A stretch of DNA of 64,000 nucleotides from Anatilimnocola floriformis (lineage in GTDB: Bacteria; Planctomycetota; Planctomycetia; Pirellulales; Pirellulaceae). Location of the stretch: positions 3,472,001 to 3,536,000 of the forward strand of contig NZ_JAMLFW010000001.1 in the NCBI RefSeq assembly GCF_024256385.1, in the 5' to 3' direction. The notes beneath the pieces are model-generated. The model worked only from the letters and a program-made list of their open reading frames with translations, had not been told where the DNA came from and did not search any database. Position numbers and translations under genes: made by a program. Shown here in pieces: positions 1 to 64,000 of this stretch (its first letter is position 1; the number at the start of each line of letters is the position of its first letter).

Positions 1-687
1 GTCTATTCTCGGTTCGCCGCGCGTACGCTCGTTGGGCCGAAGCCTGAAATCGTTTCGACGCTTCGGCCGAGTGCCGCCGATCCCTGGGTCATGCAGAGGC
101 GGATTCGCGGCCGGGAGTTTTCGACTTATAGTGTGGCCCACAATGGCGTTTTGCGCGCGCATGCTTGCTACTATTCCAAATACCAGGTGGGGATTGGTTC
201 CGGGATTTACTTCATGGCGGTCGACGATGAACGCATCCGCTCGTTCGTCCAAGAGCTTGTTGCGCGACTGCATTTTACTGGGCAACTCGGCTTCGACCTG
301 ATCCAGTCCGATGACGGCAAACTCTACGTGCTGGAATGCAATCCGCGGGCAACCAGCGGCCTGCACTTGCTCAAGTCGCTACCACTTGCCGAAGCGTTCC
401 TGCATCAGAGCGGGGCACTGTTGGAACCTCAATCGCCGCCGCCCTCGATGCTCGCAGCCATCGTGCTTCTCTTTTCACTTCCCCAAGCGATCGCCAAAAG
501 AAAGTTGGCAACGCTGGTCGCGGACATGCGAGAAGCCAGGGATGTGATGTTTGCTTGGAATGATCTCGGCCCGAGTCTTCTTTCCCCGATCTCTCTGCTG
601 GAGGTGATGGCGACCGCACTTCGCCGCAGAAAGCCACTCACGAGGGCTGCCACCTTCGATATCGAATGGAATGGGGAACCAATCTGA
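1..687 (+). CDS. ATP-grasp ligase, C-terminal part (5' end outside window)
   Basis: The frame is open from the first base, so the gene starts upstream of the window; 228 residues are visible. The segment carries an RREFSTYS-like strand (here GREFSTYS) and the typical ATP-grasp metal-binding end FDLIQSDDGKLYVLECNPR, in which the acidic residue plus E-x-N-P-R coordinate Mg-ATP. ATP-grasp enzymes join a carboxylate to an amine or thiol through an acyl-phosphate. After this core, about 110 residues form an accessory C-terminus. The stop codon overlaps the ATG of the next gene (TGATG at 685-689), so the two are probably translationally coupled. The substrate cannot be told; the partner genes (acyltransferase, Rieske oxygenase) suggest a small-molecule pathway rather than purine or cell-wall synthesis. 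Confidence 0.8.
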   Translation, partial: VYSRFAARTLVGPKPEIVSTLRPSAADPWVMQRRIRGREFSTYSVAHNGVLRAHACYYSKYQVGIGSGIYFMAVDDERIRSFVQELVARLHFTGQLGFDLIQSDDGKLYVLECNPRATSGLHLLKSLPLAEAFLHQSGALLEPQSPPPSMLAAIVLLFSLPQAIAKRKLATLVADMREARDVMFAWNDLGPSLLSPISLLEVMATALRRRKPLTRAATFDIEWNGEPI

Positions 688-1829
688 TGGCCGGTGCCGT
701 CACTTTGATCGACGAGCCTTTGCAGGTCGCCCCCGAGGAATTGCTGGCAAGCGGCTGCGATGCCGACTGGATTGAGCTGCTAACGTCTCGTCCGGCTAAC
801 TCATTGGTTCGCAACTTGGAAACTCGTTGGGCCGTGTTGCGCGTTGACGATGCTCTGATGCCGGTCACGATCAACGAACTGGAGTACGACAATTCCTACG
901 TCTGTTCTCCGTATGGTGGGTGTGTGCTCTATCCGCAGTCCGAGGTGAAGAAGGTTGACAACTTCTTCGTGCGGGGGCTCGTGCGCGGCTTGACATTTTC
1001 GCTCGCACCCCTGCTGCGAGCCACACAGATCAACCGAATTGTGTGTGTCAACAATTGGCTGCTGTCGACAAATCTTTACCCGCCGTTTGACTGTGGACAT
1101 GTTTCTGACCTGACGCAGATGCTTTCAGAGCGTTTTCCGAGCCACGCGATCACCTGGCGATCACTGAACGACGTCACCAATCCCGACCTGCTGCAAAGGC
1201 TCGTAGCCGAGGGCTATCTCCTCGTTCCCAGCCGCCAGGTCTATTTCTTCGACGGCGAGGATGGAGCTTTTCTGCGGAAATCAAACAATGTTTGGGATCG
1301 CGAACAGCTGCGCAATTCTGGCTTGCAAATCGTGACACACGACGAGTTGCAGGCCAGTGATGCGCCGAGGATTGAGCAGTTGTATCGCTGGCTGTACGTC
1401 GATAAGTACTCTCCACAGAACCCTCAGTTCACAGCAGAGCTCATCAACGAGTTTCGCGCACGTCAGTTGCTCACGATGTGGGGACTGCGAGATTCGTCGG
1501 GTGAGTTGGTCGGAGTGGCTGGAGCATTCGAACGTAACGGCGTGATGACGGTTCCGCTGGTCGGGTACGATACGTCCCTGCCGCAAAACCTGGGGCTCTA
1601 TCGCAGTTTGATGTCCATCGTTCTCCACGAAGCCGTTCGGCGAAAGGTGAAATTGAATTTAAGCAGCGGAGCGGCGCACTTCAAACGCTTGCGTGGCGGC
1701 GAGCCGTGCATCGAATACACGGCCGTGTACTGCCGGCATCTGTCCTTTGCCAGCCGCTTAGCGTGGAGATCGCTAGCCGCCCTGATGCAGAAGGTGGGAG
1801 TTCCGATTCTGCGAAAGTACCAACTATGA
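687..1829 (+). CDS. GNAT-like acyltransferase
   Basis: Protein of 380 residues. The C-terminal half (about residues 240-370) reads like a GNAT/FemAB fold: a central strand LVGVAGAFERNG, a following VGYDTSLPQN stretch and a helix LYRSLMSIVLHEAV, typical of acyl-CoA or aminoacyl transfer domains. The N-terminal 200 residues have no motif I recognise. I chose the ATG at 687 because it overlaps the stop of the ATP-grasp gene and has GGGGA about nine bases upstream; an in-frame ATG at 666 would add seven residues. The end overlaps the next gene by ATGA. Likely role: acylation step in the same pathway as the ATP-grasp and Rieske proteins (inference from coupling). Confidence 0.7.
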   Translation: MAGAVTLIDEPLQVAPEELLASGCDADWIELLTSRPANSLVRNLETRWAVLRVDDALMPVTINELEYDNSYVCSPYGGCVLYPQSEVKKVDNFFVRGLVRGLTFSLAPLLRATQINRIVCVNNWLLSTNLYPPFDCGHVSDLTQMLSERFPSHAITWRSLNDVTNPDLLQRLVAEGYLLVPSRQVYFFDGEDGAFLRKSNNVWDREQLRNSGLQIVTHDELQASDAPRIEQLYRWLYVDKYSPQNPQFTAELINEFRARQLLTMWGLRDSSGELVGVAGAFERNGVMTVPLVGYDTSLPQNLGLYRSLMSIVLHEAVRRKVKLNLSSGAAHFKRLRGGEPCIEYTAVYCRHLSFASRLAWRSLAALMQKVGVPILRKYQL

Positions 1830-2836
1830 CCACATTGGCCGACCGCCTTGGCCAGCATTGGCTCGTCTGCTGCGAAGCAGCGCAGCTCGGCAGAAAGCCC
1901 TTGTCTGTGAACGTGTTGGGCACGCCGCTGGTTGTCTTTCGTTCGTCGACGGGGATCATCGTCGCCGAAGATCGCTGTCCACATCGCAACGCTCCGTTGT
2001 CACTCGGCCAGATCGAGCGTGGCGAACTCACCTGCCCGTATCATGGCTGGCGTTTCGGAGAAGCGGGACGATGCGTGGCAGCGCCAGGAATTTGTGCGGA
2101 TCCACCCAACGTCACTCTCCGTTGTTGGCAGGCTGACGAGTTCGATGGCTGGGTCTGGGTCGCGGCACCTACGTTGACTTCTGCCCGAAGAATGTATCGT
2201 TCGAAGCTGGCGGAGAACGCCGATTATGAGAACTTCAACATGACGGCAGCGCTTGATTCGACGCTGCCAGACGCCATCGAAAACCTGCTCGACGCGACTC
2301 ACACTCCCTTCGTGCATGCGGGGCTCATTCGCAGTGCCAAAGCGAAGCAATCATTCACCGCCGTCGTGCGCCGATCGAACGATCTGGTCGAAGCAGAGTA
2401 CCGCGGAGAGAAGCGGCAACATGGTTTGATCTCGCGTCTCTTCGAGCCCGAACGTGAGGTTAGCTTCGGCAGGTTTATACCTCCATTCACGGCCGAGCTT
2501 GAGTATCGATCACCAGCGCGAACCGAATTGCTCGTCGTTTCCCATTTCACTCCGGCTGACACGGGCAAAACGAATGTGTTCGTGAAGGTCTACTTACCGA
2601 AGGGCCGGCTTCCATCCTGGCTGCGATTGGCAATTGCGAGGTTATTCTTCTGCCGAGTGCTAAAGCAAGACAGCGAAATACTCGCCAGCCAAAGTCGGAA
2701 CATCGCGCGATTCGGAAAACAGGCGTATACTTTTTGGCAGGCCGACCTGCTAAGACCATGGATCGACGCCTGGCTGCGAGATGGTGAATTCCCCGCGCAG
2801 GCCGCTGGTCCCGAGACCGTATGCTTTGAGCTGTAG
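1826..2836 (+). CDS. Rieske [2Fe-2S] non-heme iron oxygenase, alpha-subunit type
   Basis: Protein of 336 residues. The Rieske cluster site is complete: C51-x-H53 and C70-x-x-H73. Around residues 151-165 the LLDATHTPFVH motif supplies the D/H/H ligands of the mononuclear iron of ring-hydroxylating oxygenases. These enzymes use electrons from a reductase to hydroxylate, demethylate or desaturate organic substrates; no reductase or ferredoxin gene is adjacent. The ATG at 1826 overlaps the preceding stop (ATGA); an upstream in-frame ATG at 1706 lies inside the acyltransferase gene and is unlikely. Third gene of a coupled operon. Cytoplasmic; no signal peptide or membrane segment seen. Confidence 0.9.
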   Translation: MTTLADRLGQHWLVCCEAAQLGRKPLSVNVLGTPLVVFRSSTGIIVAEDRCPHRNAPLSLGQIERGELTCPYHGWRFGEAGRCVAAPGICADPPNVTLRCWQADEFDGWVWVAAPTLTSARRMYRSKLAENADYENFNMTAALDSTLPDAIENLLDATHTPFVHAGLIRSAKAKQSFTAVVRRSNDLVEAEYRGEKRQHGLISRLFEPEREVSFGRFIPPFTAELEYRSPARTELLVVSHFTPADTGKTNVFVKVYLPKGRLPSWLRLAIARLFFCRVLKQDSEILASQSRNIARFGKQAYTFWQADLLRPWIDAWLRDGEFPAQAAGPETVCFEL

Positions 2837-2869
2837 GTCGAATGCTGGCAGTCTTTTAAGGAGTTGCAG

Positions 2870-3529
2870 ATGCCGATGGTGACCACTTTGATGCGAACTA
2901 TTGTAGTGCTGATTGCCCTGGCGGCTTCGTTGGCGAGTGCGGGGCAGAATGAGCCGGCCAAAGAGCCGGAAAAGGTCGCGACGGGCGGTGCGCGGGCGGA
3001 AGCAATTCACGATCAACTGCGAGCCGTTCGCGAAGAGTTTCTCACGGCGTTTGGTAAGCAAGATTTCGATGCTCTCGTGGCGTTGCTCGACGAGAATGTT
3101 GTGTTGACAGCGCAGGATGGCAAGGAGTTGAAATCCATCCGCAGCAAGCAAGGTGTGCGCGAATATCTCGATCGCATGTTGGTCGGGCCCAAACGTGGCA
3201 TCGAAAGCATGACGATCAAGCCGACCGTCGACGAACTGTCTGCCCTGCACAACGGCGACACGGCAGTCGCGACGGGAAGTTCGCTCGACCACTACAAACT
3301 GAGCGATGGCAACGAATTCGACCTGAAGACGCGCTGGAGCGTGACGCTGATCGACAAGAATGGCAAATGGCTTATCGCCAATCTGCACGTTTCGACCAGC
3401 TTGTTCGACAATCCCGTGATTTCGGCAGTATCGCGTGCTGCCACTTGGGCCGCCATTGGAATTGGCGCAGTCGCACTGCTGGTGGGCTTTGGCGGCGGAA
3501 TGCTCATGTGCCGGAATCGTTCGCTATAA
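2870..3529 (+). CDS. Exported NTF2/SnoaL-like protein with C-terminal membrane anchor
   Basis: Protein of 219 residues. Order: N-terminal signal-like helix (residues about 5-25, ending LASAGQ), an NTF2-like domain (about 45-175; helix AVREEFLTAFGKQDFDALVALL followed by sheet strands ending WSVTLIDKNGKWLIANLHVS) and a C-terminal transmembrane helix (about 190-212) with a short basic tail. The NTF2 fold suits ketosteroid-isomerase-like or DUF4440-like functions, but no catalytic residue can be assigned. An AAGGAG at 2858-2863 places the start at ATG 2870 (a TTG at 2864 would leave no spacing). It follows the Rieske gene by 33 bp and may be its operon partner or an independent unit. Confidence 0.75.
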   Translation: MPMVTTLMRTIVVLIALAASLASAGQNEPAKEPEKVATGGARAEAIHDQLRAVREEFLTAFGKQDFDALVALLDENVVLTAQDGKELKSIRSKQGVREYLDRMLVGPKRGIESMTIKPTVDELSALHNGDTAVATGSSLDHYKLSDGNEFDLKTRWSVTLIDKNGKWLIANLHVSTSLFDNPVISAVSRAATWAAIGIGAVALLVGFGGGMLMCRNRSL

Positions 3530-3687
3530 CGGAATATGGGTGCGCATCCGCTGCGGACATGAATGCGAGCGCTGTCGTGCGTCATCGGAATTCAAGACAG
3601 ACCGAATAGAATGCTTCGGTTTGACACGCCGAAGGCGTCTCGTCGATTCGCAAGGCCCCGCGACCCAATGAGTCTTTAGTTTGCCAT

Positions 3688-6600
3688 TTACGGCACTTGC
3701 TCGGCAGACATCGCCACGAGGCAGCAGCCGCTGGCTGAACTCGGTATGTTTGCGAATTCAACAGATTGAATCTGCTTGTTCGGATAGGGATTGACCCAAG
3801 TAAACCGATTAAGGACGAGCTTACAGCCTGAGGCGTCGGCCTGCGGATTAGTGCCTTCCCATGCAGTTTCGGCATAAGGAAGCGGATGACGAGTATTTGT
3901 TTTGTGCACCCACCAATCCGAAATATTGAGTCCGTAGACGATGGGTACGATCAACTCTGATTCGTCGGTGTATCGCACCAAGTAACGACCGACGACCAGG
4001 CCTTCGTGACTTCCCGCCCAAGTGGAATGCAGGAAATGAATTCGGTGGGCATGCAGGTCGAGAGGGATCGCCTTCGTCGATTTGTTCACTTTGACATCCC
4101 AGCCGCCGGCCAGATGGACATAGCGGCTGCCGATAATGAACTGGCAACCGTTGCAGCTAAAGGATCCTTGAGGAACTGCTTCGAGGTGATTTTCGCCGGT
4201 GCCGATGCGGGTCTTCAGCAATTCGTTGGCGAACGGTGAAAGATCGATTGGAATGAATTCGCCTTCACCGGGGCCTGCTGCAGATTGTTGCTGATACATG
4301 CCGCTGACCGTAGCCAGAGCTAGATGATACTTCCAGGGCGGATTCCGTACTTGCAATGACCGCAGCGATTCGGCTGCAACCAGTTGTCGTACTTCGGCAA
4401 ACTCGAGTGTGTTATTCCAGCCAGGATCGATCAGGCTCAGAGACTGAGAGACAATTCTGGTCAGGTGTTCGTCGCTGGTGAGACCGCGAACCAACTCTGG
4501 GATCGCTTCTCGGGCGGTAGGGCCAATACGTCCTAGGGTCTGCGCGAGAGTGTAACGCTCGTCTGCTCTGCCGCGGAATGATTCGAGCAAAATGGGAACG
4601 GCGGGCTGCGCTTTTGCCCGCAAATGCCCGAGAACCCGGAAGGCGCGCTGCATGGCTTCTCTTTCTGCCTGCGTCATTTTTTGCGATTTGCCAGTCAAGC
4701 GGCCGAACGCTTCGGAAACCATGCCAGGGGGTGGCGGAATCTCCTTGAGGCATTGCGCCAGAATTTGTTCGGCGACTGCGTTTTGCTCTTCCAATGCCTT
4801 GCCAACCTGCGCGGAGGGCGCTCCCCACGGATCCAACTTATTGACCGTGTTCCAAAGCAACTCGCGGTCGGTCGCACTCAAATCGTTGCCGACGACGCGC
4901 GAGAGCAACGTGGGAAGCGCATCTGCGCCGTCGGGGCCGAAGTTGCCCAGGATCGGCGCAGCCGTTCGCCAGCGACTGCGCTCGGCGAGGCATGTGCGCA
5001 GTGCCGGCAAGACGCTGGCGGGCGTTATTCCGAAGGCTGGCAAATTGCTGAAGTAATGCAATCCGAAAATTGCCGGCGACTCGGTTGGCCGTTCGGCGAG
5101 ATCGCGGCACCATTGTTCGACTTGTTTCTGCACCGTTGGATTCGCCATCAATTTCGCGTCTTCGCGAATCGCGGCATGAAAGTACCGCGTGCGCAGCTTT
5201 TCGTCCGCAGTGGCCAATCGTTCCAACGTGGCAGGGAGCGCGGCGACGCCGATTTTGGCGAGCGCGTCTTCGGCGGAAGAAGCAACGTAATCGTCGTAAT
5301 TCGCCGATCCTTGGGAGATGTAAGAATCGAGTAGCGCTTTCAAGACCGCGGGAGTGGCGAGTTCCATTTCGCCGATGAGATGAGCGGCCGAGCGTCGCTG
5401 TTCGCGCATGGCTTCTCGCTTATCACCTACCGAGTTGGTCCCCTGAAAACGGTCTATCAAGACTTGTTGTGCGTTCTGCGAAAGCTCGTCGCACAAGTGC
5501 AGCGCGCTTGCCGCGCGAGCCCATTCTGCGGAAGCTACGCCCTGCTCAAGCTCGGCCTGCCATTGCTTGCACGCGGCGGAGGTTGCGCTGGCTTCACGCC
5601 AGGCACGGTCTTGATGATCGAGTAGTTGCACCAGATCCTTGCGGGCTGGGGAGCGCGGCAAGGTAAGCAATGGCAACAGATTTTCGAGGTCGAGCGCATC
5701 ACCAACTTCTGCGCGCAATTCAACTACCGACAGCGGGGATTGGTGCGCACTGAACAATACGCTTTGCATGGTCGCTCGTGAGAGTTCGCCCAATGCACCG
5801 GGCTCGCGGGCTGCTTTCGTCAGCACTGGCAAGAATCGAGCACCTCGCCAACCGAGCGCGGCTATGATTTTGTGAGAGGCACTGCGGGCATACAAATTGT
5901 CTGCATCTATCCCCGTCGACAGGTCGTCGAACAGCTCCGTTTCGTTGTCGAGAATGAGCGGCAAGTTGCACACTGATACCAAAATTGTGTTGTAGTTGCC
6001 GTTGTAGTAGCTATCGCTGCGACTGAGGGCGTGCAGAAATGCGGTAATAGCACTGCTGAGGTGTGCGCGAATCGATGGATCCTCACGCCACAGGGGATTC
6101 AGCGAGTCCAGCGACTTGCAGGCCACTTCACCAACGCTCACAGGGCCCGCGGTGGGTTGGCCTCGCACCAGTTCATAGATTGGCCTTTGCGCCAAGACGC
6201 TCTCAACGGAATTGATCCGCTTGAGCAGCTCAACCTGTGCCGCACGGTTCTCAGTGCCAATTTTGCCGAGCAGCCAACATAGATTTGCGACGCGAAGCGG
6301 CGGCTGATCCTGTTGAAGAGCGATGAGCACCGACGGAACAAGTTCGCGAACGAACGGGGATAGCTGCCATTCTTTTTCCAATTGAACTAGGGCTTCCAAC
6401 GCTCGTTCGTCGGGAAGGACTTGGATCAGGCCGACAATTGCCGCCTCACGGTCTGCGTCAGACAAGCTCTTAAGGGCGAGGGCAAAATCGTGTGCGCCGA
6501 TTGGCTTTCCGGTTGGCCTTTGCGACTGTTCACGGGCCTTTAATTGGGCGTCGTTCATCACGCCAAACTCAACGGGATAGCTCGCGATGACCTCGCTCAG

Positions 6601-9126
6601 CAATCGCTTCGCTTCCGCCGTTTGTAGCCAGTTTAGATCAATCGCGGCCAGACCGGCGGCCCCAACCATCCGTGGTAAATCACCTTCTGCCAACATCTTT
6701 TCTAAAGCGGGCCGAGCTTGTTTCGCGCGCGGGCCAAGCAATTTCAAGATGTCATATGCGGCCCATAACGGCTCGTATCTTTGATTTGGTGACTGACGCC
6801 CCTGCAATCGCATACCGGCCAATAACTGGGACTGCTGTTCGAGATGTGACGCCAGGAGCGGCACGGCAGCTTCCGCTTCCTTAGCTGACAACCACTGGGG
6901 ATCGATGCTGAGCAGCAGATCATCTACTGATTTAGCACGGGCCTGCAGACCTTCACGTGTTTCCGTGAACGTTATGCCTTTGAGAGCAAACACAGGTCCG
7001 ATTGCCTCGCGCGCTTCCGGCGAACTTCGCCATTTCGGATCGATGGAGTTCAATATCTGGAGAAGCCGCTCTCCATTGTTCGGCCCGGCCTCTGCGTAAG
7101 CCACAATCAATTTAGGAATCGCTCGTCTTGCGCCCGGTGACTGCGACAGCTTTGGCTGAAGTTTCGCCAGCGTTAGACGTACGTTATCAACTGCCGAGTA
7201 GGACTGCCGCGGAAAATACTCATCCGCATGAGGTTCGCCATCGCGATTGTGGATTGTACGATCTATCGCGGTGCCTTCGATTTCCAGTAGCGCTCGAATG
7301 AGGTCATTGCTAGGATCGATTTTGGCTGCAGCGAAGATGGCTTTTTCATCGTGACGCCGAACGCTCACGGCTAAGAGGTCCGCATCGTTCATCAAGACAG
7401 CGTTTTCCAGACTCAACACCAAATCGGCTGGATGACGTGGCAGCTGCTCAGTTTTTCCCAACAGAGCGGTTGCCACATGGTAATAACCCAGTCGCAAGGC
7501 AATCTGGCATTGAATGCGAGTGAGCGTTGAATTCCAGGCTTTGTTCTGGGCTTGGCGAAACGCGAAGTGCGGCCGGCGCGACTCGGGGAGGCAAACTTCC
7601 TTCAGGGCAACCTCGGGGCCCCGCGCGCGCAACGTTGCAAGTGCTCTCCCCACCGCGAACTCTTCGTAGTGAGGCTGAAAGTAATCTCGGCGGGCAAAGA
7701 ACGCGCGGCTAGACTCGGCATCTGCTACGGTGACTTGTTCCGTGAGGATTCGGCTCCAAGCCTGCTGAGCTCGCCAGCGTTCCCAGCCGATGGCTAACAC
7801 CAACAGCAAGAGTGCTGCCACCGCTGTGACGAATGGTCGGCGGTTGCGCCTCGCCCACAACAACGGCTTACGCCAGAAGGCGTCTGGCCGAGCCTCGACC
7901 GCGTGGCCGCTCAAAAAGCGTCGCAGATCGGCGATCAACGTTTGTGTTGGTAATCGCCCGCGATAACGATTATAGGGATCGGGCGCGAGGGCCCTTTGGC
8001 AGATCGCTTCGAGGTCGCGATCGATGCGGCGATTCCATTCGCGCGGCGGTCGAAACTTTCCTTTGGCGATCAACCCCCAGAGCGCGAAGTCGTTGTCAGC
8101 TTGATAGAGCGGTTGGCCGGTCAACATCACGTAGAGCAGGACACCGATGCCGTAAACGTCGATTCGATGGTCGATCGCCGAGCTAAAGCCAGGCCTTCGT
8201 TCGGGCGCTGTGAAGGAGGTGAGATTTCGCGGCAAGATGTCGGCCGCCTGAAATCCGGTCAATCGCAAACGGCCATCGCGACCGATAAAAATGTCTTCGG
8301 GCCGAAGGTTTCCATGCCGAACGCCAGCTTGATGGACCGCGAAAAGGGTCTCTGCGAGCTGGCGTGCATATTCCGCGGCGAGTCGATTATCGAGCGGCCC
8401 GCGCACAAGCTTGTCAGCGAGTGTTTCGCCATCGACACTGCCCAGCGCAAGATACGGCACGCCTTCCCATTCGCCGCTGCCGACCACCGGCAAGATGCCC
8501 GGATGATCGAGCTTGGCCGCTGTCTCGGCTTCTTGATGTAAGGCGGCCGCCAGTGCCTCCATTTTGGCAGGATCGGTTTCCAGCTTTGGCGACTTCAAGA
8601 TCACCATGCGATTGAGTTGCGTCTGCCGGGCCTTTCGCAGCAACCATGGACCGTCGTAGCCGATCTCGCTCAAGATTTCGAACTCACCGAACAACTCACG
8701 GGCCGTAGTCGGTGCCTTATCGACAATCGGCAAAGTCGCGGGCAATTCGACAAGTCCGAGCGTGGTTGCCGATTCCTTGCGAATTTTCACCAAGCGTTCG
8801 ATGACGGATTGATACTCAGGAAAGCGATCGATGTATTCGGTCGCAGCAAACTCCTTGCCGTGTCGAGCTCGCTCTTCCCACTCAATGGCGAGCAATTCTT
8901 GAAACGCAGCGAGGCGTTCTGGCGGGGAACATTTCGCTAACCAAGATTCCAAGCGGCAATTAAGATCGCGTCGCAGCTCTTGCTCGAATTCCGCGCACAG
9001 CCGATCGATGTGCAATGCCGTTTCGAGTCCCAACTGCGAAATGCGTTCGGCATCGACGGGAAGCGTCTTCTCATCACCGTGACTGCCCGGCTGCTCGAAC
9101 GGCAATGTTGGTTCGTTGGAGGTCAT
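3688..9126 (-). CDS. Giant membrane pseudokinase with long helical-repeat region
   Basis: Protein of 1812 residues; start at the ATG overlapping the upstream kinase stop (ATGA at 9123-9126). Residues about 145-410 form a protein-kinase-like domain: beta3 lysine K178 is kept, but the glycine loop is degenerate (IGYDGPW), the catalytic HRD is HGN (271-273) and DFG is TGF (290-292). Both catalytic aspartates are missing, so phosphotransfer is unlikely. A transmembrane helix follows at about 432-448. The remaining 1300 residues are alpha-helical and repetitive, with repeated E-A-I-P/A-V-P-x-L phrases like HEAT/ARM-type scaffolds, ending in a beta-rich C-terminal 180 residues. Probably a membrane scaffold partnered with the active kinase encoded just upstream. 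Confidence 0.85.
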   Translation of the reverse strand: MTSNEPTLPFEQPGSHGDEKTLPVDAERISQLGLETALHIDRLCAEFEQELRRDLNCRLESWLAKCSPPERLAAFQELLAIEWEERARHGKEFAATEYIDRFPEYQSVIERLVKIRKESATTLGLVELPATLPIVDKAPTTARELFGEFEILSEIGYDGPWLLRKARQTQLNRMVILKSPKLETDPAKMEALAAALHQEAETAAKLDHPGILPVVGSGEWEGVPYLALGSVDGETLADKLVRGPLDNRLAAEYARQLAETLFAVHQAGVRHGNLRPEDIFIGRDGRLRLTGFQAADILPRNLTSFTAPERRPGFSSAIDHRIDVYGIGVLLYVMLTGQPLYQADNDFALWGLIAKGKFRPPREWNRRIDRDLEAICQRALAPDPYNRYRGRLPTQTLIADLRRFLSGHAVEARPDAFWRKPLLWARRNRRPFVTAVAALLLLVLAIGWERWRAQQAWSRILTEQVTVADAESSRAFFARRDYFQPHYEEFAVGRALATLRARGPEVALKEVCLPESRRPHFAFRQAQNKAWNSTLTRIQCQIALRLGYYHVATALLGKTEQLPRHPADLVLSLENAVLMNDADLLAVSVRRHDEKAIFAAAKIDPSNDLIRALLEIEGTAIDRTIHNRDGEPHADEYFPRQSYSAVDNVRLTLAKLQPKLSQSPGARRAIPKLIVAYAEAGPNNGERLLQILNSIDPKWRSSPEAREAIGPVFALKGITFTETREGLQARAKSVDDLLLSIDPQWLSAKEAEAAVPLLASHLEQQSQLLAGMRLQGRQSPNQRYEPLWAAYDILKLLGPRAKQARPALEKMLAEGDLPRMVGAAGLAAIDLNWLQTAEAKRLLSEVIASYPVEFGVMNDAQLKAREQSQRPTGKPIGAHDFALALKSLSDADREAAIVGLIQVLPDERALEALVQLEKEWQLSPFVRELVPSVLIALQQDQPPLRVANLCWLLGKIGTENRAAQVELLKRINSVESVLAQRPIYELVRGQPTAGPVSVGEVACKSLDSLNPLWREDPSIRAHLSSAITAFLHALSRSDSYYNGNYNTILVSVCNLPLILDNETELFDDLSTGIDADNLYARSASHKIIAALGWRGARFLPVLTKAAREPGALGELSRATMQSVLFSAHQSPLSVVELRAEVGDALDLENLLPLLTLPRSPARKDLVQLLDHQDRAWREASATSAACKQWQAELEQGVASAEWARAASALHLCDELSQNAQQVLIDRFQGTNSVGDKREAMREQRRSAAHLIGEMELATPAVLKALLDSYISQGSANYDDYVASSAEDALAKIGVAALPATLERLATADEKLRTRYFHAAIREDAKLMANPTVQKQVEQWCRDLAERPTESPAIFGLHYFSNLPAFGITPASVLPALRTCLAERSRWRTAAPILGNFGPDGADALPTLLSRVVGNDLSATDRELLWNTVNKLDPWGAPSAQVGKALEEQNAVAEQILAQCLKEIPPPPGMVSEAFGRLTGKSQKMTQAEREAMQRAFRVLGHLRAKAQPAVPILLESFRGRADERYTLAQTLGRIGPTAREAIPELVRGLTSDEHLTRIVSQSLSLIDPGWNNTLEFAEVRQLVAAESLRSLQVRNPPWKYHLALATVSGMYQQQSAAGPGEGEFIPIDLSPFANELLKTRIGTGENHLEAVPQGSFSCNGCQFIIGSRYVHLAGGWDVKVNKSTKAIPLDLHAHRIHFLHSTWAGSHEGLVVGRYLVRYTDESELIVPIVYGLNISDWWVHKTNTRHPLPYAETAWEGTNPQADASGCKLVLNRFTWVNPYPNKQIQSVEFANIPSSASGCCLVAMSAEQVP

Positions 9127-12100
9127 TTCGCTACCCTCTCGCGCAAGAGCCAAGAGACGATGGCCGTCACTAGTAACATAGGCAGGGAGAGCAGGAAAAA
9201 CTTGCTAAAGAAAATGATCGTCCACGTCGGCAACACCGGCAACCCCGTGAAATCTCTAAAGACTTGCTCGGCGTGCGTGAGGAGCGGCCCAGGACCGCAG
9301 TAGCCAGTGAGATCGAGCGCGATTCGAGTCTCGCTGAACGGAATGAGTGCAGCCACCAGCAGTGTGGAGCAACCGGCGCAGGCGACCGCCGTGGGAACGA
9401 ATAATCGCGCCCACTTGCCGCTCGCGCCGCGAAGTCGCGTGATGCGAGCTTGCATCCGCTGCAGCAACGCGCCAACAGAAATGGCTAATGGCACGACGAT
9501 GAGTAGCGCCGGCACGAAGCCACCATCGCGATTGAACCACGTCCAAAACATGTTTGTTTTGTCGAAATTCGAAGAATGACGAGCCGTGGTTGTCATTACA
9601 TAGACTACGATAAAGCCAGCAATGGCAAGCAGCAGTGTGCCTCGCCAATACCAGCGCAGCGATTCCGATTTGCCTGCCACGGCTTCGCCGCCAAATGCGA
9701 ACAGCATTCCCACCGGAGCGCCAACAAGAGCACTGAGCAGCGTGCAAATATTCACGGCTGGCTCATTGAAATTGATAAGCAGTTCATCGGTTGGCACATC
9801 CCAGGTAGCGTGTTTGAACATACTCACGATGGGGCCCACGATGCTGATCACGCCCCAGATCATTCCAGAAGCCAGAATCTGCGGCCAGTTGGGCCCAGGC
9901 GAAACGGTTCTCATCATCGCGATCACGATTGTGACGAAGATTGCTTCTTGCAAATTTCCCAACAGGAAAGCGACGCCGCCCGTCGCTAACGCCAGGACCT
10001 CGGGATACGCCACATCAAACCGCCGCAACTGCTCTAGCCAGGTCAGCCGCGCAGCGCGGGGCGTGTGTCCCTGCAACCAACGATCTAAATCGGCGGCAAG
10101 TTCGGTTGCTGACGCATAGCGATCGGCCTCCTTTTTCTGAAGGCAGCGAATACAGATCGCTTCCAGATCGAAGTCGACTGCTGGATTGAGCGAGCGCGGC
10201 GTAGGAGGGTCGGCTTCGATCAGTAGCGTCAGGGTCTCCATCGCATTTTCGGAATGAAACGGAGGACGCCCCGTCAAACAGACGAACAAAACTGCGCCGA
10301 GTGCCCAAACATCCGCTGGCGGGCCGGCGCGCTTGGCGTCCAAGGCTTGCTCCGGCGCCATGTACGCCGGCGTGCCCATGACTGCGCCGGTTTGAGTAAG
10401 GCGGCAAACCGTTTCGTAAGTGTTGAGGAACGGAAAATCGAGCGGTGCTTCGCTGTCGGCCTCGAGTACATCGAGCCGCCGCGCGAGTCCAAAGTCGGTC
10501 ACTTTCACGCTGCCATCCCGGTCGAGCAAGATGTTGCCCGGCTTGAGATCGCGATGCACCACGCCGCGTTCGTGCGCAAAGGCTGCCGCAATAGCGGCCT
10601 GTTGCACAAAGTAGGCTGCTTGCCGGGCCTCGATTGGTCCCGTCGCAAGTCGCTGAGCTAGGCTCTGGCCTTCGATATAGGCCATCGTGAAATACAGCTC
10701 TCCTTTTGCACTGCCGAACTCATACACGGGAACGATCGTAGGATGATCGAGGCCTGCCGCGGACTCGGCTTCTTCCTGAAACCGTCGCATCGCGCCACCG
10801 TGCGAACTCGCGCCGGTAAGAATAGTTTTCAGAGCTACCACGCGACCGAGTCGTTTGTGACGCGCTTTGTAAACGCGTCCCATGCCGCCGCGACCGATGA
10901 CATCCAGGATTTCGTACTGGCCGAAATCAATCTCGGCAAAACTAGTGGACGGCTTGCTGCCTTCCGTGGAATCGATCGTTGCCGGCAACTCTACCTGCTG
11001 TCGGACTTCGACTTCATTGTTTGTTTCTGCCAAGCTTTCCGAGACCGTCGGATCGGCCGCATTCCAACGGTCGACTGCATGTTCCAGTGTGCTTTCGTAT
11101 TTCATCACCCCACGCCAGAACCACACACTGAAGATCCGGATGCCTACGCCCAGCGGTGCCGCCACAGCAAAGGCGAGGAGCCACATCCCGCCCCGCACTA
11201 ATGCGTCGCGCGGACCAACATCGGCGAGCAAAGAAAGCACGAACAACACTCGTTGGTCGAGGGGCAACGCGCGATAGGCAATATTGTTACCGGACCCCAG
11301 CGCGAACAGACCGGGTCGAACCATGCGCGTGATCGGCGGCCACTCGCCGGAAAAAGCGGCAAAGCAGCCCCACAACACAATCCCAGCCACTAGCACGCAT
11401 CGCCAACGCTGCTTCAGCACGTACTCGCGCAGCTCTGTACTCAAGCCAATCATGAGCAGCAGCAACAGCACCGTGCTCTGCGGAGCAATGATGAATCCAA
11501 ACACCAGGAGCGGCAGACCTAGCCAATTCCACGAGCTGAGGCGCGTGCCTTCTTCGGCTTCCAATTCGTTGGGCCGCAGAATGTCGTAGGCAGTTACCGA
11601 AAGCAACTGCAACAGCGATCCCAAGGGAAGCGCCATCAGCAGCAACCAGAGGTGTCGACAGATGGCGATTCGAATCGACGCAACATCTTCGGATTGATCC
11701 ATCGAGGTGAAGGCGACCAGCAGACGCGTCAACCCAGCATCTTCGGTGGCATCGCCACTCTCAAAGAAGTTGAAGCTGCCAGGAACGAACGAGATACCCG
11801 TCAGTAGCTGGTCGAATCCAGGAAACGGCGAGCCCCGTTTGGCGAGCAATTGAGTCAAACTAATGAAGGTTGCGAGCACGACTGTTGGCCACCAACCACC
11901 CCAGAGAAAGCCGAAGTCTTGGTCGTAGTCGTACAACGAGCGGCCAAACATGAAGGCAAGCACCAGGCACACGCCGATGCCAAATATGCTGTTGAGCATC
12001 TGCAAGTCGGATGACTCGGTAAACAAGATCAGCATCACACTGCCGATCAGGAGCGGCACGACAAACCGCGCGTCTGAATCAATTCGCGCCGCAAACCTCA

Positions 12101-12218
12101 CCGGCAGCAAAGTGCCGCAACCGACTACCAGCCAATACGAGCAAGCCGCGAACTGCCCCATGAGAAACAAGACCAGCGACAGCGAGAAAGCAGCGATGGC
12201 AACCGGATAAAACATCAT
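9123..12218 (-). CDS. Polytopic membrane Ser/Thr protein kinase (active)
   Basis: Protein of about 1031 residues. The N-terminal 390 residues contain roughly nine hydrophobic segments; the kinase domain lies at about 430-700 and is complete: GRGGMGRVY loop, VALKTIL lysine, VVHRDLKPGNILL catalytic loop, VTDFGLAR, GTPAYMAPEQA; a second hydrophobic block of about five or six helices follows. Kinases of this phylum usually place a kinase first and one helix after, so a kinase sandwiched between two membrane blocks is unusual. The start is uncertain: ATG at 12218 or 12215 is preferred over a TTG at 12254; a weak AGGA lies about 14 bases upstream. It overlaps the giant pseudokinase gene by ATGA and follows the smaller pseudokinase by about 50 bp. 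Confidence 0.88.
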   Translation of the reverse strand: MMFYPVAIAAFSLSLVLFLMGQFAACSYWLVVGCGTLLPVRFAARIDSDARFVVPLLIGSVMLILFTESSDLQMLNSIFGIGVCLVLAFMFGRSLYDYDQDFGFLWGGWWPTVVLATFISLTQLLAKRGSPFPGFDQLLTGISFVPGSFNFFESGDATEDAGLTRLLVAFTSMDQSEDVASIRIAICRHLWLLLMALPLGSLLQLLSVTAYDILRPNELEAEEGTRLSSWNWLGLPLLVFGFIIAPQSTVLLLLLMIGLSTELREYVLKQRWRCVLVAGIVLWGCFAAFSGEWPPITRMVRPGLFALGSGNNIAYRALPLDQRVLFVLSLLADVGPRDALVRGGMWLLAFAVAAPLGVGIRIFSVWFWRGVMKYESTLEHAVDRWNAADPTVSESLAETNNEVEVRQQVELPATIDSTEGSKPSTSFAEIDFGQYEILDVIGRGGMGRVYKARHKRLGRVVALKTILTGASSHGGAMRRFQEEAESAAGLDHPTIVPVYEFGSAKGELYFTMAYIEGQSLAQRLATGPIEARQAAYFVQQAAIAAAFAHERGVVHRDLKPGNILLDRDGSVKVTDFGLARRLDVLEADSEAPLDFPFLNTYETVCRLTQTGAVMGTPAYMAPEQALDAKRAGPPADVWALGAVLFVCLTGRPPFHSENAMETLTLLIEADPPTPRSLNPAVDFDLEAICIRCLQKKEADRYASATELAADLDRWLQGHTPRAARLTWLEQLRRFDVAYPEVLALATGGVAFLLGNLQEAIFVTIVIAMMRTVSPGPNWPQILASGMIWGVISIVGPIVSMFKHATWDVPTDELLINFNEPAVNICTLLSALVGAPVGMLFAFGGEAVAGKSESLRWYWRGTLLLAIAGFIVVYVMTTTARHSSNFDKTNMFWTWFNRDGGFVPALLIVVPLAISVGALLQRMQARITRLRGASGKWARLFVPTAVACAGCSTLLVAALIPFSETRIALDLTGYCGPGPLLTHAEQVFRDFTGLPVLPTWTIIFFSKFFLLSLPMLLVTAIVSWLLRERVAK

Positions 12219-12269
12219 TAGGTCTGCTACTGATCCTGCTGAAGGACACCGCAAGGAAGTGACGAATAA

Positions 12270-14270
12270 CTAGCCGGTCAATGACCACAACGGCGGCAAC
12301 ACAATCGCCGCGATCAAGATCGCGCCAAAAGTAAAACCGACCAGCAGCCAGCCTTCGTTGTCTGCCCAAGACTTCGTCTGCTGCGATTCATTTTCGGAAC
12401 GCAGTGCGAGTCGCCATCGTGGCGGCAGACGATTGACAATCAGGTGCGCCACGACGCCTACGCCTGCAATGACAACCAGCATTGGCAGCAGACGATACGA
12501 CCAGAGCAGATCCTGCTCGATGCGTGTCGCAATCAGATACGCCACTGCCGTTCCCAATGCACCGCCCAGCAGCACAATCGCCAATGTCGGAGCACGCAGG
12601 CAAACTGCGAGCAACAGCGAGCCAAACGTCGCGCCAGCAATCAGCAGGATTGTGGGCACTGGGCTCGATGTAAGCGATCCAGCAAGCCAACCCCCAGCTG
12701 GATCGAACGCTTGACGTGGAGTGAGCGTGGTGAACACAAAAAAACTGCTGCTGGTAGGAATCGCGGCAACGGGCATAGTTCGCCAGAGCAACGTTACAGC
12801 TAGTACGCTCAATAAGACCATTAGCTGCGCGTGTCCGGGAGCTTTTCGTTTCATTCCGCTCATCGATTGCGCTGCGTCGCTCAAAAAACTTCCGAGCGGC
12901 GGCGTGCATGCGGCGCCAGCGAAGAACATGGTAACTCTGCGGCACCAAAGAAGCGGTGTTCTGAGGTCTGGGAAGTCTTGCACAAACAGAAAGAGCCAAT
13001 ACGAGAGGAGGTAGCACACAACGGCGGCGGCAAACCACCATCGCCATTGGCTACGCCAACGCGCATCGCGAGTAGACAGCGACGACCAGCCGATGCCCAA
13101 CAGTCCTCCGATCAGTGGCATCCCGATCAAGGAAATCCACAGCGGCGGAAGGAAAGCAGCCAGGCTTTGCAGTGCGGCTCCCCACGACGTCTGTAACTTG
13201 CCGGCCGAAGTGCTTGCCACTACCGGCAAGAGCAGGCCCGTAAGCAATCCATATCCGCAGCCCACGCACGCGCCGATGAGCGTGGGGAACTTTTGAATTT
13301 GGAGTTTGATGAACGCGCCGAGGATGAGGCCGGTCAGCGCGCCCGCCGGTGCGATGGCTTCGAAGTGCCAGCGGCGCGAGTTCAATGGAAAATTGTGGAA
13401 CGCGATTTCCGGGCTCAGTAACAGCAGCACAACTGCTACAGCAGCCAACGTCACAAACGCATACGGCGCATCGGCAAACACCGTCGCCGCTGCTCCCAGT
13501 GGTCCCAAGGTGCGCGAACGGATTGTCTCCGCACGCTCGCAGCGATCTAAATCTTCACCCACCTCCGCGACAGTTGCGTATCGCTCGGAAAGCGATGTCG
13601 CCAAGCAGCCTCGACAGATTTCGGCCAGATCGCGAGGCAGGTCCGGCCGCAGTAAAGCAATATCAACGATCGAATGCGGCGATTTTCTCACCGGCGCCGG
13701 AGCTTGCCCCGTGAGCGACGCGTAGAGGATGCCGCCAAGGCGATAAATGTCTGCTTGAGTTGCGTCGTCATTGACGGGAGGAGCATAGGGATCGTCAATG
13801 CGCTCGGCAGATCGCGGCCAACCGGCATCCAGGATGTAAACCGTATTGTCTTTGGACAGAAGAACGTCGCTCGGCTTCAAGCTACCGTGCGTGCGACGTT
13901 GCTCGTGCAATGCAGTGAGCGTAGCCGCAACTTTTCGAACGATTTCAATCGCCTGTTGATTCGACCTTGGGCCCGAACTGCGCAGGGTCGCCGCCAGGCT
14001 GGTAGCTTCAATCCAAGGGCTGACGAGTAAAATCTTCTCAGCTACTTGATGCACTGCGATTAAGCGAACGTAGCCAGCGACATCAGTCGGTAACGGCGGA
14101 TCATGCGGGTTTGGTTTTTGATTCAAAACCTTGATCGCCACCGGTTCGTTGGTCGCCTGGCAACGTCCGCGATAAACCGGGCCAGTTTCTCCCAATCCAG
14201 CCAGTTCGGCGAAGGAGTAGCCCAGGCTTTTCAGCTCAGTTTGCAACTGCTGCTCGATAGTTCCTGCCAT
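12270..14270 (-). CDS. Membrane pseudokinase
   Basis: Protein of 666 residues. Residues about 18-255 are a protein-kinase fold: the glycine loop GLGETGPVY (25-33) and K47 are intact and DAG (148-150) keeps the metal-binding aspartate, but the catalytic HRD is HGS (128-130) and the KPxN asparagine is D. The activation segment is short and has no APE. It therefore may bind ATP but should not transfer phosphate. From about residue 264 to the end there are about ten hydrophobic helices. Only nine bases separate it from the FHA gene, so both are co-transcribed. Its membrane part and that of the neighbouring kinase could pair within the bilayer (inference). Confidence 0.85.
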   Translation of the reverse strand: MAGTIEQQLQTELKSLGYSFAELAGLGETGPVYRGRCQATNEPVAIKVLNQKPNPHDPPLPTDVAGYVRLIAVHQVAEKILLVSPWIEATSLAATLRSSGPRSNQQAIEIVRKVAATLTALHEQRRTHGSLKPSDVLLSKDNTVYILDAGWPRSAERIDDPYAPPVNDDATQADIYRLGGILYASLTGQAPAPVRKSPHSIVDIALLRPDLPRDLAEICRGCLATSLSERYATVAEVGEDLDRCERAETIRSRTLGPLGAAATVFADAPYAFVTLAAVAVVLLLLSPEIAFHNFPLNSRRWHFEAIAPAGALTGLILGAFIKLQIQKFPTLIGACVGCGYGLLTGLLLPVVASTSAGKLQTSWGAALQSLAAFLPPLWISLIGMPLIGGLLGIGWSSLSTRDARWRSQWRWWFAAAVVCYLLSYWLFLFVQDFPDLRTPLLWCRRVTMFFAGAACTPPLGSFLSDAAQSMSGMKRKAPGHAQLMVLLSVLAVTLLWRTMPVAAIPTSSSFFVFTTLTPRQAFDPAGGWLAGSLTSSPVPTILLIAGATFGSLLLAVCLRAPTLAIVLLGGALGTAVAYLIATRIEQDLLWSYRLLPMLVVIAGVGVVAHLIVNRLPPRWRLALRSENESQQTKSWADNEGWLLVGFTFGAILIAAIVLPPLWSLTG

Positions 14271-14279
14271 AGAAGTTAG

Positions 14280-14705
14280 CTACTGTGCCTCCGCCTGTTC
14301 CCAGCCCCAGCCGAAGGAAAACTGGGTCCAAGACAATCGCCACCAGCAACGAAACCAATAGTTGCGCTGCTCTCGGTACCACGTCGAGTTGTCGGCAGGC
14401 TCGGCATCAAGGCGAGGTTTCATTTCAACCTCGATCTTTTCATCACCAATCTCGAGCACGTGTTGACCAAGCAGCGGCAGGCTGCAGGAAACGCGCCGGC
14501 CGTCACAACGCGTGCCGTTTTGCGAATTCAGATCTTCGACGAAGTATTGACCAGCCACCGCAAACAGCCGTGCGTGCCAACGACTGGCGCCGCGACCAAG
14601 CAGAGCGATTGCGTGGCGAGATGATCGGCCGATGACCACTTCCTGCCCAACGAGCGCCAGGGAACGGCAACCTTCGCGGTCTCGCCAATTAATGGTGCCC
14701 AGCAT
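14280..14705 (-). CDS. FHA-domain phosphothreonine-binding protein
   Basis: Protein of 141 residues using the ATG at 14705 (MLGTINW), which is preferred over an upstream in-frame start at 14804 because the FHA fold begins at once. Visible FHA signatures: VVIGRSSRH, the conserved S-R-W-H of loop 3-4, and LNSQNGTRCDG, i.e. the G-R, S-x-x-H and N-G residues that contact phosphothreonine. The C-terminal 30 residues are rich in tryptophan and may sit at the membrane. FHA domains read phosphothreonine made by Ser/Thr kinases; its place between a sigma factor and three kinase-like genes points to a phospho-relay or docking role for the encoded kinase. Confidence 0.85.
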   Translation of the reverse strand: MLGTINWRDREGCRSLALVGQEVVIGRSSRHAIALLGRGASRWHARLFAVAGQYFVEDLNSQNGTRCDGRRVSCSLPLLGQHVLEIGDEKIEVEMKPRLDAEPADNSTWYREQRNYWFRCWWRLSWTQFSFGWGWEQAEAQ

Positions 14706-14868
14706 CAGATTCTCACTCTTCGACAGGCCTTGAGTTGTGCGACGCCGCACATGTCCTGATCTAAGATGTGGAAAACTCCACCGGCCCCGCCAGGCAATTA
14801 GCAAATTACGCGCGCAATTCGGTTTATGCTACGCATCCGCAAAGACGCGGAGTTTTCTAACGAAATCG

Positions 14869-15471
14869 TCACTGATTAGCAGGATACTCTTGCCAGCAAC
14901 GGCGAATGAGGCCGAGGCGTCGCTCCAACGTTCGCAAGCTGCAACCCAACCGATCGCTTAACTCCGAGTTCGACAGCCCTTCTAGCTTTCCACGCGCAAC
15001 AGGTTGCAGTTCTGGACTGAGCAAGCCCAGCAAATAATTGCACTGCTCTTCCATCTCCACCACAAATTCGGGCGAAGGTTCGTTACCGATGGCTTGCGCC
15101 AGGAGGTTAGCTTCTTCATTCTCCCCAAAGTCGGCCTCTCCAACGACTTTCCCAGCGCCGCGTTTCTGCGCCGCTTGTTTGGCGGCGTGCTTGGTCACTT
15201 TGCGAAAGGTCAAAACCATGAGAAGCGGCCACAAACTATCGTGACCATTCAACTCGGGAAACTTGCCATTCTGGATGCCACGGCAGAACGTATCGAAGAC
15301 GCTCAGCGCGACATCTTCTTCGTCCACAACTTTTCGCAGTCGCGAATTCAATCGTGACTGTGCCAGCTGGGCGAGCCGCGCATAATAACGGTTCCAAAGT
15401 GCCTCGGGAGCGTCCTTGTCACCTCGTCTGAGCAGGCTTATCAGATTTTCAATCGTGGATTGCGAGTCCAT
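14869..15471 (-). CDS. ECF-type RNA polymerase sigma factor (planctomycete Sigma70_ECF group)
   Basis: Protein of 200 residues. Region 2 lies at about 10-90 (LISLLRRGDKDAPEALWNRY and the DEEDVALSVFDTFCRG segment), and region 4 helix-turn-helix at about 145-195 (LSNSELSDRLGCSLRTLERRLGLIR). Such sigma factors direct polymerase to a small regulon; no anti-sigma gene is next to it. It heads a minus-strand series followed by FHA, pseudokinase, kinase and pseudokinase genes, with 163 bp to the FHA start. GAGGGAGAA precedes the ATG at 15471. The likely input is the kinase module rather than a membrane anti-sigma factor (inference). Confidence 0.88.
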   Translation of the reverse strand: MDSQSTIENLISLLRRGDKDAPEALWNRYYARLAQLAQSRLNSRLRKVVDEEDVALSVFDTFCRGIQNGKFPELNGHDSLWPLLMVLTFRKVTKHAAKQAAQKRGAGKVVGEADFGENEEANLLAQAIGNEPSPEFVVEMEEQCNYLLGLLSPELQPVARGKLEGLSNSELSDRLGCSLRTLERRLGLIRRCWQEYPANQ

Positions 15472-15602
15472 TTCTCCCTCGTCACTTTAACTTTCGGCGG
15501 ATGCAGGATCACGGGCATGTTGCTGCTACGCTCCTCCCCGCCCGCGACTTTTGTACTTGGACATATCTTCGAAAGGCCGAACCTGCCGGAGAAATTCCAG
15601 AT

Positions 15603-15878
15603 TTACAAGAACTCGGAGCTAAGTTCGGGAATAAGCGACCCCAGGAGGGTCAACAAGTAGGCGTTCCGGACGGGCACCTTGAACCGGAAGGGACGAGCCA
15701 AGTACTGACGCTCGACACGTTCCTCGACGGTGCGATCGCTCGTCAGCCACTCGGGCCGATCGCCCAGGATCCAAACCTTGCCCAGGCCCTCGACAAAACG
15801 TTCCGCGCTCCGCAGGGTATACCGCAACTCTTCATCGCCATGCTGGGAGTGGCGGAAGAGAACAAGGACATCGGTCAT
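15603..15878 (-). pseudogene. Truncated Stealth-like sugar-phosphate transferase fragment
   Basis: A 91-residue frame with ATG at 15878 and AAGGTG about nine bases before it. The sequence VLVLFRHSQHGDEELRYTLRS followed by WILGDRPEWLT resembles the N-terminal catalytic region of Stealth/capsule-type glycosyl-phosphotransferases or related tail-associated glycosyltransferases, which begin with a line such as E-L-R-Y-S-L-R-S. Those proteins are several hundred residues long; here a TAA ends the frame after LIPELSSEFL and nothing downstream in the three frames continues the family. It is read as a remnant, although an active short protein cannot be excluded. The family assignment is from memory of motif patterns. 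Confidence 0.45.
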
Positions 15879-15897
15879 ATCACCTTGGTAAACTAAT

Positions 15898-16335
15898 TCA
15901 TTTTCGCAGCCACACATCGACCACGCCAGGAGGGCCGTTGAACGTAAACTTGTACTTCGTCATGGGGATCGGCTTATAGTCCGATTTGTCCAAGACTGGG
16001 ACTTTGCTTCCGTCCTCAGGAGGGCTGCTACCTCCGGTCCACTCCACGAACTCGAGCTTCATCCGGTCCGATCCCTTCCCCTCCAGAAACACGCCTGTGT
16101 TGTCTCCGAAATCGGCAAGGCCGGCAAACAGAAATTTGCTGGAAACTCGCCGGGATGTCGGCAGTGTTTGTGGCACGCCATCGATGAGCACCATCGCGCG
16201 CGGATCCGACGAGCGAATTCTGAGCAGCACCGTCGTCCGCATATACCACCACTTCATCGCGACCACGGAGACCGCGATGAGTGTGATCGCGATGAAGACA
16301 AACTTCAAACTGAATGCGAATCTGGGGAAGTACAT
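15898..16335 (-). CDS. Membrane-anchored hypothetical protein
   Basis: Protein of 145 residues with one N-terminal transmembrane helix (about 7-28, FVFIAITLIAVSVVAMKWWY) preceded by the FAFSLKF segment common at the N-terminus of planctomycete inner-membrane proteins. The remaining 115 residues are predicted outside the cytoplasm and contain a strand-rich part (VLLRIRSSDPRAMVLIDGVPQ, then KYKFTFNGPPGVVDVWL). No catalytic motif or known family is recognised. It starts only three bases after the end of the preceding minus-strand gene and probably shares its transcript. Confidence 0.65.
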   Translation of the reverse strand: MYFPRFAFSLKFVFIAITLIAVSVVAMKWWYMRTTVLLRIRSSDPRAMVLIDGVPQTLPTSRRVSSKFLFAGLADFGDNTGVFLEGKGSDRMKLEFVEWTGGSSPPEDGSKVPVLDKSDYKPIPMTKYKFTFNGPPGVVDVWLRK

Positions 16336-16338
16336 GCG

Positions 16339-16917
16339 TTACCTTACTACGGGCCAGGCGGCACGCCCTGCTTGAACCACACATACGTCCCTCCACGGGA
16401 CGGCCACTGCCAGTGCCGCTGCCCGAATCTCCACCACCGCCACTACCGGAACCTGATCCACTGCTGCCATCGGAACCAGAGCCGCTGCTACCACCACCAG
16501 AGCCGGACCCGCTGCACCCAACCTCAACAAACCTCGTTCGTGATCAGGATCATCTACCCCGTCGCGCCACAGCAGGATGTGATAAGGAGCTAGTGACTTT
16601 ATTTCCGCCGCAACGACTGTCTGGTTGCGGTCCGTTAGTCCTTCCTGAAATACTTCCGGCACATCCCGAAGGATCTGCAACTTCGATTTGTGAACGGCCG
16701 CGGCCTGAGCCAAGACATTGGCGTGCGCAGCATCAAGCTCTGCACCTTTGAGTCCTTCGACTCTGCCCAATTCTTCCTTACTGACGTAATGCCAATCGAG
16801 CACGTGAATGATCAGATTGCCGCCGGGAAGTACTCTCTCGACTTTGGCAACGCCAGGATTCTTGGCCAGCGCGTCGAGGTCAACGCTAACGAGAAGCAAA
16901 AGCAAGATGGCAGGCAT
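16339..16917 (-). CDS. Secreted hypothetical protein with frame-disrupted C-terminus
   Basis: Reading from the ATG at 16917 there is a signal-like start (MPAILLLLLVSVDLDALAKN) and then a coherent part up to about residue 135, including LIIHVLDWHYVSKEEL and VAAEIKSLAPYHILLW. After that this frame turns into an alanine/valine-only stretch that does not look like protein. The other two frames of the same DNA encode a glycine/serine-rich run (roughly 16410-16510) and then a natural-looking end TYVWFKQGVPPGP with stop codons just before 16339. I infer one or more frameshifts inside a simple GGT/AGC-rich tract. Function unknown; it follows the SRAP gene directly. Confidence 0.45.
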   Translation of the reverse strand: MPAILLLLLVSVDLDALAKNPGVAKVERVLPGGNLIIHVLDWHYVSKEELGRVEGLKGAELDAAHANVLAQAAAVHKSKLQILRDVPEVFQEGLTDRNQTVVAAEIKSLAPYHILLWRDGVDDPDHERGLLRLGAAGPALVVVAAALVPMAAVDQVPVVAVVEIRAAALAVAVPWRDVCVVQAGRAAWPVVR

Positions 16918-16922
16918 CGTAT

Positions 16923-17573
16923 CTACGGCGCAGCTATGCACTCGGCTCCTTCGTTCCGAGAATTATTGACAACCTTACTTACCCGTCGTGCAGACATGCC
17001 GGTGGTCTCGTAGGGAACCAGCGGAATCTCGTCCCCCGCCAACCAGGCTTGCCGATCCTCGGCATGGACTATTACGGGCATGCGGTCGTGGACCTCTGCG
17101 GCCAACTCATTGGCCTCGGTCGTGATCAGTGTAAATGTCTGAAGCGGCAGTGCACCGGCGACGGCCGGATCGGTCCAGGTCTCCCATAGACCAGCGAGCG
17201 AAAACAACTTGCCGCCACCGAACTCGTACAAGTACGGCAGCTTTTCTTTGCCCTCGCGCAGCCATTCGTAGTATCCGTCCGCGGGCACCAAGCACCGGCG
17301 CGACTTGTACGCTGACCGAAAGGCAGGCTTGGTTTTCACGGTGTCGGCCCGAGCGTTGAGACAAGAGAACGCGATCTTCGCGTCCTTCGACCAACTCGGG
17401 ATGAGGCCCCATTTCAGCTGCACAATTTCACGCTGGTCGGCCCCGCGAATGGCAAGGACAAACTGGCCGGGTGAGACGTTGTAGCGTGGGACGGTCTCAA
17501 GTCCCGGGAGCGGAGCCTGGAGCTCGTTGGCGATGGTGTGAATGTTCGTCCGTAGCGTGATGCGTCCGCACAT
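16923..17573 (-). CDS. yedK: SRAP-domain abasic-site crosslinking protein (YedK/HMCES family)
   Basis: Protein of 216 residues, full length for the family. The catalytic cysteine C2 follows the initiator Met (MCGRITL), and the other active-site residues are visible: N73 (CLNARADT), E103 (GYYEWLRE) and H162 (VHDRMPV). SRAP proteins form a thiazolidine DNA-protein crosslink with abasic sites in single-stranded DNA, shielding them from cleavage at forks. The ATG at 17573 is certain because Cys2 must become N-terminal. In many bacteria the gene is SOS-linked; no LexA-like palindrome was identified here. Confidence 0.93.
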   Translation of the reverse strand: MCGRITLRTNIHTIANELQAPLPGLETVPRYNVSPGQFVLAIRGADQREIVQLKWGLIPSWSKDAKIAFSCLNARADTVKTKPAFRSAYKSRRCLVPADGYYEWLREGKEKLPYLYEFGGGKLFSLAGLWETWTDPAVAGALPLQTFTLITTEANELAAEVHDRMPVIVHAEDRQAWLAGDEIPLVPYETTGMSARRVSKVVNNSRNEGAECIAAP

Positions 17574-17608
17574 GCTGTTATTTCACTGGAAAGGGGGCTG
17601 CCTGCAAT

Positions 17609-18433
17609 TTACCCCAGCTGCTCCACGGCGGCGACTTCAGCGGCCGTGAGGCAGAACTGGTGAACGGACAAGTCGGCCTGCATATGGGACTGGTCCGCCG
17701 TGCCCGTTAAGGGGAGCATTCCGACATCGATTGCAAACCGGAAGATGACTTGCGAAGGACTACAGCCATGCTTGCGCGATAACGCAACAATCTCGGGATG
17801 ACCAAGGACGTGGCGATTGGCCGTAAGCAGCGAGAAGCCTTGATACTTGATGTTGTTCGCCACGCAAAACTGTCGCACTTCCCGATCCCAGCCCCGTGCG
17901 GCGTAGCAGCGATTCTGCACGAAGGTCACCGGTGACTCAGCTTGGCTCACCAACAATTGCAGCTGATCGAGTGCCACATTGCTGATTCCCAGGAACCGTA
18001 TCTCGCCGCGCGACTGTGCCGCTTCCATGGTGCGCCAAGCAGCCCAATCGTCCGCACCCAATCCCACCCGCTGGCTAGGGCCGTGTAGGACGTAAGAGTC
18101 AATTCGGGTGGTGTGAAGATGCTTCAGAGAACTAGCCAAGGACTGCTCGACTTGCTTAGCAATCGGAGCGTGTGGATCGTAGGGCAACCGCTGATCCTGA
18201 CCGCCAATGAATGTGTACTTCGTCTGCAGGAACAGTTCGTCGCGAGTTACCAAGCCTTGCTCAATCGCAGCCGTGATCGCCTGGCCAACCGCTGCTTCGT
18301 GATAGTGCTTCCGCTGGTTTGCAGTGTCGATGCCACGGAAGCCTTGCTGCAGCGCCATCAAGGTGAGCTGCTGCGTCGCATCTTCCTTCCAGGCCGTGCC
18401 GTAGAGAAATGAAAGTTCGTCTATGTTGACCAT
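17609..18433 (-). CDS. Aldo/keto reductase
   Basis: Protein of 274 residues starting at ATG 18433 (MVNIDELSFLYGTAWK). A longer in-frame opening to 18631 exists, but it overlaps two small genes in another frame that read better as protein. The AKR tetrad is present: D36 and Y44 (GIDTANQRKHY), K72 (LFLQTKY) and H117 (SYVLHGP). The fold uses NADPH to reduce aldehydes and ketones; the phosphate-binding end is ADQSHMQAD-like near residue 250. Third gene of a short minus-strand operon after the 47- and 54-residue proteins, 13 bp from the latter. Substrate unknown. Confidence 0.85.
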   Translation of the reverse strand: MVNIDELSFLYGTAWKEDATQQLTLMALQQGFRGIDTANQRKHYHEAAVGQAITAAIEQGLVTRDELFLQTKYTFIGGQDQRLPYDPHAPIAKQVEQSLASSLKHLHTTRIDSYVLHGPSQRVGLGADDWAAWRTMEAAQSRGEIRFLGISNVALDQLQLLVSQAESPVTFVQNRCYAARGWDREVRQFCVANNIKYQGFSLLTANRHVLGHPEIVALSRKHGCSPSQVIFRFAIDVGMLPLTGTADQSHMQADLSVHQFCLTAAEVAAVEQLG

Positions 18434-18446
18434 TGGCTGTACCCCG

Positions 18447-18611
18447 CTATCCCCGCCCACCTTCGCAACACGTTTCGCAGATGCGATGGCAACGCGAGCA
18501 TTGGAACTTGGCTCGGATTTCGATGAGCTGGCCGCCACAGACCGGGCAAGCAGGCTTGCTATCTGAGGGTGATTTAGAATCCGATTGTACTTCATTCTCT
18601 TCGTCCGCCAT
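18447..18611 (-). CDS. 54-residue double-CxxC zinc-ribbon protein
   Basis: A short frame from ATG 18611 to TAG 18447. After an acidic, serine-rich start (MADEENEVQSDSKSPS) it has CPVCGGQL, then CSRCHRICETCC, i.e. paired C-x-x-C knuckles that would bind zinc as a rubredoxin-like or zinc-ribbon module. GAGG lies ten bases upstream of the ATG. It sits 16 bp after the 47-residue gene and 13 bp before the aldo/keto reductase, so an operon is likely. The DNA was also open in the reductase frame, which is why the small gene is easily missed. Function unknown; a regulatory or redox-sensing knuckle is possible. Confidence 0.65.
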   Translation of the reverse strand: MADEENEVQSDSKSPSDSKPACPVCGGQLIEIRAKFQCSRCHRICETCCEGGRG

Positions 18612-18627
18612 GTCGATCCTCGTTGGT

Positions 18628-18771
18628 TCAATAAGTCAGCGCGATCACTTGAAGCGGATACTCAACCTCGGCAATGAATTGCATCGTCACCGTATCGAAC
18701 AACCAGTACTTGTACGGTTCTTCCTTATCATCATTGACTGGCACCCTTCGGTAACCGGCTGCATAGCACAT
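18628..18771 (-). CDS. 47-residue hypothetical protein
   Basis: Frame from ATG 18771 to TGA 18628. The peptide begins MCYAAGYRRVPVNDDKEEPY and ends with alternating strands (WLFDTVTMQFIAEVEY, then LQVIALTY), a composition like a genuine small beta-rich protein. An in-frame stop lies just upstream of the ATG, so it is not the end of a larger gene. No clear ribosome-binding site. It is the first of three tightly spaced minus-strand genes and faces the divergent secreted beta-helix gene over about 105 bp. No family recognised. Confidence 0.5.
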   Translation of the reverse strand: MCYAAGYRRVPVNDDKEEPYKYWLFDTVTMQFIAEVEYPLQVIALTY

Positions 18772-18877
18772 CTGATCGAAATGTTTGCTAGGATCGTGCG
18801 GGGTTCACGAGGATGTCAAGGGACGAAGTTCCGTCGCGCCAGCATTCAAGTTTAGCCCCAGAAATGAGCAAGATAGG

Positions 18878-21859
18878 ATGACGCAACGACGATTTCAGAG
18901 TCCCTTCGCTCTATTGGTAATACTACTGACCCCGTGCGCAGAACTGACTGCTCAACCTGCAGCCGACAAACTATCTGCCACAGGCACGGCAGCGGAAGGT
19001 GCCAAGGCAGTCATCCCCGCAAACCTCTTTGTCGACGATGACAATACTGGTGCTCAAGACGGCAGTGCCCTGCGGCCGTATCGGACTGTGCAGCAGGCCA
19101 TCGATGCTGCGAAGGACAACTCCGTTATCGCCGTGGCGGGAGGGATCTATTCTGCGAACATCCGCGTGCAAGAAAAAACGGTCCGACTCTATGGCGGTTA
19201 CATCGGCGGCACTAAAGCCGATTACGCTGGTGGAACCGGGGGCAACTTCAAAGCGCGCGACCCTGCCGCCCATTCATCCCACCTCAAAGGGAACGGCAAG
19301 GACTCTGTAGTGACGCTGTACGAGGCCGGTGCGAGCGTCGTCGATGGTTTCTTGATCACTGGCGGTGGGCCCAGTTCGGTGGCTGCACCCTCAAGGCTCG
19401 GCGGCGGGTTTTACGTCTACCAAGGGACGCCCACAATCTCGCACAACGTGATTGAGAAAAACCAGACATGCCCACCCACCAAGCCAGACGAAGAGGCTCG
19501 CGGCGGCGGCATTTACGCGAGCGGCTCGGGCGTCAGCCTCACGATCTTGAACAACACCATCCGCAACAACGTCTCGGGCCGTGGGGCCGGCATATTTTCG
19601 GATGGACCGAAGCTGGTCATTCGCGGCAACAAGATTCTGAACAACATTGGCGTCGGAGACCATGGTGGCGGGGCGTTCCTCAACTCGCCGAATGCAGAGA
19701 TATCCAACAATCGAATTGAAGGGAACGAGATTGCTCGGCTGTTAGGCTATGGCTGGGGCGGTGGGATGATCGTGGTTAACACTGGGAGCCATTACAAACT
19801 CTCACGGAATGTTTTCGCCGGCAACTACGCCCCGTCGCTGGGCGCTGGCTTCTTCGCCGATGAGGGGGCCACGGCCTCGATGGAGCACGATCTCGTCTAC
19901 GGCAACAAAACCAAACCGGACGGCGAAGGCGCGGCAGTCTACGTCGATGGTAATGAGGACGGCACCTCTTCGACCCTTACTCTGAACCACGTCACGATCG
20001 CCGACCACACTTCCACACCGATGGCGAAAGGTAACGCCGTCAAGGCGACTTGGAACTCCAAGCTGGTCGTCAAGAACTCCATCCTGTGGAATAACGGTGG
20101 CGATGACGTCGAAGCGGATGAGAAGAGTAAGGCCGCTGTCACGTACACACTTTCCCAAGAGACGATCAAAGGGACCGGCAATCTGTCGAAGGATCCGCTG
20201 TTCGTGAATGCTGCCGGGCAGGATTACCGACTGCGGCCAGGCAGCCCCGCCATTAACGCCGCCGAAGCAGCCGCGAACGGCGCTCGGGCCAATTTGGGGG
20301 CCGATGAAAAATCGACTCCGGCAAGCGAGGACAACGGCGTTAAACAGACAACTCCCGTCGTACAGCCGAAGCAGGCCGAAAAGCCACAGGCGGAAACGGA
20401 CAAGAAAACGTCGAACACTTATCTCCTACGCGGGACCGAAGGCGAACTCCCGTCAGAGGTAGGAGACGACACCACCAAGCTAACCAAGGTCGAATCGCCG
20501 GAACTCGGCGGCGCGGCGGTGCAGATCGACGTGATCGATACCTTCGGCCAAAAGGTCTCGCGGGTTGCGGATTGGACACCCTTCGAGACGCTCCGTTTGG
20601 ACATCATCAACAAGAGCGCGAAGGAATTTTCGATCGAGTTCAACCTTTTCCATTCCGAGACAAAGGCCTTCGCAACTCGCGTCGTCGCTCCGTTCGTCTT
20701 GAAGCCGGGCAAGAACGAAGTCCGCATCTCCGTCCCAGGGCTCAAGAACACTAACGGATCGCCCGCAAAGCTGTCCGAAGTGCGACGTTGGTATGTTGCG
20801 AGCGAAACTCCGGTCAGGCTGCTTGTCGGCGATATCTACCTCGAAGGCGAAGGTGGCGGTACATCCGCTTACACGATCAAGACCGACCCCGCTCGCCTGG
20901 AGCGGATCAAGTCGACCAAGATGCCGGCGATTGCCAAGCCGATTCCTTATAACACCCCAGAAGCGGACGCCATCATGTCGGCAGCGGAGATATTTCCTGC
21001 CAACAATCCTTGGAATACGCTCGTTGAAGATTGGCCAGTGCACCGTAACTCCGCGGCGATGATCGCTTCGGTCGGTGCCGCAAAGCCCCTGCGCTATAAC
21101 CAGGACATGGCGTTCGTCATCGTGCCGCTGGCCCAGAAGAAGGTAGATGTGAAACTCATCTTGGGGCCCGACGAATCGGACGCAGGCCCCTATCCCGTCG
21201 CCGACAATACGCCGATCGAAGGTTGGCCCGCTTCCTTCCAGCAGGATCCGCTGCTGAAGAACTTAACCCTGAATGATGTGCAGCGCGGCAAGCCCGACCT
21301 GGAGCAAGATCGCCACGGCATCGTTTTCGATCCAGTAGGCCGCAAGGTCTACGAGTTCTATCGACTGACCAAGACGGACGCCGGTTGGCACGCTGATGGA
21401 GCAGCCATTTTCGATCTCGCTTCGAACAAGCTCAGACCCGACGGTTGGACTTCATCGGATGCCGCAGGCCTGCCAATCTTGCCCGCCATCGTGCGCTACG
21501 ATGAGATTCAGCGCGGCGTGATCGATCACGCGCTCCGTTTCACCGTCACGCGTTCGCGCCGCGCCTACGTTTACCCTGCGACGCACTTTGCCAGCAAGCT
21601 GACCGACGAGAACTTACCGCGTATGGGCGAACGGTTTCGTCTGCGGAAGGACTTCGACACCTCAAAGTTCTCGCCCGAAGCGCGGGTGATCCTCGAAGCC
21701 CTCAAACGGTACGGCATGTTCATGGCAGACAACGGAATGGACTGGGGCTTGTCCGTCTCCGGGGACGAACGACTCCCGGTCTTCCACGAAGAGCTGCGAA
21801 GGGTCAAAGGCTCGGACTTCGAAGTCGTGACCCCGCCGCCGGGCTATACGGCGCCTTGA
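18878..21859 (+). CDS. Secreted right-handed beta-helix protein with C-terminal carbohydrate-type domains
   Basis: Protein of 993 residues with start at ATG 18878, giving a clean signal peptide (MTQRRF, hydrophobic core, cleavage near LTAQ). Residues about 50-490 are a pectate-lyase-type right-handed beta-helix: opening VDDDNTGAQDGSALRPYRTVQQAID, then repeated N-N-x-I-x-N/G-G-G-I rungs, ending AINAAEAAANGARANLGADE. A proline/glutamine/lysine linker follows, then a beta-sandwich (about 540-660) and a C-terminal domain (about 690-993) with F-P-A-N-N-P-W-N. Likely binds or cleaves polysaccharide outside the cytoplasm; catalytic residues cannot be assigned. An earlier in-frame ATG at 18785 would hide the signal peptide. 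Confidence 0.8.
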   Translation: MTQRRFQSPFALLVILLTPCAELTAQPAADKLSATGTAAEGAKAVIPANLFVDDDNTGAQDGSALRPYRTVQQAIDAAKDNSVIAVAGGIYSANIRVQEKTVRLYGGYIGGTKADYAGGTGGNFKARDPAAHSSHLKGNGKDSVVTLYEAGASVVDGFLITGGGPSSVAAPSRLGGGFYVYQGTPTISHNVIEKNQTCPPTKPDEEARGGGIYASGSGVSLTILNNTIRNNVSGRGAGIFSDGPKLVIRGNKILNNIGVGDHGGGAFLNSPNAEISNNRIEGNEIARLLGYGWGGGMIVVNTGSHYKLSRNVFAGNYAPSLGAGFFADEGATASMEHDLVYGNKTKPDGEGAAVYVDGNEDGTSSTLTLNHVTIADHTSTPMAKGNAVKATWNSKLVVKNSILWNNGGDDVEADEKSKAAVTYTLSQETIKGTGNLSKDPLFVNAAGQDYRLRPGSPAINAAEAAANGARANLGADEKSTPASEDNGVKQTTPVVQPKQAEKPQAETDKKTSNTYLLRGTEGELPSEVGDDTTKLTKVESPELGGAAVQIDVIDTFGQKVSRVADWTPFETLRLDIINKSAKEFSIEFNLFHSETKAFATRVVAPFVLKPGKNEVRISVPGLKNTNGSPAKLSEVRRWYVASETPVRLLVGDIYLEGEGGGTSAYTIKTDPARLERIKSTKMPAIAKPIPYNTPEADAIMSAAEIFPANNPWNTLVEDWPVHRNSAAMIASVGAAKPLRYNQDMAFVIVPLAQKKVDVKLILGPDESDAGPYPVADNTPIEGWPASFQQDPLLKNLTLNDVQRGKPDLEQDRHGIVFDPVGRKVYEFYRLTKTDAGWHADGAAIFDLASNKLRPDGWTSSDAAGLPILPAIVRYDEIQRGVIDHALRFTVTRSRRAYVYPATHFASKLTDENLPRMGERFRLRKDFDTSKFSPEARVILEALKRYGMFMADNGMDWGLSVSGDERLPVFHEELRRVKGSDFEVVTPPPGYTAP

Positions 21860-21939
21860 CCTTCATCTCAAAGCCCAGTGGCACACTAGAAAACTCCGTA
21901 TCCATGGCCGCTGCGAATGTTCGAGGGAAAGGTACGAAA

Positions 21940-21978
21940 CGCGAATAGGGGACGCAGTTGTCTGCATCCCCCTTCGCG
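21940..21978. terminator. Hairpin between convergent genes
   Basis: Stem built from the halves GCGAA..AGGGG..GCAG and CTGC..CCCC.TTCGC with a TTGT loop. It lies in the 160-bp gap between the beta-helix gene (+) and the secreted 171-residue gene (-), so it could stop both transcripts. There is no U-run, so intrinsic termination is not certain. Confidence 0.4.
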
Positions 21979-22020
21979 ATTCATTTGCGAGTTAAAGGTT
22001 GGCGAGCGCGACTCCACCTA

Positions 22021-22536
22021 TTACCGCATGGTCATGCGGAGGAAGCCGGCGAGCTTGGCTCCGTAGCCATAGGTTTTCTTGGTATTGAAGCTCGCCACGG
22101 TTTTGCCGTCCTCCCTTTTCAGCAATTGAGGCGGATGGGTGACCATGACCTGGGTTTGACCCGATTGGGCGCCGGACAGGTACCGCACCATGTGCAGTGA
22201 ATCGTCGTCGAGCTGTCGAACAAACACTTTGTCAACTTGTCCTGTCGATTCGATCGTAACGGTGCCATCGAAGATGAAATCGGGCCCAGGCCGCCGGGTG
22301 AGTTGGATCCGAGCGTCAAAGCCGCACCAATTGCTGCGGAAGGTGCCGTTCCGCAGGTCGATATCACCGGCCTGGCTGGCCCGCGGTGTCAGTGACAGAC
22401 CCAGCCCCACAGCGGCCAGGAGGGCGAAGTTGATCAGGCACCGACGAGCGAAAGGCCGGGTTGAGCCTTCGCCAGCTGGAGCGGAATTCGATTGGCTGGT
22501 GGCCACATTCAGCTGGTATTTTGGGTAAGCGGTCAT
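22021..22536 (-). CDS. Secreted hypothetical protein, 171 residues
   Basis: Start at ATG 22536 (MTAYPKYQLNV); the frame extends much further upstream but without protein-like sequence, and AGGA lies about 13 bases before this ATG. A twin-arginine-like or Sec signal follows a 30-residue n-region: RRCLINFALLAAVGLGLSL then RASQAG. The mature part is about 115 residues and beta-rich (NWCGFDARIQL, FIFDGTVTIESTGQVDKVFV, TQVMVTHPPQLL), like a small periplasmic or extracellular domain. No known family recognised. It is convergent with the beta-helix gene; a functional link is only positional. Confidence 0.7.
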   Translation of the reverse strand: MTAYPKYQLNVATSQSNSAPAGEGSTRPFARRCLINFALLAAVGLGLSLTPRASQAGDIDLRNGTFRSNWCGFDARIQLTRRPGPDFIFDGTVTIESTGQVDKVFVRQLDDDSLHMVRYLSGAQSGQTQVMVTHPPQLLKREDGKTVASFNTKKTYGYGAKLAGFLRMTMR

Positions 22537-23094
22537 GACTATTTTTCCTGAGTAGAAGGTTGGTGAAAGGAGCGATGCTTCGTTGAGCGAAGTTCGCCGC
22601 GATTTGTTACGGTGTAAACGAGAAAAAAGTGCATGCCTGGGTTTGCTGCTGTTTCCTGGGTGGCACGGGTTCATCCCGTGTCCGCTAGCCACTCGTGCGA
22701 GGGAGCGCGGCAGCGTCGGGTGGAGAACAGGCGCTCCTGAGGTAACGCCACGCTGGCGGCTGAGGCGAACTTGAGTTGGTATTCCTACTGGCTTGGCGAG
22801 TAGGCTTACCTCAGCCAAGTAGTAGCGCATCCCCGGCGCGCTGAGAAGATCCGCGAAGCGTACTACAACGCGATCGGCGGACTCCGCACCCTAATGACCG
22901 CGCTGGAAGTGGCTGACTCCGAATGCTCGACGCCGGAGATCGATCAGTTGCTTACCGAACACCTACTGGCCGCTCAGGCGCTGCAGATCATGAACAAGAG
23001 CCAGCTCGGACTGGTGTTGTAACCGCGAGCTCTACACGCCTACGTCGACCCGATAGGTCTGTCGACGGAACCCGCAGCGGCAAGATGCCAACGT
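22537..23094. other. Intergenic stretch with small hairpin and gene debris
   Basis: About 560 bp without a full gene. It contains a perfect small hairpin CACGGG-TTCAT-CCCGTG at 22664-22680 within a GGGTGGCACGGG context that looks like a dispersed repeat, and a degenerate inverted repeat CTTGGC/GCCAAG at about 22792-22820. The right part holds an open frame described separately. No promoter or RNA gene could be supported. Confidence 0.4.
22804..23022 (+). pseudogene. Possible 3' gene fragment
   Basis: A frame open from the TAG at 22801 to the TAA at 23020-23022. It reads like helical protein from about 22840 on (KIREAYYNAIGGLRTLMTALE, later LLTEHLLAAQALQIMNK) but has no plausible start codon or ribosome-binding site before the internal ATG at 22894, which would give only 42 residues. 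I read it as a 5'-truncated remnant or a very small gene; family unknown. Confidence 0.3.
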
Positions 23095-24153
23095 TCATGT
23101 GCGCACTCCTTGGCAACGGTAGCTAGGAAAAAAATTGGGTTGCGCGGGTCGCGAATTCAAGCGATTCCGTTCCGAAACTAAGCGCCGGTAGAGTTGCGGC
23201 ATGAAGGGAATGTGCCAAGTCAAATAGGGATGCGTGACGCGAGAAAAGCCGGACTTGAATTGAAATAGCGAATCGCGCTGCCCTCCCATGCCGCCACCCA
23301 AATGCAAACAATGATTGCCTCGTTGTTGAAAATGCAGCGCGGCCTGGTAAACCAGCAACTTCGTTGCCGCACATTCGAGCCCGCAGCGAGACGTGGCCTG
23401 CCAGTGGTGCTGCACCGTGCCGTGATACTCCAGAAATGCGCCGGCAGAGACGATCGTTCCCTGCCCGGTTTCCACGGTAGCCAGTTTCCAGCCGCCGACT
23501 TCTTCCCAGCGCGCTACATCGGCCGGCGTAAGAAAGCAGCACTCGTCGGCCCCTACTCGTTGCATCGTCTCTCGGTACAACCGCACAAAGTCTGACCAGG
23601 GAAGTGCTTCTTCATGCAGACGAAACCGCAATCCGGCTGCCGTCGCAGCTTGAATGTCGCTGCGATATTGACGGCGCACTTGCGGCCATAAGTGATTCGC
23701 AGGGTCTCCTAGCGCAAGCGAAATCGTTGTCCCGCGATGGCAGAAATAGCCTACGTCGGCAGATTCCAGCCCGAAATTCTCACTCAAGGGGTCTAAGCGA
23801 ATGAAGCCAGATACGACGTTGCGTTCCTGCATCCTTCTCGACCACAGCTGCAACGCGCTGTGAAGAAAGGGTTCGTTACGGGAGTGTAATAACGGTCCAC
23901 CATAACCACTTGGTGATTGCAGGTCCCACATGGCCTGCCCGCGATCGCTGCTGGGCAAATCTTCCACGCGTCGCAAGACGTAAGGAATGAACAAGAAATC
24001 GTCGCCATCCGACAACAACACCGCTTCAGCATGCCCGCCTGAGATCGCGGCCTCCACGGCCAGAAATCGCGGAGTGTGATAAATCTGATGAGGCACGCGT
24101 GTGAGGGCCGCGGCCCAGCACGGATTAACTGTTCGCCAGAAAGCGATTTTCAT
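23095..24153 (-). CDS. FemAB/GNAT-like peptidoglycan-type acyltransferase
   Basis: Protein of 352 residues. Two GNAT-related halves are visible: an N-terminal half with FIPYVLRR and YGGPLLHS, the pattern of the lipid II:glycine glycyltransferase family, and a C-terminal half with VSAGAFLEYHGTVQHHWQATS, HCLHLGGGMGG and LFQFKSGFS, the latter matching the K-x-G-F end of the FemAB/BcsL fold (PF13480-like). Such enzymes transfer aminoacyl or acyl groups in envelope or polysaccharide synthesis. The ATG at 24153 overlaps a TGA of an upstream small frame (ATGA), implying coupling. No signal peptide; cytoplasmic. Confidence 0.8.
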   Translation of the reverse strand: MKIAFWRTVNPCWAAALTRVPHQIYHTPRFLAVEAAISGGHAEAVLLSDGDDFLFIPYVLRRVEDLPSSDRGQAMWDLQSPSGYGGPLLHSRNEPFLHSALQLWSRRMQERNVVSGFIRLDPLSENFGLESADVGYFCHRGTTISLALGDPANHLWPQVRRQYRSDIQAATAAGLRFRLHEEALPWSDFVRLYRETMQRVGADECCFLTPADVARWEEVGGWKLATVETGQGTIVSAGAFLEYHGTVQHHWQATSRCGLECAATKLLVYQAALHFQQRGNHCLHLGGGMGGQRDSLFQFKSGFSRVTHPYLTWHIPFMPQLYRRLVSERNRLNSRPAQPNFFPSYRCQGVRT

Positions 24154-24315
24154 GAGAGTTTCGCTTGCTGCGACATGATTTCGCCGATCGAGAGGTTGCG
24201 CGCTGACTCGTCGATGAAATGATGTCGGTCGCGGCTGAACCCGAGCTTAAACGCCCCGCCAACTGCCAAGAATGAAACTGGAGAAATTCCCCACGAAGTG
24301 GCGCACCCATGCCAT
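24150..24315 (-). CDS. Small gene needing a +1 frameshift, coupled to the FemAB-like gene
   Basis: From ATG 24315 one frame gives 22 residues ending SSFILGSWRGV and hits TAA at 24247-24249. Shifting +1 at GTT-TAA-G continues with KLGFSRDRHHFIDESARNL and ends at a TGA (24150-24152) that overlaps the ATG of the acyltransferase. The two pieces read as one natural protein of about 54 residues. Either a base is inserted in the GGGG tract at 24254-24257 (disrupted gene) or translation shifts +1 at GTT TAA G, a site similar in layout to the RF2 CTT TGA C site. Function unknown. Confidence 0.45.
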
Positions 24316-24530
24316 GCCGCTGACACTAAAAAAAATCCGCTCTCGGAAAATTGCCCATTGCAAATGTTCTGGCGGCGGACATTGAAGTCACATGAAACGA
24401 TTCTGGACGATCAACACCGCTGGTATGAATCGATTCTGCCGCAGTGACTCTGGCAAGCTCACGAAAATGATCAATGTCGCTGCGTTACGAAAATTAAACC
24501 TCGTGCGAGTTGAACGACGACAGAGAGCAC

Positions 24531-24701
24531 TCAATACTCAAACACAAACACAAACAGCCCACGGCTGAACTCGAAGTGCCTCGATGCGCCTCCCAGCCCC
24601 ATGATCAGCGCAAAAATGCCATTGATCCGTTCTCGACTTTTCTTCTTCGACGGTTTCCAGTTGTCCGCCGCGTCCGTTTCGAGTGAGACATACGCCGCCA
24701 T
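24531..24701 (-). CDS. Possible 56-residue hypothetical protein
   Basis: Frame from ATG 24701 to TGA 24531, starting 18 bp after the acetolactate decarboxylase stop. Sequence begins MAAYVSLETDAADNWKPSKK, then a hydrophobic middle (INGIFALIMGLGGAS) and a C-terminus LFVFVFEY encoded by a short hexanucleotide repeat. Composition is protein-like, but no ribosome-binding site is clear and an overlapping frame from ATG 24705 exists. No family recognised. Confidence 0.4.
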   Translation of the reverse strand: MAAYVSLETDAADNWKPSKKKSRERINGIFALIMGLGGASRHFEFSRGLFVFVFEY

Positions 24702-24719
24702 CCATGCTACCGACTCAAG

Positions 24720-25607
24720 TCATTCCGTCGGCCTTCGTTGACGTTCGACTTGGTCGATGTCCTCCTTCTTGATTGTGCCCGCATCGTACTTATCGAATTC
24801 ACCTGGCTCAGGTAAGTGGATGACGAGTGAAGTGCACTCATCGAAGCGGAGCAACCCGCCTTCGAACTCGCAGGCGAGTACGTGTCCACCGATCGTTTTT
24901 TCATCGTTCAAGAAATGCCAATGATATCCCGCGACGTTGAGCGTCCCGATCCAGGGAGGGCAGCGAAGACCGACAAGCGTGCCGCGCACTTTGTGGTGTT
25001 GCCAAGTTACTTGGTGTTTGACGACGTTGACCAACGGCTGATAAGGCGGTGACTGGGCAGGCACGCTGCGGAGAGTGAGTTCTGCGAAGTCCCCGTCAAT
25101 TCGGATCGCATAAGGCGCGTTGCGGCGAGGCAACTTGCGATCGAGTTGTGAGTCCAAGTCATCGAGTGTGGCCGCAGCAAAGTTATCAATGCGGCCATCT
25201 TCATCAAAGAACGTTACTGCAGCAAACGGTGTCGTGCCATCAAGGTCTGCGGCGCGGATGGTGCCATCTGCGAGCGCTTGGTACACCTTGCCCTCCAGCA
25301 CGATCATTTCGCCATCGAGTCGGCTGAACGTACCTATGCCAAAATCGCCGCCAGCAAGCACTTCGCGGAGTGGTGGCCCGCCTACGTAGTCGCCCGATGC
25401 GAGGGCGGCAACCAAGGAGAATCGCACTAGCGCGTCGTCCACTTTCAGCTGAGGGGCACGCGCATGTTTTACTGCCGGCTCAGGCGAGGACGAGCAACCT
25501 ACACCGAGCACCGTCATGATTACGATCCAACTCGCCATCGAGCCAAACATTGGTGAAAGGCACGTGATTTCTCGATCAATTGTGGGTGTAGAGGTAGCTT
25601 CGTGCAT
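24720..25607 (-). CDS. Alpha-acetolactate decarboxylase, lipoprotein form
   Basis: Protein of up to 295 residues. Family signatures: GDFGIGTFSRLDGEMIVLEG near residue 90, TPFAAVTFF near 130, and GYHWHFLNDEKTIGGHVL near 230, which supplies the three zinc-binding histidines. The enzyme converts 2-acetolactate to acetoin with loss of CO2. The N-terminus has a hydrophobic stretch ending in the lipobox LGVGC (Cys about residue 38), so the protein is predicted to be membrane-tethered outside the cytoplasm. The start is uncertain (25607 with GGAAA upstream, or ATGs at 25550 and 25538). No acetolactate synthase is nearby. Confidence 0.85.
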   Translation of the reverse strand: MHEATSTPTIDREITCLSPMFGSMASWIVIMTVLGVGCSSSPEPAVKHARAPQLKVDDALVRFSLVAALASGDYVGGPPLREVLAGGDFGIGTFSRLDGEMIVLEGKVYQALADGTIRAADLDGTTPFAAVTFFDEDGRIDNFAAATLDDLDSQLDRKLPRRNAPYAIRIDGDFAELTLRSVPAQSPPYQPLVNVVKHQVTWQHHKVRGTLVGLRCPPWIGTLNVAGYHWHFLNDEKTIGGHVLACEFEGGLLRFDECTSLVIHLPEPGEFDKYDAGTIKKEDIDQVERQRRPTE

Positions 25608-25713
25608 GAGACATTTCCAGTCTTCGAAAATCTGCGGTGGTTCAGGCGACTGTGAAAGCTAGCCGAAGCTCGCACTTGCCGAATGGACATTTCTACCGTC
25701 GCCCGAGAGCACA

Positions 25714-26217
25714 CTAAGTTACTGTTTTTTTGTGAACTCGCTCCAGAACGATCACTTTGCGCGTTTGGCAAACTGCCAACCAACCGCCGAAGCTCAACGT
25801 CAAAAAGAACGAGGCGTATCCAAGCATTGCAACTGGCGTTGCTCCCGGAATGTTCTTGGTGGCCAGTCCATAAGCCTCGAACATCAGATAAACAGAGAGA
25901 ACCAACGCCACTGGAGCAGCCAGGAGCATGCCAATTACCGCGGAAGCGAATGCTGGGCGTCGCTGCTGGATGTAATTATCCGCCCCCATGAGAACGCAAA
26001 AAATGGCGGCGACTCCGACCGAAACAGCGGTTGGCACTGCGATCGAGCGCGCACCGATCTCTGCGAAGAAAGTGACGGTCGCAAAGAACATCGCTCCGCC
26101 GAGGGCTGCGGATGACGGAATGACGAAGGTGGACGCTATGGCCGGAACAGGGTTGGGCTCTCGAACACGATAGTCATCTGCAATTCCGCGGGGCGATTCA
26201 TACGGATTCGGTAACAT
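25714..26217 (-). CDS. NPYESP-type polytopic membrane protein
   Basis: Protein of 167 residues beginning MLPNPYESPRG, the signature seen at the start of many small planctomycete membrane proteins. Four hydrophobic helices follow (about 27-52, 58-78, 90-113, 128-150) and a basic C-terminus. No functional motif. It stands alone on the minus strand, divergent from the ECF sigma gene at 26471. Confidence 0.7.
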   Translation of the reverse strand: MLPNPYESPRGIADDYRVREPNPVPAIASTFVIPSSAALGGAMFFATVTFFAEIGARSIAVPTAVSVGVAAIFCVLMGADNYIQQRRPAFASAVIGMLLAAPVALVLSVYLMFEAYGLATKNIPGATPVAMLGYASFFLTLSFGGWLAVCQTRKVIVLERVHKKTVT

Positions 26218-26470
26218 TCCAAAATTGTAGCAGGCCTGAAGTCAATGCAGCTTCCCAAAACCCCAAGGATGTCTTCTCCGGATAGTAGCGCACCTAGGCG
26301 GTTCAGGTGGGTCTCGGTGTGCCTTCGTGGTGTTTTTGAATTTCGACGACCGGTAGTAAAGAACGCGGGAAGATAAATCAATGAGGCTCTGTCACACTGA
26401 TGACTCTCAAGTGTCCAAGGAGGACGCAGGCATCTCGTTGCCATTCGAACCGTGAGTCAAGGAGTCAGTC

Positions 26471-27352
26471 ATGTTCAATCCCTTCACAGAGATCACAGAC
26501 GGATCGGACGATGCCGATTTGGTGAAGAAGGCCAAGGATGGAGGACGTGACGCGTTAGAAGCACTCATTCTTCGGCACCAGGCATGGATCTATAACATCG
26601 CGGTGCGAATGGTCTTCCTACCTCAGGATGCTGAGGAGGTGACGCAGGAAGTGCTCATCAAGGCCATTACCCGTCTCAGCACGTTTCAGGGCGACAGCCA
26701 GTTCCGCACCTGGCTGTATCGCATCACGACGAACCACGTGCTGAACATGAAGCGTCGTGGCGCGGAAGCTCAGCCGCAGACATTCGCCTCATACGCCGCC
26801 GCCATCAACAGCACTCCCGATCTGGATTTGCCCGATCCGAAAAGCATGCCTGTGGATGTGCCTCTGCTCGTTGAAGAAGCCAAGATCAGCTGCACGACGG
26901 GCATGCTGCTGTGTCTGGATCGCAAGCAGCGGTTGATATTCACGCTGGGCGAAATCTTGGGTGTTAGCGATACCATCGGGAGTGAGATATTAGAGATGAC
27001 GGCTGACAACTTTCGGCAGAGCCTCGCTCGTGCACGCCGCGACCTTTACCAGTTCATGAACAGTCAGTGCGGACTGGTGAATGCGAATAACCCCTGCCGA
27101 TGCTCAAAGAAGACGAATGGGTTCATCAACGCTGGTCACGTTGATCCTAACCACTTGTTGTTCGTTCCATTGCGCGTGCAGCGGGTCAAGGAAGCCGCTG
27201 CCGACACAGTGCGCAAGATCGACAGTATCGTTGACGGTGACTACGCAGCTATCTATCGCGATCACCCATTTCTTCAGCCTTCGGACCAAGTCCAATCACT
27301 CCGGCGAATTCTGGATCGACCGGATGTCCGCACGGCGCTGCACCTCGCCTAA
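26471..27352 (+). CDS. ECF-type sigma-70 factor with C-terminal extension
   Basis: Protein of 293 residues. Region 2 is clear (DALEALILRHQAWIYNIAVR, QDAEEVTQEVLIKAI, FRTWLYRITTNHVLN), region 4 is weaker (GEILGVSDTIGSEILEMTADNFRQSLARARRDLYQFM). After it comes a roughly 90-residue extension with CRCSKKTNGFI and VDPNHLLF, a C-x-C motif that may bind metal. AAGGAG at 26459-26464 is perfectly spaced. It is followed by an SDR and a DUF1330 protein, so it may control the cluster itself (inference). No anti-sigma gene is adjacent. Confidence 0.85.
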   Translation: MFNPFTEITDGSDDADLVKKAKDGGRDALEALILRHQAWIYNIAVRMVFLPQDAEEVTQEVLIKAITRLSTFQGDSQFRTWLYRITTNHVLNMKRRGAEAQPQTFASYAAAINSTPDLDLPDPKSMPVDVPLLVEEAKISCTTGMLLCLDRKQRLIFTLGEILGVSDTIGSEILEMTADNFRQSLARARRDLYQFMNSQCGLVNANNPCRCSKKTNGFINAGHVDPNHLLFVPLRVQRVKEAAADTVRKIDSIVDGDYAAIYRDHPFLQPSDQVQSLRRILDRPDVRTALHLA

Positions 27353-27440
27353 GAATTTTCATATCGATCTGTCACAGTCCGCCTTCCGACGTGTCTACGG
27401 GATTGTGTGAGTAATCTTCGTAACTCGTGTGGAGGTAGAA

Positions 27441-28199
27441 ATGATGTCGAACCTGGCAGGCAAAGTCGCACTGGTTACCGGTGCGTCAAAAGGAATCGGT
27501 GCTGGAATCGCAAAGGGGCTGGCATCGGCGGGGGCGTCGGTCGTGGTGAATTATGCGACCGATCGGAAAGGGGCAGAAGCCGTTGTTGACGCGATCAAAA
27601 AGTCCAACGGACGGGCTGTTGCGATTCAAGGTGATGTTGCCAATTCAACCGACGTGGCGCGGATGTTTGCCGAGGTCAGTGCGGCCTACGGAGTGATCGA
27701 CATCCTGGTGAACAATGCGGGGGTCTACAGGTCCATGCCTCTTGAGTCGATGACTGAGGAGGAATTCCATCGTGAGATGAACATCAACTTACTCGGCCCA
27801 CTACTAACGATCCGGGAGTCGCTCAAGCATTTCGGCGCGAAGGGCGGAAGCGTCATCAACATTGGTTCCGCAGCATCATCAATGCACCCACCGAACTACT
27901 CGGTGTATTGCGCGAGCAAGAGCGCGTTGGACGCGGTCACGGGCGTACTAGCGAAAGAGCTGGCAGCGAGGAAGATTCGCGTGAACTCAATCAATCCCGG
28001 GGCCACGCTCAGTGAAGGAACTCAGGCAGCAGGAATGTTCGGAGTCGGAAGTGACTTCGAGAAACAGTTGGTCGCCATGACGCCGCTGGGACGTGTCGGC
28101 ACGCCTGCCGACATCGCCAAGATCGCCGCCTTTCTCGCCTCGGACGACTCCTGCTGGGTGACTGGTGAGATCATTATTGCATCCGGCGGGCTTCGCTGA
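27441..28199 (+). CDS. Short-chain dehydrogenase/reductase (FabG-like)
   Basis: Protein of about 252 residues (251 if the second ATG is used; GGAGG at 27431-27435 suits either). Rossmann motif TGASKGIG (about 12-19), NNAG (about 90), catalytic serine in NIGSAASS, YxxxK as YCASK, and the NPG turn (SINPGAT) are present. These enzymes reduce or oxidise hydroxyl/keto groups with NAD(P)H. It lies 88 bp after the sigma gene and 40 bp before a DUF1330 protein; the substrate is unknown. Confidence 0.9.
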
Positions 28200-28239
28200 T
28201 TCGCGTTCCATCTGACTTCGAAGAAAACAGGAGATGCCA

Positions 28240-28527
28240 ATGCCTGCATATATCGTGTTCACGCGTGAAAAGACAATCGACCAGTCAGAGCTAGAAGCCT
28301 ATTGGTCCCAAGCCCCTGCTGCGCTGGAGGGCTGGCCAATCAAGGTCCTCGCCGCCTACGGGCGACACGTGACGCTCGAAGGTCCGGAGGTTGAAGGTGT
28401 GGTCGTCGCCGAGTTCCCATCGGTCGAGGAGGCTCGCGCTTGGTATTACAGCCCGGCTTATCAAGACGTCGTCCAATACCGCTTCCGGGGAGCGGTATAC
28501 CGTGGCCTAATCGTCGAGGGCGTTTGA
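28240..28527 (+). CDS. DUF1330-family dimeric alpha/beta-barrel protein
   Basis: Protein of 95 residues (start ATG 28240, with AGGAG at 28229-28233; the ATG at 28234 is too close). It shows the ferredoxin-like pattern of the family: strand AYIVFTREK, helix LEAYWSQAP, VLAAYGRHVTLEGPEVEG, then VVVAEFPSVEEARAWYYSPAYQDV. Family members are small ligand-binding or stress-related proteins without an assigned reaction. Third gene of the sigma/SDR operon. Confidence 0.85.
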   Translation: MPAYIVFTREKTIDQSELEAYWSQAPAALEGWPIKVLAAYGRHVTLEGPEVEGVVVAEFPSVEEARAWYYSPAYQDVVQYRFRGAVYRGLIVEGV

Positions 28528-28742
28528 TCGTACGCATTCTCGAGAACGCGGAATACGGTTCGAGCCTGACTTGAATAGATGCTGTGGCAAATAATCAGCC
28601 GCATGACTGCTGCACATTAACCGCTTCGGTCCGACACACGTCCGACACACCGAGGTAGAAGATTAGGTCAGTGTGGCTACCCCGACTTGGTAGTGCTGGA
28701 TTAAGTGGACCTAGGCGGGGAAGGCGGAATTAAGGGGAATGA
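28528..28742. repeat. Short repeats and 20-bp inverted-repeat arm
   Basis: Holds a 10-bp palindrome TTCTCGAGAA at 28537-28546, an imperfect direct repeat TCCGACACAC at about 28629-28650, and GGTAGTGCTGGATTAAGTGG at 28689-28708. The last is matched exactly, in inverse orientation, at 30245-30264. No gene is supported in this stretch. Confidence 0.6.
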
Positions 28743-28985
28743 CTAGCGCGAACCGAGCCGCAGAAGGTTAGTCGCAGGATCGTTCCACGACTCAGGTCTC
28801 AGTTTCCGGTCGATCTGCTCCAGCGGCCAGAAAATTCGCTCTGCGTAGTCGTAGCCCATTCGGTAGTTATTGAACTGGCCCGGGATGTGATACCCTGGCA
28901 CCACCAGCGCCAGATAACTCCCCACGTACAGCACCGGCAAGAGCAGCAGAACAGTGGCGATGATGGGAGCGGCGTGTTTCCTCAT
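28743..28985 (-). CDS. Small membrane protein, 80 residues
   Basis: One N-terminal transmembrane helix (about 8-30, IIATVLLLLPVLYVGSYLALV) after a short basic start MRKHAAP; the 50-residue tail ends FWPLEQIDRKLRPESW and NLLRLGSR and would lie outside. This resembles a family of planctomycete single-span proteins, and the beginning of a second copy is seen at 29744. It follows the 206-residue secreted protein by 14 bp. Function unknown. Confidence 0.7.
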   Translation of the reverse strand: MRKHAAPIIATVLLLLPVLYVGSYLALVVPGYHIPGQFNNYRMGYDYAERIFWPLEQIDRKLRPESWNDPATNLLRLGSR

Positions 28986-28999
28986 GAACCCACGCCTTG

Positions 29000-29620
29000 C
29001 TATTTTTTCGTGAGGAAGGCGGCGATTTCCTGCGAGTCCTTTTTCAGCTCCTCAATCGTTTGCAGGAGGGCGGTCGGGTTCTGCGTTCTACCGATATCCA
29101 GTTCCGGCCCGACCGTTTTCGCTTTCGTGAAGACACGCTTCAGCTTGCCGTCTGTGCCTACCAGAAAAACGGGAGGCGTTTCGGTCGCATACTCCTCGCC
29201 GTTGATCGTCAACTTTTCCGAGGTCAATTCCAACGTGTTCTTGTCAGACTTGTAAGCGTAAGCCATGTCGATCACAAAATTCCCCATTTCGTATTTCCAG
29301 GCAATATTCGCGTGATCGGGGGCTTCTGTGATAACGTTCCCTTTCCCAAAGCCAAAAATCTCGGCTTTCGGAGCGTCGGGGGCAAACAGAAGGATGTACG
29401 TGTAATGTGTCTCGCCACTCGGTCTCTTCTGAGCTCCAAAGCAAATCGTCGGACGCTCATCCAGGAACACCATCATGCAGCCGATGAACCCGCGCGACGT
29501 GTCGTTCTTGGGACGCCCGGCCATTCCAACGCTATGCGTCATTTTGGGGCTCTGGGCGAGAGCGAGGGCTGCCGAACAAAAGAGCCACAGACAGCAAGCC
29601 AGACAAGTTCGCATGTTCAT
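29000..29620 (-). CDS. Secreted hypothetical protein, 206 residues
   Basis: Start at ATG 29620, with GGAG about ten bases upstream; it gives a signal peptide (MNMRTCLACCLWLFCSAALALAQ). The mature part contains mixed strands and helices (YTYILLFAPDAPKAEIFGFG, NFVIDMAYAYKSDKNTLEL) and a coiled C-terminal helix (LLQTIEELKKDSQEIAAFL). No family recognised. Probably in one transcript with the 80-residue membrane protein. Confidence 0.7.
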   Translation of the reverse strand: MNMRTCLACCLWLFCSAALALAQSPKMTHSVGMAGRPKNDTSRGFIGCMMVFLDERPTICFGAQKRPSGETHYTYILLFAPDAPKAEIFGFGKGNVITEAPDHANIAWKYEMGNFVIDMAYAYKSDKNTLELTSEKLTINGEEYATETPPVFLVGTDGKLKRVFTKAKTVGPELDIGRTQNPTALLQTIEELKKDSQEIAAFLTKK

Positions 29621-29669
29621 GACGTGCTCCGCGAACGAAAGGAGAAACCATTTGCGGCTGATTTTCTGC

Positions 29670-29744
29670 CATGCGCGATAACGATGCAACTAGAACCAGC
29701 AGCACGACGGCGACGATCAGGGGTGCGCGGGATTCGCGTTTCAT
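29670..29744 (-). pseudogene. N-terminal remnant of the small membrane-protein family
   Basis: From ATG 29744 the frame reads MKRESRAPLIVAVVLLVLVA, close in pattern to the start of the 80-residue protein at 28985 (basic residues, AP, then a hydrophobic helix). After about 25 residues the similarity ends and the frame runs on into sequence that overlaps the secreted protein gene. It looks like the leftover of a duplicated or broken paralogue. Confidence 0.35.
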
Positions 29745-29786
29745 GGCGCGGTTTGGCCGGTGAGGAATTGGGGGTTCATTCTGTCG

Positions 29787-29987
29787 AACCTTGGACCATA
29801 CTGCTTCAGCAAAAAGTGGGCGAACCACGAATTCGCGCTGGCTCTGCACTTCGCGCACTTCAATTTCTGCCGCGCTCACAAGACGCTGAGCAAGGGAAAG
29901 AATCAACCGCACACGCCAGCGATGGCCAGCGGATTGGCCAGCACGGCCTGGACGGTTGAGGAACTGCTAACCGCAATCGCCGCCTAG
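29787..29987 (+). pseudogene. C-terminal remnant of an IS1-like transposase
   Basis: The frame reads LGPYCFSKKWANHEFALALH, then FAHFNFCRAHKTL and a final TPAMASGL / WTVEELL end. This is the C-terminal pattern of IS1-like transposases found in many bacteria (helix with F-C-R-x-H-K-T-L, then T-P-A-M-A and W-T-x-E-E-L-L). The upstream catalytic DDE part is missing, so the element is inactive. It marks past transposition in this accessory region. Confidence 0.6.
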
Positions 29988-30004
29988 TTCGACTGGCAGT
30001 TCGG

Positions 30005-30029
30005 CCCCGCGAAACCTAGCGGGGCTTTT
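30005..30029 (+). terminator. Rho-independent terminator
   Basis: Stem CCCCGC (30005-30010) and GCGGGG (30019-30024), loop GAAACCTA, followed by CTTTTC. It lies just after the IS1-like remnant and before a small NPYESP gene. Confidence 0.7.
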
Positions 30030-30043
30030 CGTGCGCGGGTAGA

Positions 30044-30214
30044 ATGGAACCTAACCCATACGAATCCCCGTCCGACGCGCCGGCTCCAAAAAGGCACTGG
30101 CATCCAGCAATGGGAATGGTGTGGCTGTTACTTCTGGTACTCGGATTCTTTATTGCGATTGCCGTTTTGCACGCGATCTATGTCCAGCTTGTCTTCGGAC
30201 CATTTGAAAAATAG
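30044..30214 (+). CDS. 56-residue NPYESP-type membrane protein
   Basis: A short frame from ATG 30044 to TAG 30212-30214. It opens MEPNPYESPSDAPAPK, the same signature as the 167-residue membrane protein at 25714, and carries one transmembrane helix (about 24-47, MVWLLLLVLGFFIAIAVLHA) ending VQLVFGPFEK. The signature makes the coding call fairly firm despite its size. It sits between a terminator and the left inverted-repeat arm of the 28.7/30.2-kb pair. Confidence 0.7.
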   Translation: MEPNPYESPSDAPAPKRHWHPAMGMVWLLLLVLGFFIAIAVLHAIYVQLVFGPFEK

Positions 30215-30244
30215 CGGCGTCGATTCACGCACTAAAAAGCGGGG

Positions 30245-30264
30245 CCACTTAATCCAGCACTACC
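30245..30264. repeat. Second arm of the 20-bp inverted repeat
   Basis: CCACTTAATCCAGCACTACC, the exact reverse complement of 28689-28708. The two arms enclose 1.5 kb with two minus-strand genes, gene remnants and the 56-residue membrane protein. Confidence 0.7.
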
Positions 30265-30406
30265 CCCGAGTTCAGGACGGATTACTGCCGCCGAGTGCCA
30301 ACTCGGTGCGCACCTTTCGATGCCGAAGGCTAGTGCGTTTCACAATCCATCTAGCGCCAGCTAGGTAAGGTCGGTAATTTAGAGACCATCTCCAGGAGGT
30401 GGTCTG

Positions 30407-30754
30407 ATGGAACCAATTGCGGTGGAAATTCGCGCGGAGATTCTTGCCGCGTGTGATGCGGGTGAGGGGACGCGTGTCGTGGCGGTTCGCTTCGGCGTGT
30501 CGGAATCATGGGTGCGACGCGTGAAGCAACAGCGTCGCGAATCGAATCAACTCGCGCCAAAGACGGCAGCGTCACGACAACCCGAGTGGAAGGAATGGGC
30601 CGACTGGTTGGTGGCGAAGGTCACTGCTCGGCCCGACATTTACTTGCGTGAGCTGCAGGCGGAACTCCAAGCCGAGCGTGGCGAAGAAGTTTGCTTGACG
30701 ACGATCTGCAACGCATGCCGTGCGCTAGAGCTCACGCGAAAAAAAAGACGCTGA
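30407..30754 (+). CDS. IS630 transposase, N-terminal frame (orfA)
   Basis: 115 residues with strong AGGAGG at 30394-30399. A helix-turn-helix is seen at about 20-40 ([19 protein letters not shown]), followed by a second helical DNA-binding part ([20 protein letters not shown]). It recognises the terminal repeats. The frame ends with TGA at 30752-30754, shortly after eight consecutive A residues (30739-30746). Confidence 0.9.
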
Positions 30755-31347
30755 TTGCGAGCGAGCAAGATCGCCCCGATGTTGCGGAGAAGCGTGAGCG
30801 ATGGCGCGCCGAGCAGCCAAGCATTCCGCCGGAGAAAGCCGTTTTCATCGATGAAACGTGGGCCAAAACGTGCATGACGCGGACTTATGGTCGTTCGCTC
30901 ATCGGCACACGACTGATCGAAAAAATCCCCAGCGGCCGCTGGCAAACGACGACGTTTCTGGGCGCGATGCGAGCCGCAGGATTCATCGCCCCGCTGACAG
31001 TGGATGGTGCCATCAACGGCGAGTTGTTTCTCGCTTGGGTCCGCAAAGACTTGGCTCCTGCACTACGGCCTGGCGACATCGTCGTGATGGATAATCTCTC
31101 GAGTCACAAAGTCGCCGGCGTGCGCGAAGCGATCGAAGCCGTCGGCGCTGAGGTGCGTTACTTGCCACCGTACTCACCCGACCTGAACCCGATCGAACTT
31201 GCCTTCGCGAAGTTCAAAAAGCTCTTGCGCGACGGAGCACGACGTACCGTAGACAAACTCTGGGATCTGTGCGGCGCACTCCTCGAACTCTTCAACGAGG
31301 AGGAGTGCCGCAACTACTTCAAACACTGCGGCTACCGCTACACCTAA
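30739..31347 (+). CDS. IS630 transposase, catalytic frame (orfB)
   Basis: The catalytic part continues in the -1 frame from the A8 tract and runs about 200 residues. The DDE triad is visible: D in AVFIDETW, D in [10 protein letters not shown] and E in [14 protein letters not shown] -1 slip on the A8 run changes RKKRR-stop into RKKKTLIAS and yields one full-length transposase; the orfB frame has no good start of its own. The stop (31345-31347) is five bases before the right inverted repeat. Confidence 0.88.
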
Positions 31348-31661
31348 GATGGAAACGCACTAAACATGGCCGTTGCGAGCACTTCCCACAACGGTAATGC
31401 TCAAACTTGCCGGCCCAGAATTTGACGTTGACGGTGTGTGCCGTCGCGCTAAAAGCCAAGTAGACAGCGTACTGCCGCCGCCCAAGGCGTGCTGCTCGTA
31501 TCGAGCCATCGAGGCGACGCGAATAGTTCTCTGAAGCCCACGTACACGTGATACCATTCTGATACCAAGACTGCTTGAATCGCAGTGTTTGGCTGGTAAA
31601 GTGAGGTAACAAGCATGCGATTTTCTCGTGGAAAATCGCATTTCAGGAATTGCAGCGTATC

Positions 31662-31703
31662 ATGGGGTGCAGAAGGTTGCAGGTTCAAATCCTGTCACCC
31701 CGA
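31662..31703 (+). pseudogene. 3' half of a tRNA-Pro(GGG) gene
   Basis: Reading in tRNA order: anticodon-loop part ATGGGGT with GGG as anticodon, anticodon-stem 3' strand GCAGA, variable loop AGGTT, T-stem GCAGG with loop TTCAAAT and CCTGT, acceptor 3' strand CACCCCG and discriminator A. The acceptor, T arm and variable loop are normal. The sequence upstream (GGAATTGCAGCGTATC) does not supply a D arm or a complementary anticodon-stem strand, so the 5' half is absent. Such 3' tRNA pieces are typical att-site duplicates left by integrases. No integrase gene is seen in the window. Confidence 0.6.
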
Positions 31704-31714
31704 CTCCGACCTGC

Positions 31715-31758
31715 AAACGGCTCTTCGGTATTTGATACCCGAAGAGCCGTTTCTGTTT
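31715..31758 (+). terminator. Strong intrinsic terminator behind the tRNA fragment
   Basis: Perfect 14-bp stem AAACGGCTCTTCGG (31715-31728) / CCGAAGAGCCGTTT (31739-31752), ten-base loop, then CTGTTTT. This is the kind of terminator expected after a functional tRNA gene and supports the view that the tRNA 3' end came with its original flank. Confidence 0.85.
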
Positions 31759-32006
31759 TGGTGCCAATACTTTGTGACTGAACAGAGAAGTTGACCTCCA
31801 GGTTCAAGTAGGCCGTTGAATTTGGCATGCTGTCCCAGGCTCCTGATGCAAGTCTTGATTGGGCATCGAGTTATTGAGTTCAAATCCGGTCACTACTCAC
31901 CACTCGATACTTCCGCAGCGTGCTGATTTTGAACTTCCACGCCACGCCTCCTCGCGACTGGCGAAAGGCTGCTGAACCGTACATAAACCGAATTTCGGTT
32001 TGGCAG

Positions 32007-33908
32007 TTACCGTTGCGGCGCCGGCGGCGGTAATTCCTCGCGGCGAAGTTCGGGCAGACGGACCGGCGGGGTCATTTGAAAGAAATCTTCTGCCGGTCGC
32101 TCGCCGCTAGGGTAGCGCTCCGCGTTGGGTAGCGGGCCATTGCGCGCAGGATACTGCACTGGCCGCGCGAGTCGGCCCAGTGGTCCGATCGATCCATACC
32201 GCTCCTCATAAAACCAGACGCCGTGGCTTTCGAGGATGGTGCCAGTTTGACGTTCCAACTCGGCGAGGAGTGTGTTGTACTGCGTCAGCGCCGTGGCTTC
32301 ATTGCGGACGGCATTGCCCCAGTCGGTGATTGCGAGCAGCACATTCAAATAGCTGAACGTTGCGTCGAACTCGCCGCGGAAGATGCCTTCTTGAATCTTC
32401 AGATTCTCCGCCGCCGCAGCGCGGGCCTCGCGATAGGCCAGGTACTGTTCATAGGCTCGTTCTAAACTGCGCAGCGTGGTGGCCAGTTCATGCGAAGCCG
32501 CGTGAAGCCCTTGTTGCAGATTGGCCTGATCGCGGGCGAGGATCAACTCTCGCTGCCGCAGTTGCGATCGCTCGCGGCGTAGGCCGAGCGGCATCGAGAA
32601 GTTCACACCCAGGGTGTAATCGGTGAATTGCCCTGGACCTGAAGAGACTCTCATTCCTGCGGGCGTTTCTCCCTCGAGACCATTCCAGCGATAAAGGGCC
32701 ACGGCATCGAGGCGTGGACGAGCGGTGTTGTTGGCGATGATCAGCTGCTGCTCATCGGCCTCCAAAATCAGCTTGAGTTCAATCAAGTCGGGCCGTTGCT
32801 GAGCGGCCAATTCGACAATTTGCAGCCAATCGGGCTCAAAGCGTTCGCTGGCCGGCTCCGTCGTTGGCGTTAGCTGTACTTCGTCCCACGGCGGCAAACC
32901 GAGCAGGTTCCGTAGCACCGCTTCGCGCTGCAGCACTGCATTGCGCGCATTGATCAGATTGGCTTGAAAGTTCGCCAGCGAAGTTCGCGCCTGGGCCTGA
33001 TCGGAACCGTTGCGAATGCCCACTTTGAATCGCTGTTGGGCAAACTGATGCGCGAACTTCGCTTGCGCCACCTGCTGTTCTGTGGCCCAAACATCGATGC
33101 GCGCGGCAATCAAGCTCCAGTAGGCTTCGATCACGCTCCGCACTTGCGTTTGCACTGCGTCTTTCAGCTGAAAGTACGACCGCTCGGTATCGATCCGCGC
33201 GAGCACCACCGGCGCGAGATTCGCGGGCCGGCCGAAGCCTTGCAACAGCGGTTGCGTATACGCGATGCTGGCCGAAGACGTGTTCTGGGGATTGAGCGGA
33301 AACACGCCAGGCTGAAACCGCTGACTGACTGTGTTCACGCCCGCGTCGAACTGCCCGCCCAAGGGATTGATTTTGGAAACACCCACATCCAACCGATGCT
33401 GATCGGTGCGAAAGCCGCCGATCAACGTATTCGTCGGATCGCCCGGATCGGGAAACGCCGTGGGCAGTTCAAGGCGATCCCAGTTGTTGTTCACGGTGAG
33501 GAACGGATTGAAGCGGGCCGTGCGCTGATCGATGACCGTGTTGGCAATCGCGACGTCGTAAATCGTCTTCCCACTATTCACCGCCGTTTCGCCAGCGAGT
33601 ACCCGCACGACGCGATCGTTTTCGAGCGCAATGCGAATGGCATCGTCGAGCGAGATTCGCTGCGGTGTGAAGCGATCCGGTCCTGGTTTGGCGACCGTCG
33701 GCGGTGGGGCCGAGGGTGGCAGTGGTGCGGAGCGAAAGTCGGCAGGCTGCCGGATCACGGTTGACCGCTGCTCGAGATGATAAGAGCGATAAGACAGCGG
33801 CTGCGCTGTGGCATCCGATTGCGATAACGCAACAAACAGCATCGCTAGCACGCCGGCGCAGCAGCGACAGCGACTGAACCGTTTGTAATGAAAAGACACG
33901 AAGTGCAT
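32007..33908 (-). CDS. TolC-family outer-membrane efflux protein
   Basis: Protein of 633 residues starting at ATG 33908 (a longer frame exists but the signal peptide begins here, with cleavage near ATAQ). Two OEP-type repeats follow: LDDAIRIALENDRVVRVL (about residue 85) and a second half beginning near 330, with long coiled-coil helices (VEAYWSLIAARIDVWATEQQ, AKFAHQFAQQRFKVGIRNGS). A proline-rich end follows. TolC proteins form the outer channel of tripartite pumps. The gene runs with the ATPase gene, 43 bp downstream of it. Confidence 0.88.
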   Translation of the reverse strand: MHFVSFHYKRFSRCRCCAGVLAMLFVALSQSDATAQPLSYRSYHLEQRSTVIRQPADFRSAPLPPSAPPPTVAKPGPDRFTPQRISLDDAIRIALENDRVVRVLAGETAVNSGKTIYDVAIANTVIDQRTARFNPFLTVNNNWDRLELPTAFPDPGDPTNTLIGGFRTDQHRLDVGVSKINPLGGQFDAGVNTVSQRFQPGVFPLNPQNTSSASIAYTQPLLQGFGRPANLAPVVLARIDTERSYFQLKDAVQTQVRSVIEAYWSLIAARIDVWATEQQVAQAKFAHQFAQQRFKVGIRNGSDQAQARTSLANFQANLINARNAVLQREAVLRNLLGLPPWDEVQLTPTTEPASERFEPDWLQIVELAAQQRPDLIELKLILEADEQQLIIANNTARPRLDAVALYRWNGLEGETPAGMRVSSGPGQFTDYTLGVNFSMPLGLRRERSQLRQRELILARDQANLQQGLHAASHELATTLRSLERAYEQYLAYREARAAAAENLKIQEGIFRGEFDATFSYLNVLLAITDWGNAVRNEATALTQYNTLLAELERQTGTILESHGVWFYEERYGSIGPLGRLARPVQYPARNGPLPNAERYPSGERPAEDFFQMTPPVRLPELRREELPPPAPQR

Positions 33909-33951
33909 AGTGTTCGACTTCGGCCGATTGTGCCGTGTAGTGCGCACAATC

Positions 33952-34710
33952 TCATTCGTCCGGTTGAGCCTCGCTAAGCGGTTCACCTTCTCCTTCCGAA
34001 TGTAGGGCTTGTAGCGCCTGGTCAAAATCGACCGTGTCGCAAACCACTTGCCCATCGCGCAGCACCACGACTCGCCGGGCATGGCGGGCCACATGCTGGT
34101 CATGCGTTACCAGAATCACGGTGATCCCCTGCTGTTCATTCAGCTCCCGAAATAAGGCAATGACCTCGCGACTCGTCCGGCTATCGAGGTTCCCCGTCGG
34201 TTCATCCCCCATGATGATGGCTGGTTCGTTGACCAGAGCCCGGGCAATGGCCACGCGCTGCTGTTGACCACCGGAGAGTTGACTCGGGTGATGATCGAGT
34301 CGCTCGCCCAACCCAACCAGCTTCAGCTTCTCGATCGCTCGGCGTCGGCGTTCTCTGGCGGAAATGCCGCGACAATAGAGGAGTGGCAATTCGACGTTCT
34401 CCACTGCTGTCGTCCGGGCGAGGAGATTGAAGTTCTGAAACACAAACCCGATTCGCCGATTGCGGATCACCGCCCGCTCATCGCGCGACATCGTGGCGAT
34501 CTCTTCTCCCGCGAGTTGATAGCTGCCACTCGTCGGACGATCGAGACAGCCGAGCGTGTTCATCAGCGTCGATTTGCCACTCCCCGAAGGCCCCATCAAA
34601 GCCAGGTATTCGCCCGGTTCAATCGTCAGATTCGTATGCTGTAGTGCCTTTACCTGCACTTCGCCCAAGTCGTAGGTTTTGCAAATATCGCGCAGTTCAA
34701 TCAGGGCCAA
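33952..34710 (-). CDS. ABC transporter ATPase, MacB/LolD type
   Basis: About 252 residues. Walker A GPSGSGKST, Q-loop VFQNFNLL, signature LSGGQQQR, Walker B IIMGDEPTG and the switch histidine VTHD are present; the usual LADEP is here MGDEP. These match the MacB/LolD branch. There is no ATG or GTG at a sensible position; I prefer the TTG at 34710 (LALIELRDICKTY, with GGGAA about nine bases upstream), with TTG 34779 as an alternative. It belongs with the permease and adaptor genes on the other strand. Confidence 0.87.
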   Translation of the reverse strand: MALIELRDICKTYDLGEVQVKALQHTNLTIEPGEYLALMGPSGSGKSTLMNTLGCLDRPTSGSYQLAGEEIATMSRDERAVIRNRRIGFVFQNFNLLARTTAVENVELPLLYCRGISARERRRRAIEKLKLVGLGERLDHHPSQLSGGQQQRVAIARALVNEPAIIMGDEPTGNLDSRTSREVIALFRELNEQQGITVILVTHDQHVARHARRVVVLRDGQVVCDTVDFDQALQALHSEGEGEPLSEAQPDE

Positions 34711-34815
34711 GTGATGAGTTCCCGTATTCAAATAGTCGCTAGCGCGGAGCGAAAGATGATGATGGCTTGCTACAATCAAAGCTCATCAACTTCCGCCTCA
34801 ATCAGCCAGTAGCCC

Positions 34816-36084
34816 ATGCGCAGGTTTGTCACGATTGCGGTCATTATTCTAGTCCTGGGTGGTGCAGCCGTCGCCTGGCAGCCGCTGAGCAACTACATGC
34901 AGTTGCGTAGCGTCCCCAAATGGAAGACCGCGAAGGTCACCGAGGGAAATATCTCTGCCGTCGTCAACGCCACCGGCACGGTCAAGCCCGTGCTCCAGAT
35001 TACCGTGGGAGCGTTTGTCTCGGGACCGATCGCCAAACTGCACGTCGAGTTCAACGAGGAAGTGAAAGAAGGCCAACTGATGGCCGAGATCGACCCGCGC
35101 ATCTATGTCGCTGGTGTGGCCCGCGACGAAGCGGCGCTGGCCAATCGCCGGGCGGACGTCGAGCGGGCCAAAGCGCAGTTGCAGCAAGCGATTCGCGACG
35201 AAAACCGCGCGAACACGCTCCGCGAGGACGATACTGCTTTCATCGCTCAAGCCGAAATCGATCGCGTTCACTTTGCTCGCCTGTCATTGCAAGCGATGGT
35301 CAAGGTGGCCGAAACGGCGGTCGACCAGGCCCAGGCTCAACTCGACAATTCCAAACTGAGCCTCGAATACACCAAGATCAAAGCTCCCTGCGACGGCATC
35401 GTGATCAACCGCAAAATTGATCCGGGGCAAACGCTGGCGGCCCAGTTTCAAACGCCTGAGCTGTTTATCGTCGCCCCCGACATGCGGAAGAAGATGTATG
35501 TGCATGCCGCCGTCGATGAAGCCGACATCGGGCTAATCAAAGTAGCTCAGGAGAAGAAAATGCCGGTGACATTCACCGTCGATGCCTACACCGACCTGTT
35601 CACGGGCACCGTCGAAGAAATTCGCCTGAGCGCCACGACCACGCAAAACGTTGTCACCTATCCGGTGCTCGTCGGCGCTGCGAACGAGCAACTCAAACTC
35701 CTCCCCGGCATGACGGCGAACCTGTCCTTCGAAGTGGCCCGGCGTGAAAAAGTACTGAAGATTCCCAACTCGGCTTTGCGGTTCTTTCCCGCGAAGCAGC
35801 ACGTTCGCACGGAGGATCTTCAGCTGCTGGAAGGGCAAGTGAAGGAAAACAACATCGACCCCGGCGACGTGCAAGAAACGGGTCTTTCGGCAGAAGAACG
35901 GGCGGAAATTCGCAAGTCGCGCAAAGTTCGGCACGTCTGGGTTTCGGATGGCCTCAAGCTGCGCGCGGTGGAAGTAGTCGCTGGTCTTTCGGAGAGCCGC
36001 TACACCGAACTGATCTCGGGCGATCTGAAAGTTGGTGATGTCCTCGTCACAGGCATCGAGCCACCGAAGCCGTGGGGAGGCTGA
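34816..36084 (+). CDS. Periplasmic adaptor, HlyD/MacA family
   Basis: Protein of 422 residues with an N-terminal transmembrane/signal helix (5-22). It has the barrel-sandwich start SAVVNATGTVKPVLQITVGAFVSG, a long coiled-coil (about 95-185, ANRRADVERAKAQLQQAIRDE), the lipoyl half DGIVINRKIDPGQTL and the beta-barrel part with LPGMTANLSF. It links the inner-membrane permease to the TolC channel. It starts about 105 bp from the divergent ATPase start and ends two bases before the permease gene begins (36084/36085). Confidence 0.9.
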   Translation: MRRFVTIAVIILVLGGAAVAWQPLSNYMQLRSVPKWKTAKVTEGNISAVVNATGTVKPVLQITVGAFVSGPIAKLHVEFNEEVKEGQLMAEIDPRIYVAGVARDEAALANRRADVERAKAQLQQAIRDENRANTLREDDTAFIAQAEIDRVHFARLSLQAMVKVAETAVDQAQAQLDNSKLSLEYTKIKAPCDGIVINRKIDPGQTLAAQFQTPELFIVAPDMRKKMYVHAAVDEADIGLIKVAQEKKMPVTFTVDAYTDLFTGTVEEIRLSATTTQNVVTYPVLVGAANEQLKLLPGMTANLSFEVARREKVLKIPNSALRFFPAKQHVRTEDLQLLEGQVKENNIDPGDVQETGLSAEERAEIRKSRKVRHVWVSDGLKLRAVEVVAGLSESRYTELISGDLKVGDVLVTGIEPPKPWGG

Positions 36085-37332
36085 ATGATCAGCGGATTTT
36101 TCATTACGCTGCGAATCGCCACGCGGGCGTTGGCCAAGAACAAATTGCGGGCCGGCCTCACTGTCCTGGGGGTGGTGATTGGCATTGCCGCCGTCACGGC
36201 AATGGTCTCGCTCGGGCAGAGCGCTAGCCAGCTTGTGCAAGGTCAGTTGCAAGGCTTAGGGACCAATGTCGTCATCGTCTTTCCCGGCAATCAAAAGCAA
36301 GGGGGCGGTGTACATGGCGCCGTGTCTTCGCTGACGGCAGCTGATTCCGAGGCCATCGTCGAGCATTGCCACACGATCATTGCCAGTTCCCCGATCGTCA
36401 TTACTCAGGCCCAGGTCGTGTACGGCAACGCCAACTACCAGCCGCGGGAACTGGTCGGCGTGGGGGAGCAATTCCTGACGGTCCGGAATTGGCCAGTGCG
36501 GCGGGGCGGCTTTTTCACCGATGGCGACATCAATTCTGCCTCGCAGGTCTGCGTCATTGGCCACACGGTCGTCAGCAAGCTGTTTCAAACGTCCGACCCG
36601 ATCGGCGAGAAAATTCGCGTTAAGGGCGTGCCGTTCGAAGTTGTCGGCGTGTTGCAAACCAAGGGGGCCAACATGGTGGGAGAGGATCAGGACGATGTGA
36701 TGCTGTTCCCCTACACTTCCATGCGCCGCCGACTGCAGGGAAGCGAGTTCGACAACGTCAATGCCATCATGTGTTCCGCCCGCTCGCTGACCGACATGGC
36801 TGAAGCCGAAAGCGAAATCAATCAACTGCTGGCCGAACGGCACAAAATCAACCCCGGCGAACCTTTCGATTTCGACGTGGGCACGACGGTTGAAATCGCC
36901 AATCTGTTGGGCGTGATCATTGGTACGTTGACAATGATGATCTCGTCGATCGCCGGCATCTCCCTGGTGGTCGGCGGCGTGGGCATTATGAATATCATGC
37001 TCGTCAGCGTCACCGAACGAACCCGCGAAATCGGCATCCGCATGGCCGTCGGAGCCCGCGGCCGAGACATCCTCGCGCAGTTCCTGATGGAAGCCATCCT
37101 ACTCGCCTGCCTCGGCGGTATCGTCGGTTTTGCCCTCGGTTGCGCCGCTTCCGTCGGTGTAACCATGCTCATCAACTCGCTCACCTCTGGCACTCGGTGG
37201 CCGATCGTGATCAGTTTCAACGCAGCGATCCTCGCCTTCTTCTTCGCCGCCGCCGTGGGAGTTTTTTTTGGCTACTACCCAGCACGCAGGGCGAGTCAGT
37301 TAGACCCGATTGAAGCCTTAAGGTATGAGTGA
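36085..37332 (+). CDS. MacB-like ABC permease
   Basis: Protein of 415 residues. One N-terminal membrane helix (about 28-48, GLTVLGVVIGIAAVTAMVSL), a large periplasmic MacB_PCD domain (about 50-285) and a C-terminal FtsX part with three helices (about 290-315, 335-370, 380-400); the E-R-T-R-E-I-G-I-R-M-A-V-G-A coupling motif is complete. It exports peptides, macrolides or lipids with the ATPase encoded on the opposite strand. Unlike E. coli MacB, the ATPase is a separate protein. Confidence 0.92.
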   Translation: MISGFFITLRIATRALAKNKLRAGLTVLGVVIGIAAVTAMVSLGQSASQLVQGQLQGLGTNVVIVFPGNQKQGGGVHGAVSSLTAADSEAIVEHCHTIIASSPIVITQAQVVYGNANYQPRELVGVGEQFLTVRNWPVRRGGFFTDGDINSASQVCVIGHTVVSKLFQTSDPIGEKIRVKGVPFEVVGVLQTKGANMVGEDQDDVMLFPYTSMRRRLQGSEFDNVNAIMCSARSLTDMAEAESEINQLLAERHKINPGEPFDFDVGTTVEIANLLGVIIGTLTMMISSIAGISLVVGGVGIMNIMLVSVTERTREIGIRMAVGARGRDILAQFLMEAILLACLGGIVGFALGCAASVGVTMLINSLTSGTRWPIVISFNAAILAFFFAAAVGVFFGYYPARRASQLDPIEALRYE

Positions 37333-37653
37333 ATTGGTTTCAACAATGCGATGTCAGTAATTCGCAGCACGATGGTGACAGAAGGCGGGCGCTCTAGGGA
37401 AAAGGAAAATACCATCAATCCTGCGTCTCGCGTGGGCTCGTCGGAAACCGAACTGCCCCCACCACGTCGGTGGGGGCTTTTGGATCGCAACCCGCTCCGT
37501 TTTGCCGTGATAATTCTCGATTGGCGCGGTGGCGTTCCCAGAAGTAAGCACACCCGCGACGGCTTTCCGCACTGTGCGTTTACTTCCCGAAAGAGCTCAC
37601 GATAACCGGTCACGCTGCTTCAAGCGTAAGCAAAACGCCGTTAAATGGCTGGC
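37333..37653. other. Intergenic region between convergent genes
   Basis: About 320 bp with no supported gene. Its only clear feature is the terminator at 37455-37481. Confidence 0.6.
37455..37481 (+). terminator. Intrinsic terminator after the efflux permease
   Basis: Stem GCCCCCACC (37455-37463) / GGTGGGGGC (37469-37477), loop ACGTC, followed by TTTT. It closes the adaptor/permease transcript. Confidence 0.85.
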
Positions 37654-38748
37654 TCACGCTACCACAATTGGCTTCTTTTGCAGTTCCGCAGTCGGTTGAT
37701 CCAATGACGGATAATCCGTGTAGCCTTCGGGGCCCGAGCCGTAGAACGTTTTGGGGTTCGGTGCGTTGAGCGGCGCATTAAGCGCGAAGCGATGGGGGAG
37801 ATCGGGATTGGCGATGAAGAGTTTGCCGAATGCCACAGCGTCGGCTTCGCCTGACTCGATGGCCTGATTGGCGCTTGCGAATGAGAAGCTTTCATTCGCA
37901 ATGTAGATGCCGCCGAACTTTCGTTTCAGTTCGGGGCCGATTCGGTTTGGGCCGATTGATTCACGCGCCATGATGAATGCGATGCGCCGCTGGCCCAGTT
38001 GCTCGGCTACGTAGCCGAACGTGGCGGCTGGGTTGGAGTCGCCCATCGAATACATGTCGCCGCGCGGCGAAAGATGCACGCCGACGCGGTTCACGCCCCA
38101 CACCCCGATGACTGCGTCGGTCACTTCTAACAACAGTCTCGCGCGGTTCTCGATCGATCCGCCGTACTCGTCGGTGCGCTCGTTCGAACTGTCTTGCAGG
38201 AACTGATCGAGCAGATAGCCATTCGCGCCGTGCACTTCCACGCCGTCGAAACCGGCTTCTTGCGCATTCACCGCGCCTTGTTTGTAAGCGGCAACGATGC
38301 CAGGCATTTCGGCGAGTTGCAGCGGACGCGGCAAGACGAACGGTCGTTCGGGCCGCAACAGATGAACGTGCCCAGCCGGTGCGCGAGCGCTAGGAGCGAC
38401 GGGCAATTCGCCGCCGAGGTACGACGGATCGGAAATGCGTCCGACATGCCACAGCTGCAACAAGATTCTTCCGCCCGCTTCATGCACCGCGCGAGTTACC
38501 AGTTTCCAACCTTCGATTTGCTCGCGAGACCAAACGCCCGGCGTGTTGGGATATCCCACTCCCATCGGCGTGACGCTGGTGGCCTCAGTGAGCATCAGCC
38601 CCGCGCCGGCGCGCTGACGATAGTATTCGGCCATCATTGCGTTGGGAACACGGCCGGAACTCGCCCGAGTTCGCGTCAGCGGCGATAACACGACGCGGTT
38701 AGGGAGTTTCCAATCACCGATAACCAGCGGATCGAGCAGCGCAGTCAT
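37654..38748 (-). CDS. Old Yellow Enzyme family flavin oxidoreductase (NemA-like)
   Basis: Protein of 364 residues, full length. The FMN-binding start LVIGDWKLPNRVVLSPLTR, and the active-site pair H173/N176 with Y178 (VHGANGYLLDQFL), plus the SNERTDEYGGSIENRARL signature, are all present. Such enzymes reduce activated C=C bonds and nitro or nitrate-ester compounds with NAD(P)H. It is divergent from the aldo/keto reductase operon at 39047 over a 300-bp gap, so both may answer to the same stress signal (inference). Confidence 0.93.
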   Translation of the reverse strand: MTALLDPLVIGDWKLPNRVVLSPLTRTRASSGRVPNAMMAEYYRQRAGAGLMLTEATSVTPMGVGYPNTPGVWSREQIEGWKLVTRAVHEAGGRILLQLWHVGRISDPSYLGGELPVAPSARAPAGHVHLLRPERPFVLPRPLQLAEMPGIVAAYKQGAVNAQEAGFDGVEVHGANGYLLDQFLQDSSNERTDEYGGSIENRARLLLEVTDAVIGVWGVNRVGVHLSPRGDMYSMGDSNPAATFGYVAEQLGQRRIAFIMARESIGPNRIGPELKRKFGGIYIANESFSFASANQAIESGEADAVAFGKLFIANPDLPHRFALNAPLNAPNPKTFYGSGPEGYTDYPSLDQPTAELQKKPIVVA

Positions 38749-39046
38749 TTGAGCTTCCTTTTTTAGTCACTAAGAGGGCCACGATTTTCCACCACGCCTA
38801 GGGCCGAGTCGGCTTCCCGCCGGCACTTCGCAGAGATAAAGCGTGAACGATGGACATCTCCAATTCAGCGAACGGAATGCGGCGCAATTGCGTGCTGATG
38901 ATGACGAATCTTTTCCTGCGAACCAAAATCGGTGTCCAGGCCTGACGCTTCTTTACGTGTGACAGAGATGGAATGCAACGCCGACCGCGGCTACACCATT
39001 TCTAAGATTCTTGTCCAGACATGAAGGCTTAGCGCGGAGAATTAGC

Positions 39047-40060
39047 ATGAGCGTGCGAGGAAGTCTGCTGAAGGGACCGCTGGGTTTTGGGGCGGCGCCG
39101 CTGGGAAACATGTTTCGTAACATTCCCGATGCCGAGGCCGAAGCTACGGTCGACGCGGCCTGGCAACAAGGCGGCCGCTACTTCGACACGGCCCCCTTCT
39201 ACGGAGCCGGTTTATCCGAGATTCGTCTTGGCCGAGCGCTCGCCAAGCATAACCGCAATGACTACGTTCTCAGCACGAAGGTCGGTCGGTTGATCCTCGA
39301 TGAAGTCGAAACCGGCAAGCGCGACTTCGGTGAAAAATCGGGCCTGTTCGAATTCGGTCGGCCCAATCGAGTCGTCTACGACTATTCCGCCGATGGCACC
39401 CTGCGCTCGATCGACGACAGCTTGAAACGTCTCGGTGTGGAGCGCATCGACTTCGTGTGGATTCACGATGTCTCGCGCGACTTTCACGGCGACCAATGGC
39501 TTCACTTTTTTGAAATCGCCCGCACCGGTGCTTTTCGGGCACTCACCAAGCTGCGTGAGCAAGGCGTGATCAAAGGTTGGGGCCTCGGCGTGAACAGCGT
39601 CGAGCCGTGCGAGCTGACGCTCGATATGACCGAAACCCAACCGGATGGATTTCTCCTTGCGGGCCGCTACACGCTGCTCGATCACGAGCGGGCGCTGCAA
39701 CGGCTGATGCCAGCTGCGGCCGCGAAGAAAGTCGATATCGTCATCGGCGGCCCTTACAGTTCCGGCGTGCTGGTCGGCGGTGCGCACTTCGAATATCAAA
39801 AGGCGCCGCCCGAAATTCTCGCGAAGGTTGAACGCATCCGCGCTGTTGCCCAGCGCTACAGTGTTCCGATCAAAGCGGCGGCGCTGCAATTCTCGCTGGC
39901 TCATCCGGCCGCGGCTGCGGTGATTCCAGGCGCAAGTCGTCCAGAGCGTATCGCCGAGGACCATGCTGCTTTGGCCTTCGTTATTCCAGGCGACTTCTGG
40001 CGGGAGCTACGCGAGCAAAAGCTCGTCGCCGCGCAAGCGCCGCTGCCGATCGATCGGTAA
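39047..40060 (+). CDS. Aldo/keto reductase (aldose/pyridoxal dehydrogenase-like)
   Basis: Protein of 337 residues; start ATG 39047 with GGAGA eight bases upstream (an in-frame start at 39011 is less good). The tetrad is intact: D47, Y52 (YFDTAPFYG), K78 (LSTKVG) and H140 (DFVWIHDV). The pattern is closest to the D-threo-aldose 1-dehydrogenase / pyridoxal 4-dehydrogenase branch. First gene of a plus-strand series with GlcG-like, SRPBCC and formate dehydrogenase genes. Confidence 0.9.
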   Translation: MSVRGSLLKGPLGFGAAPLGNMFRNIPDAEAEATVDAAWQQGGRYFDTAPFYGAGLSEIRLGRALAKHNRNDYVLSTKVGRLILDEVETGKRDFGEKSGLFEFGRPNRVVYDYSADGTLRSIDDSLKRLGVERIDFVWIHDVSRDFHGDQWLHFFEIARTGAFRALTKLREQGVIKGWGLGVNSVEPCELTLDMTETQPDGFLLAGRYTLLDHERALQRLMPAAAAKKVDIVIGGPYSSGVLVGGAHFEYQKAPPEILAKVERIRAVAQRYSVPIKAAALQFSLAHPAAAAVIPGASRPERIAEDHAALAFVIPGDFWRELREQKLVAAQAPLPIDR

Positions 40061-40168
40061 TTCTTCGGCCCCCTTCCATCAGAAAAACAAGAAGAGAGCC
40101 GGCTGCGCAACCGCGCAGTCGAAGTTGGAACGCTGCTGCGCAGTCATAAAAATCTTGAGGAGCAGAAA

Positions 40169-40603
40169 ATGCAGGTCAGCCTATCGGAAGCCCAGCAAGC
40201 AATCGCCGCGGCGATCAGCGAAGCCGAACGAATTGGAACGCGGATGTGTATCGCGATTCTCGATTCGGGCGCCAATCTGAAAGCTTTCGTCCGCATGGAG
40301 GATGCGCACCTCGGCTGCATCGATGTGGCGACCAAGAAGGCGAAGTCTGCCTGCCTCTTCGGCATGCCGAGCGGAGAGATCGGCAAACTTTCGCAGCCAA
40401 GCGGACCGCTGTTTGGCATCGAGCATTCCAACGCGGGGCTCATCACGTTTCCAGGCGGACTGCCGATTGTGAATCGCGACGGTGAGCTCATTGGCGCAAT
40501 CGGCGTCAGCGGCAGCACGGTGGACAACGATTTGCGCGTTGCCACGGTCGGCGCTATGGCAATTGGTTCGACCGAAGTTCCCGAACATCCTTGGCGAAGT
40601 TAA
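40169..40603 (+). CDS. GlcG/HbpS-like (DUF336) protein
   Basis: Protein of 144 residues. The domain opens with [20 protein letters not shown], followed by [15 protein letters not shown], the family core, and ends [14 protein letters not shown] with the G-G-L-P-I strand before it. Proteins of this family bind heme or serve as small accessory proteins next to oxidoreductases. AGGAG at 40155-40159 precedes the ATG. It lies about 110 bp after the aldo/keto reductase. Confidence 0.88.
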
Positions 40604-40634
40604 TTGCGTTCGTTTTCCAATTAGGTGACAGCTC

Positions 40635-41054
40635 ATGGCAACCGCATCTGCCTCGATCGAAATCTCAGCGCCACCCGAACAGGTCTGGCAACTCATTGGC
40701 GGCTTTGGTTCGCTCCCCGATTGGCTCCCGTACATCCCTCAAAGCGAGCTGAGCGAAGGGGGCCGTGTGCGGCGACTCACCAATCCCAATGGCGACACCA
40801 TCGTCGAGCGCTTGATTGCTTTCGATCAAGCCGCCCGCAGCTACACCTATGCCATCGTTCGCGCTCCATTTCCCGTGACGAATTACCTTTCCACGATCCG
40901 CGTGAGTGAGACCGGCGGCGGTCGGTCGCGCGTGGAGTGGTCGGGCGAATTCACTCCCAGCGGCGTGACCGAGCAATTCGTCACGCAGTTGTTTCAGCGG
41001 ATCTACACCGACGGCGTGAACGCGCTTGCCGCTCGATACGCAGCGAAACACTAG
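40635..41054 (+). CDS. SRPBCC/polyketide-cyclase-like ligand-binding protein
   Basis: Protein of 139 residues with the typical START-like pattern: ASIEISAPPEQVWQLIGGFG at the N-terminus, a central antiparallel sheet (VERLIAFDQAARSYTYAIV) and a long C-terminal helix (TEQFVTQLFQRIYTDGVNAL). These proteins hold hydrophobic ligands. It follows the GlcG-like gene by 31 bp and precedes formate dehydrogenase by 59 bp. Confidence 0.85.
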   Translation: MATASASIEISAPPEQVWQLIGGFGSLPDWLPYIPQSELSEGGRVRRLTNPNGDTIVERLIAFDQAARSYTYAIVRAPFPVTNYLSTIRVSETGGGRSRVEWSGEFTPSGVTEQFVTQLFQRIYTDGVNALAARYAAKH

Positions 41055-41113
41055 CCGTTTTCTCGAATCTCTCTGCCGATCGTTTCCCGTCACTATTTGT
41101 TTGGAGAATTCCG

Positions 41114-42298
41114 ATGTCGAAGATTCTGTGTGTGCTTTATCCCGATCCTGTGGGCGGCTTGCCAACTTCTTACGCTCGCGATGGCTTGCCCCAACTGACT
41201 CACTATCCTGATGGCCAAACCCTGCCCTCGCCGGAAGCCATTGATTTCACGCCGGGCGAACTGCTGGGCTCGGTGTCGGGCGAACTCGGGCTGCGCAAGT
41301 TCCTCGAGGCCGCGGGGCACGAGCTCGTCGTTGTTTCTGATAAAGACCGCGCGAATAGCGCGTTCGATCGCGAATTGGTCGATGCAGAAGTCGTCATTTC
41401 ACAACCCTTTTGGCCGGCGTATTTGACCGCCGAACGAATCGCGAAAGCACCGAAACTAAAACTCGCACTCACGGCGGGCATCGGCTCGGACCACGTCGAT
41501 CTGGAAGCCGCGAGCCAGGCCGAAATCACCGTTGCAGAGGTTACGTACTGCAACAGCATCAGCGTGGCCGAACATGCGGTGATGCAGATTCTCGCCCTGG
41601 TGCGAAACTACCTGCCGTCGCACGAATGGATCGTGAAGGGCGGCTGGAACATCGCCGATTGTGCCGAGCGTGCGTACGATCTCGAGGGCATGCACGTCGG
41701 CGTGGTGGCCGCCGGCCGGATCGGTCTGGCGGTGCTGCAGCGACTGAAACCATTCGGCGTCAAGCTGCACTATACGCAGCGCCACCGTTTGCCCGCCGCG
41801 CTCGAACAAGAGCTTGGCCTGACTTTTCATACGACACTCGAATCGCTTACCAAGGCCTGCGATGTCGTCTCGCTGCACTGCCCGCTACACCCCGGCACTA
41901 TGCATATGGTGAATGAGCAGATCCTGCGAGGGATGCGGCGCGGCTCGTACATCGTCAACACCGCGCGGGCCGAACTTTGCGATCAGGCCGCGATCGTGCG
42001 GGCGCTCGAGGGAGGACAACTCGCGGGCTACGCTGGCGATGTCTGGTTTCCTCAACCGCCGCCGGCCAACCACCCCTGGCGAACCATGCCGCATCAAGCC
42101 ATGACGCCGCACGTGTCTGGAACCACGCTCTCAGCGCAAGCCCGTTACGCTGCCGGTACGCGAGAAATCCTCGAATGCTGGTTCGCCGGCCGGCCGATCC
42201 GCGACGAATACTTGATCGTGGCCGGCGGCAAGTTAGCCGGCACCGGCGCTCGCTCGTACACGGTGAATGCCCCCAGCAAGGTACTGGCACACACTTGA
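41114..42298 (+). CDS. fdh: NAD-dependent formate dehydrogenase
   Basis: Protein of 394 residues, matching the length of bacterial NAD-FDH. Visible residues: PFWPAYLT (formate-site loop), the Rossmann motif as VGVVAAGRIG, R in NTARAELCD and the catalytic H in PHVSGTTLS, as well as YAGDVWFPQPPP. It oxidises formate to CO2 and gives NADH. The ATG at 41114 has GGAG seven bases upstream; an earlier in-frame start lies inside the SRPBCC gene. It may feed reducing power to the reductases in this cluster (inference). Confidence 0.92.
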   Translation: MSKILCVLYPDPVGGLPTSYARDGLPQLTHYPDGQTLPSPEAIDFTPGELLGSVSGELGLRKFLEAAGHELVVVSDKDRANSAFDRELVDAEVVISQPFWPAYLTAERIAKAPKLKLALTAGIGSDHVDLEAASQAEITVAEVTYCNSISVAEHAVMQILALVRNYLPSHEWIVKGGWNIADCAERAYDLEGMHVGVVAAGRIGLAVLQRLKPFGVKLHYTQRHRLPAALEQELGLTFHTTLESLTKACDVVSLHCPLHPGTMHMVNEQILRGMRRGSYIVNTARAELCDQAAIVRALEGGQLAGYAGDVWFPQPPPANHPWRTMPHQAMTPHVSGTTLSAQARYAAGTREILECWFAGRPIRDEYLIVAGGKLAGTGARSYTVNAPSKVLAHT

Positions 42299-42413
42299 AC
42301 AGCGGCCGCGTCATCCTTTCATCAGTGCGACACGCCGATGCTAAATTGGCTGTCGCAGGCTTCGCCACTGACCCGTTGCAGCGCGACTCCACCCGAGACG
42401 CGAGTGCTGTACG

Positions 42414-43661
42414 TTACGGCACATCAAACCTGGAGCCAATCGTTTGAGTTGATTGGAAATCAGATTCTTCCAGCTTGCGGCGTTGGTCGAAGAGCTGAAA
42501 TGCTGCGATCAGAACGACGGGAAAAATGGCTGCGTGGCTGGGATCGACGGCAACTTCAATGGCTTGGAACAAACCTACTTCGGCATCGATCACGCGGCGA
42601 GTTGGTTGAAAATCGGTCGTCGTTCTCGCGATGGCCGCGGACTGGACTGTTCTTGCCGTTACTAATTCGACGAGTCCACCTTCATCAAATTCCGATACGA
42701 ACTCTGGTGCAAACGTTACCTCACTGATGTCGGGTGAGTGCAGAACACTGGGGCTGGGGCCCGGTCGGTCTGCAATGTTCAAGCGGCGACTCGCATTCAC
42801 AATCGCGCTGTGTCGGTCCTGATGAGCAGAGATGTTGGTTGCTTGCGTGCGTGCGATGGGCAACTCGAGCAGTTCAGTTGCTGAGTCGCCGTTTGTCGGT
42901 TGGCGATCATCAGACAACCCCATCTCATCACTGTCCGACTCGACTCCGTTCAAGCCCGCTGTCGATGTGGCCCGACCTTCGTGACGACTCACTTCGGAGT
43001 GATGAGACGAATGTCGCAGGGCCGTGGTGATCACACTCGGCGAATCATGCAAATCAAGCCAAGGGAGACGTCGGTCGTCTGAACTTTTCGAGGTGTCCGG
43101 CGCTGGTTGATCGGGAGGCGTCGATTCCGGCGCCGAGTCGAGCGGCTGACCGATCGGATCGCTGCTGACGGCATCGCCAGGCCCGTTGTCGCTAACGGAA
43201 TCGGGAGGACCATCGATGGTTCCCCAACCGGGCTCGGTGTGGGTCTGATCCGAATCGAGATTGATATCTTGCAAACGCGTGAGCCAGGGCGCACGAATGA
43301 GGGGCATATTATCGGTCGAGCGGAAATCGATTTGGCGCAGGTCGAGCTTGGTGAAGTCGGCGATCTGAATCGAAATCGGCCGGACCGCTTCGCCGGGTGT
43401 GCTTTGAACTACTTCAATGCGATTCACGTTCGTGCCGAAGTGCCCAGAGGTCGGACCCACGATCTGATAATTGTCTTGTCGGTGCTCGCCGAACGAAGCG
43501 ATTGAGGATTCCGTGCGTGGTTCGACTTCGAGATTGTCCGGCATCCCGATCATGGCCGCGAGCACGGAGCGGCCTTCCAGCTTTTCAACTTTCAATCGTC
43601 GTGGCTGAGAATTGTTCATGTCGGATGTCGGAGAGAGGAGTGACTTGGGTTCTTGATTCAT
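42414..43661 (-). CDS. LEPR-XLL-type surface protein, function unknown
   Basis: Protein of 415 residues. The N-terminus carries RRLKVEKLEGRSVLAAM, a variant of the L-E-x-R-x-L-L motif found at the start of many planctomycete exported proteins. The rest is low in structure: long acidic, serine-, proline- and aspartate-rich stretches (TSKSSDDRRLPWL, DSDEMGLSDDRQPTNGD), then a hydrophobic piece near the end (about 370-390, HAAIFPVVLIAAFQLF) that could be a C-terminal anchor. The ATG at 43661 follows the kinase gene by ten bases, so it belongs to the sigma/kinase operon; a substrate or exported output is possible. Confidence 0.7.
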   Translation of the reverse strand: MNQEPKSLLSPTSDMNNSQPRRLKVEKLEGRSVLAAMIGMPDNLEVEPRTESSIASFGEHRQDNYQIVGPTSGHFGTNVNRIEVVQSTPGEAVRPISIQIADFTKLDLRQIDFRSTDNMPLIRAPWLTRLQDINLDSDQTHTEPGWGTIDGPPDSVSDNGPGDAVSSDPIGQPLDSAPESTPPDQPAPDTSKSSDDRRLPWLDLHDSPSVITTALRHSSHHSEVSRHEGRATSTAGLNGVESDSDEMGLSDDRQPTNGDSATELLELPIARTQATNISAHQDRHSAIVNASRRLNIADRPGPSPSVLHSPDISEVTFAPEFVSEFDEGGLVELVTARTVQSAAIARTTTDFQPTRRVIDAEVGLFQAIEVAVDPSHAAIFPVVLIAAFQLFDQRRKLEESDFQSTQTIGSRFDVP

Positions 43662-43671
43662 GTTTCGATTC

Positions 43672-46584
43672 TCACCGCGATGTGAGTTGGGCGAACGTTT
43701 GCGCTGCCTTCACGGCGGCAAACGGCTTTCGCTGGTACCAATGCTCCGGCGGTTGAAAGCCGGTTTGCAGCAGTTCTTGAATCAGCAGAAGTGCGTCATC
43801 GCAGTTCTGCCTCGCTAGGTTTTGATCGGCGGCCGGTGTTGCTTCGGCGGCGGCGGCGAGCACGACGAGTTCTTCGGCGACCGAAAACAATCGCTGCTGA
43901 TCGCCGGCCCACAACTCTTTGCGAGCCAGCACGATTTGGCGAGCGTCAGCAAACTTTCCCGTCTGTCGCAGGATGCGGGCGAGGTTGTAGTAATGCTTGC
44001 TCAGCAGCGTGCGATAGCGAGCAACATCTTCCGCTCGTTCGCAGGCGATTTTTTGATGCTCGATCGCCGAGCGGAACGCGACTGCGGCATCTTCACCGCG
44101 GCCTTCGTCCTCCAGGATGATTCCCTGGTTGTTGTACACACCGCCAATGCTGCTGCGCAGTTCCAGATTGTCGGGCGATTGAGCGATGAGTTCGAGGTGA
44201 TACTGCAACGACAGCGCGAACGAGCGCTCGGCCGCCGGGAGTTGCTTGAGACGCGTTTGGGCCAGGCCCAGGTTGTTGCAACTGACGGCCAAGTTATGTC
44301 GGTACGACCTTTGTTCTGGCGCTTGATTTACGAGTTGCGTTTGAATAGCAATCGCTTGTTCATAGGCCTCGATCGATTCCACCGATTGATTGAGGCGGGC
44401 GCGGGCGGCGCCGAGGTTATTCAGAGTTAAGGCTAGTTCGCTTTGCAGACGCAGGTCGCGAGGCCGATTGTCGACGGCCGTTTTCAGCTGGTTGCGGGCC
44501 GCGAGGTGATATTCCACGGCACGGTCGGCGTGAGTATCAAGCAGGGAAGCGCCGAAGTTGTTATAGACCGCGCTCAACTTGCACAATGCGTTTTGATCTT
44601 CAGGCTGCTCGCGGAGTTGCTCTTCATACAGGCGAATAGCTTCGCGATACGCGCTGCGATCGGCATCGACTTGATTCGTCTTCGCCTGCAACAAGCCGAG
44701 ATTGGAAAAGCTGGCGGCCAACTCCGGCAGAACGTTGGGATGCTTACGTGCGATCAGCTGTTGTTGCAGCTTGATCGCCTGTTCGAAGCAGCGCTGCGCA
44801 TCGGGCGATTTGCCAGCGCGAGTCAGGGATAAGCCGAAGTTGTTGAAGCACACCGCGAGACGCTGTTGATAATCCAAGCGTGCGGGATGAGCGGCTACCA
44901 GTTCTCGCGCCAGCACCAATCCGCGTTCATGCGCTGCGAGCGCTTCCTCGGGCGTGCCGATCTCATCGTTCAGGACGCCGATCTTGCTGTAGGTCAGCGC
45001 GAGGTCGTCTTGCAGAGTGGAATCACCCACGGCGTCGCGGGCGAACTCATGAAAATAATCAAGCGTGTCCTGCAGCAACTCGCGGCGGACATCGGCAGTG
45101 CCGGGGATTCCTTCCAGACGTTCGGCCAGTTGCGTACCAAAGCGATCGACGACTTCCATGGCGCGCGCGAGATGCTTTTCGGCGCGTTCTTCGTTCTGAA
45201 CGGCTTTGCTCTTCTCTTGCGCAATTCTGAAATTTCCGATCGCCAGGCCCACGCCGAGGAGAAGTGTGATTGCGGTGGCGACAATCGCAATCCGCTGATG
45301 CTTCACACTCCAGCGAGCGAGGCGTTCCCACAGCGAAACGGGCTGCGCGAGAACCGCCTGCCCTTCTACCACACGCCGCAAGTCATCTGCAAAATCCTGC
45401 GCTGTCGCGTACCGATCGTCGCGGCTGCTGCGCAGCGCTTTGAGAATGACCGTTTCGAGCGCAATTGGAATATCAGGCCGATGGCGCCGCAGCGGCGTCG
45501 GTTCAAAGGAGTCGAGCGGGCGGCTGGCATGTGCGTCGTCGTGACTGACGACGGGTTCCAGGGTCAGCAGTTCATACAGCGTGGCCGCGAGCGAGTAGAT
45601 ATCGGTGCGATGATCGACGAGCGCCGATTTGCCGGTCGCTTGTTCGGGGCTCATGTAACGAAACGTGCCGATCACGTCGCCAGTTTGCGTGAGCGTTTTA
45701 TTGTGCCGGCAGCGCGCTAGTCCGAAGTCGGTGATCCAAACCTTGCCTTGCTGATCGACCATCAAGTTCGAAGGCTTGATGTCGCGATGGACCACGCCAT
45801 ATTCGTGCGCGGCGTGCAGTGCTTCAGCGGCGGCGATGCCCAGGCGCGTGATGGTCTCGTAGTATCGCCGCTGATGCCGCGCTGAATCAGTCAGAAACGA
45901 GCGACATGTGGTCGAGCAAATTTCATCGAGAGCGCGGTCGACGGAGTTTTCGCCGGGCTGCTCTTCGAGTTCTTCCACGGTCAGCCGAGCCTGCCGGCGG
46001 AGATCGCGAATCGCGCGATCGAGCGGCAAGCCGTCGATGAACTGCATGGCGTAATAGTGCACGCCGCGCTCCGCGCCGATGGCGAACACCGGCACGATGT
46101 GCGGATGCTGAATCTGCGCGGCCGCTTGGGCTTCGTTCTTAAAGCGGGCAATCTGTCGCGCATCGAGCACGGCAGCAAACGGCAGGACTTTGATCGCCAC
46201 GCGCCGGCCGAGTGAGATCTGCCGTGCTTCGTACACCACGCCCATGCCGCCGCGGCCAATTTCGCAGCCGAGCACAAAATCGCCGAGACGCCGTTCGTTG
46301 TCGTGCGCTTCACTCTTCGGCTCGACCGTTGCGGTCGTATCTTGGAAGCCGGCCGACATGCCCTGCAGATTGGTGAGGCTGGCGAGATAAAGTTGCAGGG
46401 CTTCGGCGAGGTCGGGATGCTCGCTCAGGATCGCGTGCGGATTGGCGGGCACGCCCTGCTCGAGCTGCGACAGATAATCGTCGAGGATCCGCGTCAAACG
46501 TTCGCGCTGCTCTTCGGTGAGCGCGCGCAACGCCGGCGATTCACCATGGCGAGTATTCAGCTCTAGCGTCGAAACATCGGTCAC
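43672..46584 (-). CDS. Ser/Thr protein kinase with C-terminal TPR region
   Basis: Protein of 970 residues if the GTG at 46584 is used (GGGAG 10-14 bases upstream); the ATG at 46659 lies inside the sigma gene. The N-terminal 100 residues are helical; the kinase domain is about 100-375 with GRGGMGVVY, VAIKVLP, VVHRDIKPSNLM, ITDFGLAR and MSPEQA all intact. A single transmembrane helix follows (about 425-445, IAIVATAITLLLGVGLAIG), then some ten tetratricopeptide-like repeats (LALTLNNLGAAR, LAVSCNNLGLAQ, LAVCFNNFGLSL phrases). Typical planctomycete architecture: cytoplasmic kinase, external TPR sensor/interaction domain. Confidence 0.92.
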   Translation of the reverse strand: MTDVSTLELNTRHGESPALRALTEEQRERLTRILDDYLSQLEQGVPANPHAILSEHPDLAEALQLYLASLTNLQGMSAGFQDTTATVEPKSEAHDNERRLGDFVLGCEIGRGGMGVVYEARQISLGRRVAIKVLPFAAVLDARQIARFKNEAQAAAQIQHPHIVPVFAIGAERGVHYYAMQFIDGLPLDRAIRDLRRQARLTVEELEEQPGENSVDRALDEICSTTCRSFLTDSARHQRRYYETITRLGIAAAEALHAAHEYGVVHRDIKPSNLMVDQQGKVWITDFGLARCRHNKTLTQTGDVIGTFRYMSPEQATGKSALVDHRTDIYSLAATLYELLTLEPVVSHDDAHASRPLDSFEPTPLRRHRPDIPIALETVILKALRSSRDDRYATAQDFADDLRRVVEGQAVLAQPVSLWERLARWSVKHQRIAIVATAITLLLGVGLAIGNFRIAQEKSKAVQNEERAEKHLARAMEVVDRFGTQLAERLEGIPGTADVRRELLQDTLDYFHEFARDAVGDSTLQDDLALTYSKIGVLNDEIGTPEEALAAHERGLVLARELVAAHPARLDYQQRLAVCFNNFGLSLTRAGKSPDAQRCFEQAIKLQQQLIARKHPNVLPELAASFSNLGLLQAKTNQVDADRSAYREAIRLYEEQLREQPEDQNALCKLSAVYNNFGASLLDTHADRAVEYHLAARNQLKTAVDNRPRDLRLQSELALTLNNLGAARARLNQSVESIEAYEQAIAIQTQLVNQAPEQRSYRHNLAVSCNNLGLAQTRLKQLPAAERSFALSLQYHLELIAQSPDNLELRSSIGGVYNNQGIILEDEGRGEDAAVAFRSAIEHQKIACERAEDVARYRTLLSKHYYNLARILRQTGKFADARQIVLARKELWAGDQQRLFSVAEELVVLAAAAEATPAADQNLARQNCDDALLLIQELLQTGFQPPEHWYQRKPFAAVKAAQTFAQLTSR

Positions 46585-46591
46585 GCGCGAT

Positions 46592-47236
46592 TTACTCCCA
46601 AGGTTCAAAGACTTGTTTGAAATGATCGATCGCCCGCAGCCAAAGCATCCGCACCGCACTCGGCTTGCGGTTCATCCGCTCGGCTACTTCCTCAAACGGC
46701 AACCCTTGCAGGTTGCGAAGCACAATCACGTCTCGATAGTCGGGCTTGAGCTTGGCCAACTGATTGGCGAGCAACACACTTCGTTCCCGCTGCCGAATCT
46801 GAGCACTGGGCGAAGGACCGGGGGCAGCGAGCACATTGGCAAAGTTCATGACCGACTGATCGAGCGCGGCGCTCACTTGCTCGATCGAAATCTCTCGTCG
46901 CATGTCACGCTTTTTCGCCTGCAAATGCATTTCGAGGGCATCGTGCAGCGAATTGATCAAAATCTGCCGCAGCCAGCCGAGCAATTCGCGTTCAGAGCCC
47001 CCCTGAAATTGCACGAAGTTCGCCTGCGCCGCGAGCATGGTTTCCTGCACCAGATCGGAGGGCGCCATTCGCCTGCGAAGCATCGGGCTGATCTGCGTGG
47101 TCGCCAAGACTGTCAGATAGTTGCGATACAGCTGCAGCAAATTGCCCAACGAATCGCCCCCTCCCTCGCGGGCTTTCGCCAGAAGGTTAGTGACCGAATC
47201 ATCGGCGTTCTGCGGTGCTGAAAGATCGACGACCAT
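46592..47236 (-). CDS. ECF-type sigma factor
   Basis: Protein of 214 residues. Region 2 is clear (LLQLYRNYLTVLATTQI, LVQETMLAAQANFVQF, LLGWLRQILINSLHDAL), region 4 as YRDVIVLRNLQGLPFEEVAERM and the recognition helix AVRMLWLRAIDHF. It matches the planctomycete sigma group that pairs with Ser/Thr kinases; the kinase GTG lies eight bases after its stop, so they are co-translated. It is divergent from the BBP7 barrel gene. Confidence 0.9.
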   Translation of the reverse strand: MVVDLSAPQNADDSVTNLLAKAREGGGDSLGNLLQLYRNYLTVLATTQISPMLRRRMAPSDLVQETMLAAQANFVQFQGGSERELLGWLRQILINSLHDALEMHLQAKKRDMRREISIEQVSAALDQSVMNFANVLAAPGPSPSAQIRQRERSVLLANQLAKLKPDYRDVIVLRNLQGLPFEEVAERMNRKPSAVRMLWLRAIDHFKQVFEPWE

Positions 47237-47590
47237 GCAATTAACGCGTCACCGGGCTTTGATGCGAATCGTAGGGGAAACAGAACACCGCTTAGAGGAG
47301 AAAATGCCAGCAACAGTTCCCTCCAGACAAGAATACGCTGGTTCCGTCTGGCTGGCAGTCGCTCCTTTCTTTCTAACCACCGAAATGCGCCAGAGAAGCG
47401 GTGCGGATCTTGGAATGCGCGGATCGCACCAGTGATTTGCCTTCATTGCTGGCGCCGCAGTGCGACAAAGTGACGTCCACCAGTGGCGGAATCCCGCGTC
47501 GACCTTAACGATCGGGGGAAAATTAACGATTGTGCCGATTGTGCCCGATAAAGACGTTAGCTCCGATCAGAACGTCCTTCAGCAAATCCC
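47237..47590. other. Intergenic region between divergent genes
   Basis: About 350 bp holding the promoters of the sigma/kinase operon (-) and the barrel gene (+). I could not fix any -35/-10 pair and see no convincing hairpin or small gene. Confidence 0.4.
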
Positions 47591-48958
47591 ATGGCACGTT
47601 GCTTCCTCATCATCGCTGTGCTGGTCACCACGCTGGGAAGCGCGGTCTGCGCCCAAGATGCGGGCTCCCGCCAACCCGGGGTCTGGTATGAGGGTCGACA
47701 GCTGGGATACGTTCCCGGCCACCTGCGGCAAGCCACCGCCCCGACCCCTGCCAACCGGCAGATGGTCGCGGCTCCACAACAACTCGAAGCCGTTCAGCCT
47801 GCCAGTTATTACGAGCAGGAAGCATTCGATTCGTATCCCGAGCCAGCGATCAACAGCAGTTGGGATCCGCCCAACTGCGGTTATCCCGCCTGCTGTGGGC
47901 CGCCGCCGTTCTGGGTGCGGGCCGAATTGCTCAGTTGGTGGATCGACGACATGAATCTCCCCGCGCTGGTCACCACCAGCCCGCTCGGCACTGCTGCCAA
48001 CCAGGCCGGCGTCCTGGGTCAGCCCGGCACCCGCGTGCTGTTTGGCAATGACGATGTCAACGAATCGCCGCATCTCGGCGGGCGGTTTACCTTCGGTCGT
48101 TGGCTTGATCCGTGCGAAAGCGTGGGCATCGAGCTGAGCTACTTTTTCGTCGGCCAAAACAACAGCAACTACTCGGCTGATAACTTCGATCATTCGATCC
48201 TCGCTCGTCCCGTCTTCAGCACACAGACGATGGACCAGGCTTCAATGCTCGTGGCCTATCCCAACTTGCTGAATGGTTCGATCGACATCAGTGCTTCCAG
48301 CCGCATGCAGGGCTTCGATGCTCTCACTCGCTGGCAGATGTGCAACAATCCTTGCTCAAACTGGAACTTCCTGGCCGGTTATCGCTATCTGAGTTTGAAT
48401 GAGCAACTGCTCATCAGCCAGAACTCGCGGTTCATCGCCGCGCAAGGCAACATTGTGGTCGGCACCGAACAACGGCTGTTCGATTCCTTCGCCACCGATA
48501 GCCAGTTCAACGGGGCTCAGATCGGCGTGAGCCACAGCATGCAACGCTGCTGGTGGACGATCGACACCCAAGTGAAGCTGGCCCTCGGCAACACGCACTC
48601 GCAGGTCGATATCGATGGCCGCACGCGGACCACCGTCCCCGGTGGCGGCTCGGCAACCTTCAACGGCGGCTTGCTCGCTCAGCAAACCAACATCGGCCGG
48701 CATACGCACGACGAACTGGGCTTCGTTCCTGAGTTCACGCTCACCGCCCGCCGCGACCTCGGTTGCAACATGCAATTCCTCATCGGCTACAACCTGATCT
48801 ACTGGACCGGCGCCGCTCGCCTCGGCAATCAGATCGACACCGCCGTCTCGCAGTTTCCGCCCGAGCCTGCCGGTGGCGCTGGCCGGCCGCGGTTCAACTC
48901 CGACACCAGCGGCGTACTGCTGCAAGGCTTGCAGTTGGGGCTCGAAGCCCGCTTCTAA
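47591..48958 (+). CDS. BBP7-type outer-membrane beta-barrel protein
   Basis: Protein of 455 residues with a signal peptide (cleavage near SAVCAQ). After a Pro/Gln-rich linker, the barrel begins at about residue 115 with FWVRAELLSWWIDDMNLPAL, the hallmark opening of the planctomycete BBP7 family, and continues with aromatic, alternating strands (HLGGRFTFGRWLD, VGIELSYFFVG, NWNFLAGYRYLSLNEQL) to the C-terminal strand GLQLGLEARF, whose terminal Phe is typical for barrel insertion. Probably an outer-membrane porin or structural protein. Confidence 0.9.
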   Translation: MARCFLIIAVLVTTLGSAVCAQDAGSRQPGVWYEGRQLGYVPGHLRQATAPTPANRQMVAAPQQLEAVQPASYYEQEAFDSYPEPAINSSWDPPNCGYPACCGPPPFWVRAELLSWWIDDMNLPALVTTSPLGTAANQAGVLGQPGTRVLFGNDDVNESPHLGGRFTFGRWLDPCESVGIELSYFFVGQNNSNYSADNFDHSILARPVFSTQTMDQASMLVAYPNLLNGSIDISASSRMQGFDALTRWQMCNNPCSNWNFLAGYRYLSLNEQLLISQNSRFIAAQGNIVVGTEQRLFDSFATDSQFNGAQIGVSHSMQRCWWTIDTQVKLALGNTHSQVDIDGRTRTTVPGGGSATFNGGLLAQQTNIGRHTHDELGFVPEFTLTARRDLGCNMQFLIGYNLIYWTGAARLGNQIDTAVSQFPPEPAGGAGRPRFNSDTSGVLLQGLQLGLEARF

Positions 48959-49579
48959 ACCGCCGCTCGCGTCGCGGAATACCCCTCTCCGCAAGACCCT
49001 ACCCCTCCGCTTACAACACTCGTGCGAGTTTTTTGCGCCGACTTCGTAAGCCCAGCAACCCCAAAGACTTGGCCTGCAAAAAGACCGTTGTGAAGCCGTT
49101 GTTTTTGCCCTCGGCCACAACGACCACTTCAGGGGGTTTTGTTGTGAAGATACGACAATCTTGTTTCGATTGTCCTGATATATTCCAGGAGAAATCAGGC
49201 GCACTTTCTACCACACTGTAAAAGATCTTTGGCGATCTTATTGTACAGTGAGCGACGGACAACTTTGGTCAAGTTGATCGTCGCCGAGCAGCCAATCACG
49301 CCAGCGACGCTGTCGCGGCGAGCGACGGGAGGGCGAGGCTCCCGCCGAGCCGCCGAGGTGGAATTGCGAAGGCCGTTGGCGACTGCTTTCGACCGGCGCG
49401 GCTCGGCGGGAGCCTCGCCCTCCCGAAATTAGCGCCAGCGTGAACGGTTACGTCGCCGAATATTCCATATTCGGTGGTGGCGGCGAAAGGCAGTGGCCTG
49501 CTGGAATGAGCGCTAGCGATATTCCAGCATTCTGCGCGTAGACGCTCAAGCGGTTGTGTCGCGATTCGGAATAGTTCCG
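48959..49579. other. Long intergenic region with hairpins and inverted repeat
   Basis: About 620 bp with no convincing gene. It contains hairpins CGACAATC/GATTGTC (about 49151-49172) and CACTGTA/TACAGTG (about 49213-49252), and a large perfect inverted repeat described separately. Confidence 0.6.
49326..49425. repeat. Perfect 28-bp inverted repeat, REP/MITE-like
   Basis: Arms at 49326-49353 and 49398-49425, identical in reverse complement over 28 bases, 44 bases apart. Core of the arm: GGGAGGGCGAGGCTCCCGCC. The arm also contains its own smaller inverted symmetry (GGGAG/CTCCC). Such GC-rich elements are often dispersed; here it lies between the barrel gene and the cohesin genes. Confidence 0.85.
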
Positions 49580-50386
49580 CTATGCTGCGCGCCGGCGTAC
49601 GCGTTGTTCCTCGGGGCTGAAGATCAGCGTCCAGGGAGAGGCAACCGCTTGTGAGGTTGCTGGTTCGACGGTCGCGACGGTGGCAACGTCGCTGGGGGCT
49701 TTGATTACCGGCAGCAATCTGCGAGGCAATAGCGACAGCGGGCCCATTGGCGTGTTGGGGTCACGCGTCAGGCGGAATTGTTCGTTATCGCGCTGGTGGT
49801 CGTGCGACATGCGCATGACGGTCGAATCTTTGCTCGGCAGGGCGACGGTTGCTGGTGGCGATGTTTGGGCTAGCATGGCGCGGACGCGCGGATTGATGTA
49901 GTCTTCTTCGTCACCGAGATCAGCTACTTCGCCAGAATCGTCTGCCCCGCACAGATCGGCCGGGATCGAGCCTTCGTTGAGGCGGACCGATTTCAACTCC
50001 ACGGTGGGGCTGTTGGTGGCCGCGTCGTCAACCGTGGGGTCGTGCGGCGAGAACTCCAGATCGACCAGGCTCCCTTGATTGGCTGGCAGGTCTTCGGCCG
50101 CGAAGACAAAGACCGTGATCTCGCCGGCGGCGGGATCGACCTTGGTCATTGCTGCGCCTCCCTGTGACCAAGCGCTCCCCGACTTGATGGCGGCGGGGTC
50201 GACGTGCCAGGCGGCGGGATCGTAGCGGAGGTGGATTTCCGCGGCGCGAACGCCCGAGGCATCGTCGATCGTCACGGGAACGACGCGGCGGTTCTCAACC
50301 AAGGTTTCGGCATCTGCACCGATACCGACAACCGCGTAGAGGTCGCGCGAATCGAGACGTTCGAAGTCCAACCGGCGCTCGTGCAT
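49580..50386 (-). CDS. Cohesin-like surface protein
   Basis: Protein of 268 residues from ATG 50386 (AGGA about 11 bases upstream). The N-terminus HERRLDFERLDSRDLYAVV is a degenerate LEPR-XLL-type motif. Residues about 30-145 have a cohesin/type-I pattern: VPVTIDDASGVRAAEIHLRYDP, then ITVFVFAAEDLPANQGSLVDLEF. The second half is basic and proline-rich with no motif. Cohesins bind dockerin modules; the dockerin-bearing adhesin at 52134 is the obvious candidate partner. A longer frame to 50485 adds non-protein-like sequence. Confidence 0.75.
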   Translation of the reverse strand: MHERRLDFERLDSRDLYAVVGIGADAETLVENRRVVPVTIDDASGVRAAEIHLRYDPAAWHVDPAAIKSGSAWSQGGAAMTKVDPAAGEITVFVFAAEDLPANQGSLVDLEFSPHDPTVDDAATNSPTVELKSVRLNEGSIPADLCGADDSGEVADLGDEEDYINPRVRAMLAQTSPPATVALPSKDSTVMRMSHDHQRDNEQFRLTRDPNTPMGPLSLLPRRLLPVIKAPSDVATVATVEPATSQAVASPWTLIFSPEEQRVRRRAA

Positions 50387-50525
50387 GGGCAATCCTTTGC
50401 CTGCGAAATGGCGTTGAAGAGTCGGCACCATCCTCGCGAGAGAGCGCCAGCCTGCGCCGCCGTTGTAGCTCGATCGGCGCGCCAAGCCAAGGTCAAAGGA
50501 GACGGATATCGCCCGCTTTCATGCG

Positions 50526-51806
50526 TCAAACCGCCACTTCGCCGTCACCACTCCCCTCTTCGTCGGAGCCATCGGCTGCCAGCAGAGCGAGCAGCACATC
50601 ATCCTGATCTGCAGGAGGCACCGTCGCATCGGCGTCGACGAATGCTGCGTCGTTCGCAGCCGAATCGTTCAAGCTGTCGACGGTTGCGAGCAACGCGGCA
50701 TCGGCGGAATCAGCGGTGGCCTCGCCAGCTGACAGCGGCGCGTTGTTGGCCATCACCGTTTCGACAGATTCCCCGGCCGACGATGACGAATCGGCATTAG
50801 CATCGACATCGTTTGTAGTGGTGGTCGTCGTCAAGCTCGTCGAGGTATCGCTCGTGCTGCTGGCCGCGGAACTTGCCGGTGGCGTGACGCGGAGAGCGCG
50901 GACGATGCCAGCTTCGGCTTCGGCCACGATGGTGGTGACCGTATCGGTCCACGCCGTGGAACCCACGGGCATGACGAGCGACGTGAAGAGGCGGTTGTAA
51001 ACATACTCGGGCTTCAAGCCGAGCTCGCGGAAGTTCTGGTCGGTAAGGGACTGGGCTGCCGTGATCGTCACCGAGAGTTCATTCACGCCGCCGTTGATGA
51101 ACGCAGCGGGCTGTTTCTGCTGAATGCGGTATGATCCCGCCGCGAGATTGGTGAATTGAAATTCACCGGTCGCGGATGTGACGACCTGCGTTTGTTCGTT
51201 GGTCGCGGTATTGATGAGCGTGATCGTGACGCCCGGAATACCTTCGGTCGTGTCGGCCAGATTGTTCAGATTGACGTCGGCATAGACTCGGCCAGAGATA
51301 TTGCCGCTGCCACCCGACGAACCGCCAATCGTGATCACGCCATCGGTCGCATCGGCGCCGGCCTGCGGTGCAGGATTGACGACGATGGCCCCTTCGTTGA
51401 GTCGGACGGTGGTCAAGTCGAGCGTGGTCGTGCTGCCCACCGTGGCGCCGGCCTTCACAGTGAAGTTGAAGTTCACCAGGCTGCCGCTGCCGCTCGGCAA
51501 GCCATCGGCGCCGGAGATAAAGACCGCAATCACGCCATTCACCGCGTCAATGTTGGCGACCACCTGTACGTTGGCGTCGCTCCCCCACACCGAACCTTTG
51601 ACAATCTGCGAATCGCTGATGTCGAGCACCGTGGGATCGTATTTCAGCCGGATCTCGGCAGCGCGAATGCCGGCGGCATTGTCGATGTTGACGGGGCTAG
51701 CAACCTGCTGTTGCGGCACGCCTTGCAGGTCGTCCGGAATGTCGACGACGGCGAGCAAGCAGCGTGTTTCAAACGATTCAAACGATAAACGTCGGAGCAG
51801 GCGCAT
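50526..51806 (-). CDS. Cohesin plus SdrD-B-like surface protein
   Basis: Protein of 426 residues from ATG 51806. Order: LEPR-XLL-type N-terminus (LSFESFETRCLLAVV), cohesin-like domain (about 25-160; VNIDNAAGIRAAEIRLKYDP, VIAVFISGADGLPSGSGSLV), a prealbumin/SdrD-B-like domain (about 175-270; GRVYADVNLNNLADTTEGIPGV, GEFQFTNLAAGSYRI), then a threonine-, serine- and aspartate-rich tail (TSTSLTTTTTTNDVD; DDVLLALLAADGSDEEG). Exported surface protein; the acidic tail is typical of wall-associated proteins. A palindrome CTCGTACGAG (51814-51823) sits just before the start. Confidence 0.78.
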   Translation of the reverse strand: MRLLRRLSFESFETRCLLAVVDIPDDLQGVPQQQVASPVNIDNAAGIRAAEIRLKYDPTVLDISDSQIVKGSVWGSDANVQVVANIDAVNGVIAVFISGADGLPSGSGSLVNFNFTVKAGATVGSTTTLDLTTVRLNEGAIVVNPAPQAGADATDGVITIGGSSGGSGNISGRVYADVNLNNLADTTEGIPGVTITLINTATNEQTQVVTSATGEFQFTNLAAGSYRIQQKQPAAFINGGVNELSVTITAAQSLTDQNFRELGLKPEYVYNRLFTSLVMPVGSTAWTDTVTTIVAEAEAGIVRALRVTPPASSAASSTSDTSTSLTTTTTTNDVDANADSSSSAGESVETVMANNAPLSAGEATADSADAALLATVDSLNDSAANDAAFVDADATVPPADQDDVLLALLAADGSDEEGSGDGEVAV

Positions 51807-52133
51807 GCGAAATCTCGTACGAGCGTAATAAGTGGACCATTGGCCGCGGCAGAGGGCGGCGTATTCCTGGTGAGTCGGGAAATGCTGGCAAAATGCCACG
51901 CAAAAACAGGAGCGGGGTGAATTTCGGAAAACAATTGGAAAAGACTTCGTTGCCGAGTGGCAACGTGTGGCAGAAATCCGACTGGCAAATCAGCGAGAGG
52001 GGTGGTGTCGTTTTTTGACCCCGCCAGTTCGCTCCTGGCGATGGATTGCCTGGTGGTGGCGCAGGGAAGTGCGGTTGATTGAGTTTGCCTAGAAAAATCT
52101 CTTCCACGCGCTTTCGCAACCAGGTACCGAAGC
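51807..52133. other. Divergent intergenic region of the surface-protein genes
   Basis: About 330 bp between two divergent surface genes. It holds CTCGTACGAG (51814-51823), the hairpin CGTTGCC-GAGT-GGCAACG (51948-51965) and CGCCAG/CTGGCG near 52022-52040. These may be regulatory, but no promoter box can be fixed. Confidence 0.5.
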
Positions 52134-55100
52134 ATGAGCCGACTGATTCGCAATTCTGCCTTTTCGAAAAAGCCCTCTCGTCGCCCTTCGGATACTCGCG
52201 CACTGCGGCCCGAACGTGATCTCCGCCGCCGACTGTTCTTGGAATCGCTCGAAGAACGGCAGGTGATGACGACGTTTGTCGAAGCCTTTACGCCGACGAC
52301 GAGCGGTTTTGTCGTCGACTTTTCGGCGCCGATTCAAACGAGCAATCTCAATCTCTATGACGCGCAGAACGGCTTGCTCGGTGCTGCCGACGTGGTCGTG
52401 CAGGGTGCGACTTCCGGCGTGGTGCATGGTTCGCTGGTCGTCGTCGGCGACAAACTGACGTTTGTGAAAACCGGCGGCCCGCTCGCCGCTGATACCTACA
52501 CCGTGACGCTTCGCAGCGCCGCCAACGGCTTTGTCGATCAAGCCCTCGGCGAGCTGCTCGACGGCGAATACAACGGCACGTTCCCCTCGGGCAACGGCAC
52601 GGCTGGTGGCGATTTTGTGTTCACCTTTACGGTGGCTGCGCCGCAGAATCTGGTTGTCAGCCTGCCTGACTTCGCTCGCGGTCCAACGCAGGCATTGCAA
52701 TCGCCGGCGACTGGCAGCGGCGTGGCACTGACGGCTGGTTTGCCGATCAAGTTCAGCCAGGCCGCTGGTGTGACGTCGTTCACCATGACGATTAACTACG
52801 ACCCGGCGCTGCTCACAATTACTGGCGCGGAACTCGGCAAAGATGCGCCCAGCAACGCTCAAGTCATCGCCAACACCAACACTCCCGGTCAGGTGACGCT
52901 GGCCTTTTTTGCCATCGATCCGCTGGCCAGCGGCGCAGCCGAACTCGTCAAGTTGATCGGCACGGTGCCGGAAGATGCCACTTACGGCGCGACGCAAGTG
53001 CTGACGATCTCGGCTTTGGAAGTGAACTCCGGAGCGATTCAAGCGACGGGCGATGCTGGTTTGCATGTCGTCGCGTTTCCCGGCGATGCGAACGGTAATC
53101 GGCGTTACGATGCCGAAGATGCCCGCTTGATCGCACGGGCCGGCCTCGGTCTCGATTCCGGCTTTGTCTCGTCGCAGCCGACGGGCACGACCATCGTGAG
53201 TGGCGAGCGCCTTTATCCCACGGTCGATCCGTTGATCATCGGCGATGTGACTGGCGTCGATGGTTTGAGCCCGCTCGATGCCAGCGATGTGCTGCGACGC
53301 GTGGTCGGCCTGACGACTGCGAATATTCCCGCGCTGCCGGTGGCGCAGAGCCCAACGGGCTTGTCGCTGTCGGCGGTCACGGTCGGCGAAGGCTTGCCCG
53401 TCGGTACCACGGTGGGAACATTTGCCACGACCGATCCGGACTTGAACGATACGTTCACCTACTCGCTGGTGACCGGCGACGGCAGCACCGACAACAGCTC
53501 ATTCACGATCGAAGGTGGCGTGCTGAAGACGGCTGGCGTTTTTGACGAGAGCGTGAAGAACAGCTACCAGATCCGCGTTCGGACGACTGATTCGACGGGC
53601 CGCACGCTGGAAAAGACGTTCACCATCAGCGTGACCAACGTGAATGTGGCGCCGACGGCGGTGGCCCTTTCGAACGGTACCGTTGCCGAAAATTCTGCAA
53701 CAGGGACCGCTGTCGGCAATCTGTCGACGACCGATGCCAACTCCGGCGACACGTTTGCCTACACGCTGGTGAGTGGCACGGGAGATACCGACAACAGCGC
53801 GTTCACGATTAATGGCAATCAGTTAGTGGTGAATAGCACCATCAATTACGAAACGAAGACCACGTATACCGTGCGAATTCGTACGACCGATCAAGGCGGT
53901 TTGTTTACCGAGCAATCGTTCGTCATCGGAGTGATCGATGTCAATGAAGCCCCCACGGCGCTCGCGCTCAGCAACAACCACGTGCCAGAAGGGATGCCAA
54001 CGAGCACTGCCGTCGGCACGCTGTCGACGACCGATCCCGATGCCGGCGATACGCACACCTACGAACTCGTGGCTGGCGACGGCGACACCGGCAACGCGTC
54101 GTTCACGTTGAACAACGGTCAGTTGTTGACGAACCAGATCTTCAGCCGCGCAACGCAAGAGACCTACAGCATTCGCGTCCGCACGACCGACGCCGATGGT
54201 TTGAGCTTTGAGCAGACGTTTGTCATCACCATCACGGCGGCCAATACCGCTCCGACTGCCATTCAGCTCGACGACAGCACGATCGACGAAAATTCGCCAG
54301 CCGGCACCACGGTCGGCGGGCTGACGACGACTGATCCCGATGCCACCGATTCGCATACTTACACCCTGGTTGCCGGCGACGGCGACACCGGCAACGCGGC
54401 CTTTGCGATTGTCGGCAATCAGTTGCAGACGACGGGGAGCTTGAACTTCGAATCGCAGTCGAGCTACAGCGTGCGGGTTCGCAGCACCGATCCGTTTGGG
54501 CTGTTTGTGGAGCAGGTCTTCACCATCACGGTCAACGACCTGAACGAAGCACCGACCAGCATTCTGCTGAGCAACAGCACGATTGCCGAGAACAGCGCGG
54601 TCGACACTGCCATCGGTCAACTGACGGCTGAGGATCCCGACGCGACCAACACGCACACCTTCTTGTTGGTTTCCGGCGATGGCAGCACCGACAACGGACT
54701 CTTCACGATTGTGGGGAACGAATTGCGAAGTGCGGCATCGCTGAATTTCGAAAATCAGGCGACCTACAGCATTCGGGTACAAGTCACCGATCAAGGTGGC
54801 CAATCGTTCGAGCAAGTGCTGACGATCACCGCGACCGATGTGAACGAACAACCGACGGCTTTGACGATTTCGGGGACGACCATTGCTGAGAACGAATCGA
54901 CGGGCACCGCGGTGGGGACGTTCACCACGACCGATCCCGACACCGGCGACACGTTTGTCTACACGCTGGTTTCCGGCGACGGCGACACCGACAACGCTTC
55001 ATTCACCATCGACGGCAATCAACTCCGCTCGGCTGAGATCTTCGATCAATCGACGAAGAGCAGCTATTCGATCCGTGTTCGCACGACCGATCAGGATGGT

Positions 55101-56651
55101 CTGTTTGTCGAGCAGACGCTGACGATCACCGTCACCGAAGCCAACGTCGCCCCGACGGCGATTGGTTTGAGCAGCAACACAATCGATGAAAACGTTGCGG
55201 CCGACACCGTCGTCGGCAACTTGAGCACGACCGATGCGAACGCGGCAGATACGCACGTCTATTCGCTCGTTGCTGGTAGCGGCGACACCGACAACGGCGC
55301 CTTCACCATTGTCGGCGGCACGCTTCGCGTGAACGGCAATGTCGACTTCGAAACGCAGTCGAGCTATAGCGTGCGAGTTCGCAGCACCGATCCGTTTGGG
55401 CTCTTCACCGAGCAGACCTTCACCATCACGGTGAGCAATCTCAACGAAGCCCCGACCGCACTGCAGCTGAGCAATGCCACGGTCGCCGAAGATGCCGCAA
55501 TCGGCACGGCCATCGGCACGCTGACGTCGACCGATCCCGACAGCGGCAATACGCACATCTACACGCTGGTGTCGGGCGACGGCGATACGGGCAATGCCTC
55601 GTTCCAGCTGGTCGGCAATGAATTGCAGTTGGCGACGTCGTTGGATTTCGACACGCAATCGAGCTACAGCATTCGCGTGCGGACCGAGGACCAAGCCGGA
55701 TTGTCGTTCGAGCAAGTTCTGACGATCACCGTGACGAACGTCAACGAACAACCGACGGCGGTGCTGCTCTCGACGAACAGCGTCGCCGAGAATCAACCGG
55801 CCGACACGCTCGTCGGCCTGTTGTCGACGACGGATCCCGACAGCGGCGACACTCACACGTATGCACTCATCGCCGGCACAGGCGATGACGACAACGGTTC
55901 GTTCACGATTGTCGGCAACGAACTGCGGACCGCGGCGAGCTTCGACGCCGAAGCCAAGAGTTCGTACACGGTTCGTGTTTCCAGCACCGATCAGGGTGGC
56001 CTGGTGACTGAGCAAGTGCTGACGATCACCGTGACCGACGTCAACGAAGAGCCGACGCTGGTATCGCTCTCGAGCAATACCGTCGCCGAGAACCAGCCGA
56101 CGGGTACTGCGGTGGGCACGCTGTCGACGACCGATCCGGACAGCGGCGATACTCATCTCTACACGCTCGTTTCGGGCGACGGCGATGCTGACAACGCCTC
56201 GTTTGCGATCGTAGGAAATGAGCTGCAAACGGCAGCGAGCTTCAACTTCGAATCGCAAAGCAGCTACAGCGTGCGAGTCCGCAGCACCGATGCGGCAGGC
56301 CTGTTCTGCGAACAAGTGCTGACCATCAGCGTGACCGATGTCAACGAAGCGCCGACCGCGATCAACCTCACCAGCAACAGCGTGGCCGAAGACGCCACCG
56401 TTGGCACGGTGATTGGTCTGCTGTCTGCCATCGATCCAGACGCCGCGAACACGCACACCTTCACCTTGGTGAGCGGCGATGGCGACACGGGCAACGGCAC
56501 GTTCCAAATCGTGGGCGATGAACTGCAACTGGCGACTGCCGTCGACTTCGAAACGCAAACGACGTATTCGATTCGCGTGCGAGCCACGGACCAAGGAGGT
56601 CAGTCCTTTGACTTTGTGTTCGAGATCACCGTGACCGACATCGCCGACTAA
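52134..56651 (+). CDS. Giant cohesin-dockerin-cadherin adhesin
   Basis: Protein of 1505 residues. Order: basic, LEPR-XLL-type N-terminus (LFLESLEERQVMTTF), beta-rich domain (to about 160), cohesin-like domain (about 175-310; ITGAELGKDAPSNAQVIANT), and dockerin-like pair of calcium loops (GDANGNRRYDAEDARLIAR, then GDVTGVDGLSPLDASDVL). From about residue 405 to the end are eleven cadherin-like repeats of exactly 100 residues (300 bp), each beginning with a P-T-A-x-x-L-S pattern and containing TTDPD(A/S)GDTHTY, D-N-A-S-F and S-Y-S-I/V-R-V-R. Calcium-binding acidic residues recur. Secreted, probably on the cell surface, for cell-cell or surface adhesion. Confidence 0.92.
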   Translation: MSRLIRNSAFSKKPSRRPSDTRALRPERDLRRRLFLESLEERQVMTTFVEAFTPTTSGFVVDFSAPIQTSNLNLYDAQNGLLGAADVVVQGATSGVVHGSLVVVGDKLTFVKTGGPLAADTYTVTLRSAANGFVDQALGELLDGEYNGTFPSGNGTAGGDFVFTFTVAAPQNLVVSLPDFARGPTQALQSPATGSGVALTAGLPIKFSQAAGVTSFTMTINYDPALLTITGAELGKDAPSNAQVIANTNTPGQVTLAFFAIDPLASGAAELVKLIGTVPEDATYGATQVLTISALEVNSGAIQATGDAGLHVVAFPGDANGNRRYDAEDARLIARAGLGLDSGFVSSQPTGTTIVSGERLYPTVDPLIIGDVTGVDGLSPLDASDVLRRVVGLTTANIPALPVAQSPTGLSLSAVTVGEGLPVGTTVGTFATTDPDLNDTFTYSLVTGDGSTDNSSFTIEGGVLKTAGVFDESVKNSYQIRVRTTDSTGRTLEKTFTISVTNVNVAPTAVALSNGTVAENSATGTAVGNLSTTDANSGDTFAYTLVSGTGDTDNSAFTINGNQLVVNSTINYETKTTYTVRIRTTDQGGLFTEQSFVIGVIDVNEAPTALALSNNHVPEGMPTSTAVGTLSTTDPDAGDTHTYELVAGDGDTGNASFTLNNGQLLTNQIFSRATQETYSIRVRTTDADGLSFEQTFVITITAANTAPTAIQLDDSTIDENSPAGTTVGGLTTTDPDATDSHTYTLVAGDGDTGNAAFAIVGNQLQTTGSLNFESQSSYSVRVRSTDPFGLFVEQVFTITVNDLNEAPTSILLSNSTIAENSAVDTAIGQLTAEDPDATNTHTFLLVSGDGSTDNGLFTIVGNELRSAASLNFENQATYSIRVQVTDQGGQSFEQVLTITATDVNEQPTALTISGTTIAENESTGTAVGTFTTTDPDTGDTFVYTLVSGDGDTDNASFTIDGNQLRSAEIFDQSTKSSYSIRVRTTDQDGLFVEQTLTITVTEANVAPTAIGLSSNTIDENVAADTVVGNLSTTDANAADTHVYSLVAGSGDTDNGAFTIVGGTLRVNGNVDFETQSSYSVRVRSTDPFGLFTEQTFTITVSNLNEAPTALQLSNATVAEDAAIGTAIGTLTSTDPDSGNTHIYTLVSGDGDTGNASFQLVGNELQLATSLDFDTQSSYSIRVRTEDQAGLSFEQVLTITVTNVNEQPTAVLLSTNSVAENQPADTLVGLLSTTDPDSGDTHTYALIAGTGDDDNGSFTIVGNELRTAASFDAEAKSSYTVRVSSTDQGGLVTEQVLTITVTDVNEEPTLVSLSSNTVAENQPTGTAVGTLSTTDPDSGDTHLYTLVSGDGDADNASFAIVGNELQTAASFNFESQSSYSVRVRSTDAAGLFCEQVLTISVTDVNEAPTAINLTSNSVAEDATVGTVIGLLSAIDPDAANTHTFTLVSGDGDTGNGTFQIVGDELQLATAVDFETQTTYSIRVRATDQGGQSFDFVFEITVTDIAD

Positions 56652-56662
56652 GTAGGTAAACG

Positions 56663-57739
56663 ATGACCACGCTGTTGCCTGGCGACCCCGCCCCTTGGTT
56701 CGTCGCCCGGTCAAACGTCAATCCCCGCTTCCAGTTCGATTCGGCAGCGGGGCGGTATCTGGTGCTGACGTTTTTCCACTCCGCCGAAGATCCGGCTGGT
56801 TGCGACTTTCTGGACGAGGTCGACAAACACGCCGGACGGTTCGATGTCGAGAACGTGTTCTTCATGGGAGTCAGCACGACTCCCGGCGACGAAGATGTTT
56901 CGCGACTTCGATCGCATCGGCCGGGGATGGTTTACTTCTTCGATTTCGATCTGGCGATCAGTCGCTTGTACGGAGTCGAGGCGGGAACTGCTCCACGGCG
57001 ACTGACCTTGCTGCTTGATCCAGCCCTGCGAGTGTTGCGCGTCATTCCCTGGAACGGCCGCGCGGCCGAACACATGGCCGAGATTCTGGCCGTGCTGCAG
57101 CAATATCCGCCGATGAGCACGTTGCAAGGTTGCGCGCCAGTGCTGGTGGTGCCGAATGTTTTCGAGCGAGATTTCTGCCGCACGCTGATTCGGCAATACC
57201 AAGCGCACGGCGGTTCGGAGTCGGGCTTTATGCGCGATATCAACGGCAAGACCGTGTTGCTCATCGACCATGCGCACAAACGGCGGACCGATTTTGAATT
57301 GACCGACGTCGCGACGATTCAGAAAGCGCAACTAACACTGCGCCGGCGATTGCTGCCCGAGATTGCCAAAGCCTTTCAGTTCTCGGTGACGCGCATCGAA
57401 CGCAACCTGATCGCTTGTTACGACTCGGCCACGAACGGACATTTTCGCGCTCATCGCGACAATACCACCAAAGGAACTGCCCATCGCCGTTTTGCGGTCA
57501 CGATCAATTTGAACTCGGAGGAATTCGAAGGAGGCCAACTTTGGTTCCCTGAATTTGGCCGTCGCGCTTACAAGGCTCCCACCGGTGGCGCCGTCATCTT
57601 CTCGTGCTCGTTGCTGCACGAAGCCCGTCCCGTGACCAAGGGCGTGCGCTATGCTTTCCTGCCGTTTCTCTATGACGAAGCCGCAGCTCACATTCGCGCC
57701 GAAAACCGCCATTTGGTCGATCTCACGAATAGATCGTAG
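56663..57739 (+). CDS. Peroxiredoxin-like domain fused to a 2OG-Fe(II) oxygenase
   Basis: Protein of 358 residues. The first 150 residues are thioredoxin-fold, AhpC/TSA-like (LVLTFFHSAEDPAGCDFL); only one cysteine, C47, sits near the peroxidatic position and no C-x-x-C is present. Residues about 155-358 form a prolyl-4-hydroxylase-like double-stranded beta-helix with H264-x-D266 (HFRAHRD), distal H319 (LLHEARPV) and R329 for 2-oxoglutarate. It needs Fe2+, O2 and 2-oxoglutarate. The ATG follows the adhesin stop by 11 bp, so both may be transcribed together; whether it modifies proteins is open. Confidence 0.85.
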   Translation: MTTLLPGDPAPWFVARSNVNPRFQFDSAAGRYLVLTFFHSAEDPAGCDFLDEVDKHAGRFDVENVFFMGVSTTPGDEDVSRLRSHRPGMVYFFDFDLAISRLYGVEAGTAPRRLTLLLDPALRVLRVIPWNGRAAEHMAEILAVLQQYPPMSTLQGCAPVLVVPNVFERDFCRTLIRQYQAHGGSESGFMRDINGKTVLLIDHAHKRRTDFELTDVATIQKAQLTLRRRLLPEIAKAFQFSVTRIERNLIACYDSATNGHFRAHRDNTTKGTAHRRFAVTINLNSEEFEGGQLWFPEFGRRAYKAPTGGAVIFSCSLLHEARPVTKGVRYAFLPFLYDEAAAHIRAENRHLVDLTNRS

Positions 57740-57831
57740 GTTCAAAGGCTGCTCAGCAGGCCGTGGCCAACTTGCCGGCGGGGTTGTTGGCTTCTCCAAC
57801 GCGTTCATCAGAAGCAAGAGATGCCGAACGA

Positions 57832-58890
57832 CTAAAACTTTCCATCGGTCGTTTGAAAATGCGTTGGCTTGCCGAGGCTTTCGCCGCCGCGGCGAATCCA
57901 GTCGGCCGTCCATGCGATCATTTGGGTGGCGGGGACTTGAGGTTGGCCGAGAATCAAATGCCCCGCGCGGCCGTCGTTGAGCAAAGCGTTTGTTCCTTCA
58001 GTTCCGCGGATGGTTATTTCGCGTTGCAGCAGCGTGCCAAACTGCTCGGCGGTCTTGCGCAGACTGAGAATCTCTTCGCCGGCGAGGTTGATGACTCTTG
58101 CTGGTGAATTGCAATGCGTAAACGCGCGCAGCGCCAGGCGGTTGGCGTCGGCGAGCCAGATGACGTTGACGCGCGACATGCTCACGTCGATCGGTCGACC
58201 GGCGGCGACGTCGTGGGCCAGATCGACCAGCACGCCGTAGCGCAGCTCGGTTGCATAGTTCAGTCGCAGCAGTACCAGCGGAATGTTCAGCGTGCGGCTG
58301 AAGTGTTCGTACATTCGCTCGCGGCCGACGGCGGTCATGGCGTATTCGCCGTCAGGCTGCAGATGATCGGTTTCGGTGCTGCCGTGATTGACGTTTCCGT
58401 CCTGATCGATGATCGGCACTCGGCCGTACACGTTGCCGGTGGAAAAAGCGACGATGCGGCTCGCTCGATATCGTTTGCAAATGATGGCCGGCACGTGGCA
58501 GTTCATTGCCCAGCTGTAGCTCGGATTTTGCGTCGCGCCGAACTTGAAACCGCTCATCGAAACGATCAAGGGAGCGTCCGGAAGTTGCGCGACGGCATCT
58601 TCGTCGAGCAGATCGCAAGCATGCGTTTCAATTCCCCAGCTATTCAACTTCGCTCGCAACTCAATGCTGCCGAAGCGAGATACACCGATGACTTTTCGTT
58701 TGCTGCCGGCTGCATCGAGTGCGCGACGAGCCATGCGGGCCATCGTCGGCCCCATCTTGCCGCCGACGCCGAGGAACATGATGTCGCCGTCGAGAGCAGC
58801 CAGCGATTCGATCAACGCGGCGTCGGGCTCGCTGAGATTCGCTTCGAGTTCGTCAACCGATTGCGGGGCAGGAGGATATTGGCTCATCAC
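57832..58890 (-). CDS. NAD-dependent epimerase/dehydratase-like protein, Lys-lacking active site
   Basis: Protein of 352 residues (351 from the second ATG). Rossmann fold starts at about residue 34 with IMFLGVGGKMGPTMARMA, a variant of GxxGxxG, and the extended-SDR pattern continues (IVSMSGFKFG, IVAFSTGNVYG). The catalytic YxxxK is replaced: the aligned stretch is GEYAMTAVGRERMYE, where the lysine position is alanine. It may bind NAD and a sugar nucleotide without the standard chemistry. It is divergent from the prenyltransferase-repeat gene (32 bp), sharing a promoter region with it. Confidence 0.82.
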   Translation of the reverse strand: MMSQYPPAPQSVDELEANLSEPDAALIESLAALDGDIMFLGVGGKMGPTMARMARRALDAAGSKRKVIGVSRFGSIELRAKLNSWGIETHACDLLDEDAVAQLPDAPLIVSMSGFKFGATQNPSYSWAMNCHVPAIICKRYRASRIVAFSTGNVYGRVPIIDQDGNVNHGSTETDHLQPDGEYAMTAVGRERMYEHFSRTLNIPLVLLRLNYATELRYGVLVDLAHDVAAGRPIDVSMSRVNVIWLADANRLALRAFTHCNSPARVINLAGEEILSLRKTAEQFGTLLQREITIRGTEGTNALLNDGRAGHLILGQPQVPATQMIAWTADWIRRGGESLGKPTHFQTTDGKF

Positions 58891-58922
58891 AGAATTCTGT
58901 CGAATTCGATTACGATAGCAAC

Positions 58923-59864
58923 ATGCCCAGCGAACCCACTTACCTCGAACAACTCACGATCCGTGTCGCCGAAGGTGTCGGACTGCTCAGCGACGCCGAG
59001 CGGCAACTGCACACGCGTTATTTTCTCGCGGCCCAAAAACCGGATGGCGGCTTCGCTGGCCGCGAAGGTGGCAGCGATTTGTATTACACCGGTTTCGCCC
59101 TCCGCGGTCTGGCCGTGCTCGGCGAACTGTATGGGGATGTGGCGAATCGCGCCGCCACCTTTTTGCAATCGCGACTCGGTGGCCAGGAATCAGTGGTCGA
59201 TTTCTTCTCGCTGATTTACGGCGCGATGCTGCTGAAGTCGACAGCCGGCGTTGATGTCTTTGCCGCGAGCTCGCCGAACTGGCGCGAGCAAGTCGCTAGC
59301 TGGCTCGAAACCCTCCGTCGCGCGGACGGCGGTTATGCCAAAGGAATGGAGGGGCAAGCCAGCAGCACGTATCACAGTTTTCTGGTGGTGATCTGTTTGC
59401 AACTGCTCGAGAAGTTGCCGCCAGCGCCTGAGAAGTTGCTCGCGTTTCTTCGGTCGCAAATCGCCGAAGAAGGTGGCTTTCGCGAGATCAAAGTCGGCAA
59501 GCGAGCGGGGACGAATCCAACGGCAGCGGCGATTGCGACCTTGAAGATCCTCGGCGCGCTCGATGAAAATACGCGCCTCGATACGATCGACTTCCTGCTC
59601 GACATGCAAACCGACGAAGGTGGCTTGCGGGCCAACACGCGGATTCCGATCGCCGATCTGCTGAGCACGTTTACCGGGCTGACAACGCTCGAAGATCTCG
59701 GCGGGATTGGTGAAATCGATCTCGCCGCGGCAGAACGTTTCGTCCGCTCATTAGCCCGCGAAGAGGGCGGCTTTCATGCTGCCGCGTGGGATCCAGCCCA
59801 TGATGTGGAGTACAGTTTTTATGGACTGGGCGCGCTGAGTTTTTTCGCGCGCAGGAAAGCGTAA
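58923..59864 (+). CDS. Prenyltransferase/squalene-cyclase repeat protein
   Basis: Protein of 313 residues with the alpha/alpha-barrel repeats of protein prenyltransferase beta-subunits and squalene cyclases: QKPDGGFAGREGGSDLYYTG, LRRADGGYAKGMEGQASSTYH, EEGGFREIKVGKRAG, TDEGGLRANTRI and EEGGFHAAAWDPAHDVEYSF, five G-G-F/Y repeats. The zinc/metal ligands of true prenyltransferases (D, C, H) are only partly matched, so the reaction is uncertain. Planctomycetes carry several such proteins. Cytoplasmic; divergent from the epimerase-like gene. Confidence 0.85.
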   Translation: MPSEPTYLEQLTIRVAEGVGLLSDAERQLHTRYFLAAQKPDGGFAGREGGSDLYYTGFALRGLAVLGELYGDVANRAATFLQSRLGGQESVVDFFSLIYGAMLLKSTAGVDVFAASSPNWREQVASWLETLRRADGGYAKGMEGQASSTYHSFLVVICLQLLEKLPPAPEKLLAFLRSQIAEEGGFREIKVGKRAGTNPTAAAIATLKILGALDENTRLDTIDFLLDMQTDEGGLRANTRIPIADLLSTFTGLTTLEDLGGIGEIDLAAAERFVRSLAREEGGFHAAAWDPAHDVEYSFYGLGALSFFARRKA

Positions 59865-59910
59865 GTTTTTCCTTCGGCTTGTTAGAGCTGTCCCACTACA
59901 ATTGGTCCTC

Positions 59911-61104
59911 ATGTTGAGCCATTGGTCAGCTTTGACAGCATTTTGCGAGAAGCACAATTTAGGGTTTGGCGCCTTACCGCGCGCCTTCTTTCGATTTCGG
60001 CTGCGTACGTTGCTAATCGTGACAACACTGCTGGCGGTCATTTTGGGGATTGTTGGTAATTACTTGATTCATATCAGGACGCAATCGGCAATTGCGGCCC
60101 AGATCAAGGCTGTCGATGGCTGGTATTCGTTTGAAAATCGATACACCGGCATTTCCGGTACCGAGTTGGAATGGGATCGGTGGAACCGCGAACATTTTGG
60201 TGAGCATACCTTCCGGCACATTCGCGATGTCCATCTGTCGTCTGCAGAGGCGGACAACAAGGTGCTGCCGTTGCTCCATAGGTTGTCTCGGTTGGAAGCA
60301 TTGGAGTTATCGCCAAAGGAGCTGATGGCGGAAAACTTGCGTCACGTTGCCCGCTGCCGGTCGCTGCGAACCTTGGTCATCTATCAAGAAGGCGAGTGCG
60401 CGAGTTTGCTCGAACTACGCCAACTTGCAAATTTGCGTCAGCTTTGGCTGCGAAACTCTGACGAAGGTCGGCTGCTCGAAATTAGCATGCTGCCACATCT
60501 GGAAGAATTATCGCTGAGATCGCCGCACACATCGCTCGCGGTGATCGCCGAGCTGAAACGACTACCAAAGCTGAAAACACTCGAGATCAGCAGTGCTGTC
60601 GATGTAGCCCAACCCGAAATCTGCACCATGCTTGTGGGGCTCGATCAGCTGGAAACGCTCGTCTTGGATAAGGTTGCGCTAAACTCGCATGATTTAAAAA
60701 AACTGACCGAACTTCCCCAGCTCCGGAAGCTCTTCTTATGCGAAATCCCCGAAGTAAATCATGAGTCCACGACCGTATTGCGACAGCTAGACAAATTGCA
60801 GTACCTGAGGCTGCCCAAGCATCTCACCGACGAAAGCTTAGCAGCCTTGGCCGGTATGCCTCAGCTCGAATTCCTGAATCTGAACGAGTCTGACATCACT
60901 GACGCGAGCATTCCGATGCTGCATCAGTTTCCGAAGCTGCGCGAGTTACACATCGTTAAGTCAAAGTTATCAGCCGACGGAATTATGAAACTCGCCGAGG
61001 GAAGTCTCATCCGCGAACTATGGGTGACTCGAAACATACTTTCGCAGCAGCAAGAAGATAAATTGCGCAGCCGCAAACCGCATATTTCCTTGAACGAGCA
61101 ATAG
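59911..61104 (+). CDS. Membrane-anchored leucine-rich-repeat protein
   Basis: Protein of 397 residues from ATG 59911. A single transmembrane helix at about 34-54 (LRTLLIVTTLLAVILGIVGN), preceded by RFRLR, a standard opening of planctomycete membrane proteins. From about residue 105 there are leucine-rich repeats: LSRLEALELSPKELM, LANLRQLWLRNSD, LPHLEELSLRS, LPKLKTLEISSA, LDQLETLVLDK, LPQLRKLFLCEI, LDKLQYLRLPK, MPQLEFLNLNES, FPKLRELHIVKS. The LRR domain should be outside the cytoplasm and bind a protein partner. Confidence 0.85.
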   Translation: MLSHWSALTAFCEKHNLGFGALPRAFFRFRLRTLLIVTTLLAVILGIVGNYLIHIRTQSAIAAQIKAVDGWYSFENRYTGISGTELEWDRWNREHFGEHTFRHIRDVHLSSAEADNKVLPLLHRLSRLEALELSPKELMAENLRHVARCRSLRTLVIYQEGECASLLELRQLANLRQLWLRNSDEGRLLEISMLPHLEELSLRSPHTSLAVIAELKRLPKLKTLEISSAVDVAQPEICTMLVGLDQLETLVLDKVALNSHDLKKLTELPQLRKLFLCEIPEVNHESTTVLRQLDKLQYLRLPKHLTDESLAALAGMPQLEFLNLNESDITDASIPMLHQFPKLRELHIVKSKLSADGIMKLAEGSLIRELWVTRNILSQQQEDKLRSRKPHISLNEQ

Positions 61105-61240
61105 AGAACTCGCAATCGGGGCGCAGATGATAGCGCGCGAAGAACGGATTGCGAGAGCGCTTACCGCGCATGCGGAACTGGCTGAACGCCAGTTCCGGGA
61201 ATCTCAGAGACTGAGATTTCGACGAAGGGGTGCGACCACG

Positions 61241-61876
61241 TTACTTCGGCAACAGTGCCAGGACCGCAGCGCTCGGCCGGGCGATGACGTGGCCGGCGAT
61301 CAGTTTGCCGAGGGCGCCAACTTTCGCGGTGCCAGCTTCGACGGCGGCCTTCACGGCGGCGACGTCACCCTTGACGATGACGGTGATGTAGCCACCACCG
61401 AGCTTTTCCTTGCCGAGCACTTCGACGTTGGCGGCCTTGCAGGCGCTGTCGATGGCTTCAAACACGGCCGTAAAGCCTTGCGTTTCGATAAAGCCCAGAG
61501 CAAAGGTATCGGCCATGGTTCTCTCCTGCGCGGTGATCACACCGAGCGCTTCATAGTTGGGATTTTTGACGGTGGGCTGCTGCAGCAGCGGACTGGATTC
61601 GATCGGGCTTTCGAGGGCCTTGAGGGCTCGCTCATCGGGCCGCGGCAGGACGGTGCCAACCGGCTTGCCGTTCATTCGCAGGGCCACTTCCTTGCCCGCT
61701 TCGATGGCCGAGGCGACCGCCGAAACGTCCCCCTTCACCTTCAGCACCATGCCCAGCCAGTCGTTCGACTCGGCTTGAACCAGCCGCACGCCGGCGGCTT
61801 TTTCCATGGCGTCGAGTGCAGCCATCGCCGGGGTGAATCCGGTGACTTCCAAAATGCCAAGAGCTTCGGCAGCCAT
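61241..61876 (-). CDS. Tandem-domain bacterial microcompartment shell protein (BMC-T)
   Basis: Protein of 211 residues with two BMC domains: residues about 4-75 (LGILEVTGFTPAMAALDAMEKAAGVRL, VLKVKGDVSAVASAIEAGKE) and about 120-200 (LGFIETQGFTAVFEAIDSACKAANVEV, TVIVKGDVAAVKAAVEAGTA, GHVIARPSAAV). Tandem BMC proteins form trimers that look like hexamers in the shell and often carry a gated pore. No enzyme, BMC-H or BMC-P gene of a microcompartment locus is visible here, so this is a lone shell gene in this window. No ribosome-binding site; start at ATG 61876. Confidence 0.92.
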   Translation of the reverse strand: MAAEALGILEVTGFTPAMAALDAMEKAAGVRLVQAESNDWLGMVLKVKGDVSAVASAIEAGKEVALRMNGKPVGTVLPRPDERALKALESPIESSPLLQQPTVKNPNYEALGVITAQERTMADTFALGFIETQGFTAVFEAIDSACKAANVEVLGKEKLGGGYITVIVKGDVAAVKAAVEAGTAKVGALGKLIAGHVIARPSAAVLALLPK

Positions 61877-62038
61877 AGGGAGGGTAGTGGTTGTAGGGAA
61901 AGTGGCGAACGGGCCGGCGGCGCTGCGACGAACGCAAAGCCGCCAGCAAACAGGCTCAGCCAGTATAGCTTGCGCAGTTTAACAGCGAAGGGCGGGAACG
62001 GCTTTTTGGCGGCAGAATTCGCCAGATTTGGCGGCTGA

Positions 62039-62503
62039 TTACTGATTTTGCGACTGGTGCTGCTGAATCACGGCATGGACGAGCAGCATGACCTGCCCGG
62101 GAGAGGTGCCGGAATTGAGGGCCGTGGTTTCGCACAGCTGCTGCAGATTTTCGCCCTGGTTGAGACGCTCGAAGAGAGCATTTAAATGTGGCATGATCCG
62201 CTGAATGACGTCGTCGGTCAGCTGCGGCGGTGCGGCGCCGGGTGGAACGGCGGGCATGGTGAGACAGAAGGCATAGCGGCCGATGTTATTGAGCAGCAGA
62301 AACGGTGTGATGATCAGCGAGATGGTGCCCCACCAACCGAGGACTGCCGTCGTGCCGGTCATGCTCCAAAAATTGCTGTGGATGCACGACTTGCAGAGGT
62401 TGCCTTCGATCGATTTGGAAAATCGCATGACAAGCGCGCCGATGTTCTGATGAAACGACACGTACTTCGTGGGCGCTTCGACACCGCAAGCCTGGCAGAT
62501 CAT
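62039..62503 (-). CDS. Membrane protein with N-terminal CxxC zinc knuckles
   Basis: Protein of 154 residues. MICQACGVEAPTKYVSF and EGNLCKSCIHSNFW supply two C-x-x-C pairs, about 35 residues apart, as in a zinc ribbon. Then two hydrophobic stretches (about 48-84, TTAVLGWWGTISLIITPFLLL) and a helical, glutamine-rich cytoplasmic tail of 70 residues. No function known. Divergent from the DUF502 gene across a 130-bp region with a 12-bp palindrome. Confidence 0.75.
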   Translation of the reverse strand: MICQACGVEAPTKYVSFHQNIGALVMRFSKSIEGNLCKSCIHSNFWSMTGTTAVLGWWGTISLIITPFLLLNNIGRYAFCLTMPAVPPGAAPPQLTDDVIQRIMPHLNALFERLNQGENLQQLCETTALNSGTSPGQVMLLVHAVIQQHQSQNQ

Positions 62504-62542
62504 GACAACCTCTTTAGAGCGATAGATGCATCCGTTGCGGGT

Positions 62543-62554
62543 GAGTATATACTC
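62543..62554. promoter_or_regulatory. 12-bp perfect palindrome between divergent genes
   Basis: GAGTATATACTC, in the short gap between the zinc-knuckle membrane protein (-) and the DUF502 gene (+). Its size and place fit an operator, but the regulator is unknown. Confidence 0.4.
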
Positions 62555-62569
62555 CCCGGCAACTAGCTC

Positions 62570-62586
62570 AACGAAAATTTTTCGTT
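62570..62586. other. 8-bp perfect hairpin
   Basis: AACGAAAA-T-TTTTCGTT. AT-rich, in the 5' flank of the DUF502 gene; could be a regulatory element or chance. Confidence 0.35.
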
Positions 62587-62632
62587 AAGGTGAAACGGAG
62601 TTCGCGGCTTCACTTACGGATCAAGGACCGGC

Positions 62633-63247
62633 ATGTACATCATTCGCTCGCGCTCGCTTCGGCGAGTGATCAATTTTGTCAAATCGACGGTCGTCGGCGG
62701 CATCTTTGTCCTAGTGCCGTTGGTCCTGCTGTGCGTGGTGCTCGGCCAAGCCGCGACGTTCGCTTACGAGATCATCCACCCGGTCATTCTGCTGATGCCA
62801 GTGCACAACGCGAGCACGGTTTCGCTGGCGTTTGCGATCGCCATCTTGGTGGTCGTGCTGGTTTGTTTTCTCGCCGGGCTGCTCGCGCGAACGGCCGTTT
62901 CGCAGTGGTTCGTTGGTTCGCTCGAACAGGTGATCCTGACTTTTGTGCCGGGCTATGGCCTGATGAAGAGCATGGGCCAAGGTTGGGTCGGCATCCGCGG
63001 CGAAGAGCCCCATCAGCCGGTGCTGGTCCAGTTCGACGACTCTGCGCAAATCGGCTTTCTGATGGACACGCTGGCCGACGGCCGGCAGGTGATTTTCGTG
63101 CCCGATGTTCCCACGCCTTGGTCGGGCACGCTGGTGCTGATGGCTGCCGAACGCATCAGCCCGTTGCCGTTCAGCACCAAACAAGCGATCGACTGCCTGC
63201 GGCAACTTGGCGCCAATTCGAGCAAGCTTCTAAGCAAAATGCGGTGA
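62633..63247 (+). CDS. DUF502-family membrane protein
   Basis: Protein of 204 residues. Two N-terminal membrane helices (about 17-42, 63-90) are followed by the family core: FVPGYGLMKSMGQGW, then HQPVLVQFDDSAQIGFLMDTL and VIFVPDVPTPWSGTLVLMA, which matches the DUF502 signature (F-x-P-x-x-P-x-P-x-S-G). No molecular function is assigned to the family. The end overlaps the convergent ABC gene by 18 bp. Confidence 0.88.
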   Translation: MYIIRSRSLRRVINFVKSTVVGGIFVLVPLVLLCVVLGQAATFAYEIIHPVILLMPVHNASTVSLAFAIAILVVVLVCFLAGLLARTAVSQWFVGSLEQVILTFVPGYGLMKSMGQGWVGIRGEEPHQPVLVQFDDSAQIGFLMDTLADGRQVIFVPDVPTPWSGTLVLMAAERISPLPFSTKQAIDCLRQLGANSSKLLSKMR

Positions 63248-64000
63248 GGGATTCACCGGCAGAGGAACCGCCGTCGAGTGACTCGGCGCATCGGGCGTGA
63301 GTTGCGATTCGACCATTTGCCGGTAACGACCGCTGCGAGCCATCAGTTCGGCGTGAGTGCCCGTTTCGGCGATCCGGCCCCCATCGAGCACGACAATCTT
63401 GTCGGCGCGAGCGATGGTGCTCAGTCGGTGGGCAATGACCAGCGAAGTGCGGCCGCGCATCAGGCGTTCCAGGCTTTGATGGATCAGCCGTTCGCTTTCG
63501 GTGTCGAGATTGCTGGTGGCTTCGTCGAGAATGAGGAGCCGCGGATTGGCCAGCAGTGCGCGAGCAATGGCCAGCCGTTGGCGCTGCCCGCCGCTCAGTC
63601 GCACGCCGCGCTCGCCGATCAGCGTGTCGTAGCCTTTCTCAAGATCGCGAATGAACTCATCGGCATTGGCAGCCACGGCGGCAGCGTGGATTTCTTCCGG
63701 CGAAGCACTCCGCGCGGCATAGCCGATGTTATCGCCAATCGTGCCGTCGAACAAAAACACATCCTGCTCAACGATGCCCAGCAGGCCGCGATAGTCCTCG
63801 ACCGGCAGTTCGCGCAGATCGACGCCGTCGAGCAAGATGCAGCCGCGCGTCGGATCGTAGAACCGCGCGACGAGGTTGCACATCGTCGTCTTTCCCGCGC
63901 CGCTACGGCCGACGAGCGCGACCACGGTTCCTGGTTCGATCTGCAGATTTACTTCTTCCAATGCTGCGTGCGGCGCCGTTGGATACTGAAAGGTCACGTC
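63230..64000 (-). CDS. ABC exporter ATPase domain, 3' part (5' end outside window)
   Basis: About 256 residues are visible and the frame is open to the window edge, so the membrane domain lies beyond it. Walker A is GRSGAGKTT, Q-loop GIVEQDVFLF, signature LSGGQRQR, Walker B LLILDEATS and switch IAHRLST. This is the MsbA/multidrug-exporter pattern (fused permease-ATPase), with VTFQYPTAPH as the first ATPase strand. It exports lipids, peptides or drugs; substrate unknown. Confidence 0.9.
   Translation of the reverse strand, partial: DVTFQYPTAPHAALEEVNLQIEPGTVVALVGRSGAGKTTMCNLVARFYDPTRGCILLDGVDLRELPVEDYRGLLGIVEQDVFLFDGTIGDNIGYAARSASPEEIHAAAVAANADEFIRDLEKGYDTLIGERGVRLSGGQRQRLAIARALLANPRLLILDEATSNLDTESERLIHQSLERLMRGRTSLVIAHRLSTIARADKIVVLDGGRIAETGTHAELMARSGRYRQMVESQLTPDAPSHSTAVPLPVNPSPHFA

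What the first reader, a model, noticed from the sequence alone, without database searches (positions are those of the whole stretch)
3688..15471. Sigma factor-FHA-pseudokinase-kinase-pseudokinase operon
Five consecutive minus-strand genes encode an ECF sigma factor, a phosphothreonine-binding FHA protein, a membrane pseudokinase (HGS instead of HRD), a polytopic membrane Ser/Thr kinase with all catalytic motifs, and a 1812-residue pseudokinase scaffold (HGN instead of HRD, TGF instead of DFG). Three of four junctions are tight: 9 bp, about 50 bp, and a 4-bp overlap. Sigma/kinase pairs are known in planctomycetes, but one active kinase flanked by two inactive ones plus an FHA reader in one operon is not a combination I recognise. 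It could be a new transmembrane phospho-signalling module controlling a sigma factor, with pseudokinases acting as allosteric activators or ATP-binding scaffolds.
Basis: partly seen in the sequence, partly recalled or inferred. Interest (0 to 1): 0.87.

Follow-up and report, generated by a model that had tools for sequence, protein, structure and literature searches.

The report
Sigma-factor operon with two dead kinases
A planctomycete carries a gene row in which a transcription switch (sigma factor) is followed by a phosphate-reading protein, one kinase that looks able to work and two that look broken, and one broken kinase keeps the domain that usually marks this sigma factor's partner, suggesting that docking and catalysis were divided between proteins.

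Summary
In detail: five consecutive minus-strand genes, 3688-15471, encode an ECF sigma factor, an FHA protein, a membrane pseudokinase (HGS, DAG), an intact kinase between two membrane blocks, and a single-pass pseudokinase (HGN, TGF). Of 60 kinase domains in this genome 3 lack the HRD aspartate; two are here. No other genome searched shows the row; sigma-kinase neighbours are ordinary (19 of 37 sigma rows). New here: the last gene carries a ~67-residue N-domain without Pfam match that sits on the gene directly downstream of 29 of 31 relatives of this sigma factor, against 8 of 60 other sigma rows. So the last gene, dead by its motifs and 5.7 kb away, looks like the sigma factor's original partner. 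Best explanation: a split ECF-STK module, with docking and sensing on a dead kinase, catalysis in trans, and the FHA protein reading the phosphates. Anatomy is shown; the signalling steps are inferred. Without orthologs, selection on the pseudokinases is untested. New variant of a known kind.

The parts
14869..15471 (-). ECF sigma factor (P0005, 200 aa); DEED at residues 50-53, Ser57 where the canonical DxxDxxQE motif has its Glu
   Evidence: Pfam Sigma70_ECF 2.9e-37; DxxD acidic in 33 of 34 and Ser in 32 of 34 distinct relatives, itself included; Ser57
14280..14705 (-). FHA protein (141 aa from ATG), FHA domain about 14469-14639, Trp-rich C-terminal tail that may touch the membrane (inference)
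   Evidence: Pfam FHA 1.3e-10; GR, SRWH and NSQNG core motifs; tail read
12270..14270 (-). Pseudokinase A (P0003, 666 aa): kinase fold 13533-14213, then about 10 TM helices 12297-13460
   Evidence: Pkinase 9.5e-14; HGS, DAG, no APE; model pLDDT 72 shows no alpha-C helix, in a stretch that is itself low-confidence; TM scan
9123..12218 (-). Ser/Thr kinase with all catalytic motifs (P0002): about 7 TM helices, kinase domain 10113-10916, about 7 TM helices
   Evidence: Pkinase 8.9e-48; VALK, HRD, DFG, APE intact; TM scan
3688..9126 (-). Pseudokinase B (P0001, 1812 aa from ATG): N-domain, degenerate kinase domain, one TM, extracytoplasmic HEAT-like region and C-terminal domain
   Evidence: Pkinase 1.9e-19 and sub-threshold HEAT_EZ 0.036; HGN, TGF; TM
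8812..9012 (-). N-domain of pseudokinase B, proposed sigma-docking domain
   Evidence: on the gene directly downstream of 29 of 31 P0005-like sigma factors vs 8 of 60 other sigma rows (Fisher 2.8e-14); 56.4 bits with its own row left out
7963..8634 (-). Degenerate kinase domain of pseudokinase B (HGN for HRD, TGF for DFG, altered Gly loop, short activation segment)
   Evidence: 145.5 bits with the operon rows left out, below all 28 partner kinases (190-335)
7780..7836 (-). Single TM helix of pseudokinase B; five K/R before it and three after, so kinase inside
   Evidence: hydropathy scan
3694..4272 (-). C-terminal domain (about 190 aa) of B, found on other proteins of the order
   Evidence: 26-34% identity in other genomes

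Best explanation
A split, membrane-bound ECF-sigma/kinase module. In the common form of this family the sigma gene is followed at once by a protein with a short N-domain plus a kinase. Here the N-domain partner (pseudokinase B) has kept the N-domain and an extracytoplasmic HEAT-like part but lost the catalytic motifs, and FHA, pseudokinase A and a kinase with intact motifs lie between the two genes. Proposed working: B holds the sigma factor through its N-domain; an outside signal is felt by B and/or by the membrane blocks of A and the kinase; the kinase phosphorylates A and/or B (possibly also the sigma factor at Ser57); the FHA protein binds the phosphothreonine and so changes the B-sigma contact, freeing or activating the sigma factor. 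SHOWN: the five genes, the motif losses, the topology prediction, the N-domain/sigma neighbourhood. INFERRED: that the N-domain binds the sigma factor, that A and B are catalytically dead, who phosphorylates whom, what the FHA protein binds, what is sensed, and the direction of control.
For: N-domain on the gene directly downstream of 29 of 31 P0005-like sigma factors vs 8 of 60 other sigma rows (Fisher 2.8e-14); among the window's ORFs only B has it. In 2 of the 29 (one genus) the partner has no kinase domain, so the N-domain is the constant part. B's N-domain scores within the partner range (56.4; 30 partners 12-90) while its kinase scores below all 28 partner kinases (145.5; 190-335). Both pseudokinases have shortened activation segments. 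The FHA core motifs are kept. Tight junctions and intact long frames. Sigma factors of non-ECF43 groups keep DAED-like motifs and may work differently from EcfP (PMC8999054 section 3.4).
Against: No ortholog of the five-gene set was found, so neither co-conservation nor purifying selection on A and B can be shown. In this genome alone the N-domain association, counted by kinase gene, is weak: 4 of 16 kinases with an upstream sigma gene carry it vs 2 of 44 without, B being one of the two (P 0.038). The tree gives B little help: its 16-row group (92/96, an open fork) holds 7 sigma-linked kinases among 14 non-operon rows but only one of the five other N-domain kinases of this genome. The N-domain may only mark a subfamily of kinase genes; the loci compared are related, so the Fisher value overstates. 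The operon genes have lower GC3 (0.60-0.66 vs 0.68-0.75) and codon scores than eight window controls, as young, foreign or decaying genes would (the codon table was made from those controls, which favours them). The sigma gene is 163 bp from the next gene and may have its own transcript. The promoter scan found no consensus site in the region (0, 4.8 expected), which says nothing.
Confidence: 0.4

Rival explanations
1. The active kinase directly phosphorylates the sigma factor (at Ser57 in sigma region 2.2 or elsewhere), as PknT does EcfP, with A and B as allosteric activators and the FHA protein as adaptor.
For: Ser57 sits where the canonical DxxDxxQE motif has its Glu and is Ser in 32 of 34 relatives, so phosphate could restore the charge. 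Kinase-sigma phosphorylation is shown for ECF43 (PMC13147305 passages).
Against: The ECF43 signature, loss of DxxD, is absent: DEED is kept, and DxxD is acidic in 33 of 34 relatives. The linker that carries phosphosites in EcfK has no Ser/Thr over 39 residues here (stretch printed). The active kinase lacks the N-domain. In this genome Ser at that place is found in only 3 of 19 kinase-linked sigma rows.
Confidence: 0.25
2. PknB-MviN-FhaA-like logic: the kinase phosphorylates the membrane pseudokinase A, the FHA protein binds it and controls a membrane function, and the sigma factor is only co-transcribed.
For: Same parts list: PknB-like kinase, pseudokinase on a polytopic membrane protein, FHA protein (PMC11898655 passages).
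Against: The membrane half of A has no MurJ/MviN match in Pfam at E <= 0.1, follows its pseudokinase whereas I recall the reverse order for MviN, and matched in 1 of 392 phylum genomes, its own. Of six neighbouring window ORFs searched, one has a sub-threshold Stealth match (an envelope family as I recall) and none a recognised cell-wall synthesis family.
Confidence: 0.15
3. A decaying kinase cluster: A and B are former sigma-linked or tandem kinases on the way to loss, with no present function.
For: No orthologs found; long branches; lower GC3 and codon scores.
Against: Frames of 666 and 1812 codons without a stop, a 4-bp start/stop overlap, B's N-domain inside the partner range, retained beta-3 lysines.
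Confidence: 0.12
4. A and B are weakly active or perform another transfer reaction, as some HRD-less kinases do.
For: Both keep the VAIK lysine and A keeps the DFG aspartate as DAG; ErbB3 and SELO are discussed as precedents in PMC3281104 (passages).
Against: B also lost the DFG aspartate; A lost the APE region and probably alpha-C.
Confidence: 0.08

Closest known systems
Planctomycete ECF-sigma/STK pairs (ECF59, ECF61, ECF62 and ECF217 have planctomycete examples in a table passage of PMC8999054)
   Same: ECF sigma gene with an acidic DAED-like motif encoded beside a Ser/Thr kinase gene, predicted there to act by phosphorylation
   Different: here the gene next to the sigma factor is an FHA protein, the usual kind of partner is catalytically dead by its motifs and 5.7 kb away, and an active kinase and a second pseudokinase lie between
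EcfP-PknT / EcfK-PknS (ECF43)
   Same: sigma factor and Hanks-type kinase encoded together
   Different: this sigma factor keeps DxxD (DEED) and lacks the ECF43 Thr; extra pseudokinases and FHA protein
PknB-MviN-FhaA of mycobacteria (passages of PMC11898655)
   Same: active PknB-like kinase, membrane pseudokinase, FHA reader
   Different: no MviN flippase domain found, PASTA-kinase model not over its cut-off, gene row shared with a sigma factor; domain order of MviN recalled
STRAD-LKB1 and JAK JH2-JH1 (recalled, eukaryotic)
   Same: dead kinase fold beside a live one
   Different: no relation tested; analogy only

Membership tests
ECF-sigma/STK module | ECF sigma factor | tested here: met
   PF07638 2.9e-37
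ECF-sigma/STK module | Ser/Thr kinase encoded beside the sigma gene | tested here: met
   met in the loose sense: the intact kinase is the fourth gene of the row, after FHA and a pseudokinase
ECF-sigma/STK module | acidic DAED-like motif kept (non-ECF43 groups) | tested here: met
   DEED; 33 of 34 distinct relatives, itself included, acidic at both ends
ECF-sigma/STK module | membership of a numbered ECF group | not testable with these tools
   no ECF group models on hand; the classification paper is not held
ECF43 (EcfP/EcfK) | DxxD lost, Thr phosphosite in sigma 2.2 | tested here: not met
   DEEDVALS at residues 50-57
Pseudokinase (K-D-D criterion) | at least one of VAIK-K, HRD-D, DFG-D missing | tested here: met
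   A lacks HRD-D; B lacks HRD-D and DFG-D
Pseudokinase | no phosphotransfer | not testable with these tools
   needs an assay
PknB-MviN-FhaA | FHA domain with phosphothreonine-binding core | tested here: met
   GR, SRWH, NSQNG; binding itself not tested
PknB-MviN-FhaA | pseudokinase joined to a MurJ/MviN flippase | tested here: not met
   no such Pfam match to P0003 at E <= 0.1
PknB-MviN-FhaA | PASTA kinase | tested here: not met
   NF033483 matches only its kinase part (positions 7-279 of 563), 269 bits against a cut-off of 450

The most novel reading that the evidence does not exclude
A signalling module in which the sigma factor's own partner kinase has become a dead docking-and-sensing subunit through its N-domain, catalysis has moved to a separate membrane kinase, and a second pseudokinase plus an FHA reader relay the phosphate. 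By extension, in the whole P0005-like family the sigma factor is controlled by the N-domain contact rather than by phosphorylation by its partner.
Probability: 0.33. Interest if true: 0.75.

Novelty: new variant of a known kind. Interest (0 to 1): 0.5.

Why it matters
[quoted passage not shown] This operon, and two loci in which the same kind of N-domain partner has no kinase domain, separate docking from catalysis by nature, if the N-domain does dock. It is a small, well-bounded target for a binding test that would show which part of these widespread modules touches the sigma factor.

Tried and rejected
Orthologs of the operon: none found in 199 family genomes, 396 order genomes, 392 phylum genomes or two pattern scans of genome contigs, which find close relatives only. 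Limits: the genome samples are drawn from larger groups, the tool scored only the best few candidates per genome (up to 6, 2, 4), and long match lists were cut. Matches other than self in the non-kinase parts were B's C-terminal domain and short HEAT-like stretches and one 31% fragment with stops; the genome-contig scan gave one distant kinase (26%, L172). Proteins of genus g44 that matched A slightly beyond its kinase domain proved, in the five taken out, to be intact-motif kinases beside sigma genes. Synteny in the congener G053: the flanking genes match at unrelated places, so no empty site could be read. Promoter and terminator scan uninformative; no Rfam match. My first FHA profile, from one seed, failed (2 hits) and was replaced. 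Fold of B's C-terminal domain: single-sequence model too poor to use (pLDDT 40). Anti-phage defence: PADLOC matches of the kinase domains cover the kinase part only and are taken as generic similarity. Tandem duplication inside the operon: the tree does not join the three kinases (0% of 200 bootstrap trees), but B and the active kinase share an open 16-row group and its bootstrap had not settled, so a B-kinase duplication is not excluded (56 of 60 domains used, short ones dropped).
Full report
CHECK. All are on the minus strand: sigma 15471-14869; FHA 14705-14280 (ATG start; the mechanical ORF starts earlier); pseudokinase A 14270-12270; kinase 12218-9123; pseudokinase B 9126-3688. Junctions are 163, 9 and 51 bp and a 4-bp overlap. 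In each of the five genes the true frame has a higher codon score than all five other frames, by a small margin over one antisense frame; the scores, 0.576-0.615, are below those of eight control genes (0.647-0.761), but the codon table was made from those controls. GC3 is 0.60-0.66 against 0.68-0.75. Pfam assigns Sigma70_ECF, FHA and three Pkinase domains.

CATALYTIC STATE. I aligned the kinase domains of this genome: 60 distinct domains, one duplicate row dropped. Ten of 60 fail the K-D-D test, several of them partial alignments or probably non-Hanks folds; three of 60 lack the HRD aspartate: A, B and a lone gene at C1:1516777. For comparison, 0 of 70 domain rows in loci held from other genomes lack it and 1 of 70 lacks the DFG aspartate (a biased sample drawn mostly by similarity to A and to the sigma factor, with at least three genes counted twice). 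The operon is the only run of three same-strand kinase genes less than 1 kb apart among the 60; the two other such pairs are all K-D-D. A keeps VAIK-Lys and the DFG Asp (DAG) but lacks HRD Asp and APE. An AlphaFold model from four window kinases (mean pLDDT 72) shows five N-lobe strands with no helix between beta-3 (42-49) and beta-4 (72-76), though residues 55-68 are below pLDDT 50; Foldseek ranks M. tuberculosis PknB first (TM 0.73). B keeps Lys and alpha-C Glu but has HGN, TGF and an altered Gly loop. Both have short activation segments. Pseudokinases as such are not rare in large bacterial kinomes: 11 of 99 in Myxococcus xanthus (PMC6791715 passages), and 525 of 610 kinases of Uabimicrobium were counted as probably functional (PMC11032199 passages).

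TOPOLOGY. A hydropathy scan gives one TM in B at 440-458 with five K/R before it and three after, hence kinase and N-domain inside and about 1360 residues outside; about 7+7 TM in the kinase; about 10 in A. The FHA protein ends in a Trp-rich tail (read). HEAT-like is a weak call: PF13513 at E 0.036, under its cut-off.

CONSERVATION. In 199 genomes of the family the sigma factor has matches in 180, own included. A has only kinase-level matches among the listed rows (best 34% over 213 residues); five of the rows reaching slightly beyond the kinase domain (genus g44) were taken out and proved kinases with intact motifs beside sigma genes. The FHA protein gave domain-level matches in all 199 (best other 37% over 75 residues). 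The membrane half of A matched in 1 of 392 phylum genomes, its own. The kinase's N-terminal membrane block matched in 2 of 396 order genomes, own plus a 31% fragment with stops, and its C-terminal block in 1 of 199 family genomes, own. B's region after the kinase gave matches in 74 of 396 order genomes, own included; those listed are to the C-terminal ~190 residues or to short HEAT-like stretches, and the congener has none. Two pattern scans of named genomes found no ortholog. These searches score only a few candidates per genome and sample larger groups, so a distant homolog could be missed; an ortholog in a sampled genome should not be.

BASE RATE OF SIGMA-KINASE PAIRS. Of 37 sigma rows examined in this genome (rows with poor alignment dropped; one is probably a false alignment), 19 lie within 1.5 kb of a same-strand kinase gene; a second such pair lies in this very window (43672-47248). 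Of 17 FHA and 28 Sigma70_ECF places only the window's pair lies within 4 kb by their coordinates. Neighbouring sigma and kinase genes are therefore ordinary; FHA plus two pseudokinases is not.

THE N-DOMAIN. B residues about 48-114 (numbering from the first TTG) have no Pfam match at E <= 0.1. A profile seeded from B alone finds the same domain in proteins encoded directly downstream of sigma factors: of 31 P0005-like sigma factors (80 bits or more, window's own excluded) 29 have it, one has a kinase without it and one has no partner; of 60 other sigma rows, a few of them perhaps not sigma factors, 8 have it, 26 have a kinase without it and 26 none (75 of 92 rows printed). Fisher 2.8e-14, overstated because the loci are related and 29 of the 31 came from one search with this sigma factor. 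By kinase gene, in other genomes 31 of 44 with an upstream sigma gene carry it against 2 of 23 without (P 1.3e-6); in this genome only 4 of 16 against 2 of 44, B being one of the two (P 0.038). In two of the 29, both genus g33, the partner has no kinase domain; it holds an SRHHA stretch that resembles FHA weakly (9.4 and 7.3 bits; no Pfam match for either; no significant PDB match for the one tried, best E 0.96). With its own row left out of the profile, B's N-domain scores 56.4 bits (30 partners: 12-90), while its kinase domain scores 145.5 (28 partner kinases: 190-335, some cut by locus ends). The tree adds little: B falls in an open 16-row group (92/96, long branch, bootstrap not settled) with the operon's active kinase and 14 others, 7 of them sigma-linked, but only one of the five other N-domain kinases of this genome is in it. 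The simplest reading is that B is the sigma factor's original partner, catalytically lost but still docking, and that FHA-A-kinase came to lie between them. That the N-domain binds sigma is inference.

SIGMA FACTOR. Residues 50-57 read DEEDVALS. The ECF43 mechanism needs loss of DxxD and a Thr (passages of PMC13147305; section 3.4 of PMC8999054); that is not met. Ser replaces the Glu of DxxDxxQE in 32 of 34 relatives, itself included, a candidate phosphosite. In this genome Ser at that position occurs in 3 of 19 kinase-linked and 0 of 18 unlinked rows.

VERDICT. Real and well described; a single case; a new variant of ECF-STK modules with a PknB-MviN-FhaA-like parts list. The N-domain association is the most useful result because it predicts which protein touches the sigma factor.

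PAPERS. PMC8999054: listing with the start of the abstract, passages, and the whole of section 3.4. PMC13147305, PMC11032199, PMC11898655, PMC6791715, PMC3281104: listing with the start of the abstract, and passages. The MviN pseudokinase paper (Gee 2012) and the ECF reclassification paper are not held and are known only through citing papers or recall. STRAD, JAK, the MviN domain order and the nature of Stealth proteins are recalled. That nothing like this is in print rests only, in an open-licence library.

Noticed in passing
window 43672-47248 (-): An ordinary sigma factor plus intact kinase pair (HRD, DFG); the C-terminal part looks TPR-like by eye; its kinase lacks the N-domain.
   Followed up: partly
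L034:2136-2954 and L033:671-1663 (also L163, L162): N-domain proteins directly downstream of a P0005-like sigma factor without a kinase domain, with a weak FHA-like SRHHA stretch instead.
   Followed up: partly
G000:C1:1516777-1520334 (in L147): A lone 1186-aa kinase-fold protein with HGG for HRD and DFA for DFG; no sigma row in the stretch taken out around it.
   Followed up: no
G000:C1:2073226-2078763 (in L159): An 1846-aa kinase-fold frame with TGF for DFG and no clear N-lobe, beside genes that look like response regulators by eye.
   Followed up: no
G000:C1:2811329-2814333 (in L129): Intact kinase followed by a divergent kinase (HGD, IDIGS); the second joins pseudokinase A weakly in the tree (87/52), flagged there as a possible long-branch join.
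   Followed up: partly
window 15603-15917 (-): A 104-aa ORF just upstream of the sigma gene with a Stealth_CR2 match under the family cut-off (E 1.4e-4), perhaps a truncated gene.
   Followed up: no
window 3694-4272 and loci L092-L104, L106-L108: A ~190-aa domain at the C-terminus of B, without Pfam match, found on varied proteins of the order; the fold prediction failed.
   Followed up: partly
G000:C1:1975315 and C1:2005850 (L124, L128): Two nearly identical kinase domains about 30 kb apart (branch lengths 0.033 and 0.012), probably a recent duplication.
   Followed up: no
P0005-like sigma factors (34 distinct sequences, window's own included): Ser in place of the conserved Glu of the sigma 2.2 DxxDxxQE motif in 32 of 34.
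   Followed up: partly
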